Shown: in pieces, positions 1-64,000 of the stretch
Numbering within the stretch: the stretch's first letter is position 1
How the letters are laid out: each line of letters starts with the position of its first letter
Position numbers and translations under genes: made by a program
NCBI GenBank assembly: GCA_023014365.1
Contig: JAEBUN010000040.1
Coordinates: 62,001-126,000, forward strand
Length of the DNA stretch: 64,000 nt
Reading direction: 5' to 3'
Source of the DNA: Lepiota brunneoincarnata
Lineage: Eukaryota; Basidiomycota; Agaricomycetes; Agaricales; Agaricaceae
Notes under the pieces: model-generated
What the model was told of the DNA's origin: nothing
The model's database searches: none
The model's input: only the letters and a program-made list of their open reading frames with translations

Positions 1-2706
1 AGACTGCTTTAGCTGTAAAACGAGTAGGGCAGATAGCTTCAATAAAAGCCTTAGCACCAAGATGAATAGTATGCTCAATGCATCTTCAATTTAAAACATA
101 TCAGAATAAAATATAAACCAAATCAAAAATCACTCACCTAATACGCCGCTTACGAGCAATCCACCTGTTTGAAGGTGTGTCAAGTGTACGTTGAAGCACC
201 TTGAGAGCTTTGTCATTTGCTGAAGCATTATCAGTAGTAATCCAACCAATCTATAAATCATCAATTAGTTGAAGTCATTTAAAAATCATAAATCAATACT
301 TTGGATTGAATTTTGTACTCATTGAAAACACCAAGAACAACTGCTGCCAAATTCTCACCACCATGGTTGCCTTCAATCTCAGGAAAACCTATAAGGTGTG
401 ACTTCAGCCTCCAGATATGTGGTTGATCAGGAGGAGAAGCAATGTATTGAACAGTAATGGCAAGAAAAGGTTTCATATCTTCTGTAGTCCACCCATCAAA
501 TGTGGAAGATATTTGTCCTGGTTGATTCTGAGATATAGTCAGTACCAATACTAGAAGATATGTCAAAAAAATATACCTGAAGGACTTTTGAAAGACGGTG
601 GACCACAATCTTTGCTTTGTGTTTCACCTCTTCTGACATCTTGGTATGGTGAGGAATATCACTTTCCCTTGTTGATGGTCGCTGATAAATAAGAAGCTTG
701 CGGAATGATGGCTGATCTACAGCTGTGAAAGGCTGGAGAAATAATTAGCTCCAAATCATCAAGAATGAATGTGGAACCTTACCTGATCATCCTCAACTAG
801 CCAATGAGTTAAATGCTCAATAAGCCCTTCCTTTGTCCACTTCACAGTTGGCACTATGAATGTATCAAGTGTTTTCTGGGCAGTCACACTCTCCTTGTCA
901 GTTGGTTTAAATACACCAGACCTCTCAGCTTCAGCAAGTGTGACAGGATGAGGCACAAAATCCAACTCCTGGGCTCGCATCATATAAAATTCACCATGTG
1001 TCTTCCAATTCCTGATAAACCAATGAAAAAAGAGTATAGATTTTAGAAACAACTTTACATACCGCCCAATATGTTTACGACGAGTTGTTACACTCCCAGT
1101 CATCCAAATACTCTTATCAGGATCACACCCTTCTTGTTTTGCAAGATGACTACAGGATCCACATATGTTAGAAGTGAAGTAATACAAGAACAAGTTTACT
1201 TACCAGCAGATCTCACACCACCACCCCTTTATCTGAACACCATCTTTTAAATGTTCTTCCATCTGCCAGCATGCCCGAATGTCTTTGGTTTGCTCATTGC
1301 AGCCACGATGAGCATGTTTTCGCTCGAAAAAAATAAATTAGTATGCCAATAAGCTATTAAACATATTAAATATAACTTACCAGTGGGATAGTATCTATTT
1401 CTTTATCATCTTCCTGAGTAAGTTCCTCTGTCTTTCCATCCTCATCATTTACTCCTTCTTCCTCTTCATCACTGACAACAACAGCTGGCTTCTTTCGAAC
1501 TCTCCCTGACTCTGTGGCTGAGCGCTTTCGTTTTGTTTGTCCTATAAATAGCAGTTAGAACAAGCAAGAACTCTGCAGCCCAAACCTCACCTTCAACAGA
1601 ATGTACACATATAGTAGTAGTTTCCTCTATTTGTTCATCTTGATGTTCAATGTGGAGCCATACAAGTCAAAGAGGCCATAGTATTGATTATGAGTCAACA
1701 TAGAGCCATAGTATCAATTTGTGAGTCAACATGGAGCCAGAGTATCAATTTACGAGTCAACGAGAGCCAGGGTATCAATTTATGAGTCAATGTGGAGCCA
1801 GGGTATCAATTTACAAGTCAACGAGGGCCAGGGTATCAATTTACAAGTCAACGAGGGCCAGGGTATCAATTTACGAGTCAACGTGGAGCCAAGGTATCAA
1901 TTTACAAGTCAATGAGGGCCAGGGTATCAATTTACGAGTCAACGTGGAGCCAGGGCATCAATTCATGAGTCAACGAGGGCCAGGATATCAATTTACGAGT
2001 CAATGAGGGCCAGGGTATCAATTTACGAGTCAACGTGGAGCCAGGGCATCAATTCATGAGTCAACGAGGGCCAGGATATCAATTTACGAGTCAATGTGGA
2101 GCCAGGGTATCATTTTACAAGTTGAGGAGGCCATGATATTGATTTTCGAGTGAACGTGGAGCCGTAATATTGATTTTCGAGTGAATATGGAGTTATATGG
2201 GTGGTGGGCAATTAATGGAGGTATTTCGTCAGCATGGGAAATAGGATAGAGGTAGGTATGCTTACCTTCATTATCAGTAATGTTTGAAGCCTGTGAAGTG
2301 GCTGCCTGATCTTCTTCAGGAGGACCAGCTGCCTCCACTGACTCTTTCAGGGGTGTGTTGTCTTGCTTCGAGGCTGTAAGACATATCAGATATTGATTAA
2401 AACATGGAGGACAGGGGCCAGACCTTTTTGAGGTGGAAAAAAAGCGGTGAGAGTGACCAGACCTGGGTCTGGATCCCCTCGAGCCTTCCATGTTGGTTTG
2501 GAGGTGCGTTGACTGGGGAGACGTTGACTAGCAACACGCCGTGCCAGCTGTTTACCCTTGAGTCCTTGAGATTCATGGGTCGGCTCGAGGGTGTCACTTG
2601 CAGGAGGGAGGGGCGTTGTTTCAGCACTCGGTGAGTAATTCCAATCGATCTCGGAGGCCTCCTTGAGCGAACCGTCCAGATTTAGCGCACAGTTGTCTTC
2701 GGACAT
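1..2706 (-). CDS. hAT transposase, 5' part, runs off the left edge
   Basis: This encodes a cut-and-paste transposase of the hAT superfamily. Exons that keep frame with GT-AG introns are 2706-2424, 2373-2266, 1638-1591, 1541-1381 and 1322-1204, followed by more exons down to position 1. Exons 1-3 are low-complexity. Exon 4 has a basic stretch (KRKRSATESG) and an acidic stretch. Exons 5-6 hold a BED-like zinc motif (WWCEIC then CDPDKS...TTRRKHIGR). Further on are hAT hallmarks: FDGWTTEDMKPFLAIT, then TTDNASANDKALKVLQ, then HTIHLGAKAFIEAI. The catalytic C-terminus and the hAT dimerisation region lie outside the window. I chose the ATG at 2706 because it opens the first exon and precedes a chain of phase-consistent exons. 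No stop was seen in the exons checked, so the gene may be intact. The family call is established motif knowledge; activity is unknown. Confidence 0.8.
1680..2190. repeat. 30-31 bp minisatellite in a hAT intron
   Basis: About 16 tandem units of 30-31 bp, of the type GAGTCAACG(T)GGAGCCAGGG followed by TATCAATTTAC. They sit inside the intron between exon 2 (ends 2266) and exon 3 (starts 1638) of the hAT gene. Units alternate between a 'gagggcc' and a 'gtggagcc' form and include local duplications of 2-3 units. Because 30 is a multiple of three, open frames cross the array in several phases, but they are not genes. Confidence 0.9.
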
Positions 2707-2829
2707 GATAAGCACAGGACACGTGGGATTTGGCAGTGTTGATAGCGTGGGGGAAAGAGCGAGTGAAAAATCAACGAAGTCGGAACTTTGTTGATGTTTG
2801 GCAAGCACTGCCACTGCCACTGCAGCCCT

Positions 2830-3033
2830 CACCACCGATGGCCCTCAACTCATGCGTTCGAACGCGTTTGAATGCGTTCGGACGCGTTCAGGTAGGCTGG
2901 CCACAAGGCCGAACCTTGAACCGAGTCGACAGGCCTATGCCTGAACCTGAACCCGAACCGGACTGAACCTTTGGGTTCAGTTCAGGGGGTTCAGGTTCGA
3001 ACCGAAGTTCTGAACCGAACTTCGGCACCCCTA
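2830..3033. promoter_or_regulatory. hAT 5' subterminal region with GTTCG/GAACC repeats
   Basis: This stretch between the transposase start and the terminus is dense in short direct and inverted copies of GTTCG, GAACC and CGTTCG (for example 2853-2892 and 2942-3025). hAT transposases bind dispersed short subterminal motifs, so this is the expected position for such sites. The binding role is inferred from position and repetition only. Confidence 0.5.
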
Positions 3034-3035
3034 CT

Positions 3036-3911
3036 AAGAAGGAGCCTGCGTATAAGCACCAGGCCCCTATAGAGAGGAGTGTCGATGTGGAGGAAGTACT
3101 CAGCAGGGTATTGAAGCGAGAAGCCTCAGTATCGCATGGAGAACTCTTGGCATTGTCACCGATATACAGGAACGCTTATAGGGAGCGCATTATGAGAAAA
3201 CGGGTACCCACGAGTCAAAGCTTAATAGCAGGAGTAGGGCCCTGGGACGATGATACAGAAGATATAGAGATTAATAGTGGGCCAGTACAAGTCATGATAA
3301 CGGAGCTAGCAGACGGCACTCGGAAGTATGATACAGTGCTCCAAGAAGGCTCGGCAACCCAAGCCTGGGTAGCGCAGGATCCAATCATGCAGTACTTGGA
3401 GTCACTTCCTCGAAGAGACAGGGGACGGCAAGTGTTTATTGCGAAAGAATGCGAGCCATTGAGAGTAGTGCCAACTCTGATAAATGGGATTCGGCAGGAA
3501 GAGGCCTTGCTAGATAGCGGGTCACAGATCGTCTCCATGAGTCAGGAAGCGGCGATTGCATGTCAAGTTTCTTGGGATCCAGATACTACGATAAATTTGC
3601 AGAGTGCGAATGGGCAGGTTGAAAAGACTTGTGGACTGGCAAAGAACGTAGGCTTTACCTGCGGGGGAGTCACAATCTATTTGCAAGTTCACATCGTTCG
3701 TAACCCCGCGTATCGAGTACTCTTGGGACGACCCTTTGATGTAATGACGGCTAGCAAAGTCAGGAATAGCGCCAGTGGCGAGCAAACCTTGGTTATTACG
3801 GACCCAAATACCAGAGAACGGGCTGTGTTACCAACTTATGCTCGAGGAGAGTGTAATCCTCCTAAGCTTAGGGAAAACAGTCAAAATTTTCAAGAAACCT
3901 CGATGAGTTGA
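3036..3911 (+). pseudogene. Gypsy-1 gag C-terminus and retropepsin, 5' truncated
   Basis: The frame is open from the hAT boundary at 3036; the first internal ATG is at 3087. The protein contains a pepsin-like retroviral protease site, ALLDSGSQIVSMS, followed by the conserved strand YRVLLGRPFDVM, typical of the protease of fungal gypsy elements. It matures the element's own Gag and Pol. It ends at TGA 3909-3911, and the pol frame overlaps it by a few bases in a different phase. This could be a programmed or accidental frameshift. The N-terminal gag is cut off by the hAT insertion, so the copy cannot make a normal polyprotein. Confidence 0.75.
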
Positions 3912-6900
3912 CTGAGGGACAAGGAGAGGTGGCTTGTATAATAGACTATGATGATGAGAAGGGCCCTGTCGTCGCACAAACACTAAGCTTAGCAAAAGGA
4001 AGCTTCTCAGAGGCCGAGCTACAGCTAATGTTCATTGACCGAGTCATACGCGATGAGGACTGCCCACAGGAAGATAGAGCAACGGCGTTATCGTGCCTAG
4101 GGCACATCGCCAACGCACAGGATACGGAGGGTCAGGGAATGACTGTCTTCGAAACTGAAGGGGATGACGAAGATATTGTACAATGCCTGGCTGGGAAGAA
4201 ATATAAACCAGTCGCTTTAAAAGTGAGGCCAGTGTTAGGTGATTTACCGGAGAAATTCAGGATAAAACGAGAAATAAAAGGGGATCCGCTGGCAGAAATG
4301 CCTAAGCTTAGCATGCATCCTCCAGAGTTTGTCCCGACAGGCAGATATACGGAGGAGCGCAAGCTTAAGCTGGATGAAGCCCATGCAGGGGATCTCTTGT
4401 GGCCAGAAGAAAGAAAGCTGATGCACCAAGTCATGATGCTTCAGGAAAGGGCATTCGCATGGACAGATGAGGAGAGGGGATGTTTTAGGGAAGACTTCTT
4501 CCCGCCGATCGAGATACCGACGGTAGAACATACTCCGTGGGTGGAGAAGCCCATTCCGATTCCACCAGCGATCTATGATGAAGTCTGTGCCATTATAAAG
4601 AGAAAGATTAGTGCTGGTGTATACGAGCCGTCGAACTCATCCTATAGATCCCGATGGTTCTGTGTGGTGAAGAAAGATGGGAAAAGTTTGAGACTGGTAC
4701 ACAGCTTGGAGCCGCTGAACAGAGTGACGATAGCGCATTCAGGACTGCCGCCAGCAACGGAAGATTTGGCGATGCACTTTGCAGGCAGAGCTTGCGGAGG
4801 CATTCTGGATCTATATGTTGGCTATGACGAGTGACTGTTAGCTGAGTTGTCTCGGGACTTAACAACGTTCCAGACGCCTTTTGGAGCGCTACGCTTAGTG
4901 ACATTACCCATGGGATGGACCAACTCAGTGCCTATATTCCATGAGGATGTAACAGCGATCCTAGCCAGTGAGATACCAGAATACACGATGCCGTACATAG
5001 ATGATGTACCTATCAGAGGGCCGAAAACTAGATATGAGTTGCCAGATGGCACGGAAGAGACGTTGAAAGAGAACCCAGGGATCCGAAGATTTGTATGGGA
5101 ACATATGCAGACCGTCAATAGGATTCTACAGAGGATGAAATACGTAGGAGGGACCTTCTCTGGGCCCAAGATGACTATCTGCGCTGATGAAATCACCGTG
5201 GTGGGTTTTGAATGCTCATATAAAGGACGGTTGCCTGCTACAGACACCATTGGGAAGATATTAAGATGGGGGGATTGCGAGAATGTCTCCGAGCTAAGGG
5301 GTTTTCTAGGAACAGCTACGCGCTGCAGGAATCATATCCCAAAGTTCATAGCCATAGCGGCACCTCTGTACGAAAAGCTTAAAAAAGGGCAAGAGTTTGA
5401 GTGGGGAGAAAACGAACGGAAAGCGCAGCAGGAGCTGAAAGATGCGATTCAGCGCTGTTTCCCGACCAGGAACCCCGAATTTCCGAGTAAACAACCCATA
5501 GTAGTAGCCGTGGATACCTCATGGAGGGCGGTGGGATACTACATATATCAGAGAGATGGAGAAGACGCTAAGCTTATACATTATGTGAAGTTTGGGTCAA
5601 TATTATTGGATGAAAGACAGCAGAGATACTCTCAGCCCAAGCGAGAGCTATGTGGCTTAAGAATGGTGCTGGAACAAGAGAAATATTTACTGTGGGGATC
5701 AAGAAACTTAGTGGTGGAGACGGATGCGAAGTTTCTCTTCGGGATGTTAAACAACCCAGGGAAGCTCCCGAATGCCACAGTAAACCGCTGGGTGGACTTC
5801 ATTAGGTCGTTCCACTTCACGCTAGTACACAAAGAAGGGAAGAACTTTGGACCGGACGGACTGTCCAGGCGACGCTACTATCCCGGTGATGAGACAGCCC
5901 GTCGCTTCGACGATGGATCCGAGGATGAAGGAGAGGAGTTCGAACTGATCAAAGAAGATCCAGGGGCCACAGATCCTTTACCCTTGGAAGCCTTCTGCGA
6001 TGAGATCGACAGTCGCTCTGGCTTCAACCAGGGTCTGGCGCGTGATGTGTATGATTTTGAGTATGAGCTGGATCAAGCCCAGGAAGAGTACTTGGATGAA
6101 CAACAGGCTAAGCTTAGGGTTATAGAAGACCCAGCCTGTCCAGAAAACCATCGACAAGTACTAAGCTTAATGACAGATGTCAGGCTAGTGCCAGATTTCG
6201 AAGAGGAAAAGTCGGCCGAGATAGAGGAAACATATGATGAGTCGCGCAGGACAGATACAGCGCGAATACAAGATGAAAGGATACCCAAAGTCAGGGAATA
6301 CCTGAAAACAGGGGGCAGTAGCGCAGCTGAAGGCTTGGATGAGCCAGATCTGCGTAAGCTTAAGCATATGGTAGAGCATTTCTTCTTGGATAAAGAGGGG
6401 AGGCTGTATAGGACGAGTCCTAGCGGTCAGCATCAGCTAGTAGTGGATAAGGAGCAACGTATGTATATGTTGCGAGCCAGCCACGACTTCCTAGGGCACA
6501 GAGGAATATACGCAACCACTAAGCTTATAACGCAGAGGTTCTGGTGGCCGGAAGTTGAAGGAGACGTAGCTTGGTATGTGCAATCGTGCCATCTATGCCA
6601 GCAACGGCAAAAGGTGATCATCGAGACGCCGCCAATAGTAACGCCCACGCCGTCGATATTCCAAGTGCTACATGTGGACACACTACATATGACGCCAAGT
6701 TCTAATGGGTGTAGTTATATTGTGCATGGAAGGTGTGGACTGTCATCTTGGATGGAGGCAAAGGCGTTGAGAAAAGAGAACGCCAGTTCGATCGCGCAGT
6801 GGTTATTCGAAGATATCATTTGCCGATGGGGCTGTATAGTGAAGATTGTCACGGACAACGGTTCTCCATTTAAGAAAGCTGTTCGATGGCTGGAAGAAAA

Positions 6901-7657
6901 ATATGGGATAAAGGGAGTAACGATATCTCCTTACAATTCCAAAGCGAACGGGATTATTGAGCGACCCCACTGGGATGTGCGACAAATGTTGTACAAAGCT
7001 ACAGATGGAGACGTCAAAAAGTGATATTGGCACCTACCGCACGTTATGTGGGCAGATCGGATCACCATTAGAAAAGGAATGGGGTGTTCCCCGTACTTTT
7101 TGGTAACCGGAGCGCACCCGACGCTACCTTTGGATGTCAAAGAGGCCACTTGGCTGGTGCAGCTACCGAATAAGTACTTGACCACGGCCGAGTTGATAGG
7201 ATATCGAGCTCAGGCTTTGGCAAAACATGTTCAGCATGTTGAGGAGATGTGTCAGCGTGTTTCAGACACTAAGCTTAGCAAGGCTTGGGAAATGGAACGG
7301 CAAGCAGCGCATAAGATAAAAGACTATCGCTTCGGCGCGGGAGATTTAGTATTAGTGAGAAATACGGCTATAGAGAGCTCAGCAGACAGGAAGATGAAAC
7401 CCAGGTATCTAGGACCCATGGTGGTCATATCTAGATCAAAGGGAGGATCTTATATCCTGGCAGAGTTGGACGGTTCGGTATGGCAGAATAAAGTGGCGGC
7501 GTTCAGAGTAATTCCCTACTTAGCCAGGAAACATATACCGTTGCCGCCGGAATTACAAGAGTTGATAGATCTGTCGCCAGAGGGACTGAAGACCCTGGAG
7601 GAGACTACTGAGGATGAGCCTAGTGACAGATGGGAGCTGGAAGAGTTGGAAGGATAG
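3908..7657 (+). pseudogene. Gypsy-1 pol: reverse transcriptase, RNase H, integrase
   Basis: One reading frame carries the whole pol but is cut by TGA at 4832-4834 and TGA at 7022-7024. Recognisable parts are the RT with the catalytic box as PYIDDVPI (near 4990), RNase H (VVAVDTSWRAVGYYIYQ), the integrase zinc domain (HDFLGHRG then CHLCQQRQK), the integrase core (LHVDTLHM, VTDNGSPF, then NGIIERPHW) and a C-terminal tail ending EELEG. The first stop lies in the context GYDE-stop-LLAEL, where a CGA to TGA change would explain it. The second lies before [11 protein letters not shown]. Both are transitions of the kind left by cytosine deamination. The element could not move by its own pol unless these stops are read through. 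Confidence 0.88.
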
Positions 7658-7735
7658 AAAAAAAACCTGATATTGTGGACAGAACTATCTACTTATCGAC
7701 GGAAAACTATCCTAGGGACTGTAAAAGCGTTAAGC

Positions 7736-9083
7736 TTAAGTGGGGAGGGGCTTGTCCAAGTCGGAGAGGTTGCGCAAAAGACTTTTGAGACGGATGCGCT
7801 CTTGAATGAGGAATTGGAACCTCTTTAAGTTAGCTTCGAGCGAGGGAATAGCCTCGATGAAGTCCCGGCTGAGCAAATTGAGGTCGCATTTGACAGACCG
7901 AGCGTCGTCACTGCGAGATTCAGACTTGTACTCGTCGCAAGAGTGAGACAGGAGGTTTTGGAGTTCCTGGAGCAAACGAGCTGCCCGGGAAAAGTGTCAG
8001 AACCGCTAAGCTTAACGAACAGAAGTGAGAAATTGCCCACCGGATAAGCCTGCGAAGGTGCGCTCATCAGAAGCAGACTCGGTACGGGCGCGTTTGGCAG
8101 TATTGGCGCTGGCTTTGGCTAGAACCTGTTCAGCCCGGACATAACAGCAGTGTTTAGTGTTCATATTGGGAACTTGACAATAGGGAAGAAGACGGACAGA
8201 GCCTTTAGACGATGAGGACTTTTTGACAGTCTCCTAGAGAGAGAGGAAGTCAGAATCAGTGGTTGGGGGGAGTGGAGCTGGCGCACCACGTCGGAGGTAG
8301 ACAAACGACGCTTGCGATAAGGCGGAACTACACGAACCTCTTCGACGATAGCTTGAGAGACCTCCTCGTCGACCATCATGTCCTGAAGGCGAGCGATGAT
8401 CTCAGCCAATGTAATAGGTTGAGAAGCAGCTAGATTACCGTGTTAGCACCAGTTGCTCGGGAGTTGGAGGCACTATTCATACTCTCCACAGGCTCGGTAT
8501 CGGTGTCTACCACAACAGCAGCAGAGATAGGGGCCTTGCGACCCTTGCGAGGCTAAGCTTATGCATGAGAAGACAATTTGAAGCCAAAAGAACGCTAAGC
8601 TTACGCGTTTGGGGACAGCAGAGCCTTCGGCAACGTTGGAGGAAGTAGAGCCAGTCGTGGACGACGGGTTCTGAGCCTCTTCGGTACGGGTTTTGTGGGA
8701 TTCTTCAGAGCGGACGCGATTAATGCGGCTACAGCATTCAGAGAGCGCCTTATAGATCGCGGGCATCTCATAAGACGAATGGTAGTTGTTTTGGTAAATT
8801 TCGTAGAGCTTGCGAATACGGAAGACGTAGTCTTGGTTGACATGAAGCTTGATAGCTTCATTATCCTCCGATAACGCTTCAATATAAGCAGACTAGAAAT
8901 GATTGAGGAACAGCGAGAGAAGCATGAATAGAATAGACATACCCCAGGGGCGTCGAATGCGAGGAGAGCCTTCTCGACGAGGGGACGAGCGACTTGACCG
9001 TTTTGCAGGTGCTGAAGACGACCTTTGGTGTTGCTGATGAGATCGTCGAGCTCGACTTGAAGGTTGGGGATCGAAGAAGCCAT
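7736..9083 (-). CDS. Gypsy-1 antisense gene B, coiled-coil-type protein
   Basis: This multi-exon gene runs opposite to pol. Phase-consistent exons are 9083-8943, 8892-8605 and 8552-8439, then exons down to the stop at 7738-7736. The intron after exon 3 would be only 38 nt and is the least certain; the last intron probably uses the GTGGGC donor near 8035 and the CAG near 7982. The product is about 350 residues, helical and highly charged, with a basic patch (TAKRARTESASDE) and heptad-like stretches (SLEANLKRFQFLIQERIRLKSLLR). No known domain was recognised. The motif TAAGCTTA supplies the donor of intron 2 (8596-8603), its acceptor (8554-8561) and the stop codon (7731-7738). It lies just downstream of pol, tail to tail, inside the same retrotransposon. 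Confidence 0.6.
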
Positions 9084-9704
9084 TTTCTTACGAAGAGTGT
9101 CTGCTAGAATGAGACGTCGCTCCCTCGCTTTTATAAGAAAAGGCTGTCGGCAGTGATGATGAATCATGACGAGTGGATAAAGAGCACCCTCCACCCTAAG
9201 CTTATGACCTGAGAGGCCTAGGAAACCTGTAATCTTGAGTAGCCAGCCTTCGACAGACTAGCTGAACCACAGTTGCCTTATTGGGTAACAGGTCGCCAGG
9301 GTCTCGCGGTTATCAGTGTGCACAGGGATTCGGATGGAACGGTGAGGGCACCGATTTCAATTTGGCTAGGGGGAGACGGGCCCCAAGTGGCGCAAATGGC
9401 ACGTCAAACCCCGTGTACAGGCTGGTTCGGGTTCGGGCTTGTAAATGAAGCCGGAATGGATGACCGGTTCACTACACATGGCAAATCGTGGCGCGCTGAG
9501 ATGTCAATAAACATAGCAGAAGTATCAGAGAAATATCTGATGAGCGTATAAGCGGCTGGAAGCCTTAGCTTAGCTTGGGATATTCCAGAAGGGCCTTAAG
9601 CTTAACTCAGAAAGATACCAAGAGACAAGAATTGTTAAGCGAAATGTAACTATATACAGGACAAGAGGATATATTACATTCAAGAGAGGAAAGGGAAGCA
9701 GGCA

Positions 9705-11743
9705 CTAGTTCAAGTCCTCCAAGACAGACTCCGGATCCTGAGTCATCGGGAAAGCGAGGAAGAGGAGCGATTTGAGCTCCTCGAATTCTTCGTATGTCGG
9801 GACCCCCGGAAAGTTGTCAGCAAACTCGAAGAACGCCTGGACGTCTTTGAGGGACTCGGCCATACCCATCTCCACGAACGCCACGTCGTTACCGTCCAAG
9901 GCCGTCCTGGTAGCTTGCATCTCCTGGACGAACTGGTAGATTACACGGCGGTGGTGGAAGGCCGATGCCTCGTAGGCAACACGATTGGCCTCCAGACTGA
10001 CCAAGCTGGAGGACGCAACACGTGCGAAGGCAGCAAGATCTGGGAAATAAAAAGTAAATAAATGGGAAAAACAGTGAACAGAGAAACTTACGGTATTCAC
10101 TGGTCAGTGAGGACGTGACCAGGGCGTTCGCAACGCCAGCCGAGACTCGCGGATGGTCTGCGAAGGTACAGGGGTAGTTGTACAGGTCGCAGCTGCGACA
10201 CTTCTTACCCTTGCCCAGAGGCTCGCACTCCAATTTACGAGCGGCGCAAGTAGTGCACCGAGACCGAGGCGGCACGTACTAGGGAAGGGGCAAAACAGTT
10301 AATAAGGAAACACGAGAAAAACTTGGAGAACGTACCGAAAGCTGGCTAGCTGCCAGCAGCCTAGAAAAGTCCTCACAAAAGAGCGGGACTGGGTGCCAGT
10401 ATCCATGATCCCGGATTATTTCGGCTTCAGAACGTCGGATGCGCGCCCGGGGAGTATATTTCTTTGGGCGCGTGTTAGAGCTTTTCTTCGGTAGGGTTAC
10501 GCGCGCGCAACGCGACCCTGAAGGTCCGGCTTGGGGAGGCAAGGACTGGGATGTGTCTGGGACCACCGGGCTCGGCAAACGAGAGGGGACGGGGGTTGGA
10601 GAAGCTAAGAATGAGTCTTGAAAAACGAACGCCGGCTCCTGGGGAACAGGCGAAGGCTCCAAGAGGAGCTCCAAATCTGGAGAAGGCGAAGCCTCCGCGG
10701 GACTTGGGAGAGACTCGACTGAAGCAGAAGCCAAGTGAGGAAGCGAGGGCGTAGGACACCTGGGAGAGGCCAATGCGTTCCGCTCGACCAGGGTAGAGGA
10801 CCAGTTAAAAATTTTGAAGAGGTCTTCTTGGGAGACCTCTGGGACCGGAGAATGCGATGGCAAATTTGAACTCGCCAGGAACAGAGGCGACGGGGGCGGC
10901 GCAGATGACTGTGCACGTTGCTTGCCTTTGAGAGCGGCAGGGATACGAGCTATGAGGCACACTATTAGCAGGAGCGGAGAAATAAGCAGAAAAAGGCTTA
11001 AGCTTACGCGTAGAAGTAGCCGAAGAGGCTACAGGAGAGGAGGGGCGGTTTGTTGAAGGGCCCGGCACCTCTGAACCTGACGCAATACACAGGGGAGGGA
11101 GCACCAGCGAGCCTTCACCGTCCAGGGTGCGCAGAGAGACGGCGAGAGGAGGCAGCAACATTGAACTGGGCGGAGCCTCTGTGGATAATCCACCAGAGGG
11201 CCCGCCGACAGGAATACCTAACGAAAGTTCTGCGGACAATCTGGCAGAACTCTCGTCAGTTGGATTGCACAGTGACGCGATCGAGATGACGCGTCGCGGC
11301 ACAGGAGTGGACAGGGGAGTGGCCGGCCGAGAGGTTGGTTCGCGGGGCGGTGAGTACGGTGGGGGAGGGGTCCTATCCACACCTCCCTGGCGATTTCCAC
11401 AAGCTCCTCGTCCCACTCGCCCTCCTCTAGCTCTCCTAACACGTGGTGCTGGTGGTTCCCATTGAGGAAGGAGGTTGCGACGCGCCGGGAGGCGAATAGT
11501 GAGACCTAAGGACAAAGAAAGCATGAGGAAAACAACGAGAGCGAGAGAAAAGAGACTTACGTTGCGCAATTGACGAAGAGGGCGCGTCCTGAGAGGCCGG
11601 AGGGGCAGTGCTAGGCCCAGCGTAGTCTGAGGACAGTGTGAGGAAAAACAAAGATGATTGTAACACGAACTCTACTCACCAGAGGAGGAGTCCGTGTCTA
11701 CTTCGTATCGGGCACGTTTGCTGCTGCACGTGTTTCTGTCCAT
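9705..11743 (-). CDS. Gypsy-1 antisense gene A, Zn2Cys6 cluster protein
   Basis: Six exons join in frame with GT-AG introns: 11743-11680, 11626-11561, 11505-11008, 10949-10336, 10278-10092 and 10039-9705. They give 587 residues with no internal stop. Residues 1-400 are Pro/Ser-rich and low in complexity. A short conserved-looking stretch (RDHGYWHPVPLFCEDF) follows. Cysteines at about 422, 425, 432, 441, 444 and 451 fit C-X2-C-X6-C-X8-C-X2-C-X6-C, the fungal Gal4-type Zn(II)2Cys6 cluster, with a basic residue pattern (AARKLEC). The C-terminus (about 112 residues) is acidic and ends FPMTQDPESVLEDLN. By family knowledge this suggests a nuclear, DNA-binding protein; its target is unknown. It is intact although the element's pol is broken. 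A zinc-binding gag-like role is an alternative. Confidence 0.7.
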
Positions 11744-12055
11744 TGTTGATAGAAGTGGGCGTTAAGGAGTGATCTGCGAGCAGGATAAAACGAATAAAGA
11801 GTGAGAGGGAGAACGAAAGAGAGGAAACGAGACCTTGGGACATTTAAAAGACCCAATAAAGAGATAAAAATTTAAGCTATAGCAACAAGCAGTTGATCTA
11901 TACATTTAAACTCGGTGACATGACATCATTTGGAATAAGCTTAGCGAAAGTGCGCTACCCTCGAAGCTGGTGAACGTTCTAGACCATAGAGCGCGTCAGA
12001 GAGACTCAGATACTGCGAATTTGAAGGAGATAATGACTGAGGACAGTCAGCAATT
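11744..12055. other. Gypsy-1 noncoding spacer before the 3' LTR
   Basis: About 310 bp upstream of antisense gene A and before the polypurine tract, with no convincing open frame. It holds one TAAGCTTA palindrome at 11936-11943 and is the natural place for the antisense promoter. No specific promoter element could be identified. Confidence 0.4.
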
Positions 12056-12068
12056 GGTTAGGGGGAGA
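12056..12068 (+). other. polypurine tract of Gypsy-1
   Basis: The purine-rich run GGTTAGGGGGAGA sits directly before the TG that opens the 3' LTR. This is the standard position of the plus-strand primer for LTR retrotransposons. Confidence 0.7.
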
Positions 12069-13298
12069 TGATACGCCGATTTCACGCCTATACATGAATT
12101 CCGTACTCCGGAACGATTCTCTACATAGAATCATTGGCTATATCATTAAAGAACTCTATAGAGGATTGGTACTATGTCCCGTAGTAGCCAGTTCGACCGA
12201 ATTGAGGATATTCGAGCCTTGGAAGTGTTCAAACCAGTTCATTATCACTAAGCTTAGTGAACCAAACTATCGGAACGCTTTCCAGAGGGATTCAGGACTC
12301 TACATAGTCTATCGAGTATACTCCGGTCGCATCAAGGGACCTTACGAGCAGTTTTCTGATGAACCCGGATGCGTTTGAATATAAAGAATGTACCTAGCGG
12401 CTGTCGCAGGAGTATTATGTCGAAAGCGAGCCCAATAATGATGACCGGACCACGGAACGGAACGTTCAACGTTCGGGAGGCGACACCCGATGCCCAAAAC
12501 CCTAGAAATATCAAAGACTCCTAATTAACGAGTGCTTTGTGGGTCCCGGCACCTCGGCCTATTGCTTAACTGAGATTAATTACAACGGATCAAGGGACTG
12601 TCCATCCGCTATACATTCCGATCATAATTGATCCGGAGTCTTAACGCGCTCGCGTGGACGCAGAATAATGCAGACGAGCACGAAACACGTCTGGCTGGAT
12701 TGCCATTCGTTAATCAGAGAAAAACCCATAACCCAGGGCAAGGTAGAAATGCTGCCGAACCTTCCAAAATGTTCTACAGTGCCTGTAACAATTAAGCTTA
12801 TTGTTTTCTATTTCATATTTACTATCTCTCGTATGTATCTAAACAATATAAATACGGTCGCACTTGTTCGTGGAGAAGCAAGAGGTCTCACCCCCGCTTC
12901 CACACGCAAGTCTGCGAGCCGTGATCAAGAACGGTTTCAGAGGGCTATTTAGTGTGCATCGTTAAGTGTGAATTCTTCGGTCGTCGACCAACCCAGAGAC
13001 AGAGACAGAGACCAGAGACCAGAGACTAGAGACCCCGCGCTTTGAATTGACAGGGATTGTCCTTTCATTGTTGCACCGTACGGCTAAGATAACTTCAACG
13101 GCTGTTCGTTAACCTCTAAAACACTACTCTCTTGAATTTCGCTGTCAGAACGCACCCCCAGAACACCCTAAAAGACGAAACTGTTCCTTATCTATCTCAT
13201 TCCACTTGTATTAGCTTAAGCTTATCGAATTTCGGCTAAGCTTAGTGAAAACAAGCCCACTATCCATATTAAAACATACGAACGTTTTTACCTTTTCA
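12069..13298 (+). repeat. Gypsy-1 3' LTR
   Basis: 1,230 bp starting TGATACGCC and ending CCTTTTCA. The boundaries come from alignment with the second copy at 20389-21693: both share the sequence between these ends and differ outside. It contains four TAAGCTTA palindromes (12249, 12793, 13217, 13237) and a short GAGACA/CAGAGAC tract near 12995-13030. The right flank is Copia gag sequence. Confidence 0.85.
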
Positions 13299-14152
13299 CC
13301 GGGAAGAAAGGAAAGAAGGGGAAAAGCAAATCAGCACAGAAATCTACCACCCCTACTTGCCCTCCGGATTCTGAATGTCATATCTGCCATCTAAAGGGAC
13401 ATTGGGCTCCTGAATGCCCTTCAAGGTCCAAAGGGAAGGACAATACCGCTAAATCAGGTGGATCCACAAATATTGCTGTTGAGTAATCAAAACCCTCTGG
13501 CAATTGCAAGGTTGGAGTAATGTTGATAGCTTCAGCTGATGAAGCTGTTGCCTCTGGTATCTTGCTTGATTGCACTGCCATGGCCCACATGTTCATGGAC
13601 CATGATTTCTTTGTTTCCTATCAGGAGTCAGCTGATGGTGAATATATCACGGTTGGTGGCCATAATAGGGTCCCTGTTGCTGGCTATGGATCAGTTATGT
13701 TCCGTTCCATTCTTCTGAAAGGTCACATCAATATAACCCTTCAGAATGTCCTTCATGTTCCTCATCTGGGTGCCAACCTTGTCAGTTTAAGTGTTTTACA
13801 ACAAGGGGGAGCAAATTACTGCAGTTGTGGATCAAAGGAGTTGACACTCTCAAAAGGTGGCAATGAATTATTCCAAGTGGTCCTCACAGGGTCGACTGGT
13901 ACATTGTATCATATCCAATGCACAAAAATGGGCAGCAATCTGGCTTACCTTGCTAAAGGACAACTATCCATGCATATGTGGCATTGTCGTATGGGTCATT
14001 TAAACCCTTGGATCATTGACTTGATGCGCTGTGATCACCTTGTGAAAGGCTTGGACATTTATGCACCTTGCAAGTTTGACCATCTGTGCAGTGGTTGTGC
14101 AAGTGGGAAGTCTCACCATCTGCCTATGCCTGACATGAGCTCAAGTCATTAT
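13299..14152 (+). pseudogene. Copia element fragment: gag knuckle, protease, pre-integrase
   Basis: Right of the Gypsy-1 LTR, the sequence encodes a CCHC zinc knuckle (CHICHLKGHWAPEC, near 13379-13420). After a stop comes a Copia-type aspartic protease with a decayed active site (LLDCTAMAHMF in place of D-S/T-G), then the GAG-pre-integrase domain (MHMWHCRMGHLNP ... CSGCASGKSHHLPMP). The longest open part is 13520-14173. It is cut at 14152 by Gypsy-2 and resumes at 24118 with integrase sequence, so the two parts are one element. Confidence 0.8.
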
Positions 14153-14578
14153 TGTTATCAGAAGTCCCCTTAAACCCCCTTATCAGAAGCCTCACTGGAA
14201 GGAACTCTTATCAGAAGCACCAAGTACATAAATAGATAGAAGAACTGTCACTCTGAAACAATCAGAAGTGCTCATCAGAACAATCTATAGTTAGATAGAT
14301 AAGACCTTGACTCAGTATGACTCACCTTACCTGGGTCCAGATATATATAGTAGGAGCATAGCCACACATAGTAGTATATAAGGATACCATACTGTACCTT
14401 GTATCCTTATCTTAGTGTTATACAGTTCTTGCCTCCTATATCTCTTTGCCCCTAAACCGGCTGGACTATAGTGCTCCATCATCTCCAAGTCACGCTTAGT
14501 AGGATAGGACCAAGTCTGTATAGATATCCTGTGTTGAACTCCATGCTACTCAAGAGCGAACCCCTAACCTGGGTAACA
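14153..14578 (+). repeat. Gypsy-2 5' LTR
   Basis: 426 bp, TG...CA, the same length as the 3' copy at 23692-24117. A TATATATAG box near 14340 and TATATAAGGATACC near 14374 suggest the promoter. Preceded by the target duplication ATTAT. Confidence 0.92.
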
Positions 14579-15373
14579 AAACACTAAGATACTCTGCTGC
14601 TTATCCTCTTGCTTGCCCTCTGCTCTGCCAACGTACTGAATGTGTCAAGGTACTCTGTGTCGTGGAATATGATATTGTTGCCAATTGCAATGTTCTCTGT
14701 AGCCGTTGCTACATTCCTATCCTCTATCCTGTCTCTGCCAGCAGACCTGGCTCACCTATTGCTAGTGACCTTTGTCACCATAGCCATACTCTCAGCACAC
14801 TGCATCCTTACAGTCAAACTCAAACTCATACATTGCTACTGCAACTGCTGTTGCATCAGATCTTGGAACTTGTACCTTGGTATACAAGTTATCCTCACCC
14901 AATTCTTCATACTTCTAGCGGTAATTGATTGCTAGACAACTGCCACCACACCACCAAAGAAATTCTCAGCCTGAGAATCCCCATCACCCCCTCCTCCCAA
15001 ATCAAGAAACAGAATCTCATGACCAGGTATACAAAACCCGGACCCCAGAAGAAATCCTACACTGCAACCTACTCAAACACCATCACCATTCTACCCCCCA
15101 TCTCCATTTGACTCACTCGCTCCAAGTGCATCAACATCCACATGCACTCGAACAAGTTTTGCTGAAGAACTAGCAGAATGACAAAGAATACAACACAAAA
15201 AAGAATTAAAAGAACACTACGAACAAGAAGAAAGAAAACACAAACAAGCTGAAGAATATCATGCCAAAGTAGACCCACTAAACAACTTTGAACTTCAAAA
15301 ACTTGAATATGCCCTCAAACAACCAAGAGAACTTTCCCAATCAGAGGAAAACTTACTTACATGTCATGAATAC
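14579..15373 (+). other. Gypsy-2 leader and decayed gag N-terminus
   Basis: Between the 5' LTR and the first convincing gag sequence, short open frames in several phases carry Pro/Thr/His-rich translations but no conserved domain. A hydrophobic open frame at 14609-14935 has no support as a gene. I see the expected untranslated leader and a degraded gag start, with no clear tRNA primer site. Confidence 0.4.
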
Positions 15374-16979
15374 ATGGTAAACCAAGGAAGAACTCCCCCA
15401 GTAGACAACAACTCAGATGTCTACATCACCAACAACAACCAATCGGAATCCGATCCTCAACCACCTGCACTACCCACACCAAAACAACCCTTAGCCCTAC
15501 TGGTAACACCTGGACAACCACCAACACTGCCACTGCCACCACCTAGACAACTACAAATAATGGCCACTGCACAAACCCCAAAGGAGTTAGGACTCCTCAA
15601 ACCCATCACCTTCAATGGAACTAGAAAACTCTTTGAAGATTGGATCTTCCAATGTGAAGGGTATGTGCTCACTAACACAACCACTTACAACACCGACCTT
15701 GCCAGAACCTTGTTTGTCCTCTCAACGATGCAATCAGGAGATGCCTGAGCCTGGGCCAGACAATACCTCCATGAGAGGAACGCCCAAACCCAAGCAGGAC
15801 AACCCATAGTCATGAAATCATGGGACAACTTCACTGCCAGACTCAGAGCCAACTTCACCCTGGCAGATGAACATGCATATCACTGTGAACCCCTACAGGT
15901 TGTCATTTATGTCAGAAATAGTCAAGAAGTGAGAATTACACCAGATAGTGCCATTTTTAGGAGAGTATGTAATAATGACATTTTGATAATTACACCAGAT
16001 AACGCTGTTTTTCTGAATAAAGGTTGTAATTCTTTAATAATTCGATGTGAATTATGACACAGCCCCCACATTTTTTGACGTAAATTACGACTGGTAGGGG
16101 TTCACAGTGTATGTGCATACCAAACTCCAAACCCTGCACCAAGCAGGCAAACCAATGACTGAATTCAACTCTCAGTTCAAGGAACTCGTCTGTCAATCTG
16201 GACTCAATGAAGATTGCACCCTAATCAATCTATACCGCAAGGCAATTGACCGCTGTATTGCCATGAAAATCAACAAATCAGAAAACCCTCTGACAACTAT
16301 TGCTGCTTGGTACATCTGAGCAAATAAACTTGACAACAATTTCTGTCATACCAACACCCTTTACGGTACCCCCAGGAACACGTTCCCTCAGAGGAACCAA
16401 TACCAACCCAACCCTGGACCAAGCTGTCCAAACAACAACATGTCCTACACACAATTCTACCAAAGGAGTAACACTCCATGTTTTACCCCACGAGACCCAC
16501 ATGCCATGGAAATAGACCATGCCACAATGGAAGAAGGGTACGAAGACCCTTACCCAGAAATCCCTCAACTGGACTATGCCGAAGAAGACCTTCAAGACTC
16601 CTTGGAGTTAGATGCCATTGTTACCAGACAACAAATCAAAGCCTATCAGAACCAAGAATGCTTCCAATGTGAAGCTAAAGACCACTGGGTTAGCAAATGC
16701 CCTCAACCCTCTCAAGCAAGATGCTTCCCTGGAATGTGCACAAATCCCCCTCACCCTGCACGGAACTCCAACCATCCCTTCCCAGGACAACAAAACACTT
16801 GTCCCAGATTCCCAAACGGGAATGCCCAACCATCACCACAATGCAAATACTCTCTTGCAGTCACAGAAGTTGCATTGCAGATGCACCAAATGGTTGATGA
16901 CCTTGACCCTGAACTCCAACAGGAACTCCACTCTGCACTAGCCAAAGATCTGGAGATGTGTCCCTTCCAGGATTTTTGA
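15374..16979 (+). pseudogene. Gypsy-2 gag with zinc knuckle, interrupted by a MITE
   Basis: The retrotransposon gag core reads FNGTRKLFEDWIFQCEGYV, then after a TGA near 15746 continues AWARQYLHERNAQ ... ANFTLADEHAY. It resumes directly after the MITE as VHTKLQTLHQAGKPMTEFNSQF. The frame shifts again around 16320-16440, and the last part (16440-16979) holds a CCHC knuckle, CFQCEAKDHWVSKC. Gag packages the element RNA. At least one in-frame stop, one insertion and one frameshift make it non-functional. Confidence 0.75.
15881..16109. mobile_element. 229-bp MITE, copy 1, in Gypsy-2 gag
   Basis: Starts CACTGTGAACCCCTAC and ends with its inverted complement; the imperfect inverted repeat extends to about 35 bp. 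It is flanked by a 3-bp target duplication TAT (15878-15880, 16110-16112), and removing it restores the gag reading frame (DEHAY-VHTKL). CACTG ends with a 3-bp duplication fit the CACTA superfamily. The second copy at 28871-29099 has the same length, in reverse orientation. Confidence 0.92.
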
Positions 16980-19154
16980 AATGGAACACAGACTGATGTG
17001 CCCCTGCTTGTTCCCAGAAGGACTCTATATATTCTCACTCTCAGAAGGACACTTTCTCGATAAATTCTGTACAACTATGACTCTTCCCAAATAAATGATC
17101 CCTCTACCTACCCATTGAGATTTGGAGTGAATGGACATGAAAACCTGTGGCCATCACTGCCCTGATAGACTCAGGAGCCCAAGGGAACTTTATCTCCCAC
17201 AAAGTTGTTGAACAATATGGTTATCAAACCAAATGGCTGGACCAACCAGTCCCTCTCAGCAATGTTGACAGAACTGACAATCAACATGGCAAGATCCATG
17301 AATACATCAAAATCAGGACCATCATTGATGGAAGAGATTGCATGCTAGAAGTGTACGTTACAAACACTGGTGAGAAGGATCTCATCATCGGATTTCCCTG
17401 GCTGGAACAATACAATCCTGACATCAACTGGAAGACCAAGACATTCTCTTGGAAACCCCAAATCGATCACCAGGACTTTTCCAAACTCCTCAGAACCCTA
17501 CAATGACCTGTTGAACTCAACTCCATTGCCATGGACATAATGGCTGGAAAAACCTCTCAACCCAAGGAAAACCCTGAAGAATATGTCAACCTGTCAAATG
17601 TTGACCTCAACACCTTCTCTTTAGAAAGAGAAATGAATCCAATGCTTCTAACCCCATTAGAAGTAAACGCCAAAGTGACACATGCCACAATGCTCCACAA
17701 TAAGCAACACAACCCAACAAAATTGGCAAACCAAAAAGGAAAACAACTGGAATCAAATAAGGAACCACCTGAAATCCCTCAGAGATTCACCCAATGGGCT
17801 AAAATATTCAATAAGAAAGCCTCCAAACAATTCCCACCATCAAGAATGTTTGATCACAAAATTGAACTAAAACCAACATTCAAAGTGAAATTGATGAAAC
17901 CTTATCGTGTGGCACCTGCTGAAGAAAAAGCACTAAAAGAATTTATAGATGAAAACCTTTGAAAAGGGTACATCTGCCCCTCAAAATCCCCTATGGCATC
18001 ACCCTTCTTCTTTGTTGCCAAGAAACGAGGAGACCTCCGACCCTGCCAAGACTATTGTTATCTAAATGATCACACTGTCAAAAATGGCTACCCAATCCCC
18101 ATGATTTCCTCTATCATGGACAAACTCAAAGGAGCTAAGTACTTCACTAAGCTTGATGTCTGCCTAGGATACAATAACATCAGAATCAAAGATGGCAATC
18201 AATGGAAAGCAGCGTTCAAGACTCCTATGGGTCTTTTTGAACCAACTGTGATGTTTTTTGGACTTTGCAACAGTCCAGTGACATTCCAACATATGATGGA
18301 CACATTATTCTCCAAAATAATGGAAAAAGGAGGAATCATCATTGATATGGATGATATCCTAATCTACAGTAAAACCCAAGAAGAAACCAACCGACTTATG
18401 GAAAAAGTACTGCAAATCCTGTAGGAAAATGACCTACCTCAAAATGGAGAAATGCAAGTTCAACAAACAACAACTCGAATATCTTGACATGATCATCATG
18501 CCAGATGAGATAAAAATGGACCCTGGAAAACTCAAAGGAATAGAAGACTGGCTAGTGCCGAAAACAGTCTGACATATTTGGAAATTCATTGGATTCTGTA
18601 ACTTCTACTGGAAGTTCATCTGCAGCTACTCCCACCACACCAAACCCCTTAACCAACTCCTATCCAAATCAAACAAATTTGAATGGAAAGAAGAACAACA
18701 GAAAGCATTTGAAACACTCAAGAACGAATTCTTAAAAGAACCAGTGCTCCTCATGCCCAACTCCACAAAACCCTTTGAAATAGAAGCCAATGCTTCCAAA
18801 TTCACATCAGGAGCTGTCCTGTACCAACATGACATCAACAGAATATGGAAACCCGTATCATTCTATTCAAAGACGTTCAGACCAGCGGAACACAACTATG
18901 ACATCTATGACAGGGAACTCCTCACTATTATCCAAGCCCTTGAAGAATGGTGCCACTATCTCCTTGGCAGCCCCCATACTGTCCATATCAGAATGGACCA
19001 CCAAAACCTCATGTATTGGTGTAAACCCCAGAAAATCAACCGCCAACAAGCATGATGGGTCCAGACCCTTGCCGACTACAACTTTAAATTGGAACACATC
19101 CCAGGATCAAAGATCCCTGCACCAGATGCTCTATCAAGACATCCAGACCATATC

Positions 19155-19616
19155 TGTTAGGGCAACCTGGAGGGTTCGGACAACTCAGGGAGCCGAAACG
19201 TCACTGCAGGGAAATCCTAAGTATTATTAATCTGTGAGCTAAGTAGGGAGTCCATACCTGCAGGGAAATCCTAAGAGAATAGGATGAGGGAACCCCTGCA
19301 GGCGAAAACTATGTATATACTTGACTTATATAATCAATATAAATTGAACAAGGCTTGACGGTGGTGTCTGGGTGTTGCACAAGGCCAGGTGTGATTAAAA
19401 TGAGTGTGGGGAGTGAAGATAACAGTCTGAAGTCTACAGGAAATGGGAGGAAGCAGGTGAGGGTTAAGGAGGGTGTAGAGGGTGAAGGGAGGGGTTTAAC
19501 TGGGCAGTGAGGGGACCTCTGGTGCATTCTGGTTATGTTTGGGGTGTAAACGTTTGAAAGGGGGGATGTACAGTGTGCTGGGAGGCTTAGGGGTGTTTGT
19601 GGATTGTCCCCTTACA
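19155..19616. repeat. solo LTR in Gypsy-2 pol
   Basis: 462 bp beginning TGTTAGGGCAACC and ending GTCCCCTTACA, flanked by an exact 5-bp duplication ATATC (19150-19154, 19617-19621). Removing it joins the pol frame as HPDHI-PDEDNDNED. An 18-bp word (CTGCAGGGAAATCCTAAG) occurs twice inside, about 55 bp apart. The ends resemble those of the KH element LTR at 41102-41412, but the interior does not obviously match. Confidence 0.88.
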
Positions 19617-20388
19617 ATATCCCTGATGAGGATAATGATAACGAAGATGTTACCATGCTTCCAGACAACCTCTTTGTCACCACAGCTGACATAGAAGATC
19701 AGAACCTGATCACAGTACTCCCAGAACACCTCTTTATTGCTGCTGTCGATATGGAACTCCAAGAAAGAATCACGGAATCACCCAAATACAATGCTAGAAC
19801 CACTGAAGTGTTCAAACTCCTAAAGGAAACCCACCCTAACACCACCAATAAAGACTTTGGAACAGTTCTGACCTCAAATGGTCCACTCCTCACATTTCAA
19901 GAACGTGTCATCATTCCTGAAGACCTCCAACTCAGACGCGATGTCATCACAAGATACCACAACCACCCTACACGTGGCCACCCTGGAGAACAGGAAACAT
20001 ACTGCCCCACCAAGAAAGAAGTATATTGGCCAGGAATGTTGACATTCATAAAGAACTACATCAAAGGCTGTCCAGAGTGTCAGCAACACAAAATCATATG
20101 CAGACCAGATCATGCACTGACTCAACCGATCCCACCATCATCTTCCAAATGCCCATTTGCTCAGATCTCATGGGATCTTATCACTGGTCTACCACCTAGT
20201 GCTGGTCATAATGTGATATTGTCTGTGGTGGACCACAGCCTTACAAAGGGGGTAATTTTCATCCCAACCTCAGATCAATCAAACACCAACAACATCGGAT
20301 GACTATTAATAGAATTAATAGAAAAAGTCTTCACCAGGTTCAGATTACCCAGCAAAATCATATCAGATTGAGACCCCAGATTTGCCGC

Positions 20389-21693
20389 TGATATGCCAAT
20401 TTCATGCCTATACATGAATTCTGTACTCCGGAATGATTCTCTACATAGAATCATTGGCTATATCATTGAAGAACCCTATAGAGGATTGGTACTATGTCCC
20501 GTAGTAGCCAGTTCAACCAAACTAAGGATATTCAAGCCTCAGAAGTGTTCAAACCAGCTCATTATCACTAAGCTTAGTGAACCAAGCTATCAGAACGCTC
20601 TCTGAAGGGATTCTGGACTCTACATAGCCTATCGAGTATACTCCAGTCGCATCCAGGGACCTTACAAGCAGTTTTCTGATGAACTCAGATTCGTTGGAAC
20701 CTAAATAATGTACATAGCAGCTGTCACAGGTGTATTACGCTCATAGCAAGCCCAATAATGATGACTGGACCACAGAACAGAACGTCCAATGTTCGGGAGG
20801 CAACACCCGATGCCCAAAACCCTAGACATATCAAAGACTCATAATTAACAAGTGCTTTGTGGGTCCCGGCACCTCGGCATATTGCCTGACTGAGATTAAT
20901 TACAATGGATCAAGGAATTGTCCATATGCCATACATTCCGATCATAATTGATCCAAAGGCTTAACACACTCGTGTGGACACAGAATAATGCAGATGAGCA
21001 TGGAACACATCTGGCTGGATTGCCATTCATCAATCAGAGAAAAACCCATAACCCAAGGCAAGGTAGAAATGCTGCCAAACCTTCCAAAATATTCTGCAGT
21101 ACCTGTAACAATTAAGCTTATTGTTTTCTATTTCATATTTACTATCTCTCGCATGTATCTAAACAATATAAATACGGTTGCGCTTGTTTGTGGAGAAGCA
21201 AGAGGTCTCACTCCTGCTTCCACACACAAGTCTGTGAGCCATGATTAAGAACAGTTTCAGAGGACTACTTAGTGTGCATTGTTAAGTGTGATTTCTTTGG
21301 TTGTCGACCAACCCAGAGACAGAGACAGAGAACAGAGTCCAGAGTTTAGAGTTCCAGAGTGCTAGAGACAGAGATAGAGACAGAGAACAGAGTTCAGAGA
21401 CCAGAGACCAGAGACTAGAGACCCCGCGCTTTGAATTGACAGGGATTGTCCTTTCACTGTTGCACTGTATGGCTAAGATAACTTCAACCACTGTTTGTTA
21501 ACCTCTAAAAACACTATTCTCTTGAATTTTGCTGTCAGAACGCACCCCCAGAACACCCTAAAAGATGAAACTGTTCATTATCTATCTCATACTACTTGTA
21601 TTAACTTAAGCTTATTGAATTTCGACTAAGCTTAGTGAGAACAAGCCATTTTATCTATATTACAACCCAAGAACGTTTCCCCCCCCCTTTTCA
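20389..21693 (+). repeat. second Gypsy-1 LTR, solo, in Gypsy-2 integrase
   Basis: 1,305 bp aligning end to end with 12069-13298, starting TGATATGCC and ending CTTTTCA. It interrupts the integrase core between FAA and the following residues. The flanks CCGC (left) and CCAC (right) fit a 4-bp duplication with one G-to-A change. It is 75 bp longer than the other copy because of an expanded GACAGA/CAGAGT tract at about 21313-21425. Most differences between copies are CG in one and TG or CA in the other. Confidence 0.87.
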
Positions 21694-22579
21694 CCACCAA
21701 CTCCCTCTGAGAACTAGCCAAATGCCTAAAAATCCAACAAGCATTCTCAACCGCATACCATCCCCAGACAGATGGTTCCACTGAATGATACAACCAAGAA
21801 ATCAAGACCTACCTTGCCATATACTGTACCAGAAATCCCCTTGACTGGTCGGAAACCCTCCCTATCACCAAGTTCGCACACAACTCCAAAATACATGCCT
21901 CAAGGCAGAAATCCCCATTTGAACTAATCATGGGATACAACCCCCCACCAATACCCACAGTAATGGAAACTTCAAGCTTTCCATCAGTAGACAAACACAT
22001 CAGACTCCTTGATGATGCCAGAAAAAAAGCACATGCAGCACATCAACTCTCCACCGATATTATGAAACAAAGAACCAGAAGAACTGTCAAACCCCTTGAA
22101 ACATGTCAAAAAGTATGGCTAGAAGCCAAGAACCTCAAACTCCCCTTCATCTCCAACAAGATATCCCCAAAAAGACTAGGACCTTTCCTTATCTCAGAAG
22201 TCTTATTGCCACTCACATACAAACTAAAACTTCTGATCAAATGGAAGATACATCCGGTGTTCCACCGAAACCTCCTAACCCCATACAATGAAACAGAAGC
22301 ATACGGACCTCATCCAATGCCACTGCCACCAGACATCATCAACGAAGAAGAAGAATATGAAATCGAAGCTATTCTCAATCACCACCATTACTGTGGAAAG
22401 CTCCGATACTATGTACATTGGAAAGGATACTCCCACATGGAGAACTAATGGATATCAGAAGAAGATCTCCGCAACAATGCCAATGAATACTTGGAAGAGT
22501 ATAAAGAAGAACATCAACTTAACAGCAACGACCAGGAACTACCCAGAACCTACCAGAAGCAACTCCGCTCTATCACCAA

Positions 22580-23617
22580 ATGCACTCAAAAATATCCATG
22601 AACAACCTCAACCTCATCCATCCCCAATCCACTCCCCCCTTCTCCTCTTCCTCCACCACCTCCTCAGTTGTCATCATTGACGATCCCAATGTCAAAAGAA
22701 ACTCCCCAACTCCAACTCCAAGGCCATGTCCATTCACACCCTCCAATGCCTTTGTCAACATCAGAGACAAAACTCTTGACCCCAATGCTACACCCAAACC
22801 AGAGCCAGTAGCTGTCTTACCCATCAACTTCCACACAGCAGGAGTAAAGAATGTAGAACCAATTACAACCAGCATAGAAGACTTACACACCATCGCCTCC
22901 ACCCAATTCCTCACCGACAAAGTCAACAATGCCCCCATCAGTGATTATGACTGAGAAGTATGGTCAAACTATATCCATCATGTCAAACAGACAAAACTCC
23001 TCCATGACACCTTCCATGCCCAACAAAAGTGGACCAAAAACTACAAGGCATTCCTCCTCACTCACCAAGGACTCATGTCCCAAATGCCAAGAAAGAAACA
23101 AACCAATGTGGCACCTCCCATCAACAAAAACACTCCAACTCCCACATCAGGAAGAAAGAATCCTGTTGGAAATAACAACCCCTTCTGTAAAAATACCACC
23201 AAACCAACCCCAATACGGAACTCCCCTGCTCCCATTCAACAAATTCCAAACCCTAAGCCCAACAACAGATCCCAATGCATCCAATACAAACAAATCGGAC
23301 ATTGGGCTATGGACTGCCCCCAATTTGCTTGCCTCGGTTGCAAACAATATGCCCCAGGCCACTACTCATACAATTGCATCAAATATAGATGTCCACATTG
23401 CGGAGTATTCCAACCTTGCCATAAACAAACAGAATGCCCCTCAAAAGGAACAAGACATATGCCTTACAACAGACCTATGGCAGCTCAACCTCAGAATACC
23501 CCATCCCTCCATTACCAATACTTGGGACTTGAATACCCTGAGGAAGACAATTTTGATAATGGATACAACAACATTGCCATGTCCAATATGTGTGGAGAAC
23601 CAGTAGAAGATTTCTAA
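22580..23617 (+). pseudogene. Gypsy-2 third ORF with three zinc knuckles
   Basis: Downstream of the chromodomain, one frame runs from 22580 to 23617, broken only by TGA at 22952-22954. The first half is Ser/Pro-rich. The second half has a basic linker and three cysteine clusters in a row: CIQYKQIGHWAMDC (first knuckle, second Cys replaced by Tyr), CLGCKQYAPGHYSYNC and CPHCGVFQPCHKQTEC. The last two fit C-X2-C-X6-H-X4-C, and the tail ends GEPVEDF. Such knuckles bind nucleic acid in Gag-like proteins. A gene after the chromodomain is not part of the standard chromovirus plan, and its role is unknown. It could be a captured or duplicated gag segment. Confidence 0.6.
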
Positions 23618-23691
23618 AAACCCTACTCAAACACAACAGAAAGGAAAGACATAAATGGTTATAGTGGAATATAACCTTAGAAGTGAGGTAA

Positions 23692-24117
23692 TGTTATCAG
23701 AAGTCCCCTTAAACCCCCTTATCAGAAGCCTCACCGGAAGGAACTCTTATCAGAAGCACCAAATACATAAATAGATAGAAGAACTGTCACTCTGAAACAA
23801 TCAGAAGTGCTCATCAGAACAATCTATAGTTAGATAGATAAGACCTTGACTCAGTATGACTCACCTTACCTGGGTCCAGATATATATAGTAGGAGCATAG
23901 CCACACATAGTAGTATATAAGGATACCATACTGTACCTTGTATCCTTATCTTAGTGTTATACAGTTCTTGCCTCCTATATCTCTTTGCCCCTAAACCGGC
24001 TGGACTATAGTGCTCTGGCGTCTCCAAGTCATGCTTAGTAGGACAGGACCAAGTCTGTATAGACATCCTGTGTCGAACTCCGTGCTACTCAAGAGCAAAC
24101 CCCTAACCTGGGTAACA
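23692..24117 (+). repeat. Gypsy-2 3' LTR
   Basis: 426 bp, matching 14153-14578 with about ten differences, many of them C/T or G/A. Preceded by a purine-rich AGAAGTGAGG and followed by the target duplication ATTAT (24118-24122). Confidence 0.92.
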
Positions 24118-24409
24118 ATTATTCTAAGATGGAATTACTGGTACTTGACCTAACTGGACTGATGTCTGTTGCAAGCTAGGATGGGTATTTATACGCACTT
24201 GTTGTTGTGGAGGTTAGCTGCCATTATCCTGTAGGTCGTCTCTTGAAAGACAAAGAGGAAGCTGATGTCACTGTTTGGGATATTGTGGCCATGTTGGAAC
24301 AACAATCTGGTCTGAAGACTCACTGTCTCCAAAGCAACAATGGGTCCAACTTGTCAATTCTGCAATGAATCAATTCTGTCATCGCAATGGCATCATTCAT
24401 GATGAAATG
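24118..24409 (+). pseudogene. Copia integrase, middle fragment
   Basis: Continues the Copia element after Gypsy-2: KMELLVLDLTGLMSV, then DGYLYALVVVEVSC and AMLEQQSGLKTHCLQSNNGS, which fit the integrase catalytic core. After a frame change it reads NSAMNQFCHRNGIIHDE. It is interrupted at 24410 by a 1.85-kb insertion and resumes at 26263. Confidence 0.78.
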
Positions 24410-26262
24410 TGGATTACTTTACAAAATCGAAAATGAAGTTTCTTAACAAGTTTGCTAATTCCGACTTTATAAGTTCATGGGGGAGAGGTTGTTGCAAATC
24501 TCCAGAAATATATTCAATTCTAATGTTTTTAGGGCATTGGTAAATTATTCTCTTAGTCTCCAACTAGACAGACAGTTGTCCTATCTGAATACAATGGGAA
24601 CTTTGATGGTTGTTACTATATAATATGCTAACTAATATCTTCACAATTCGATAAGTCAGGCGAAATGCAAGCTTTCGCAATCAGTGAGCCTCCATAGACC
24701 TAGCAGACAATGTGTTCTAATGGGCCCTAGCATACTACATCCTTTTCTCTTGACAATATTATAAATTTACACTACCCCATGAGACAGGCTTTTGACAAGC
24801 TCCTGCAGTAAGTGTCTTTAAGCTAGTAGGCCTAGCAGACAGCATTATCTAACAGGCCCTAGCACACTACAGCTTCTGAACAATGCAATAAAACTTTATA
24901 CTACTCAGCAAGACAGGCTTTTTGGAAAGCTCCTGCAGTAAGTATCTTTAAACTAGATAGACCTAGTAGACAGCATTTTCAATGGGCCCTAGCATACTAT
25001 GTTCACTTCTCAATTAAACAGCTCTACAATTCAATGGTATACTTCTGAGGCAGGGCCTCTAAGAGGAACCCAAAGAAATGGAAGTTAGTGAACTTTCTAC
25101 TTAATAACAGAAGAGTCATATCAACTTGTATTCAGCCCTCGAGTCAAGCAGAAGGGTCTGTCAATATGTATCTCAATCGTTTTGAGGGGTCTGGTTTTTA
25201 AGAGTATAACTCTTTAAGTCTCTGGTGGTCTATGACTGAAGAAAATTGCTTTGTATTCCTATCCTAATCAACCATACAGTCAGGGGGGGGAATAGGCAAG
25301 CAGTTTCTTGCCTCCCCATGTAATTTACAGATGAGTTTTTATAACAATATACAATTAACTTATGGGTATACCTGAAACAAGCGTTCAGCGGCATCATTTT
25401 ATTGTCTCTTCATCATTTAGGAGCATCATTCTAGGAGTTCTGATATCAGTGACATAATTCACTCTCAGGAACTTGCTCCCTGAGTGCCTGGTTATTTATA
25501 TCACAGCCAATTGGGTTAGCAAGTTTCCTTGCTAACTTTTATCTAAGGGTTTTTTATCTTTTTCTTGGATTCTCCACACCTGGGTTCTCAACCCTAATGT
25601 CCTAAAAGTTCACTTCCATAGCCTTTAGGCAGTAAACTAATATTAGAATTTAATTAACTTGTTCCATTCTTATCAATCTTTATTTTCTGGTCCATCATTT
25701 CTGGTCTCTTTTGTTACTATGAGGGAGCACCCATCCCTGAGTACCCTCTTGGATACCCCCATCCAATCTTTTATCTTTCAATACCATCAGACCTGTTCCA
25801 AGGGAACATCCTTACCAGGAAATTAGCTAATTTCTAAATTCTCTTGTCAAGATTCGCTTCCAGAACCTGTTACTATAGCTAGGTACCATCTAAAGGTCAT
25901 AAGTGTTACAACTTGTCCACTTTCTAGGGCAGAGGTGAAGAAATGGGTCTTTTGTGTAGTCATGAGTATCTTAACTAATATCTTAGTTAATACAGTATTG
26001 GATACAATGCTCAGGTACATTCATACCAGAGTCATTCTTCCATAGCCCTATTACTAATAAGTTAGTTAACAGCACTTTTACTTGTCTGGGTGTTCTGGTT
26101 CTGTTTCTGAGATTTCTGCCTTCACATATTTTAGATAGTATTCTAATCTCTCACACCCAGTGTCTGACCATGGCCATATACTGATATTATTCAGTATTGG
26201 AGAGTTAGTTACTTTATCAGCTAGTGATTTCACAAATGAAATGATTTTGTGGCACAACAACA
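24410..26262. mobile_element. 1,853-bp noncoding TG...CA element, probable solo LTR
   Basis: Begins TGGATTAC and ends CACAACAACA, with an exact 5-bp duplication AAATG on both sides (24405-24409, 26263-26267). Excising it joins the Copia integrase in frame as HDEM-TIPYLPEQNG. No protein domain was found inside. A 132-bp unit is repeated three times at about 24698-25000. TG...CA ends and a 5-bp duplication are LTR-retrotransposon signatures, so a large solo LTR is most likely. Confidence 0.75.
24698..25000. repeat. three tandem copies of a 132-bp unit
   Basis: The word CCTAG(C/T)AGACA followed by GGGCCCTAGCA(T/C)ACTA recurs at about 24698, 24830 and 24962, and the intervening AGACAGGCTTTT...AAGCTCCTGCAGTAAGT matches between units. 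It lies inside the 1,853-bp noncoding element. Confidence 0.8.
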
Positions 26263-26400
26263 AAATGACCATCCCTTACCTCCCTGAGCAAAATGGCATT
26301 GCTGAGTGTGCCATTGCCATTTTCTTCGAGATGATCTGGTGCATGTTGCACACCAGTGGCATGGGGCCTTAAGAATTTGCTGCATGCAGTACTGCCACCT
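26263..26400 (+). pseudogene. Copia integrase, C-terminal fragment
   Basis: Encodes TIPYLPEQNGIAECAIAIFFEMI and CMLHTSGMGP, the end of the Copia integrase core around the catalytic Glu (the usual motif is P-x-Q-N-G-x-A-E-R). The Copia sequence then fades; no RT or RNase H of this element is visible to the right. Confidence 0.8.
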
Positions 26401-26700
26401 TACATTAATATTATAGACTTTATATACTTATAATCAATGTTAATACCTGCTAATAAACACTTGTTGTTACTCCAATACCATGGTTTAATGGCCTGCCACA
26501 TATTATTATACATAACTGCCAGGAATACTGTATCCTACCCCCACACTACTGTAACATTACTGTGCACTACTGCACACTACCACCACACTACAGCCAGGGT
26601 TACAGCATGCTACTGTGACACTACTGTATACTGCTGCCACACTGCCACCAGGGTACAGTACACTACTGTAACACTACTGCCAGGGTTTCTGAACTGAAAG
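26400..26700. repeat. low-complexity TACTG/CACTAC-rich stretch
   Basis: Imperfect short repeats of CACTACTG, ACTACTGTAACA and GCCAGGGT without a fixed period. No gene was recognised. Confidence 0.6.
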
Positions 26701-26739
26701 GATAATAGGTGAGGTGTTTGGGGGTTTAGGCATGCAAGC

Positions 26740-27390
26740 ATCACAATATCTGTCTGTTGTTGAGGCTTCTACCCAGTTTACGATTGGCCCATATAAAGAG
26801 ATATATGCCAATCATCTACCTGTTCTATCATGATGGGACACTGTTTATCATTCCGTGAGTCCGCACCCTTCCCTAAAAATACAGGGTACAGCAGCTCCCC
26901 CATGATGACATTAAAACATACAGAATCTTTAGTAGGCAATTGGTTTATCCTTTCCCCCTAGATTCCTTATTGGTATACAGCTGTGAACTTCATCACAGTT
27001 TTACGGGCGATGACTTTAGGTCTTTCCAAACCCTCCAGCCCTTTAGTTGCAATAGATTGGACAGTGTAAGTGACTAATCTGCACAATCTGGAAGTACCTC
27101 ATCTTCTGTCAGGTGGATTGCAGTCATTGAATGCTTTTGCATAGGCCCTGCTTTCTAATAACTGAATGCTCACACTGATTAAGGCATTGGGACAGGGGAC
27201 ACAGCTAATCATCAATCTCCACGAAGCAGGTTGCAGGATGACACAGTCATTGGTTCTGCTGGAAATCTCTGAATTGCGTTTCAATAACACGGTTCAAGAA
27301 GCCAGTTATCAACCGGATGGGGTTGATAATCAGGAGTGATCCCCTCAGGATGATATATCGGAGGAACTGCGCCTGCATGCGTAGCAACAT
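26740..27390 (+). pseudogene. DUF6533-like gene copy 1, 3' fragment
   Basis: Plus-strand remnant of the C-terminal exons of the same family as the copies at 50852-63661. It retains a broken version of the exon ending in R-D-G-T-L-F-I-I (26820-26865) and the last exon, read as GTQLIINLHEAGCRMTQSLV (27190-27250). That exon matches the (S)RLLLNLRE-type tail of DUF6533 proteins. The N-terminal half is absent; to its left lie the Copia and low-complexity sequences. Confidence 0.6.
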
Positions 27391-28081
27391 GTGTATCCTC
27401 CCACCACCCTCTTACCTGCTTTCAGTATGATATATTGACAATGCCCACAAGATCAAAAAATTTGTGTCCAGGCTTCCCACTGACACATTGCCCATTCCTA
27501 ACCCATTTTCTGTACTTCCTCACTGTCCCATCTAACTACCCTATTTACTTCCCTTCACAACATATTATAGGCTTCCCCTCAATAACTATCACGGACACAT
27601 ATGAAATGAAAGCTCAAGCACCCTGATGCCCTAGTCGCTGGACCTTGTGTCTTGCTTGCTCCCCCTCCATCCCTAGCATGTTATTTAATGAACATATTAC
27701 ACTTTGGATGGAGATGGGTATTCCCTGCCTGAGTCATGGTTATCACCATTGTCAAAGCTCTGTTCATGAGGTAGTGCAACCTTGATCATGTACGGTGTCT
27801 CAGCCATATAAACAAAGCCACATCAGAATCGAGACGGCCTGCCTGATACTTAAGTAAGGATCTGGCTAAGGGATTGCGCAGAGACCGACATATGAAAAAG
27901 CCATGGTGTAAAAGTCTACGCAGTGAGCTGACCTCTCATCAGGCATCGTGCCGTGAGGGGAACAAGTGGGAGGGATGCCCCAGGCCCAGCCCCCCTATTC
28001 TACCTATCTGTATATTGATTCATACTCCCCCGCAAGCACCTTAACTTAGGTAGTCTAATTCTGTCACTACACAAGCCAAGG
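27391..28081. other. no gene recognised
   Basis: About 690 bp with only short open frames lacking domain signatures. No clear repeat family was matched. Confidence 0.4.
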
Positions 28082-28137
28082 CGGGTTATGGCAGCGGTTA
28101 AGCCCTCTGATGAGCCCCCTCGCAAGGGCGAAACCCG
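28082..28137 (+). ncRNA. candidate hammerhead ribozyme, type III
   Basis: The conserved core CTGATGA (28107-28113) is followed by stem II (GCCC 28114-28117 with GGGC 28126-28129, 8-nt loop) and GAAA (28130-28133). Stem III pairs CCCG (28134-28137) with CGGG (28082-28085); U28086 then pairs A15.1, and U28087 is the base before the cleavage site. Stem I (28088-28092 with 28102-28106) has one mismatch. The G10.1-C11.1 pair is present. A GUU cleavage triplet is permitted but weaker than GUC. I saw no second copy. Confidence 0.5.
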
Positions 28138-28870
28138 AATATGTTCCCTCAGTGTTGTTTTAGTAACGTCATTGGGACTTCCCTTTCCGTCCATTCAGAA
28201 ATACAATGACACCATGACCAGCAACATGCAAATGGCCAGCAACATAGTGTCAGCCAAGGCCGCACCTAGGCACCCAAAAGAACAGAAAAGCAGAATAAAC
28301 AGGTATGCATTGCCCACCTATTTGATCCAACCCCCGACCTATGCTTCTGGTCAAGTAGATAAAGATAACCAGTTGTGACTGTGCATGTGCATCATGACAT
28401 CACGCGTTCCGGTTATCGCTCTCGTCGAGCCCACTCTTAAGTCACCACGGCTCTCACTCCATCCAAGAATGCTGCCAAAGTGACCCTGACCCTCTTATCT
28501 ATGCTTAATTGATTTGAAGACAGATGTGTAGATACCCAATCAAAAATTGAATCTGAATTCAAGATGGGACTGATGGCGCAATGAGTGACCCAGGTTCTCT
28601 GTACAATGACCAGATACCTATAGCGCAGCTCTCAAAATTACACCTGGAAATTCAGTCAGCCTTTCGACCACCCTGTCTTTCTGGGGGGTTGGGCAGATCA
28701 TGAAAGGCCCAAAAGGATGGTCGCATTTCATTTTACAGCAACTGGGTGTGTATTTCTCAACAGCATTCCTTCAGTAAGGATGCCCAACATCTCTAGGGCA
28801 TACGCCCTCCTCATGATAACCGCTTCGGTTCCACCTATAGGGTTTATACTACCAGGACACGCTGTATACC
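28138..28870. other. no gene recognised
   Basis: Unique-looking sequence of about 730 bp between the ribozyme candidate and MITE copy 2. Short open frames only. Confidence 0.4.
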
Positions 28871-29099
28871 CACTGTGAACCCCTACCAGTCGTAATTTAC
28901 ATCAAAAAATGTGGGGGCTGTGTCGTAATTCACGTCGAATTATTAAAGAATTACAACCTTTATTCAGAAAAACGGCATTATCTGGTGTAATTATCAAAAT
29001 GTCATTATTACGTACTCTCCTAAAAATGGCACTATCTGGTGTAATTCTCACTTCTTGACTATTTCTGACGTAAATTACAACCTGTAGGGGTTCACAGTG
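28871..29099. mobile_element. 229-bp MITE, copy 2
   Basis: Same element as 15881-16109, inverted, and the same length to the base. It has a 3-bp target duplication ACC (28868-28870, 29100-29102). The two copies differ mainly at CG dinucleotides. Confidence 0.92.
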
Positions 29100-29815
29100 A
29101 CCGCCAAGTCCCCTATTCCTGGTCATTGCGAACTGATGATCCCCCTTACATTGTAGGCATTTTTGTATCCTCAGACAAATAGTACGGCCACCAGGAGTAG
29201 CACACTCACATATGCGATGTCTGCTGTTGGTGGTTTGTCAGAGTTATGTTTGAATCGGCGATGGATAAGCTTTCATGGAAAGGACTGCAGATACCCCCCA
29301 TCCTCCCCTCATATCCTGACCCTCCAATCATTATGAGGACAAAATCTGAACACGTTCACGTTGATCGCTCTACACGTCCATGGCTATATTAGTCGCGAAC
29401 GCCTGGTTCCTCACTCACATGTGTGCACTTGTTGACCTGAAATCAGCTTAATAGATGCATTCCCGTGATGATTAGTGTGACTCTGCGATTGCTGTTGGTC
29501 CCATCTATAGTGTAAGGACACCATACATGACAAATACTGCGCTACATCATGAACAGGGTTTGACGGTGGCAATGTTACGCGCCATGCTCGCAGGCTAACA
29601 TACTCCCCAGTCCTGTTTCCCAGCCCAGGTGACGACGGCAACCATCAGCCATTGCTAGATATAATGTCGAAGAAGTGCGAATCCTGGTATAAGCTAGGTA
29701 TGCAGGCTTACACAACACAAGGTTTGCCAAATCGTCAGGGCAGAATCTTATATTACCCAATACTATCCGACTAGACACTGTGCTGGGGGGATAATACTTG
29801 ATCCTCAACCCCACT
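29100..29815. other. no gene recognised
   Basis: About 700 bp. A minus-strand open frame at 29575-29850 overlaps the tail of the neighbouring DUF6533-like copy but shows no domain of its own. Confidence 0.35.
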
Positions 29816-30594
29816 TGTTCAGTGACAACTTTGTTCAGCCACATCATCAATTCGCAACACCCCGAGCTCCCGCAAAACCAATGACTCTGTTATCCTGCAA
29901 TTTGCCTCGCGGATATTGATAATCAGTCGGGTTCCCTGGGCAGATATGCTAATCAGTGCGGACCCTTCAATAGAGGGAATGAATGGCCTATGCAAAGGCA
30001 GTTCACCACTACAGACCACCTACCAGGAAATGAGATGCTTCCACGATGCAGAGCTGAATATCTTATGATGACCAGTCTATAGCCATGCCCCCGATACCAA
30101 TTTTTGATCCTCTGTACTCCCCCAAAAGCCAAAGCATGGTTAGAACTGCACAACGATGAGTCCAGGCAATTGGGGCAAATCTACCTTGTCTTACCAAAAA
30201 TCCTAGATTTTGGCTATGATCACACGCGAGCTGTCCACTATCGCCGAAAGAGGACTCACGGAATGATAAACAACGTTCCATCACGATAGAACAAGTAGAC
30301 AACTGGCATATATCTTTTCATATAGGACAATCTCTCATGAAATGGAGTCCCCACGAGACCGACTGTCCGAAAAGACTGATAGAGCTTGATAGTGGTCAGG
30401 AGAACGAAGGTTGCTTGAAAATAACTAAGACTGATTATGGATAGGCAGCATCTATAATGATGTGTACCTGAGCTTGCAAACCAGCAGATCCTGTGTCATA
30501 TTACTAATTAGCACTCCCATCCCCTTCCATACGACGCAGGATACTGACAGAGTTGTGGACGTTACAGGAACCAGCTTGTGAAACAATGAGGCAT
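29816..30594 (-). pseudogene. DUF6533-like gene copy 2, 3' half, split by CACTA element
   Basis: Minus-strand C-terminal exons: one ends R-D-G-T-L-F (near 30250-30300, frame decayed) and the last reads GTRLIINIREANCRITESLVL (about 29860-29935). The gene stops at 30594, where the CACTA element begins, and its 5' half lies at 46732-47992. Joining the halves across one copy of the CAT duplication gives a continuous exon aligning residue for residue with the homologous exon of the copy at 61679-63661 (SLFHKLV against SLIQRLA). Confidence 0.7.
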
Positions 30595-30599
30595 CACTG

Positions 30600-31218
30600 T
30601 GTCATATCCATGCCAACTCAGAGTCTAATCATTTAAACTTCGGCTTCTCGACTCCACGTGTGTTCCACACAACAACCCACTGCCCCGATCACGCGACCAC
30701 CTCCACACATGCCGTGGTCACCTGACCCTCGGTGTCTCATACCCCCGTCTCCATTTCCCGTCCGTAGTCAAGATACGTTATTAGTCTCCATACCTGTACC
30801 CGTTTCCATTCCATTCGTAATCCGTTCGTAATCCGTTTGTAACTAGATCAGTCTCCGCTTTGCTCCACACGTAGTCAGTACGAGTCATAGTTCGTAAGGC
30901 CAGTAGTATATATACTGTAGGTACTTGGCTTGTACTCCTCAGTCTGATAATCAAATCGAGCAGCAGACCAGCTCCCTGTTCCCTATCCTCTCCTCTCTTC
31001 TGCCTCGCTCCGCTTTGGCTCCGACTTCCTGAAATATGGACTAGGACAGTAGGAGGGCACAGCACATAAGCTGAGGCCGCAAGTCCAACCCCCCGCCCGA
31101 CGTACTCCGCCTCGGTCCCGAAGTCTACGTACTGACTTCGCCCTGTCCCCCGGTTACCTTATACCAAGGATACCACCCCGACCCTCCGCTTCGGTCCCGA
31201 CCCGCACCAGCTCTAACA
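30600..31218. repeat. solo LTR inserted 5 bp inside the CACTA left end
   Basis: 619 bp from TGTCATATCC to CTCTAACA with an exact 5-bp duplication CACTG (30595-30599, 31219-31223). The duplication consists of the first five bases of the CACTA terminus itself. CpG-rich; a TATATATA box lies near 30908. No internal element remains. Confidence 0.88.
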
Positions 31219-31857
31219 CACTGTGAGACCCTAGGGGTTGTAAAATATGACGTTAAAGAGTGAAGTGTGTAAATAGTTACAGATAGTGTTGTTTCTCAAG
31301 ATGTAGGAAAAAACGACGTTTTCGGTAAGGTCATTTTCAACGGTAAGTCTCGATATTTACGCCAGATAATGTCATGGGTATAACGATGTAATATATGGTG
31401 GTCCAGAGGAGTGGTAAAAACACCTCAAAGGGGGGGAATAGGGTATACCATACATATTATTGTTTTTCAGGCCTTAGGAAAGCGCAACAGTTTTAGTAAG
31501 ATCGCTTTTCATTGGTAAACATGGATATTAAGTATTGGAATATGATACTGGAGGTTTTATGTCGTCAGCAGGAGAGAAGGATCTACTTATAGCACTCATC
31601 CTGTTTGGCAAGCTGGTGGGTTAGACAAAATATTAGCAGTATTCGGGCATCTGTTTGGCCACAGCCCATAGTCGTTGTTGTTGTCGTTATTTGTCAATGA
31701 ATACCAACCCTGACAATGGAGTGTAGCATTTGATGAACAAGGTGCGGATGTGTTGTAAAAAAAAAACTGGAGCTGTACCTTTATATCCAAATTATAATCG
31801 TTCTCAAGTTTCAAGTTAGGACGGAGTGAGGAAAAATAAAGCGCGACCTCGTTACTG
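31219..31857. other. CACTA left subterminal region
   Basis: Noncoding stretch after the left terminal repeat, with recurring ACGTT/GGTAA words (for example GACGTT...GGTAAGGTC and GCAACAGTTTTAGTAAGATCG). No gene was recognised. Confidence 0.45.
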
Positions 31858-32410
31858 TTGCGCGTGTTTGCATCAACGTTGCATCCATCACCACACCTGC
31901 CCCCAACCGCCATCATCACACCCGCCCTCAGCCGCCATCATCACACCCGCCCTCAACCGCCATCATTACACCCGCCCTCAGTCGCTATCACAGCTCCCAA
32001 CAACATGTATTATTATATTTATTCACGCAATCCACACGCAAAGGCGAACCTGAGTGGAGGGGAGAGGAAACGAGCGAGACGGGCACTGGAAAGGGCGGTG
32101 GCAGACTTCAGGGACGAACTTTCACAAGTTCTTGGAGATAGGAATGTGGATTGGGTCCTGATGTGAGTATTCGATGAAATAAATTAGATAGCTGACGAAA
32201 GAGGGAGGTTTAGGGGTGAAAAACATAGCTCGGATACTGATAGCCACCACCACTGGACAGTGCGGGCGTTCGACAACGAGCACGCCGTCGCGACATTCCA
32301 TCTTTATGGACACAATGGCGCATCGCCAGGGGCGCAGCTTTTCGCAAATGGAGGAAGATGGAGGGTCGGGGGAAAGAGTCTGGACAAGGTGGCATGTTAT
32401 GACTGGTGAA
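31858..32410 (+). CDS. possible small two-exon CACTA gene, unknown function
   Basis: The open frame 31858-32160 ends with a charged, helical stretch (LSGGERKRARRALERAVADF) and a GTGAGT donor at about 32163. A later stretch (about 32250-32405) reads HWTVRAFDNEHAVATFHLY and ends at TGA. No domain was recognised. The first half overlaps the 25-bp repeats. Treat as tentative; it could be the remnant of a longer gene. Confidence 0.25.
31907..32005. repeat. four 25-bp tandem units
   Basis: The unit CCGCCATCATCACACCCGCC followed by CTCAG starts at 31907, 31932, 31957 and (degenerate) 31982. Period 25 is not a multiple of three, so the repeat is not constrained as protein. Confidence 0.85.
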
Positions 32411-32589
32411 CTGTCAGGGCGATCTATAAAATTGTATCATTATATCTTGATGTATTTTTTGGCATTTTTTGGACGATCTACAAGCGATTTCAGTTGAATC
32501 GAACAACTCATCAACCGGGTCTTCACCATATAGGCACCTTTGTTGCCCGTTTCTCTGCAAATAGTGACTTTCGCTGTATGCTGGTCATA

Positions 32590-33160
32590 ACGCGCTCACC
32601 TCATCACAGAATGTTTTTGGTTTGTAGCGCCTGGACTTGTGTAGTGAGGGTAATATGAGCGGTCAACTGTTGCGATAGGATGGAGACATTTCCGCGTTCA
32701 CGTTCAAGGTTGCTTTTGCATAATCATAGATCTTCGTTGGCATCATGTAGTTCTCGTTCTTGCTTCTTGAGGTCCATTTCGATGTCCATAATTTCACAAG
32801 CATGCCGCTTTTTGAGGTTCTCGATCTCGTCAGAGGCATTAACAAGCTCTCGGTGTTGATTAAGTTCTTGCGATCGTGCAGTAGCAAGGTCGCGAGAAAG
32901 GGCGACATGGTTGGCCTGCAGCTCTGCAGCTTTGGCCCGCTCTGCCTCCATATCCATGGCCAGATGGGCGGCATCAACTGCCCTTGCAGATTTGACGGAA
33001 GTGAGCTGTTCCTGTAACTCGGAGAGGACTGTGGAAGAAGCACCTTCACAGGACTGACGACACTGCTAATGCACTCGGTTTCCTCTCTCCTATCACCTTC
33101 ATCACCTCGGATGAGATCAAGGCCAAGGCGGCGGCTGCGCAAATCGTCCACTCGAATTAC
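32590..33160 (-). pseudogene. CACTA coiled-coil ORF, broken
   Basis: The minus-strand frame 32957-32724 is a clear coiled coil (AAELQANHVALSRDLATARS, later EIENLKKRHACEIMDIEMDL). After a TGA near 32720 the same frame continues as LCKSNLERERGNVSILSQQL to about 32610. Upstream, an alternative frame (33151-32958) carries the likely N-terminus. Function unknown. Its place after the transposase in the same orientation suggests a companion or a broken 3' domain of the transposase gene. Confidence 0.4.
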
Positions 33161-33250
33161 TCATCCAAGATATCTGAGAGACACCAAGTACGTAGCTACT
33201 GGCCTGTAATGGCGGACTTGAATGGTTTGCAAATCAACACGATCGGAGCC

Positions 33251-36200
33251 TTAATCCACCTGGATCTCCATATCAGGGCTTCGATCTACAATGGCCCATG
33301 CACCCCTGTCTAATATCCTTCCAACAACACACTGCACTGTACTTAGATCGACAACTTCATCAACACCACAATCCTTATTACTGTAATAATAAATGCCACT
33401 CTTCTGTGTTGCCTTGACACCACGAATAAGTGCCAGAATAACGGTCGTTGGCATGGCTAAGTCGAGTTGTGGTGCAGACGGGAGTTCCAGAACTAGGATA
33501 CACTTTAGTTGGCCAAAGAAATCACATGGCCTGAATTCTGGTGTTCTTCTCTTTTGGTGAGCATGCCGATCCACAAGTTGAGTATACTGGAATGAAGAAC
33601 ATTCAGATACCATATGCAGGAAGGGGCATAGCACTCAACTTGCACAAAGGATGCATCCCAACTGTCCTCTCTCTTCCCAACTAAGTCACGGGCAATCATG
33701 AGATCACCTCCTTCAAGACGAGTTACTCTGCCATACTGGACGACGGGCTGATCTTGTTTTATGACGGATTGAATAGCTTGCTTTGTGACATCAAAGCATG
33801 TCGCTAAAGAAGCTAGAACTTTGTTATATATGGGTGGGGGGAGGGCCTCACACCGTTGTGGGGTGGAAAACATGTAGAGGGGGTCTGTTTGCAAGCAAGT
33901 GATTAAGCGACAACGACAAGATGACAGGTTGAACATACATAAATCATGAACAATTTGGTCCGCTTTCTTCTTGTCAGGATCCAAAGATAGCACTTTGTAA
34001 AGATCATATAATAATCGTATTTGATCTAGTTGTGCAGTCGCCGCAACAAAGGTGTTGATGGATTCGTAAGGGTAGCGTCTACTTCTGATCAATGGAAGCA
34101 GAGTGTTACAATGACGCTCCATAGGAAATGCCCAATATGTCCAGACAGGACCCGCCACCTGGATACCCCATGCAATATGAAGAATGGCATGGAGGGTCAG
34201 AGGACAAGCGGAGAGTCGAACAGGGTCATTTTGATAGTATAGCCTACATTGATTTAAGTATAAGAGCACAACGTAGAAGGCAGATACTCACTTTTCATAC
34301 ATCTGAACCCAAGACTTGAAACCCTCATCAATCTGTTTCAAGTTCTCTTCCATGAGCTCAAACAACAAGCAGAGCTTCAAAAGTTCGACAAGCTGCATGA
34401 AGTGGTCATAGTACTTCACGTTTGTGAACCTGCCACGAAGCACAACTGGAGCAATATAAAGTGTCCAAATGGCATACATCTCGGCAGTCATTTGTGACCG
34501 TTTAGTTGCAATGTTGGGTACTGAAGCTCCAAAAGCTGCTGGAATTGTTGCGCCACATGCTGCCGTAGCTGCGCTGATTTCATTCCAGATTTGCGTTGCA
34601 ATAGCATAGCCTTTGCCCTGGTGATCTAGGTCCTTGAACTCACAAGTCCAGAACAGAATGAGGTTAGGGATCAAATTTTCCCAAATGAGGTGCATGAAGT
34701 CAAATGGGAATGAAGATGGGAATGAGAGCGAGGATATGGTACTGAGGATCGGTATCCCTTTGATGCCATATCGTTTGGCGAGTTCCTCATGTATGGTGTT
34801 ACTGGGGGCCATTTCCACAGCGCGGGCTTGCTCTAAAAACTCCTTGTGAGTGCGAATGGGGAGGTCGGACAGGTTGTATTGAAGGGGATTTGCTTCGGGA
34901 AGCTTATCTCGTCAAAGAGGGACGTAGTAAGTGTGAGAGTGTGAGCGTATCCCTTTGATGTTGCAGATATGGCATGGACTAATACCATTCTGCCCTTTCA
35001 TGCGTGTGATCAGAGCCATGGCCGGAATGTCACCAAATGCTATGATGAGATAGGCATGAAGCGAGAATAACAATTGACTGATGGTGTCGAAAGCTTTGAC
35101 GCCTATTTCGAGCTGAATGAGTTCTTGAGCAAGTGGCCAGCAGAACAAATCCCAATCCCAAGGCTTTTTTGGACCTGGGACTGTACCAACATGAATGTGG
35201 TAATGTTTCTGAAAACGTATTTCGGGGGGTAGATTGTAATTGATGAGGAGGATGGGCCAGCATGTCTTATCATGCTGTTTGAATGGAGCGAAGCCATCCG
35301 TTGAAAGACTGAGGGCGATGTCGCACTCATCGGAGAAAAAGAACATGGGATGACTTGTGTCAGGGATGAGAGTATTGAGCAAGGACTGATAATGGGAACC
35401 ATCGAATATGTCCTTAATGATGCCGGACTTGTGAATGTGTTCACCCCGATAACGTATCTTTTTCGCGTGTGTGGGGTTTGCTGACATAGCTTGTAGGCGA
35501 GGGATGAGGTGAAGGTACCTGAATGTCTTGCGTGGCTTTCCATTAGTTGTGTATCGCAATTCCTTGCAGTTGGGGCATTCAGTGAGGTCTTCATATGGCC
35601 TGACAAAGCAAACACAGCTGTTTATACAACAGCTGTATCGTATGGGCTGAAATCCAGACAGGGATCGAATGCGCTTCTTGGTCATTTTCAGGCTGACCTG
35701 ATTGCTGCCTGGAAAAGCTTTACAGAGTTGACTAAAGGTGCGCTCAGTTATGTGGTCCTCCACCTTGAGCATATAGCTATGAAGCAGATTAAGGTCCGAA
35801 TCCCCCAAAGCATTTGCATCTGAAGTATTGTTAGCGAGGCAGGTGATTCATGAAGCGAGGACAAACCTGTGGATGCGGACGCCACTTCATGCTCGAATTT
35901 TTCACCAAGCATGTCCCAAGAGGAAATGCCAGCTACCTCAGACCCCGTGAACAAACCGTCATCTTCGTCAACCTTGCTGTCTTCATCGTTCTCACAGGTT
36001 TCATCACTCTCGCAGGCTTCATCGCTCTCGCAGGCTTCATCACTCTCGCAGGCCTCAGGCTGGGAAGCTTCAGGCTCAGCTCTGGCAGCACCACCAAATC
36101 CCTCGTCTTCACTGTCGGTATCATTCCTATAGGCAGGCCCAGAACCATCATCTCGCAGGTGGCCATTTCCCCATCGCTGCTCCATCACGCGCCTGATTCT

Positions 36201-36605
36201 ATCCACAAACCTGTCTGACCGGCGCGTAGATGGCAATATATCGGGGAAGTTATTGTCATGATTTTGTTCTAGTGCAGGGAGGGGTTCTGTGAGGTCCATA
36301 TCGGCTTGAGAGGTAGGAAATTTCTCAGGAGGTTGGTACACCTCGGGTTGGGCTGCCTTAATCCGCTTGCGGCTGCCATCCTGGTCAGAAATGGATTGCA
36401 ACCGCTTTTTGGAGTCTCTCTTCCGGTGGTCCTGAGGCGGAATTTGGGAATGTCGGAGATTGGGGGGGAAGGAAGTGTGTCCCAGCCGTTCTTGCTCTGC
36501 CAGGACACTCGCTCTGAGTGATGTCTTTCCATGGCCATTCAAATGGTTTCGTTTCGTAGCATGTGTTACAAGCAGGCCCCAACCGCAGGTGCAGAGGACA
36601 GACAT
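33251..36605 (-). pseudogene. Tnp2-type CACTA transposase
   Basis: The gene starts at ATG 36605 with a Cys/His-rich N-terminus (CTCGWGLLVTH...NHLNGHG). An acidic region with a repeated ACESDE unit follows. An intron lies at about 35870-35823. Tnp2 signatures follow: CPNCKELRY, then LIPRLQAM, DECDIALSLSTDGFAPF, CWPILLINYNLPPE and PGPKKPWDWDLFCWPLAQEL, then GISPCHICNIKGI. After TGA at 34914-34912 the same frame goes on to 34288, then a GTGAGT intron, then YYQNDPVRLSACPLTLHAIL ... GPVWTYWAFPMERHC ... RRYPYESI. A frameshift near 33630 separates the C-terminal part ending at 33251. It is a DDE-type cut-and-paste transposase by family knowledge. One nonsense codon and one frameshift imply it is inactive. 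Confidence 0.82.
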
Positions 36606-37392
36606 GGTCAGAGTAGAGAGACAAAAAGCACGATAGCACAGCCCGGTGGACTTTCTCTGCCGATGCGGAATAACTCATACAGGGATGCGTGAGACATTTT
36701 AACAAGCATATATTACTCATTGCAAGGAGCACTTCTACAGAATGGGAGGGTGTGGATAAGGAATCGGTATGTGAAGGTAGGATGTCTGGCCTAAGATCCT
36801 CAGACAGTACCCAAGAGGTGTCGCAGTAATGAGCCTCTGTGCTTACATCTGAGGAGATCCTCAGATGGTAGTCACAGATTGGTGTCTAGCTTCTATGACG
36901 GAGTAACATCTGTGCTGAGTGTCAGTATATGAGAGTTTGACCTTCGTAATACTCACCTCGTCCATTAAACAGGTTCCAGGCGGTTAAGCATGACAGAGAT
37001 GACGGTGGAAAGCAACGCGTGAAGGAAATGGGCTGATTGATTATGGTCACCTGACCCTTTTTTCCCACGCCCTCTAAGCATCCTTGTCCTGAGAAATGAA
37101 TGGAACAAGAGATGCGATGTCCCTGATCCATAGATGATGGGACAGGGGGTGACCATAGAACTAGGAGGAACAGCTTTACGGGTGTATAGGTCAGGCCGTT
37201 GGCTTCGGCGTGTGTGTAACATCACCGACTATTCAAGACACTCATTCAACTTGCCTGGTGGAGATTAAACATATATATTGACTTGTGATTCCAGCTACTT
37301 CAGTATTTACATGACACTATTCCAGCAAAAAAAAAAAGACGAATCTACCGATGGGCACTAGGGGGACCGAACTTGTTGATAAATTCCCTGGA
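36606..37392. promoter_or_regulatory. CACTA spacer with GATCCTCAGA motifs
   Basis: About 790 bp between the two large minus-strand genes; the natural place for the transposase promoter. It contains AAGATCCTCAGACAG near 36796 and GAGGAGATCCTCAGA near 36852, matching the cluster at 40120-40240. No convincing gene. Confidence 0.45.
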
Positions 37393-40097
37393 TCATTCTT
37401 CGAGGACTTTCATTGCTCTTTGTCCTTCAGGGGCACCTCTCAGCCGCTGGTGCCAAATTGATGGGGTCCAAGGAAATCCCATCTTCTCATCCTCGCAGGC
37501 TCCTGTCACACAGGCCACTTGTCTGTTGTAGAGATCGTCCATCTGGTCAGACCAACGTCCCAAATCTTCACCTGATCCCTTGTAAAGGTGTGTCAAGGGA
37601 AACCATGACACTTTTCTTTTGTCCTCGCCTCGACCTGAAGATCACAGTCAGTGGCACATTAAATATGAATGGAATAAGAACTCAGACCTGTGTATGAGAC
37701 ATATAACCCACAGATTACGTCTAACTCATCCTGGCTTAATTCGTCATCCAAAAACTCATTCCCTGCCGCATCCATAACAGAATACATGGGCGAACCATCA
37801 TGATATTTGCCTGATGGGCCAGATAGGGTATCCTGTATACCAATGGTGTCAAGGGCGATGTGACGAATGAAGCCCCCACGCAACAATGCTGCTCGACCAC
37901 GATACTGCTTCAGAATGATCTGACACTGCTGATGGTAGAATTCATAGTCCATCGTAGTGAACTTGTGGTCTAGCAGATGAAGCGGGACTGATACTGGTCG
38001 AGGCAGCACTCCTGTGGGAAGGGCCCTGAGGGAAGCGGCAGATTGAAGCGTGTGGAAACGTGTCCCAGCCATTACCAACTCCAGCACCATGTCTTTCTCC
38101 TTAATGTCGCTCGCCATCCTGCAAATGGAAAGAGCAGCTGTTGCAGTATACACAGCAAGTTTCCAGGGCACAGTGGACTCTGATCTGAAATCAAACATGT
38201 ACATCTGATCAGTTGAGTTGGCTACAACTCGAATGAATGTCAACCGGCATGAGTTTATCAAGGTGTGAGGATTGGGGTCAGCTAAGTCCCACTCTTGGAT
38301 ACGTGGCTGTGGGGGAAGCTTCTCGGAAAAACAGGCAAGAAACTTTAAACATCTTTGACCCAATGGTGTGGGGAAAAACAGACTCTCCAAAGGTGTCCAT
38401 GTAATCCCCAAAGTGTGAATCAAGCTCCTCCCATTCACAGGTCCAACCACGGCATCGTTCTCACTCAGGTCTGCAGGGACTGTGAAGCCGAACTGGGTAT
38501 AAAGGATCTCCAAAGTCGCACACCGCAAATTGTCGGCTACAAATTGGTCACTGTCTGCCAGATGTGTTGATACAGGAGTGAGTTGTGTAGACTGCTCAAC
38601 TTCCAGCACCTCCCCCCAAGGAATTTCGGCTGTGCTCACAGGAGCCTGACTTTGGTCTCCCCCCCTCTGAAGCATCTCAACTGGGCTCACAGCAATCTCC
38701 TGGATTTCATGCGTGTCTTCGTTGTCACTATCCTCCTTATCCTTCCCCCACTCTGTGCAACAGTGCCACTCATTGAAAACAGCGTCATATCGTTTCTGCT
38801 CTGGGCTGTATTCCGCAAGTGTACTCTCTCATTCATCTCTCCTCACAAGTTGTCATGTAAACTTGGTGGGATCATCAAAATCCCAATCCCAGACAAAGAC
38901 AGGTGCACTAGTAGTGGGTGGGTTCCTCTCTCGGTTCTCCCATTTTTGACGATCTAGTGGAGTTCCTCTTTCTTTATGCTTAGCAACAGCGGCTGCACGT
39001 TCTTGGAAGAATGGTTCCCAAATATTTCTCCCGGACTTGGTGCGCTCCATTCTCACCGTTCCTCCCTTGGAGAGGTACACACGAGCGTCCGGTAAGCTTC
39101 CATCTGTGGGCTCATCAATTTCCATATTGTAATTGTCATCTGGTGGTTGTGGTTGGAAAGAGTCTGATTCCCATGGCATAAACTCATCACCGGTGTCAAT
39201 GTCAGAAAATGGGAGTGGCCATTCACGGGGTACATCAGAAAATGCGACGAGCGGCCGGTGGTCAGTAGCAGGGAAGTGAGGTGGTCTTGCAATCCAAGTG
39301 GTCGCCAGCTGAAGTTCATGGGCACTTGGTGCAGGATATGAGGGATCCGTTGTAAGACTCCAACAGTACCATACAGGGACACCGATATTCACGAAATATG
39401 CAGGACTTAGCTGCGATAGCTAGGGCGGGAGATAGAGAATCACGCCTGCTCGGTTTATATCCCAGTATCTCTGCAACAGAGGTGCCATCCAGAGGCTATC
39501 GAGCAGCGCCTGATTGAACTTGCGTGCCATTGCGACCTGAACAACCCATTTTGTGGGTGTGATTCCCTCATGATAGCCAGGGTCAACAATCTTGTGGATT
39601 TGCCAGTGAAGTAAGCCTAGCCAAATACTAAACCAGTCACGTGCTTTGGTAGCGAGATGCCGTGCGCACGATTCCATGCCATGTTTTTCGTGATACCCAA
39701 AACTAGAAGGGGCAAACGGACAAACAAAACTCAGGCCATTCTCAGCCTTCAGAATTCCTATGACCTCATCCAGACTCTTCTTGATCGCTAGCCACTGCGA
39801 AACAACCTGTTCTGGCAAGCTGAATCCATCTGGGTTTGTGTGGGTAAATTTCTGTGGGATATGAGCCAGCGACTCTACCAATACACCGCTGTAAGCCACG
39901 GGCATGGTGGGGACGCAGCTCAACCACTCTGTTTGTGCAGTCCACCATTGTGGTTGCTGGAAATTGTCAGCTGTCGAGGTACCTAGCACAAATGTACAAA
40001 AGCCCTCATATGTATTATCCTCCACCAGTGTGAGGTCGCGCTGGCTGTTGGGTGAATAGAAGGTGTCACCATTCACGATGGTGACTCGTCCTGACAT
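37393..40097 (-). pseudogene. large CACTA companion gene, unknown function
   Basis: The start ATG is at 40097 (MSGRVTIVNGDTFYSPNS). The frame runs to TAG at 39422-39420, continues in the same phase (VNIGVPVWYCWS) to 38853, and changes frame near 38870 (TLAEYSPEQKRYDAVFNEW). It then runs through 38690-37680 (WGEVLEVEQ ... SCRLTFIRVVAN ... PVPLHLLDHK-like text) to a GTCTGA-donor intron and a last exon ending KVLEE at 37393. No named domain was recognised; there are no transmembrane segments. The long, Trp-rich soluble protein sits just upstream of the transposase on the same strand. One in-frame stop and one frameshift suggest decay. From memory, similar hypothetical proteins accompany Agaricomycete transposons; a search would confirm. 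Confidence 0.6.
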
Positions 40098-40119
40098 GAT
40101 GGATATCCTGCCAGACAAT

Positions 40120-40250
40120 GTCCAAGGAGATCCTCAGACAAACGCTGGTAGAAATATTTCAAACTCTTCATCCAGGGAGATCCTCAGACGAAAGCTCTGG
40201 TGTTGACTTGAACCGCACGTCCGAGGAGATCCTCAGACAAGGGTTCCAAG
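40120..40250. promoter_or_regulatory. cluster of GGAGATCCTCAGAC repeats
   Basis: Three copies of GGAGATCCTCAGAC start near 40129, 40169 and 40214, about 40 bp apart, upstream of the large companion gene. Two related words lie in the other gene spacer (36796, 36852). A second motif, GTCTTTGGATCTCC, occurs near 40551 and 40601. CACTA elements carry short repeats bound by an element-encoded factor; that role is inferred here. Confidence 0.6.
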
Positions 40251-41101
40251 CTTAGGGTGTCAGGTGAAGCGGTGATACCTATTAAGAAATTAGTCAAATA
40301 AAATGAGGAGTGGTTTCTTGACTTATGCTAATGTGTGCCCGCGGTTGCCAACTTGGGGGGAAGCTGTGGTGGTGGTTGCTTGGGACTCTAATGGATCACA
40401 GCATCGATGGATCAGGTACATCACCTGACCTCCAACAAATTTCTCGTCGCGTGATGCTAACGGTGAGTACGCCAACACCTCATCGCTGTAACTTCGACTC
40501 AATCATTGGAACAACCCAACAACCTACACTCGTCTTTAGAGTTGTAGTGGTCTTTGGATCTCCGAAGACCTCTGCTCCTCATTATGGCCTTGGGATGACG
40601 GTCTTTGGATCTCCAAAGATCTTTCTACTCCCCTGGCATGGCTTTGTGACGATGATCTGTATACGCGAAGAGTATGATGCAACAGTATCCCAAGGAAACA
40701 GATCTTGGATTTTTGCACCCCCATACACCATTCTGGCCCGACTCTCAGTACGCTTGTATCATTCTTACGTTTACCTATTTGGTGCAGAAATGCCTACTAT
40801 ATTTCCACATGGAGAAACCGTCTTCTTGGGCAAGGCACGTCCACCTATAATACACAAGGATGTGGCTTCAGATCTATAGTATAATCTGGGAGAGATTGAG
40901 AGAATGCCGAGTGGAGACGACCACAGGCACCTTGTACCCCTGATGTCTTAAGTTGCCTTGACCAGGAGGATTAAGTGTAGCAAGAAGGAACGCTGGAGGA
41001 AGATGGAAACTACATGGCAACATAACTCTCTTGTAAGCCAGATCTGCAGGCTTACACAAACACACCTCAACATACTTGGACTGGTACCGTGATGCCTGCA
41101 C
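40251..41101. other. CACTA interior without a recognised gene
   Basis: An open frame of 184 codons at 40325-40879 (plus strand) has no domain and overlaps the GGATCTCC motifs, so I do not call it a gene. The rest is unassigned. Confidence 0.4.
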
Positions 41102-41412
41102 TGTTAGGGGAAGTAAGAGCACCGGAACCAAGTTGATATTTGGGTGGCGAATACAATCGACACCCACACTACTTATATACATAGAGGCCTGCGCACAGAC
41201 CGGGTAGCCAAACACTACGTAGCTACTAGAACATAACGTACGCAAACAATATACAAACAACGTCAGTCGCACGTGGGTTAGACTCGGGGATGGGGGTGGC
41301 CGAAGGCCGAGGCCGGGCTTAGGCATCGGGCATCGGCTAGAGAGGCCGAGCACGGATACCCAACCACAGACCCCTAGACGTACCTTGCATAAGGGGGTAT
41401 AGTCCCCTTACA
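41102..41412 (-). repeat. KH element LTR, downstream copy
   Basis: 311 bp, nearly identical to 42694-43004. Includes a GGCCGAAGGCCGAGGCC segment and ends in short inverted repeats. Confidence 0.93.
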
Positions 41413-41460
41413 CCAGCCCCCTCTTAAGAGTCGATGACCCGACGACTCGGTTCCTTTGTC

Positions 41461-42612
41461 CTAAGCAGCACGAGCCCAGCGACCATCCACGAGCCGAATG
41501 ACAAGCCCATCCACCAGAAGGGAACGGGCATAGTCGAGACGGGCCGGGTAGGCGACAGGCGGAAGTCCCTGGCCCCAGGTCGAGATGACGCTGTCGACCT
41601 CCATCGGGGTCAAGGCCGGGGTAGGGGTAGCGCTTCCCATCCGGACTGATGGGACTCCGGGAGTAGACGCACCGGAGGGGGTAGAGATGGGCATAGGGGA
41701 GCCGCGCGACGGTTGCCAAGAAACCGCGGGCGAGCGCATAGGGGTGGGAGTAGATGCGGCCGTGCGCATAGTAGTCGATGGGACGCCGGCCGGGGTAGAA
41801 ATCATGGGGGGAGTGGGAGCGACAGAAGAGGCCTGCGAGGAAGACCGTGCACCCGGATGCGCCCAGTCAGGGACCGGGGTAGCAGAGCCGGAGGCAGTGG
41901 GATCCACACGAGCTGGAGCGGGAGCCTGCGCCGCTGCAGGAGCGGACGGTCCGGGGGCCGCTGGGGCGGGGCCGGAAGCCGCCATTGTCTTCTCCTTCTT
42001 CGTCTTTGGAAGGTGGACACGCTTGCGCGCAATCCGCTTACCTAATACCACAAGGGCATCACCGAGTTGCTGCTCGGTCCCCCTGATAGAGACATGGCGC
42101 TCGTCGGCACCATCCGTGGCCACAGAATAGACCCGGAGGTGAGCGCCACTAATGTCGGCGACCTGTTTAAGGCCGCGGCCGCCGCGACCAACCACGTGCC
42201 CACCCATGTCGTCGGCGATGACAAGGGTGGCCTGATAGCGATCGGCCTCGTCGTCCCGTGGGTAGTGAGCCGACAGCGGGAGGGCGGTAGAGGTGCCTCT
42301 TACCGCGGGGTGAGTGGGGCCCGGGCGGTTAGAAGTGCGTGGGACATCCGCGGAGATCCGCGAGCGACCCTTCTGGGTAGTAGCTGCTTGAATGACAGCT
42401 GGAGTAGGACCGGCAGCAGCCGTCGAGGTGCGATCCTCGAGGGTGCGCAGGCGGGATGAGAGCAAACCGATCGAGCGGTTAAGCTTGCCGATCCGGGCCA
42501 GTAAGGCCTGAGTATCCTCACCTGAACGCGAGGGTCCTGCCGAGGCAGGGGCCATTGTCGGTAGGGCGGGCACAGTCGCTTTCTGTTTGCCTGAGGACTT
42601 TCGGCGGGGCAT
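41461..42612 (-). CDS. KH-domain protein, sole gene of an LTR element
   Basis: An uninterrupted single-exon frame of 383 residues from ATG 42612. Residues about 32-61 form a coiled coil (QALLARIGKLNRSIGLLSSR). Residues about 125-195 form a type I KH fold with the nucleic-acid loop G-R-G-G at about 142-145 (GGHVVGRGGRGLKQVADISG) and the closing strand HVSIRGTEQQLGDALVVLG. Residues 205-345 are Pro/Ala/Ser/Thr-rich. The last 40 residues look conserved and folded (ARLDYARSLLVDGLVIRLV). KH domains bind single-stranded RNA or DNA, so a Gag-like RNA-packaging role is a natural inference; a captured host gene is the alternative. Codons are strongly GC-rich compared with the surrounding CACTA genes. 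Confidence 0.85.
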   Translation of the reverse strand: MPRRKSSGKQKATVPALPTMAPASAGPSRSGEDTQALLARIGKLNRSIGLLSSRLRTLEDRTSTAAAGPTPAVIQAATTQKGRSRISADVPRTSNRPGPTHPAVRGTSTALPLSAHYPRDDEADRYQATLVIADDMGGHVVGRGGRGLKQVADISGAHLRVYSVATDGADERHVSIRGTEQQLGDALVVLGKRIARKRVHLPKTKKEKTMAASGPAPAAPGPSAPAAAQAPAPARVDPTASGSATPVPDWAHPGARSSSQASSVAPTPPMISTPAGVPSTTMRTAASTPTPMRSPAVSWQPSRGSPMPISTPSGASTPGVPSVRMGSATPTPALTPMEVDSVISTWGQGLPPVAYPARLDYARSLLVDGLVIRLVDGRWARAA

Positions 42613-42693
42613 ACTAGCGTTAGAGCTGAGAAGACAGGGTAGGTGGGGTGCAGAGGGCTAGATTGGCGAGTCTGCGTAGAGACCCAAATATTC

Positions 42694-43004
42694 TGTTAGG
42701 GGAAGTAAGAGCACCGGAACCAAGTTGATATTTGGGTGGCGAATACAATCAACACCCACACTACTTATATACATAGAGGCCTGCGCACAGACCGGGTAGC
42801 CAAACACTACGTAGCTACTAGAACATAATGTACGCAAACAATATACAAACAACGTCAGTCACACGTGGGTTAGACTTGGGGATGGGGGTGGCCGAAGGCC
42901 GAGGCCGGGCTTAGGCATCGGGCATCGGCTAGAGAGGCCGAGCACGGATACCCAACCACAGACCCCTAGACGTACCTTGCGTAAGGGGGTATAGTCCCCT
43001 TACA
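42694..43004 (-). repeat. KH element LTR, upstream copy
   Basis: 311 bp, the presumed promoter-bearing 5' LTR when read on the minus strand. Followed on its right by the target duplication TGCAC. Confidence 0.93.
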
Positions 43005-43688
43005 TGCACCACTACACTAGCCTGGCTCGATTCACGCTCAACACGACTTACACGTACACGGCTGAACTATACGAGTAACAAGGCATGCATCCAACACAAA
43101 TTTCTTCATTTTTACCATCTCTTTTTGTCTTCCCCCCTCCTTGTAGTTTATTCCGTGCCCTTCCAGTTCCAGTCTAATTGTGGTTGATAAAAACCTTCTC
43201 TGTGCCTCATTTTCTTCTGCCCCACATCTCCGAACATACCTTGGACCAGTAGAATAAAAGTAGGACAGATTGTGTCATGCGAATACTCAGTGAATTATTT
43301 ACTCCACCCTCTCTCACCCCTCTTCTCCCTCTATCTCGCCTTGAGGATTAAAGCCCAGCAACTGATGGACACGGTCGTGCTCGTGTCCCGACTGCCTTCC
43401 CCTCTCCTCAAGGGGATGAAATGCTTACGTAGTGGATATGTGATGACTAGCAAAGCAGACATTGCTGATTGATCGAGACCTTATCTGAAAGTGCCAACTC
43501 TCATTGCGGACTACTGGGCACAATTGGACACATCTGTAACTACATATGCATATCCCTCCCGCTTCTACTGGTCATGATCTTTCCCGCTCAACTTCTTGGA
43601 GACCTTTGTGGGCGACTGTGTTGCCTCATGAATCTTGATGTGGATGGTTATTTTAATCTTTCCAAAGGTTAGCTCCCACAAAACCCTG
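43005..43688. other. CACTA interior without a recognised gene
   Basis: About 680 bp. Short plus-strand open frames at 43272-43472 and 43469-43672 have no domain signature. Confidence 0.4.
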
Positions 43689-44397
43689 CTATGACAATCT
43701 ACTCACTTTTCTTTTCTTGCAAGATTTCCTTCCACCACTTTCCCCCAACCCACGCTTACGACCATTTGTGGATGCTATGCTACCAGCAATGGTACTATTG
43801 CTTCCGTCTGTAGCTGCTGCAGTCTTGGTCGTATCAGCACCTCTTGATTCAGTGATGACTGCATTCCCATGTGTGCTGATACCAGCGTGCCCCCCGTTCA
43901 CGCTTGCGACAGAATGGTCTGGCACCTGCCTGATAACTATGGAGCTTCTCAGCGAAGTGGGGCATTGTAGGTCAAGCTGTCTCACCTTCCGCCTTGGCTG
44001 ACGCGTTTTCGGAGCAGTTGTCTTCTTTCCTTGCGAGCATGGAAACTTGTCCCGATTGTCAGCTATTGCCATGGTAAGTACATTTGGTACTCCTACCATT
44101 TCCACTGGCCTGGGCGATAGCGTTGACATAATTCTTCACAGCCTGCTGGCATAGCTCCGGTAGGTTGGGATGCAGAACTCCTGCCATGTCCCAATGCGCA
44201 AGTTGGTTAGAGCAGTCGCATACCCCAGGCATCCGCTCACGCGATTCAGTCAATGGTTGAGTCTCGATTGAAGGCCCAGGCGACGGTCCACACGATTTGG
44301 TTGATGATTCAGTTTCAGTTGTCGACCCAGGTGACAATATTGAAGCTCCTTGACAAGGACTAGCTCCACGGCTATGTGTGTTGGGTGAAAGGACCAT
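43689..44397 (-). CDS. CACTA companion gene, basic C-terminus, unknown function
   Basis: The frame starts near 44397 (MVLSPNTHSRGASPC) and runs to a likely donor near 44095 (GTAGGAGT). It resumes after an AG near 44063 as DNRDKFPCSQGKK, and ends with a basic nuclear-signal-like tail (GGRKSCKKRKVSRLS). Total about 220 residues, Ser/Thr-rich, with no known domain. It is divergent from the next gene, separated by about 670 bp that may hold both promoters. Confidence 0.4.
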
Positions 44398-45069
44398 TGT
44401 CAGTGATAACTGGATTCACTGACACATCATACTGCTCATTTATATATGCACAAAGGCTCGACAAAGGGCTACCCGGCTTGCTGACTCATGAGACCGGTGG
44501 TATCCATAGCCGGATACACCCCGAGCGACAAACATTGGTGGTAGCAGGATCCAGCACTGCAGTCAAGCTAATGGATTCAATATCGGTGAGTTATTGCCTC
44601 CTAATTCCTTACGTCCTTATTTTATATTAGCCAAAACACATGCTCTTGTTCGCCTCGGATTCTCTCCCACCCTGCTATCCCTTAGGACTTTGATCCACCA
44701 ACAATTCATTGCACCAGGGCACTACAAATGGGAGTACAATGTGTGGCCTGTAGGCATTGGTTATCCATGGATGTTGTCACTGATGCACTGCACCAGGGCA
44801 CCACACACGCGAATTAGACATAATAGATAATAGACTCATTCCGGTACGTCTGACCCATTTTTACCGAGCACGGCTCATGTTCCTGCCTGGTTCCAATGCT
44901 CCCCAGCTCACTGCCGGACAATGACAAGTTCCTTCACCCAAGTGCCCCCTCCACGTACACCGCCAACGTACCTTCAAGAGGTATTCAATTACAAGTTCAG
45001 ATAGGTATTGAAGGATTTCGTGGTCGAACACTGCTTCCTGCAGTTGCTCACACTTTATTCATAGTGCGT

Positions 45070-46259
45070 ATGAACATGACCAGCACCAAGAAAACCACCA
45101 GTGCCTCCAAGAAGCCTGCTAGGCAGACGATCAGCACCACAGGTGGGAAACCCAGCTCCCAGCCGACATCGTCACAGACACCCACCACTGCCACCGCAAA
45201 AGCTACGAAAAAACCTACAAGGAAGGCACCCGCCCCACCAAAAGAGAACAGGATGCCCGCACCACCTCAAGCACAGACCCAAACCCCAAATGATGCCATC
45301 CTGGCCACCCTGCTTGCCAAGGTTGCAAAACAAGAAGGTAAGTCCATTATTTTCTTCATACTATCTATACGACTGACATTGTTTAGCGGAGATTGATAAG
45401 TTGAAGAAAAGTAGTGCCTCAAAGGCCAAGGATCAAAATATGAAACAGATCCCTCACCCCCATGGCAGCCTTACAAGGCTTCAAGACAAAATGGGTTTGG
45501 AGAACAACAAGCCGCTCTACAACTACTATCAAGTAAGTCCTTCCCTCATTTTACTTTCAATGCTAATTTTCGTCACAGACATATATTGGTGATATCCTAG
45601 ACAACGCATGTATACCACGCAAAGTTGATTGGAGGCGTCAAGACCCACTTCCCTTAGCCCGGGTCGTAAATATTGTATGTTTATTCTCAACCACCTCTAA
45701 ATCCTGACTGTGAACTACGTACACCACACAGGTACATGCTAAGCATCCACAACTTCGACGTTATGAAGGAAACTGGGCTACTCTGGAGATCATGAGGACA
45801 GTGCTCAAAAACAAAAGGTCCAACAGAAACAGAAGCCTCTGCACTCTGGACAGCACCCAAGTTCAGGAAGGTGAGGACCATGAGGGTACTAACAAGGATC
45901 AAAACGGGACCAGAAATGCTCCCGAGCTTGAAGAGCTGGGGATGAGCAGTGGTAAGGGTGCAGGTGAAGAAGGAGCAAGCAGTGATGGGGGAGAGGCAGG
46001 TGGCGATGCTGGGGAAGAGAGGGATACCAATGACGAGGAAGAGAACAGTGCCCATGACAAGGGAGAGAGTGGTGCTGACGATGATGAGGAGAACAGTGCC
46101 AATGATGAGGAAGGGAGTGGCGCCGATGACAATGAAGAGAATGGTGCTGATGATGAGGAAGAGGGCAGCGTCGATGGTGAGGATACTGGGGTTTTGGTGG
46201 GGATGAAGAGAAAAGCGATGGAAAGTGGTGGAAAGATGAAGAGGTTGAGGAGGAAGTAG
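45070..46259 (+). CDS. CACTA companion gene, 345-residue acidic nuclear-type protein
   Basis: Four exons join in frame with canonical introns of 46-57 bp: 45070-45337, 45387-45532, 45579-45674 and 45732-46259. The product is 345 residues with no stop. The N-terminus is Lys/Ser/Thr/Pro-rich (TKKTTSASKKPARQ). The middle part looks folded (IPHPHGSLTRLQDKMGLENN, then DNACIPRKVDWRRQD, then HPQLRRYEGNWATLEIMRTV). A long acidic run with repeats of the type NSANDEEGSGADD follows, ending in a basic tail KRKAMESGGKMKRLRRK. It resembles a nuclear protein, possibly the DNA-binding partner (TnpA-like) of this transposon, but that is inference. I recognised no named domain. It is intact while the transposase is not. 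Confidence 0.72.
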
Positions 46260-46429
46260 TACAGATATATTGTTGCCTATTGATCTAGTAATAGGCAATA
46301 ATTACACACTTTTCATGCTCACATCTGAGGGGGCTGACCACCTGAACATTCGACTTAAGCATCTTTTGTAGTCAAGAATGACAACTAAGACCATCGTCTC
46401 TTCCACTGACTAACTAGCATGATTTCCTC

Positions 46430-46728
46430 CAGAACAGGGGTTGTGATTCCCTTCAGTTTCCTTCCCAGAAAAGGTTGTGATTTTCGTCAGTTTCCTTCTG
46501 AACAAATGTTGTAATCCTTTAAAAACTCGATGTGAATCACAGCCCCTCATGACCTTAAATATAGTGATATTCCTCCATTAAGTGTGGTAATCAAGTACAC
46601 TAAGGTGCGTAATTACTACATTATCAATGAATATCCACAACACCAATATCCCTATTTATAGTAGGAATTGACCACACCTTATGCTGGAATCAGAGGTTGT
46701 TTTTCATGACCCCCTGGGTCTCACAGTG
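46430..46728. other. CACTA right end, shares sequence with the MITE
   Basis: Noncoding terminal region ending in GGTCTCACAGTG. At about 46497-46550 it reads CTGAACAAATGTTGTAATCC and then TTTAAAAACTCGATGTGAATC, ACAGCCCC. This closely matches the MITE interior at about 16012-16070, which has the same order of words. Confidence 0.75.
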
Positions 46729-46731
46729 CAT

Positions 46732-47992
46732 ACTTGCCTGCCATGAAGCACCCATGCAATGGAAGCCCGCCCATAACAGCTTTCTGTTCTGTGATCTCGA
46801 TTGTCAACAATGCTGCTGCACCAACCTGGTTCATCATGGGTTTAGTAACTCGATCAGCTCAGAACTAACTGGACACACGATGAGTTCCACTGTGTTAACC
46901 ATAAGGATAAGGCGGATTTAAGTGCAGGGTTTCAGGAAGGACGCACCAGCCGTTACGAAAACCAGAATGATCGTAACTGTGGGATTTGGGGTGAGAAAGT
47001 TTAGTCAATTATGAGGACCGCCCACCTTTGAGATCTTGGGCCCACAGTGCCTGCAACCGCAAAACTAGTAATATCTTGAGCATTGCAGGCGGGATGAGAG
47101 ACCCTAACCTGCAATGCAATTAGTGAGTTATTTCCAGATGTGTTGTATACTTACAACCCCTCAATCCAGCTGGAAGCGAGACAGCTGAAGTGTGCTCATT
47201 TAGAAAAGTAAGTAAAATCTGGGTGGAGTCCTACAACTAGTGAATAGCGGATATTGTTAGGGGTGGTGAAACGAATAGCCGGAATGACCTACTGCAGCTG
47301 ATTGGTATGTCCCCTGTTTCACTGAAATGTCACGATGATTCAGATATCGGTGAATCAAGTATAAAATTACGCCCACCAACGATACGAAATCTAATTCCAG
47401 TCAGTTGGTTGTTTGTGAAGGAGAGGAGATTAAGATATACACATCAATTTTGGGATGACGGATATGCGAAGCAAAGTATAGATGACCCGGATCGTTGACC
47501 ATGACCCACTGTTCAGGCACCACAAAGTTGATCAGCATCGTTCATCAGTAGCTCAATGAATGGCTTACCGGTGAATGTGCACAACCCGCAATTACATGAG
47601 CAACTGAGTGAGAGGGTATGATTCATTACTCACCTCTTCTGGAAGAATATACAGTGAGTCATAGATGAATAGAGTCAACGGTGGATCTGGCGGAGTACAT
47701 ATACATCATATTAGCTGCTTTACATGGCGGTGGTGAAGGTGCTACAGGTGGCATAACCAAAGGATTGCATGAATTCGAGGTCGGCCTTAATTGCCTCCTT
47801 GGTGAGTCTAGCGCCGGACATATTTCTGGGAGACCAGGTACGGTTGGCAGTGTGAGGAGTTGCCTGCACTTTGCTGACTTCGGTCATTAAATGCTCAATC
47901 ACCCAAGCTTTGACTAATGGATCATGATTTGATGTTACACCCTTGGCTTCAAAATTCTGTTCTGGATCCCAGCGACAATATGATCCTATCAC
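46732..47992 (-). pseudogene. DUF6533-like gene copy 2, 5' half
   Basis: The N-terminal exon includes ADLEFMQSFGY and, after an intron, PPLTLFIYDSLYILPEE before a GTGAGT donor near 47630. This is the Y/F-D-x-L-x-x-L/F-P-x-E signature of DUF6533. Further exons follow the order of the other copies down to an exon containing HGCF near 46745, cut by the CACTA element at 46731. The upstream frame up to 47992 may be the true N-terminus or unrelated. The gene is disrupted. Confidence 0.65.
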
Positions 47993-49255
47993 TATGTAGT
48001 GCGATTAGTGCGACAGTTAGGCTCCCTACACCTGGCTCCCGAAAATATCTCTAAGGTTTCGAGCCCATTTGACCTAGTGGCACTGCAGCATCAATGCGTG
48101 CTCATGCTGCGTTCTAGCTGATTTGATGAGCTTTTGTGATATCTACCATTCCATGTGATGCGCTAAACTCATTTCGCTTCATGTACCATGTACAATTAGA
48201 AGATGCGGAGGTTGAGTTCACCGTCAGCTGAAGAGGGTGGCGTAATTGTTACGCAGATACGAGAAATGTGCGGCCGCTGGGATATAAGTGGAAAGACATC
48301 CCACGACTGGGTAAGAACCTCCGCCCTCTCCGGATCTGAAGACCGTCTCCAGCCCCACGAACAACTAGCCTATAATGTTTGACGATCTTGGTCTGCGAAT
48401 CCTTCTGGCAAGCAAGAAAGAAGACAAACCATTGGTCCTCATGGTTCCTGTGAACAGCAGCATTGGCAAATGCACCCCTTTTTGAAAAGGTACCTCAGCC
48501 CGTGACTGGAGGCAGTGCTGATAGCCAGAACAACCCACTGCGGCTGGCGGATGTGTCCCCTGCTTCGCCAAAATTTCGCAGTGCTTCAGACGTAAGTGAG
48601 CAGGGGAGAAAGCAGGGGAGAAAGCTATCCTCATCAACATTACGAAGTCGAATTCCCATCAGTTAATTTGTTGATGAAAGAGACCGAGAAGACTGTGGTG
48701 TGGTGTGTAGGCGGGATGTGTGGAGGTTGTGTCCTTTTTGTTCAGGACGAAGAGAGGGTCTTTCGGAAGGGATGCTCCCCAGAATAACAGTTATACGTTT
48801 TGCCGTGGCATATAGTTCTCCTCGTTTGTGGATTGCAGGCCTAGCTTAGATACCGATCTACGTGAAAGTGTGTAGAGAGGAGATATGTATCTGGAACAGA
48901 AAATAAAGAGTAAGGATTGGCGTTCGGCCCTGGTTTAACATCTAGCGGGCCACTCACATAGCAGGCGTTGGAAGAAGCCCAATCTACAATCGCGAATAGC
49001 AACGGGATGATGGGGCAAGTAATATCGTCCACGGTATTTCCGTTGCTCGCTTCCCCTTACTCATGCAGGAAGAGGGCTCAGGTGAACATGAGTGGGTACG
49101 CGATTAGTTACGAGGCCAATCTAGACCTGCGGAGCCGTCGGTTAGTTATGCTAATAAACTAAAGAAAGTAGCACTTTGATCACCCCATAACATAGTCAAG
49201 GGGACGATATCGGTATCTGCGACTTCATGCGTAACGGCGTTCATTAGCAAACATC
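47993..49255. other. intergenic, partly duplicated elsewhere
   Basis: The block at 47980-48140 recurs upstream of other family members (54540-54720, 59280-59460). The block at about 48380-48530 resembles 58950-59090. No complete gene was recognised, although the second block contains short open frames on both strands that could be exon remnants. Confidence 0.45.
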
Positions 49256-49830
49256 AACCGAAAATTAAGCTAACACTCCGGGGTTGGACAGGCACTCTCT
49301 TCGAGGTCTTGTGTAAAAGTAATAAGGTCCTACTATTCGGTAAATCATCCCTGAATGTAAGTGCATTGACCATTATATTGCAGATAATGTTCAAGGTATT
49401 ATTGGTTTTGCGAGTGCGTGCGCTGTGGGCCCAAGACGTCAAAGGGCAAGTGGTCGTAATAATAAACCTGGCCCTTGCTCTAAGCGATGGCAGTCATCTT
49501 TGTTCTGGTTTTCATAACAGTTGGTACGTTCTTTCTCAACTTCTATAGTTCCAGTGTCTCAACTCTCATCTCATGCTTGTGATTAGCACAGTGGAATTAC
49601 TGGTGCGTCCTGTGATTTCTTGGTTCACTGTGGTGTTCTGTCACTAAGTATTCGGCAAATCAGCTTGGAGTTGTTGACGTGATGAAAACTGATATTATTT
49701 GGCAACCCAAATACACACTTAGGTTTCCCGTTACACGGATGCTGCGTGAACGATCATATCGCTGGAGTATTTCTGCTGATAAACAATTGCGATGCTACTT
49801 ATAAACCCAGCGTTTGTACGTCCTTCCCCT
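49256..49830 (+). pseudogene. DUF6533-like gene copy 3, middle exons
   Basis: Plus-strand fragment: the helix-like exon LQIMFKVLLVLRVRALWAQD at about 49380-49440, matching LTIILHMMLRALLVLRVRAL of the copy at 61679-63661. Then come MKTDIIWQPKYTLRFP (49683-49730) and an exon remnant GVFLLINN near 49762. N- and C-terminal exons were not found. Orientation is opposite to most copies. Confidence 0.6.
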
Positions 49831-50850
49831 TATTTCAAGTCGGGTGCCAGCTAATGATTTCCCCCTTTTCATCTGTGGCATCATTACAGTTCCGCCATGG
49901 ACGCACTTTTGCGACACATACTGTTGGAAATGCATTTGACTTGGCGATAATGGGTACTGGCGATAAAAGCCGCAGACATCTTCATCCCCCGCCCTATCTT
50001 TACGTCTCATCCACATCTCAAGGACGATAGCCGTCTGGATTGTTTGTTTACGTTACTGGCCATTGTAGCCTTGGTATCAACTCTGTTCGTGTTGGGGCAG
50101 GGAGAGGGTGCGTCCGGTGCGTGGCAGCGGGATGTACGTGTTTTCTATGTTTTTGTTCGTCTGGATACCCAAGCATAGTGTAGAAGCCGCTGCGTTGTTG
50201 GTTTTTGACGTGTTGCCGGTGGGTGCGTTCCTGCATTTCAGGATGATGACAGGAGGCTCTAAAAATTACATGAACACAGGAATGCAGGGAACCAAAACTG
50301 GAGTAAGAGAGGGTAGAGGCTCAGTCGCAGTAAGAAGAGAGACGGGAGAGGCTTATGGGAATCTCCCACCCCCTGTAGTGAAGTTCACTTCGAGACCGTG
50401 CGGATAGCTGATTTGAACCAGTGACGGCCACTGCATTTTATTTTATGTGCTCGTTTTCCCGGTGTGTTTTGCACGCTCCTTCTTCCTGTCTGGAACTGAT
50501 GGCCAATGTCTTTGCGGGTGTACCTTTAAACCACACCACCGACCGCTACCCGCCAACCACCTACCCCATGTGGTTGTCACCAGGCTGTTGTACATACAGC
50601 ACAGGGATCACAGCCAACCGTACTCCAACAACCATCCCGGGGACACACGCTTCCTCCCCTTATTCCGAATTTTATCCACAGCGTCTGAAAACTCAGCCAG
50701 GGGCGTTTTGTACACACGCTCATTGATGTAAATTTAAGTTGATAAGTATATACATTCCCTGTGTCGAGTACTTATAGAGAGAAGGAATGAAATGGATGGT
50801 GTGAGTCGTCAGATTAGCGCATGATTGTCAGGTGAATCCAACGCTATCCA
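49831..50850. other. no gene recognised
   Basis: About 1 kb. Open frames at 50108-50407 and 50421-50731 on the plus strand lack domains. The final 120 bp are similar to 55664-55812. Confidence 0.4.
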
Positions 50851-53350
50851 ACTAGATATCTTGCCGGGGCGTTAATGCCTGGCCATCAACCCCCTCTGTT
50901 CGAAAATCTCCTTGCTGAGCCACGTCGCTAAGTTGCAATGCCGAGATCTCCCGCGAAATTAACGACTGTGTTATCCTGCAATTTGCTTCCCGGATATGGA
51001 GAATCAATCGCGTCCCCTGACGACATGCCTTAATCAGCGTAAAACATTTAATTAGAAAACAGTGCCTACGCAAAAGCAGTCAGTGACTGCAATCCACCTA
51101 ACGAAGATGAGATAGTTCCGGTTTGTGAAGATGAAAAGCATACGGTGTCCAGTCCACTGCAGCTGGGAAGCTAGAGTCGCCAAAGGGACCTAGAGACATG
51201 ACCTGTAAAGCCGCGAATAGGTTTATAACTGTTTATAAATAGTGAGACTAGACAAGAGGATAAATCAGGCACTTTACTAAAGATTCTAGATGTTTTGGCA
51301 TCGTCGTAAATGAGCTGTCCTCACTCGTACTGCTAAAGCAAGAAGGTGGGCTCACGGAACGATGAACAATGTTCCGTCACGATAGAATAGGTAGACGATT
51401 GGCGTATATACCCTGATATGAACCAGTCTTTGGCGCAGCGAACTCTCCGAGCCCCCAGCTTCTTTGAGGGACTGGTAGAGTTTGATGACAGTCAGCAGAA
51501 CGAAAATCGCTAAATAGGTAGGATTGGTAGAGGCATGAACAGGGTTCGAGTATCATACATACCAGAGTTTGCAAACCGGTAGATCCTTTTCAATTTAAGT
51601 ACTCCCACTGCACATGAAATGGAGGGTACTCACGTGGCTGCAGAGACCAGTCTGCGTACCAGGGAAAATACTGCGGTGGTAACGGAGTCCGAGAGGCACC
51701 CATGTAATGGCATTCCACTGAGCATGGACTTGGGTTCCCACACAATCTGGTTTATCAACACGGCTACAATGCCGAGCTGATTAGATACTTAGTAATTTAG
51801 CGTGCGATGGAACCACTAATCACAGGACGCACCAGTAATTCCACTGTGTAAAACACAAGCATGAGATAAGATATGTGAACTATAAAATTCAAGAGAGAAC
51901 GCACCAACTGTTATAAATACTAAAAGGACGGTAACTACTCAAATCTCAGTATAAGAATTCGGATTAATCCTCGAGACAAATGGTTACCTTTGGGGTCTTT
52001 AGACCACAGTGCACGCAGCCGCAAAACCAACAATGTCTTGAACATTGTATGCAAGATAATTGTCAACAGCCTGAAATATGTATAGCGTCACTTCCTTCCC
52101 GATGTCTTGGATACTTACAATCCTGTAAGCCAACCAGAAACAATACAGCTATGTCATGAGGTTCGCCTGTTCAGAACGAGTAAACAAGAACGTTCAGTTG
52201 AACAATATCTTACAACTGGTGGTGAATGACTTATGATGTTAGAAAGCGATAGCCGGAGTAACGCACCGAAGCTGAGAGGTGTGTTCTTTCGTTGGCTGAA
52301 ATTTCACCATTGGTCAGTTATAGGCGCACACAGGAAGAAAATAATGCCCACTGAGGATAGTGAGTCTGGTTCTTGTCAGTTGGTTTGTTGAACAAAGGGG
52401 GATCGAGATACTTACATCAAGTACAGGAGCGCACATACGCGGAGCAAGGTGTAGATGACCCGGACCGGTGACCATGGCCCACTGCTCAGTACCAATGTGA
52501 AAATATTGGTAGGCGATACTGGTCATGAAATTTACCGATGGATGTAGACAATCTGCGGCTATCTGAATGACCGGGAAGGCGGATATATTTTGTTACTCAC
52601 TTCTCGCGGAAACACATGCAACGATTCATAGATGAATAAAGTCATAGCTGCATCTGACAGAGTTTTATTCAGTACCCCGCAGGTCATAGCAGTGAAAGCA
52701 ATACGGGTGAAGTAACCACTCAGTCGTGTAATTTCGAGATCAAGTATAAAATCATACACTGTGACTCCGAAGTCAGCCATATTTCCGTGGGAGGACTATG
52801 GCTAATAGTATGGGGATTGCTCTATGCCTCGCTTAGGCTGTCCCTGCTTGGTTTTAAACGCAAGCTTCAACAGGCGGATAAGCATCCGATCTTCCATGCC
52901 TGACTCGGTAATTCTGCTGGAGTGCGATAACCCATGATGTTATCACTAGGTAGCACGATGTGTGGGAAGGCGGCTCAGCTGAGTGTCCTACTTCGGTTGG
53001 TTTCAAGAAGCTCAAATGATGGGATTTAGCATTTATACATATCAGTTCTGTATTCTAGCTAATTTGATGGATAGGGAAGTATCTATCATTGCCGGTGTGC
53101 TGATTCGTGAATTTTACCTCGTGGGAAGGGGGCGGAAAGAGCCTTTTACCGGAGTGCTGGTGGGAGTAAACTGCAGTGGATTTAAATGGTTCCGAACAGC
53201 CTTGTTGAGGCCATTCACCTTCCATGATAAAGCCTCTTTGTGAGCCGCTTTCCCTTAAGACCCCGGGAATCTACTTGAACAACATGCTTCATGTGACGCA
53301 CATGAATCAAAGGTCGAGTGACCCTACCATATGTGTACCACCCCCGATGG
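50735..53350. repeat. segmental duplication, copy A (partner 55665-58230)
   Basis: This 2.6-kb block, containing DUF6533-like copy 4 and its upstream region, matches 55665-58230 in order and sequence, including the gene, the noncoding 3' side (GCGCATGATTGTC) and the upstream stretch CTACTTCGGTTGGTTTCAAG. Similarity is high but not identical, so the duplication is not very recent. Confidence 0.75.
50852..52780 (-). CDS. DUF6533-like membrane protein, copy 4
   Basis: ATG at 52780 (MADFGVTVYDFILDLEITRL). After an intron beginning GTATTG and ending TGTCAG, the frame reads HAAMTLFIYESLHVFPRE, then a 17-nt exon (IVYIH), then SGPWSPVRVIYTLLRVCALL. This matches the DUF6533 signature (aromatic-D/E-x-L ... 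P-x-E ... I-W/H ... W-S-x-x-x-V/I-x-Y-x-L-x-R). Later exons carry LRLRALWSKDPKG, an exon ending R-D-G-T-L-F-I and a last exon GTRLILHIREANCRITQSLI. DUF6533 proteins are seven-helix membrane proteins of basidiomycetes with unknown ligand. I could not settle the exon after 52440, which shows an apparent stop, so this may be a decaying gene. Confidence 0.6.
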
Positions 53351-53935
53351 GATAGGGGGAGGTTAATGGCGATACTGATCTTAGTGGCCCAGGTGGGGTA
53401 CCCCGATGCCAGCTCAGGGTGTGACATATTCATAGGTTGACATGCTCACTTTCTGCTTCTCCGCAGCTCGACACTTCAACAAGAGCAAGAATATCGACGT
53501 CATGTTCAATCACGCCACTGAGGATTTGGATCTTCATTCATCGATTTCAATGTTAGAAGTGGATAGACAGGCAGAGCGGTGCGGTAGGCAGCATGCGCAT
53601 TCGGGATCGTTGGCAGATTGATTTGGTTGCATTGTTCCAGGTATGGGGACGCTGAGGTATTAAAAGCCCAGGAGGACGTTGCTTGCACACCGTGTGCGTT
53701 CGAGGAAGAGGGGAGGCGGAGGATGAGGGGGAGTGCTGAAGAAAGCGAGTGGGGCGAGAGCTCACCTCCTGGGAGCTGGTTGTGCGGGTGTTTTATGTTT
53801 AAAGGCTGGGGGCACTGCTTATATCCCGTGGGTTGTACCGTAATAGTGACCACGCCCATGGATTTTATTACCATACGCTCACCACATTGATTACATACGA
53901 CGTACTTATCTGTTACCTTGCAATTTCACTTACAG
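53351..53935. other. no gene recognised
   Basis: About 580 bp upstream of copy 4 and downstream of copy 7. A minus-strand open frame at 53506-53874 (Pro/Ser-rich) shows no domain. Confidence 0.35.
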
Positions 53936-53939
53936 AGGT

Positions 53940-54386
53940 TGAGAGGTCGGCTGGTACGTCACAGTGCATCAGACATAAGCGTATGCAAGAAGAACAAGAA
54001 GTAAATGCCCACTGAGAATGACGAGCCTATTCCTTGTCAATTAGTTCGCTGATGGGGGAGTATAGAGGCACTTGCATCAAGCACAGGAAAGTCCATGTGC
54101 GAAGCAGGATCTGGATTGGTGACCATGGCCCATTGCTCAACAAAAAAAAAAACAGAGGTTAGCAAGCGTCGCCTCTTAAATCCTCCATAGTTACCGATGA
54201 ACTTAGAAGCATATACAGCGATTCATGGATGAATAATGTCATCGCTGGATCTGACAAAGGTTGCTTTTGCTAATCTATGCTCCATTTAGGGTAGCCGTGA
54301 AAAGTAGTACGGGTGAAGTAACCACTGAGTTGTGTAATCTCCGGATCAACCCTAAGGTCATCCACTCGGAGTGCTGAGTCTACCAT
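53940..54386 (-). pseudogene. DUF6533-like gene copy 7, 5' fragment
   Basis: ATG at 54386 (MVDSALRVDDLRVDPEITQL) followed by SDPAMTLFIHESLYML and a decayed third exon, then a GIYFLFFLHTLMS-like exon near 53985-54015. The D/E-x-L signature is recognisable, but the P-x-E donor region is altered. Sequence homology stops near 53940, so the gene lacks its C-terminal two thirds. Confidence 0.6.
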
Positions 54387-55305
54387 ATTCTGTGGGGGGA
54401 TATGGCTAACGGTGTGGGGATTGTCACCCCTTTGTGCCCTCACTGTCCTCAGTCACTAAATAATGATAGCTCGGGCTTAAACAGACGGGTTAGTATCTGA
54501 TCTTGCGTTCTTGACTTGAAGGTATTCTACTAGGCCACAGCAATTCTTGATGCTATCACTACGTAGTGTAGTTCGTCGGAGGGCCAATTAACCCCCAATA
54601 CTCTCGTTCGGGCAGCATCCGGGGAGCCTCGAGCATATCTAATCATGGCAGCATGGTATCACCCACCAGCACTGCATTCTAGTTGATTTGATGAGATAGG
54701 ATGGCATTTACGATCGTATGCGGTGCACTAATCCCAAAATCGCTTCATGAGACAGGGGTGCAGAGAACCCTTGCCAGCGGCATGAATAGTAGTGGGCTCA
54801 AATGGCCTCGGGCTGTTTTGCTCGAGCCGTTCATCTTTAGCGATGAAGCCTTGTCCTGCTGAAGTGTGGGTCGATTGCTTGCTTAAGGTCTAAGGTGGTT
54901 TATATGAACATTATGGTACGACATTGTGAGTGATGGGTATTACCTGTGCTCAGATATCAATTGACGCAGGCTATCACGGTTGACCCTGCCACGCGATGCC
55001 TCTTACGGATCCGGCACAGGGACACTGATCCAGAACACGAAACCCGTACCATATTTTTCTTGCTGTGAGTTGATAATGAGTAAGTACTTCGTTTCTCAGC
55101 TCTTCCACCTTCGGATTGGGCTCAAACAATGTTCTTTTTTTTTCCTGTAATGACATACAGGCGGGTAATGATGCTAGAGGCGGTCTGCCAAACGTGGCAT
55201 GCCAATATCCTGAATACATAACACGGGACCGATCCCGAACCGTGACCATATGGCGCGGTGCTCAGAACTGGGGGAATGATGAGTTGTTGCAGGATGTGCT
55301 TTAAT
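54387..55305. other. intergenic block duplicated at 59280-59930
   Basis: Two matching segments: 54540-54900 with 59280-59580, and 54950-55260 with 59640-59930. The second encodes on the minus strand a short conserved peptide (FEPNPKVEELRNEVLTHYQ here, FELNPKVEELRNQALTHYQ at 59837), so it is probably a broken exon of an unrecognised gene. Confidence 0.5.
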
Positions 55306-55515
55306 TAACCTTTAACCTGAGAAGAATTCCACCAAACCAACATCAACCCTCCCTAATGACTTACCCGCACTCTCGCGTGCTTTTGCCACCCCACATTCTT
55401 CCCGACGATGACAAGCCGGCTGGGGTCTTGGCATTACTTTGCTTTTCATCTCCTCCAGAAATCCCTTCTGGCCCGCCAAAGGTACAATTCCCTGCCAGAC
55501 TTTTTCTACGTAAAA
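55306..55515 (-). pseudogene. BTB gene fragment
   Basis: About 200 bp similar to 59995-60190, the C-terminal coding part of the intact BTB gene (segment EFLEEMRTKV ... KFLERFDAG). The copy is full of differences and not open on the minus strand. No BTB domain portion was found next to it. Confidence 0.6.
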
Positions 55516-55664
55516 CGAGAGAGAGAGGGAGTAAGGATTATGTATGATAGGAAAGAAATAGGCGAGAGCCGAAATACAAGATTATCGCGACGTCCTCGCG
55601 TAGCCGAGAGGACGTCCCTCCACAAATTCTATATACTTAGCCGGGAGCCTATTGTGCATGCAAT

Positions 55665-58230
55665 TATTGATGTAAAACCAGGCTGATAAGTGTGTACATT
55701 CTCAGTGACGAGAACTAATATAGGGGGGGAGGGAAGAGGGTGGAAGAGAGGAAATGAATGTTGTGGGTGATCGAATTAACGCATGATTGTCGGGGGATTC
55801 CACTCCTATCCAACTAGACATCTTGCTGGGGTGTTAATGCCTGACCATCAACCCCCTCTGTTCGAAGATCTCCTTGCTGAACCACGTCACTAAGTTGTAA
55901 TGCCGAGATCTCCCGCGAAATTAACGACTGTGATATTCTGCAATTTGCTTCCCGGAGATGGATAATCAATCGTGTCCCCTGACGGCATACCTTGATCAGC
56001 GGAAAACAGTTAATTAGAAAACAGTGCTTACACAAAAGCAGTCCGTGACTGCAATCCACCTAACAAAGATGAGATAGTTCCAGATTTTGGGGTTGAACGA
56101 CCTACGGTGTCCAGTCTACTGCGGCTAAGAAACTAGAGTCCCTGAAAGGAGCTAGAGACACGACCTGTAAAGTCGCGAATAGGTTTATAACTATTTACCC
56201 ATTATGAGACGACACAAGAGGATACACCAAGCACTTTACCAAAGATTCTGGATGTTTGGCGTCGTTGTAAATGAGCTGCCCTCGCTCATACTGTTAAAGA
56301 AAGGAGGCGGGCTCACGGAATGATGAACAATGTTCCGTCACGATAGAACAGGTAGACAATTGGTGTATATCTCCTTATATGAGCCAGTCTTTGGCGCGGC
56401 GACTGCTCTGAGCCTCCAGCTTCCTTAAGAGACTGATAGAGCTTGAAGAGGGTCAGGAGAACGAAAATCACTAAATAAGCAAAGTTGGCTAGAGGTATAA
56501 ATAGGGCCAGAGTATCATACATACCTGAGTTTGCAAACCGGTAGATCCTTTTCAATCTTAGTACTTCCATTCCTGTTAGGATGTAGGGTACTCACGTGGC
56601 TGCAGAGATCAGTCTGCGTATCAGCAAAAATACTGCGGTGGCAGGGTCGTCTGAGAAGCACCCATGTAATGGCATTCCATCGATCATGGTCCCGGGCCCC
56701 CACATAATCTGGTTTATCAGCACGACTACAATGCCAAGCTGATTAGATACTTAGTGATTTGATACACAGTGGATCTTCAAATCATAGGACACACGAATAA
56801 TTCCACTGTTCCAATTGCAAACATGAGATGGGACGTTTGAACTATCAAATTTGAGAAAGAACGCACCAACTGTTATAAAGACTAGAAGGAAGGTAACTAC
56901 TCAAAAGCTCAGCACAAAAATTCGGGTTGATCTCCAGGACCAATTACCTTTGAGGTCTTTGGCCCACAGTGCGCGGAGCCGCAAAACCAATAATGTCTTG
57001 AACATTGCATGCAAGATTACGGTCAACAACCTGGAATATGCATAGTGTCACTTCCATCCGGATGCCTTGGGTACTTACAATCCTGTAAGCCAACCAGAAG
57101 CAATGCAGCTATATCATGAAGTCAATCCGCTCAGAAAAGGTGAACATGAATATTCAAGTGGCCAATATCTTACAACTGGTGAATGAATTATGTCAGAAAG
57201 ATTCAAAACGATAGCCGGATTAACTAACGCACCAAAGCCGAGAGGTGTGTTCTTTGGTGGGCTGAAATGCCACAATGGATCAGATATAAGCGCACGCAAG
57301 GAGAACTTGATGCCCACTGAGACTACTGAGTCTGATTCTTGTCAGTTGTTTTGTTGAAGAAAGGGGGAACCAGATACTTACATCAAGTAAAGGAGGGCAC
57401 ACGCGCGAAGCAAGGTATAAATGACCCGTACCAATGACCATGGTCCACTGCGCAACATTAGTGTGAAAATGTTGGTAGGCGAGATGGGCCATAAAATTCA
57501 CCGATGGATGCAGACAATCTGTGGCTACCTGAACGGCGGAGCAGGCGGATATAGTTTGTTACTCACTTCCCGTGGAAGCATATACAATGATTCATAGACG
57601 AAGAAAGTCGTTGCTGCATCTAATAGAGTATTGTGTTAATTGTTCAGTATCCCGCCGGTAGTGGCAGTGAAAGCAATACAGGTGAAGTAACCACTCAGTC
57701 GTGTAACTTCGAGATCAAGTATAAAGTCATACACTGTGACTCCGAAGTCAGCCATATTTCCGTGGGAGGACTATGGCTAATAGTATGGGGATGGGTCTAC
57801 GCCTTGCTTGGGCTGTCTCCACTCACTTTTAAATGACTAGCCTCAACGATAACCCACGATGTTAACACTTGGTAGTACGATGGGCCCGGAGGCCGCTCAG
57901 CCGAATGCCCTACTTCGGTTGGTTTCAAGAAGGCTCAAATCATGGCAGATGGCATTTATACATATCAGTTCTGTATTCTAGTCAACCCGATAGATAGGGA
58001 GATATCTATCACTTCCCGAGGAGAGTGGAAAGGGCCCTTACTGGAGGGCTGGTGGGAATAAACTAATGAATTTGAATGGTTCAGTCTCGTTCAGGCCATT
58101 CGCCTTCCGTGATAAGGCCTCTTTGTGAGCCACTTTCCCCTAAGATTCTGGGGACCTACTTGAACAACATGCTTCATGCGACGCCCATAGATCACAGATC
58201 TAGGGGCCCTACCATATTTGTACCACCCCC
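55665..58230. repeat. segmental duplication, copy B (partner 50735-53350)
   Basis: Carries DUF6533-like copy 5 and flanks collinear with the block at 50735-53350. Small insertions and deletions are scattered through introns and spacers. Confidence 0.75.
55814..57755 (-). CDS. DUF6533-like membrane protein, copy 5
   Basis: ATG at 57755 (MADFGVTVYDFILDLEVTRL). With the same intron 1 as in copy 4, exon 2 reads YAATTFFVYESLYMLPRE, followed by the short exon (VCIH) and an exon around 57440-57390. The exon LRLRALWAKDLKG lies near 56990-56950. The exon RYTPIVYLFYRDGTLFII ends near 56313. The last exon reads GTRLIIHLREANCRISQSLI to 55814. It is the partner of copy 4 in the 2.6-kb segmental duplication. 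The predicted fold is a membrane protein with helical segments; receptor-like function is only suspected. Full-length integrity could not be confirmed by hand. Confidence 0.58.
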
Positions 58231-59345
58231 GATGAGATAGGTCTATACTTGCTTGCAAGTGTATTGCGAGTGGTGGACGAGGGGTGGAAGGTGATGTTGG
58301 AACGCAAATGCGTATCAGGGTCGTGGACCCACAATCGTCTTGGATACGGAGCATTCAACAGCCTCGGGTTTTTATCAAACGCGTGCCTTAGCTTTATATT
58401 CCTTCCCATTGTAGCGCCTTTATGGCTTCCCCCTTATCCTTTTACCACGTAGGTACATAGTTTACGGACACCTCCCTCAGCACTCGCACGTTTACGGGTA
58501 ACTGAGTTTTATTGTCTCTTACAGGGGAGTGGGGCAAACGAAGTAGCGTGAGTGCATAGGTTGATACTCGAGCTTTTGTGTGATCGTAATAGCAGCGCGA
58601 GTCCCGATTAGACCTATCACCCCTGCATGATACTCATTACCCACCCAGACCCCAGAACTGCCATTCGACTTCTTCTTATAACCAGCGGGAGCTTAGAGCG
58701 CTATGATTAATATTCAAGGCGAGGAGCTCGCACCAGCTTCAGCTCTCAAATTGCTGTTGTCATCGAAATTGACGTTATGTTGAACCCACCTCGTGCCAGA
58801 GACTGCGCGCTAATAGGGTTAGAGCTCTACTTCAAACAGTTGTCCCCGTCTCTCCCATGTTTATAACGTTTATCGCTAGGTTGCGTGCCACGCACTCACA
58901 GATATCCTGGCTCGACAGGGTTCTGCCAGGTAGTCAAGAGGACGTTGGGCCATCTTAGCACGGAGTCCTTCTGGTAAGCAAACAAAACACAAGATCAAAC
59001 ATTGGCCATCATGATGCTTGCAAATTTCAGCGGTGTTCGCAGTTGCGCCCGTTTTGAAGAGGCACCTCAGCTTTTGGCTAGAGACAGCAAGGACTGGAAA
59101 GCTGGAGTAGTTGTGCCCGTTTCCGGTTTAGGCAGGGGTCGTGTTTAAAAGGTGGATAGTTAGATCTAAGTGTTCTACTGTTCGGTTCGTTTGAGCACTG
59201 AAGCAGAATCCAGGCTTTGGTGCGATGCTGGCTATGGACGTGTTTTGGTGGTGGTGCTGGGAGCTTACAGTGATTAACCCTTTTCTAGGACCATCACTAC
59301 GTAGTGTCATTTGTGGGAAGGCCAACCAACTCCCAGCACTCTCAT
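58231..59345. other. no gene recognised
   Basis: About 1.1 kb between copy 5 and the BTB locus. Position 58950-59090 resembles 48380-48530, and 59280-59345 begins the duplicated intergenic block. A plus-strand open frame at 58249-58452 has no domain. Confidence 0.4.
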
Positions 59346-59837
59346 TCAGGCAGTATCCGGGAAGCTGCGAATATATCTAATCATAGCATCAGCACATACT
59401 CGCCTGAGTTCTGATTGATTTGATGAGATAGGATGATATTTATGATTGCATGCGGTGTGTAATCCCAGAATCTCGCTTCGTGAGACAAGCGTGGAGAGAA
59501 CCCTTGCCGGGGGCATAAATAGTAGTCGGCTCAAATAGCTTCGAGCTCGTTTGCTTAGGTCGGTCAAATTCAACGAGGAAGCCTTGTCATGAATATGTAG
59601 GTCGATTGCCAGCGTAAGGTCTAGGGTATGACATTGTGAGTGGCGGATACTGCCTCCGCTCAGATACCAATTGATACAGGCTACCACGATTGACCCTGCC
59701 ACACGATGCCGCTTACGGACCTGCACAGGATACAAGTCCAGAATACGACACCCGTACCGTATCTTGTTCGCTGTCCATTGATAATGAGTAAGTGCTTGGT
59801 TCCTCAGTTCTTCCACCTTCGGATTGAGCTCGAACAA
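59346..59837 (-). pseudogene. duplicated exon remnant of unknown gene
   Basis: Open frame beginning FELNPKVEELRNQALTHYQW whose first 60 residues are shared with 55260-54974. It sits just downstream of the BTB gene and could be a broken 3' exon or an old BTB-family copy (compare PKEFLEEMRTKVMSDYNLA in the BTB gene). No stable identification. Confidence 0.3.
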
Positions 59838-59908
59838 ATACTTTTTTTCGTGTAGTCATACAGAGAGTGATACTAGAGGCGGCTATCCGAACATGGCACA
59901 TCGATATC

Positions 59909-61292
59909 CTAACTACTACTACACAGCATCAATGACAAATGGTGATCGTAGGATGCGACGTTTGGAGTTCGCGGACTGACGGGCCGCGGCAAGACGTGGT
60001 CTGAAAAGAATTCCACCAAACCCGCATCAAACCTTTCTAGAAACTTATCTACACTCTGGCGTGCTTTCTCCACTCCGCATTTCTGCCGACGAGGGCAAGC
60101 CAAGTTGTAATCCGACATTACTTTGGTCCTCATTTCCTCCAGAAATTCCTTTGGCCCATCAAAGGCACGATTCCCTGCCAGACTCTTACCGACGCGGTCC
60201 CATTCTGAACGAAGATTTCTGGAGGATTGGCAATCGCAGTCGCTTCCGATGATAGGCATGGACGGTAGGAGATCTCGAAGGGAGCTGAGTCCATGGAACC
60301 CACGATATAGGCAGATCTTCTGTGCATCTGTCAGTGGATCCAACGGATCCCACCAAATTTGACACAGTGATTCTTGATTAAATGGGAACAAATCGATGGG
60401 GTTACCGCGCACTGTCGGAGAGAGGCTCCATTCAACGGAACACAGGAACGCATAATGGGCTCTGGCCTTCAATTGGACGTTACCAACCGAGTCAGCGAAA
60501 CTGAGCACTTTGCTCAGCTGGCCTGCTGAATTGGTATCACCAAATCCTATATGGGCGTCGGATCCTGGGCTATGGATCGTCTTCAGGAGTACATTTTCGC
60601 AGGTCTTCAAAGTGGATGTCCAACCACACTCCATTGACACTCGCACCAAGTATTCAACTGTCTCGTTTGGTAGCTGGGGCTCGGGATGGCGCAGGCCGCC
60701 ACCCCGGTCGTTCGGAGAACGGGGCCCACGTGGGCAGAGCTTGGAGTCAAGCATCCTCCTTGCCCACTCCTCGATTTTGTCGCACTCATACTTGTGAGCG
60801 AGTGACCCAACGTGTGCGAACCCTTTCTCATCAAATATTTCACGCTGAGTTGTTCCTTGACTGAGTTCATTGAGCCTAATGTAGTCGCTCGTCAGAGGTA
60901 AGGGATAGCTTCCCCATCAGGGGCACAAATCGGAAGAATGGCTGACCCTGCATACAAAACCTGACACCAGTCTCGAAATGCCTCAACGGAATCATCGCAC
61001 AGAATTGGGTGATCATCACTGCCCCCATCTTCTGCTTCTGCGGTATTTGATTGTGGTAGCGAAAACATGTTGCGAAAGAAGGAGGAATGTCGGCGGAGGG
61101 TGCTACGATGGAGCTGAAGGGATAAGATAGGGAGATGGATCTCATTAGTGTGTCGAGAGCACAATCTACGGCCAGACTTGACCTTGGACTTGATTCACTC
61201 ACATTAAAGAGATAGTTCTCAACCTGAATTACGTAGCTACCATCTTCAAAATAGTACAGTTCGTCGTGGATCGGTCCAGTTGGTGTATCCAT
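59909..61292 (-). CDS. BTB/POZ domain protein
   Basis: Three exons join in frame: 61292-61203, 61113-60947 and 60908-59909, giving 418 residues. The second intron is only 38 nt but restores the frame (LYAG-YPLPLTSDY). The N-terminus is a fungal BTB domain: HDELYYFEDGSYVIQVENYL, then LHRSTLRRHSSFFRNMFSLP, then DDHPILCDDSVEAFRDWCQV, with AHKYECDKIEEWARRML closing the fold. The C-terminal 260 residues (LFPFNQESLCQIWWDPLDPL ... CLYRGFHGL) form the poorly characterised region common in Agaricomycete BTB proteins. BTB domains mediate dimerisation and Cullin-3 adaptor contacts, but the target here is unknown. It is apparently intact and lies between DUF6533-like copies. Confidence 0.85.
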
Positions 61293-61678
61293 GACAGTCC
61301 AATTGGAAATGGATGTAGGGTTGAAGTCAATACCGGAAGGTGAAAGGTGATGATGATGTATATTCAGGAGAGGAGACAACAGCGGGGTGGGGAGTAAATG
61401 GACAAGGTACCTGCATGTAAATTATAGGCAGATAGCCTACCCTACAACATGGCTTCCATGAGGCAGTCAGGTGCTTCGGGTACTAGCATTTCGTCAGTTT
61501 GCCGAAGTCACTATTTCTGGCACGCAAGGAAACCAGAGCCTCCTACATAAGGCAATAAGATTAGAAGTCTTCCCAGAAGTTAGAATTTCAAGACCCCTTG
61601 TAGCCTGGACCTTGATGGTCGTGCCGACATATCATACTGAAAAGTGGATACGATGGTGGTAGGATGGTATATATTTGG

Positions 61679-63661
61679 CTATGTGCGCAGGCGCGGCTCC
61701 TCTATTATATCATCCTGGGGGGGTAATTCCTGATTATCGACCCCATCTGTGTGATGACAACTGACTTGCTGAGCTGCGTTATTCAATCGCAATTCCGAGA
61801 GTTCCCGCGAGATCAACGACTGTGTCATCCTGCAATTTGCCTTGCGGAGATTTATGATCAGTCGCGTCCCCTGTCCCAATGCCTCAATCAGTGTGAAAGT
61901 TCAATAATTAGAAATCAGGACCTACACAAAAGCAGTCGATGACTGCGATCCACCTAACAGGAGATGAGATACTTCTAGATTGTGCAGATAAGCAGCCTAC
62001 GGTGTCCAGTCTACTGCAGCTAAAAAGCCGGAGCTACTCGAAGGTGCTATAGACATCGCCCCTAAAACCGTGAGCAAGCCCACAACTGTATACCAATAAT
62101 GAATCTAGAAAAAAACGATAAATCGACTGCTTACTAAAGATTCTGTATGTTTGATGTCATAATAAGAGAGCTGTCTTCGCCGGAATAGTTAGGGAAAGAT
62201 GCGAACTCACGGAATGATAAAGAGTGTCCCATCACGATGGAACAGGTAGATGATCGGCATATATCTCTTTATATGAGCCAATCGTTGACGTAGCGGAGTC
62301 CCCAATGGCCCTGCTTCTTTAATGGACTGATAAAGCTTGACGCCGGTCAGCAGAACAAAGATCACTGAACGAGCAAGATTGGTTATAGGTATTATATGGT
62401 CTGTGTAATGAATATCAAACCTGAGCTTGCAAATCGGTAGATCCTTTTCAAATTTAGTACTCGCACTCCTGATAGAATGGAAGGTACTAACGTGGTCGTG
62501 GAAGCCAGCCTTTGTATCAGCGAAAATACCACAATTATACGATCATCCGAGAAACATCCGTGCAGTGGGAGTCCACTAATTGTGTATTTGGGTCGCCATA
62601 TAATCTCAGTTATCAACACGTCTATAACACCAAACTGATTTGCCAGATTTTTAGTAACCGACTATCATAATGAACCAAGAGATAACAGGACACACCAGTA
62701 ATTCTACTGTGCCAATCACAAGCATGAGGTGAGAGTTAAGATTTTGGAACTATAATAATTGAGAGAGAAAACACACCAACTGTTATGCAAACGAGAATGA
62801 AAGTGACTGCCATAGCTCAGAGTAAGGATTCAGGTTGATTTTCGTGACCACTTACCTTTCAAGTCTTGTGCCCATAATGCACGCACTCGCAAAACCAGTA
62901 ATGCCCTGAGCATCATGTGCAATATAATGGTCAACAGCCTGGAATACATCAACTTGGTTCTTTCAAGATCCGTTACGAACTTACAACCCCATAAGCCAAC
63001 CGGAAGCAATACAGCTGTGCCATAAAACATGTTCACTCAGACCAACTGAACATGAACCTCGTAATAACTTACAACTAGTGATAAAGGTCTTCGATCGGGA
63101 GCAGCAAATATGATAGCCAGATTAACCTACCGAGGCGGAGAGATATGTTCGACGAGTGGATGAATCGTTACATCACGTCAGAGATAGGTGCGCAGGAGAG
63201 GATGCTAATTCCCACTGAGGATAAACGTCCTAATTTCTGTCAACCGATTTGTTGGTGAAGGAGTGAGGACTAAGGTATTTACGTCAAGCATAGGAGGGTA
63301 CTTGTGCGAAGCAACATGTAGATGATCCGGATTGGCGACCAGAGCCCACTGCTCGACATTAATGAGAAAATCTTTGAAGGAATCATTCATGAATTCTCAG
63401 AAATTACCGATGAATGTGGGCAACCTATGGCTCCCTAAGCGAAGGAGAAGGCAGATGCAATTCACTGCTCACTTCTTGTGGAAACATATATAGTGAATCA
63501 TAGATGAATGAAGCCAGTGCCGCATCTGACAGAGCACTGCGTTAGCTGTTCGATACCCGGGAGATGATAGCAGTGAAAGCAATACAGGTGAAATAACCAC
63601 TAAGTCGTGTAATTTCGAGGTCAACCTTGAAGTCATCCGGCGTGAGTCCATTATCGGCCAT
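61679..63661 (-). CDS. DUF6533-like membrane protein, copy 6
   Basis: Exons verified in phase: 63661-63586, 63525-63473, 63424-63408 and 63351-63283, reading MADNGLTPDDFKVDLEITRL, then YAALASFIYDSLYMFPQE, VAHIH, and SGLWSPIRIIYMLLR. This is a close match to the DUF6533 pattern at the start of these seven-helix proteins. Intron 1 has a good branch site (CTAAC). Later exons contain LTIILHMMLRALLVLRVRAL (about 62930-62870), EIIWRPKYTISGLPLHGCFS (about 62620-62560), VFSLIQRLAS, an exon ending DGTLFII near 62215 and the last exon RLIINLRKANCRMTQSLISR to 61679. The fifth exon phase is unresolved. It is the best preserved member of the family here, probably a plasma-membrane protein. Confidence 0.65.
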
Positions 63662-64000
63662 ACTCCTGTGAAGGCGGTATTGTGAACGGGATGGGGATTC
63701 GACTGTGTCTTGCTGCCCTGAGTCGCTATTAAATAACCGGTCGAAACGATAGCCCAAGCATGCACCGTCCATAGATGGATTGGCATCTGATCCTCCGTTG
63801 TAAAACTCTTTGCTCGGGTAGGGCAATCCATGATGTGATCGCCAGGTAGTGTGATTGGTGTCAAGGCTGCTCAGCTTCCGATGCCCCGTTTTGGTTGGTC
63901 CCAGGAAGCTTCAAGTCATGGTACTATAGCATTTGTGTGTGTTAGCCCAACCTTCTAGCCAAATCGATGGAATGGGATGTATTTTTATCGTTTTCTCGTG
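63662..64000. promoter_or_regulatory. upstream region of DUF6533-like copy 6
   Basis: Contains the block found upstream of other copies (GCTCAG...CCGTTTTGGTTGGTCCCAG near 63865-63910, compare 52975-53010 and 57895-57930). Conservation across paralogues suggests duplicated promoter sequence. No specific element was identified. Confidence 0.4.

Follow-up and report, generated by a model that had tools for sequence, protein, structure and literature searches.

An 8-bp palindrome dispersed along a Ty3/Gypsy retrotransposon family of Lepiota brunneoincarnata as a possible self-marking site

Element and antisense genes in the window

The window, i.e., the whole 64-kb stretch of DNA analyzed here, contains a 5'-truncated Ty3/Gypsy element of subfamily A in which the 8-bp palindrome TAAGCTTA (the word) is found repeatedly (Table 1). 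Further downstream, another LTR element harbors a solo LTR of this family. The element was assigned to Ty3/Gypsy on the basis of Pfam matches to PF13975 (35.7 bits; cutoff, 28.2), PF17917 (46.9 bits; cutoff, 24.8), and PF17921 (60.7 bits; cutoff, 25.5), with the domain order protease, RNase H, and integrase, and the RT core itself gave no Pfam match in the frame 3908-4831. Its pol consists of three broken frames in the window, with stops near 4832 and 7022, and is open in other copies (1261 aa). Full copies with paired LTRs (L009+L010, L011+L012, and L013+L014) have end matches about 12.6 kb apart.

Table 1. Features of the element and of the related solo LTR (window positions)
Feature	Position	Strand	Details
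Ty3/Gypsy element, subfamily A, 5'-truncated	3034..13298	+	21 words; left edge approximate, set by eye against L010
Protease frame, PF13975	3087..3911	+	word at 3863
pol (RT-RNase H, integrase)	3908..7657	+	eight words: 3984, 4303, 5569, 6109, 6162, 6355, 6520, 7270
Antisense gene 2	7731..9083	-	predicted exons 9083-8943, 8892-8605, 8552 to ~8439
Word	9197..9204	.	114 bp upstream of gene 2 start codon
Word	9597..9604	.	downstream of gene 1 stop codon
Antisense gene 1	9705..11743	-	587 aa; six predicted exons: 11743-11680, 11626-11561, 11505-11008, 10949-10336, 10278-10092, 10039-9705
Word	11936..11943	.	193 bp upstream of gene 1 start codon
3' LTR, TG...CA	12069..13298	+	words at 12249, 12793, 13217, 13237; TATAAA at 12847; ends placed by eye
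Solo LTR, same family	20389..21693	+	words at 20569, 21113, 21607, 21627

As judged from its predicted products, the antisense strand may encode a candidate DNA-binding protein. Exon 5 of gene 1 contains a Zn2Cys6-like cysteine pattern, C-x2-C-x6-C-x8-C-x2-C-x6-C, which agrees with the spacing of Zn2Cys6 clusters (C-x2-C-x6-C-x5-12-C-x2-C-x6-8-C), and all six cysteines are present in 10 of the 10 sequences shown. Gene 1 did not reach the gathering score of PF00172 (13.8 versus 21 bits; E, 0.063), and a sequence search against solved structures returned four weak matches to designed proteins and no Zn cluster. Besides, Zn2Cys6 proteins mostly favor CGG half-sites, which are missing from TAAGCTTA. 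The predicted structures of gene 1 were not interpretable (mean pLDDT, 56.7 for the Zn exon and 48.6 for the last exon). Since dN/dS of the Zn exon was 0.03 to 0.16 (seven copies), gene 1 is under purifying selection; the corresponding range for exon 2 of gene 2 was 0.10 to 0.46 (eight copies). The frame of gene 2 is disturbed near 8430 in the window copy, and the part 3' of this point was interpreted by eye. An intronless copy of gene 1 (C20:651383) was considered as proof of splicing and rejected, the intron being retained in frame.

Several words coincide with predicted features of the antisense genes: 10999 is the donor of gene 1 intron 3, 8596 and 8554 are the donor and acceptor of one gene 2 intron, 8007 lies in a likely gene 2 intron, and 7731 lies at the apparent stop codon of gene 2. 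The preliminary description had the words spread through pol, antisense genes, introns, spacers, and LTR. This holds for the element at large, except that none of the eight words in 7655-12069 falls in an assigned antisense coding exon; they occupy introns, untranslated regions, spacers, and the apparent stop codon, and the word fills none of the three positions that the antisense exons permit.

Frequency, selection, and retention of the word

We found 25 exact copies of TAAGCTTA in the window, against a mean of 0.83 and a maximum of 4 in 100 dinucleotide shuffles. The at least 21 copies in about 9.4 kb previously counted proved to be exactly 21 (3863-13244), and the other four are those of the solo LTR. 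The strong excess over chance was borne out as well, and the pattern is more marked than first described: the word is the top-scoring 8-mer in 3037-13290, with 0.19 copies expected under an order-2 Markov model (about 0.15 in the preliminary description). Only seven one-mismatch versions occur in the same interval, and the signal is therefore sharp. A full copy of the element contains 28 words, of which 4 were removed before counting as LTR duplicates; the 24 nonredundant words are dispersed along the element. No tandem array overlapping a word was detected in window positions 1 to 24000.

The word is concentrated in one family, as supported by counts at several scales. It occurs 5370 times in the genome, whereas three palindromes with its base composition have 419, 675, and 842 occurrences. 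Outside the family, 194 kb of fetched DNA (a background that omits loci L001 to L008) contained four words, three of them in copies of sister family E. Furthermore, the first 876 kb of contig C1 contained only three scattered single words outside clusters and outside E, according to a list interpreted by eye.

In the gag-PR-pol frames, TAAGCTTA fills 12 of the 14 positions where the protein permits it, whereas the other 255 8-bp palindromes use 35 of 904 permitted positions (Fisher, ~6e-15). The eight words in pol compare with a mean of 0.06 and a maximum of 2 in 5000 synonymous shuffles with protein and codon usage fixed. They are read in two phases, Lys-Leu and Leu-Ser-Leu, as had been stated before. 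The idea that words sit at less-conserved residues than their neighbors was rejected, there being no difference in identity to E (6 of 16 residues the same inside words versus 68 of 160 nearby).

Most compared subfamily copies retain TAAGCTTA more often than matched AT-rich, CpG-free 8-mers, which were kept at 0.52 to 0.69. Subfamily B pieces kept 15/15 (L013), 15/15 (L016), 14/15 (L022), and 15/15 (L023) words, and the C and D2 copies kept 16/19 (L032) and 10/11 (L035), respectively. Retention was not significant singly in L014 (9/10), L015 (5/6), L031 (5/6), L034 (9/12), or the solo LTR (4/4). Word positions are largely common to different copies, and one site has turned over: the word at 4303 in subfamily A is found at 4360 in L032 and L022, a shift of 57 bp. 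Because 12 of 14 permitted positions are used and the word shows retention and turnover across subfamilies, it is well supported that selection acts on the DNA word itself, one of the two processes (selection or copying) named in the preliminary description. The copies have common ancestry, which counts against the retention evidence.

The sequences around the word show graded and symmetric preferences, with C at -1 in 26 and C or G at -3 in 37 of the 48 half-sites, and there are two palindromes of 16 bp. Flank likeness between sites averaged 0.312, versus 0.288 for random element positions, and peaked at 0.50, which matches the 99.9% point for pairs drawn at random. An origin of the words through duplication in tandem or a mobile cassette was rejected, given that no array overlaps a word and that the flanks are barely above random likeness.

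Sister family E, the sole contrast family (DNA from L034, L036, and L037), has a pol 65% identical to that of the saturated family, carries few words, and is not saturated. A different dense word in E was considered and rejected, since none was found in an intact pol or in L034 and L036. No match to gene 1 or 2 was detected in E, where one downstream region, in one decayed copy, was readable. Absence of saturation together with absence of detectable antisense genes would fit a paired system of word and reader. The preliminary description had named relatives without enrichment as evidence against its reading; the outcome is mixed, as E is such a relative in not being saturated, but the single stretch of downstream sequence readable in it is also without detectable antisense genes.

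A candidate reader and competing explanations

We propose that TAAGCTTA may form the unvarying center of a recognition site with two-fold symmetry, at which a sequence-specific DNA-binding protein would read the integrated copy over its whole length. The computations support that DNA-level selection has put the word at positions compatible with proteins, splice sites, and promoters. The likeliest reader would come from the antisense module, gene 1 first, with its Zn2Cys6-like cluster and C-terminal tail, and gene 2 second. By binding densely to every copy and acting in trans, like VANC proteins in Arabidopsis, the reader would label the family as self and hold the LTR and antisense promoters open. 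Our confidence is evenly balanced that the word is the core of a symmetric self-marking site with a reader most likely encoded antisense. The fuller claim, that an antisense-encoded protein recognizes a palindrome placed by the element in its LTR, introns, and splice sites and at nearly all permissive gag-PR-pol positions, with every copy thereby identified as self by a factor acting in trans and remaining available for expression, is tentative and somewhat doubtful. We infer both the identity of the reader and its self-marking or anti-silencing role.

In favor of an antisense-encoded reader, two words precede the antisense start codons by 114 and 193 bp, another lies 54 bp ahead of the LTR TATAAA, the six cysteines are kept in gene 1, which is under purifying selection, and E is without saturation. 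On the other side stand the sub-cutoff PF00172 score, the lack of a matched solved Zn cluster and of CGG half-sites, the empty permitted positions in antisense exons, and a single contrast family with few words and one decayed downstream region. In addition, CpG decay, an indirect test of silencing, was not reduced near words (0.241, 0.250, 0.250, and 0.239 with growing distance). The suggestion of a self-recognition site made in the preliminary description is partly supported, by selection on the word, its concentration in one family, and a candidate antisense DNA-binding protein; CpG decay went against a VANC-like effect.

A host factor acting in transcription, at boundaries, or on chromatin, whose sites the element has accumulated, would account equally well for every sequence feature that points to protein binding. 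The Drosophila gypsy insulator recruits a host protein, Su(Hw), and the best element-encoded candidate, gene 1, is under the Pfam cutoff. We nevertheless regard a host reader as unlikely, if far from negligible: the word is uncommon outside the family, both in the 194 kb of background and in the first 876 kb of C1, and E is not saturated in the same host.

The remaining explanations fare worse. Recombination or gene conversion could favor the word without benefit to the element, much as in bacterial DNA uptake words, and the high density in coding and noncoding DNA alike and the sharp exact word accord with such biased copying. It is nonetheless improbable, since the barely elevated flank likeness implies that no longer tract spreads, the symmetric flank preference suggests binding, and we know of no such mechanism in fungi. 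The word might instead be read as UAAGCUUA in sense genomic RNA, e.g., for packaging or export: the unspliced sense RNA of a full copy would contain all 28, and the palindrome is identical on both strands, so that the sequence itself does not distinguish a DNA target from an RNA target. A DNA-binding dimer would, however, naturally have a site whose core and flanks show two-fold symmetry, which reading in RNA does not call for, and words also precede antisense start codons and coincide with antisense splice sites; reading in RNA is about as improbable as biased copying. Chance, base composition, protein constraint, or inheritance from a single ancestor is hardly credible. Site positions largely common to copies are as expected under descent alone, but these causes were rejected on the Markov, shuffle, permitted-position, and retention results, with the turnover and the lack of tandem arrays over words also against them.

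Relation to known systems

HBZ, foamy virus Tas, and En/Spm TnpA are regulators encoded by their own element or retrovirus, HBZ on the antisense strand. To our knowledge, they bind a small number of sites restricted to ends or promoters, and none is spread element-wide. The fungal element resembles them in the proposed element-own regulator and differs in having putative sites along its whole length. It is also like the Drosophila gypsy insulator in being a Gypsy element with many copies of one putative site, although the Su(Hw) sites, read by a host protein, form one cluster and the sites here are dispersed.

In the available parts of the reports on the VANC anti-silencing system of VANDAL transposons in Arabidopsis, the VANC21 motif, YAGTATTAY, is nonpalindromic, in one orientation, and mainly in noncoding tandem repeats (PMC5735166, PMC10398659). 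As far as these accounts go, the two systems share a short motif that is abundant in a single mobile family and rare elsewhere, related families that differ in motif, and proteins beyond those for transposition (here predicted). A family-specific dense short motif is thus present in the fungal element, whereas confinement mainly to noncoding tandem repeats is not, 12 of the 24 nonredundant words being in gag-PR-pol. Unlike VANDALs, which are DNA transposons, it is an LTR retrotransposon with a dispersed palindrome that also occurs in coding frames. If our proposal is true, a VANC-like strategy has arisen in a fungus independently of that in plants; should the reader of the word be encoded by the element, retrotransposons would possess a sequence-specific means of self-recognition comparable with that of plant VANC, and family-specific saturated words would offer a way to find similar systems. 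Our literature search found neither TAAGCTTA credited with a function of this kind nor a description of an element like this one; the 15 listed of 23 papers that contain its letters had titles on other subjects.

In the plant Gypsy elements Retand, Grande, and RIRE2, additional genes oriented opposite to gag-pol occupy the region from pol to the 3' LTR, with a DNA-binding domain predicted for the Retand antisense open reading frame; a regulatory role has been suggested, their function being unknown (PMC11963269, PMC7264820, in the text available to us). HBZ is also named in the available text of one of these papers (PMC11963269). Genes 1 and 2 likewise lie antisense between pol and the 3' LTR (11743-7731, minus strand). 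Retand-type elements differ, according to the same text, in being from plants, in their TRP28 domain, and in having tandem repeats in about half of them, and no saturated word is mentioned there. Neither gene 1 nor the readable part of gene 2 gave a Pfam match to TRP28 (PF04195) at E up to 1. The antisense genes of the fungal element adjoin an obvious candidate target, a palindrome under strong selection, and the proposed reading, if true, would provide a function for the unexplained antisense genes of Gypsy elements.

The palindrome and its carrier element

The window contains 25 copies of the 8-bp palindrome TAAGCTTA (the word), compared with 0.83 expected from the mean of whole-window shuffles, and 21 of them lie in the subfamily A Ty3/Gypsy element (the window copy) at 3863 to 13244, where 0.19 were expected for 3037 to 13290. 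This bears out the excess claimed in the preliminary description (at least 21 copies, about 0.15 expected). The remaining 4 of the 25 sit at about 20389 to 21693, inside a solo LTR that belongs to this family, and one-mismatch matches were scarce in the window copy (seven). Genome-wide (55.6 Mb, 95 contigs), the word was counted 5370 times and three control palindromes of the same base composition 842, 419, and 675 times; a CpG is present in the controls counted 842 and 675 and absent from TTAGCTAA (419). Among the matches listed for contig C1, the words were mostly clustered, and several clusters, read by eye, repeated the spacing found between words in the window copy. Fetched DNA outside the family, excluding loci L001 to L008, held 4 words in 194,252 bases, 3 within copies of a sister family (family E) and 1 elsewhere.

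The protease, RNase H, and integrase domains of the window copy all exceed Pfam cutoffs, and its pol is interrupted by stops near 4832 and 7022. Full-length family copies measure about 13.8 kb and have a 670-aa gag frame and a protease frame, and several contain an uninterrupted 1261-aa pol frame. One full copy, joined from pieces L010 and L009, carries 28 words (24 nonredundant): each LTR has 4, gag 3, the protease frame 1, and pol and the antisense-gene region 8 apiece.

Positions of the family's features and of other features in the window
Feature	Position	Strand	Detail
Tandem array	1661-2192		30-bp unit; higher-order periods 61, 91, 152 bp
Window copy	~3034-13298		5'-truncated Ty3/Gypsy
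Gene 2	9083 to ~7731	minus	Predicted; frame disturbed near 8430
Word	7731		Gene 2 stop codon (by eye)
Word	8007		Inside another gene 2 intron (by eye)
Word	9197		114 bp upstream of gene 2 start codon
Word	9597		After gene 1 stop
Gene 1	11743-9705	minus	6 predicted exons, 587 aa
Word	10999		Donor of predicted gene 1 intron 3
Word	11936		193 bp upstream of gene 1 start codon
3' LTR of window copy	~12069-13298		
Second LTR element	14150-23988		300-bp terminal repeats 99% alike; solo LTR of saturated family inserted within
Inverted repeat pair	15880-16109 / 28871-29100		230 nt, 97% complementary, 12.8 kb apart
Transposase_21 (PF02992) frame	34915-35808	minus	E 3e-23
KH domain (PF00013) frame	41464-42612	minus	E 2.8e-07
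3.7-kb repeat	43030-46728		96.9% identical to L036:6298-10000 (contig C36)

Selection, retention, and shape of the site

With the protein fixed and codons permuted among synonymous positions, 5,000 shuffles of pol averaged 0.06 words with a maximum of 2, versus the 8 that pol carries. Counting as permitted any site, in any phase, where the amino acids allow the word, we found 3/3 positions used in gag, 1/1 in the protease frame, and 8/10 in pol (12/14 in total), versus 35/904 for the other 255 8-bp palindromes combined (Fisher, ~6e-15). Position 4360, one of the two unused in subfamily A, bears the word in L032 (subfamily C) and L022 (subfamily B), and both copies read TGAGCTTA at 4303, a word position in A. 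Thus, the 4303 word of A is replaced by the 4360 word, implying site turnover within 57 bp with the count maintained. We regard it as almost certain that the word is selected at the DNA level.

Words were also retained across subfamilies, as listed below, although these tests are nonindependent because the copies have common ancestry; moreover, L013 and L014 are two halves of one copy, as are L015 and L016.

Words of the window copy kept in other copies, with the rate for matched AT-rich, CpG-free 8-mers
Copy (subfamily)	Words kept	8-mer rate	Single binomial P < 0.05
L013 (B)	15/15	0.61	yes
L016 (B)	15/15	0.62	yes
L022 (B)	14/15	0.58	yes
L023 (B)	15/15	0.69	yes
L014 (B)	9/10	0.76	no
L015 (B)	5/6	0.73	no
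L032 (C)	16/19	0.57	yes
L033 (C)	9/10	0.59	yes
L031 (C)	5/6	0.53	no
L035 (D)	10/11	0.52	yes
L034 (D)	9/12 (1 of 3 losses is an alignment shift, word present)	0.48	no
Solo LTR	4/4	0.62	no
L020 (A)	21/21	0.96	no

Across the 24 nonredundant sites (48 half-sites), C is favored at flank -1 (26/48), T is avoided at -2 (2/48), and C or G is favored at -3 (37/48); two sites, one in an LTR and one in gag, are 16-bp perfect palindromes. Flank preferences that are graded and symmetric around an invariant core are the expected mark of a dimeric DNA-binding protein, and judged from this pattern the word is very probably a protein-binding site.

Antisense genes

The stretch of the window copy that separates pol from the 3' LTR carries two predicted intron-containing genes, both on the minus strand. 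Gene 1 has the cysteine pattern C-x2-C-x6-C-x8-C-x2-C-x6-C, a spacing that we take to be that of fungal Zn2Cys6 clusters; its PF00172 score was under the cutoff (13.8 versus 21 bits), and the scanned part of gene 2 gave no Pfam family above the cutoff. Both genes are under purifying selection between subfamilies, with dN/dS of 0.03 to 0.16 in the Zn exon of gene 1 (7 copies) and 0.10 to 0.46 in gene 2 exon 2 (8 copies). Two of the seven Zn exons, in L032 and L034, contain a stop, and these copies are therefore dead. Antisense introns differ in length among copies with GT/AG ends mostly preserved, AT replacing GT in some; in 2 of 5 copies the alignment clipped gene 1 intron 3.

Between subfamilies, dS in gene 1 exon 4 (10336-10949) was 0.9 to 1.7, versus 0.13 to 0.33 in pol and 0.12 to 0.32 in gene 2 exon 2, and the history of gene 1 may be older or recombinant. 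A host-like paralogue lies outside the element at L029 (contig C60) and L030 (contig C35), near-identical loci with stretches 97 to 99% alike, and shares about 62% identity with gene 1 across 110 aa of the last exon. The 10-kb stretches around it contain neither the word nor pol of the saturated family; it may have been the source of gene 1, or may be a copy that was domesticated.

The word had been described as spread through the antisense genes, which holds for introns, splice sites, and spacers but not for assigned exons, outside which all eight words fall. Words 8596 and 8554 are the donor and acceptor of a single gene 2 intron in 7/7 copies compared, the donor being AT in 2 of them. In the assigned antisense exons, 0/3 permitted positions are used, so the saturation seen in the sense frames does not extend to the antisense exons.

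Sister family, CpG decay, and the putative reader

A diverged pol beside the family copy in L034 was used as a search query and yielded further copies, all assigned to family E. In one of them, pol is an open frame of 1260 aa with 64.7% identity to that of A; 1/3 permitted positions are used, no other dense word is present, and the surrounding 13 kb (C1:684575-697690) holds one word only; family E is unsaturated. The preliminary description had set related elements without enrichment against its self-recognition reading, and E is such a relative; but the antisense module was not found there either, in the one copy examined (L036, decayed; best E values downstream of pol, 3.0 for gene 1 and 2.3 for gene 2), and E is a single contrast. 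L036 has one additional word 41 bp past pol. At the position of the A to D antisense genes (L036:3954-5300, contig C36), it has short sense frames, each with one hydrophobic stretch (by eye) that is possibly membrane-spanning.

In two old LTRs and in pieces from subfamilies B, C, and D, CpG transitions ran at 8 to 45%, versus 4 to 11% at other C/G positions, which would fit host methylation of the family. CpG decay was flat with distance from the word: 0.241 at 0 to 25 bp (448 positions), 0.250 at 26 to 75 bp (1152), 0.250 at 76 to 200 bp (2739), and 0.239 beyond 200 bp (2795). Local methylation removal by a protein recognizing the word (the reader), if any, left no trace in the copies compared; any effect might be spread across the whole element or confined to active copies. 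We lean slightly toward the antisense module as the source of the reader. The gene 1 product is a tentative candidate for it, and a self-marking or anti-silencing role of the word is conceivable, if rather doubtful.

Among known elements, those closest in architecture are plant Gypsy elements of the Retand type, whose antisense ORF is described as of unknown function (PMC11963269, PMC7264820). The closest known mechanism is the VANC/VANDAL anti-silencing system of Arabidopsis, which belongs to a different class of element from the Gypsy family here and has motifs of a different symmetry that, unlike the word, sit mainly in noncoding tandem repeats (PMC5735166, PMC10398659).
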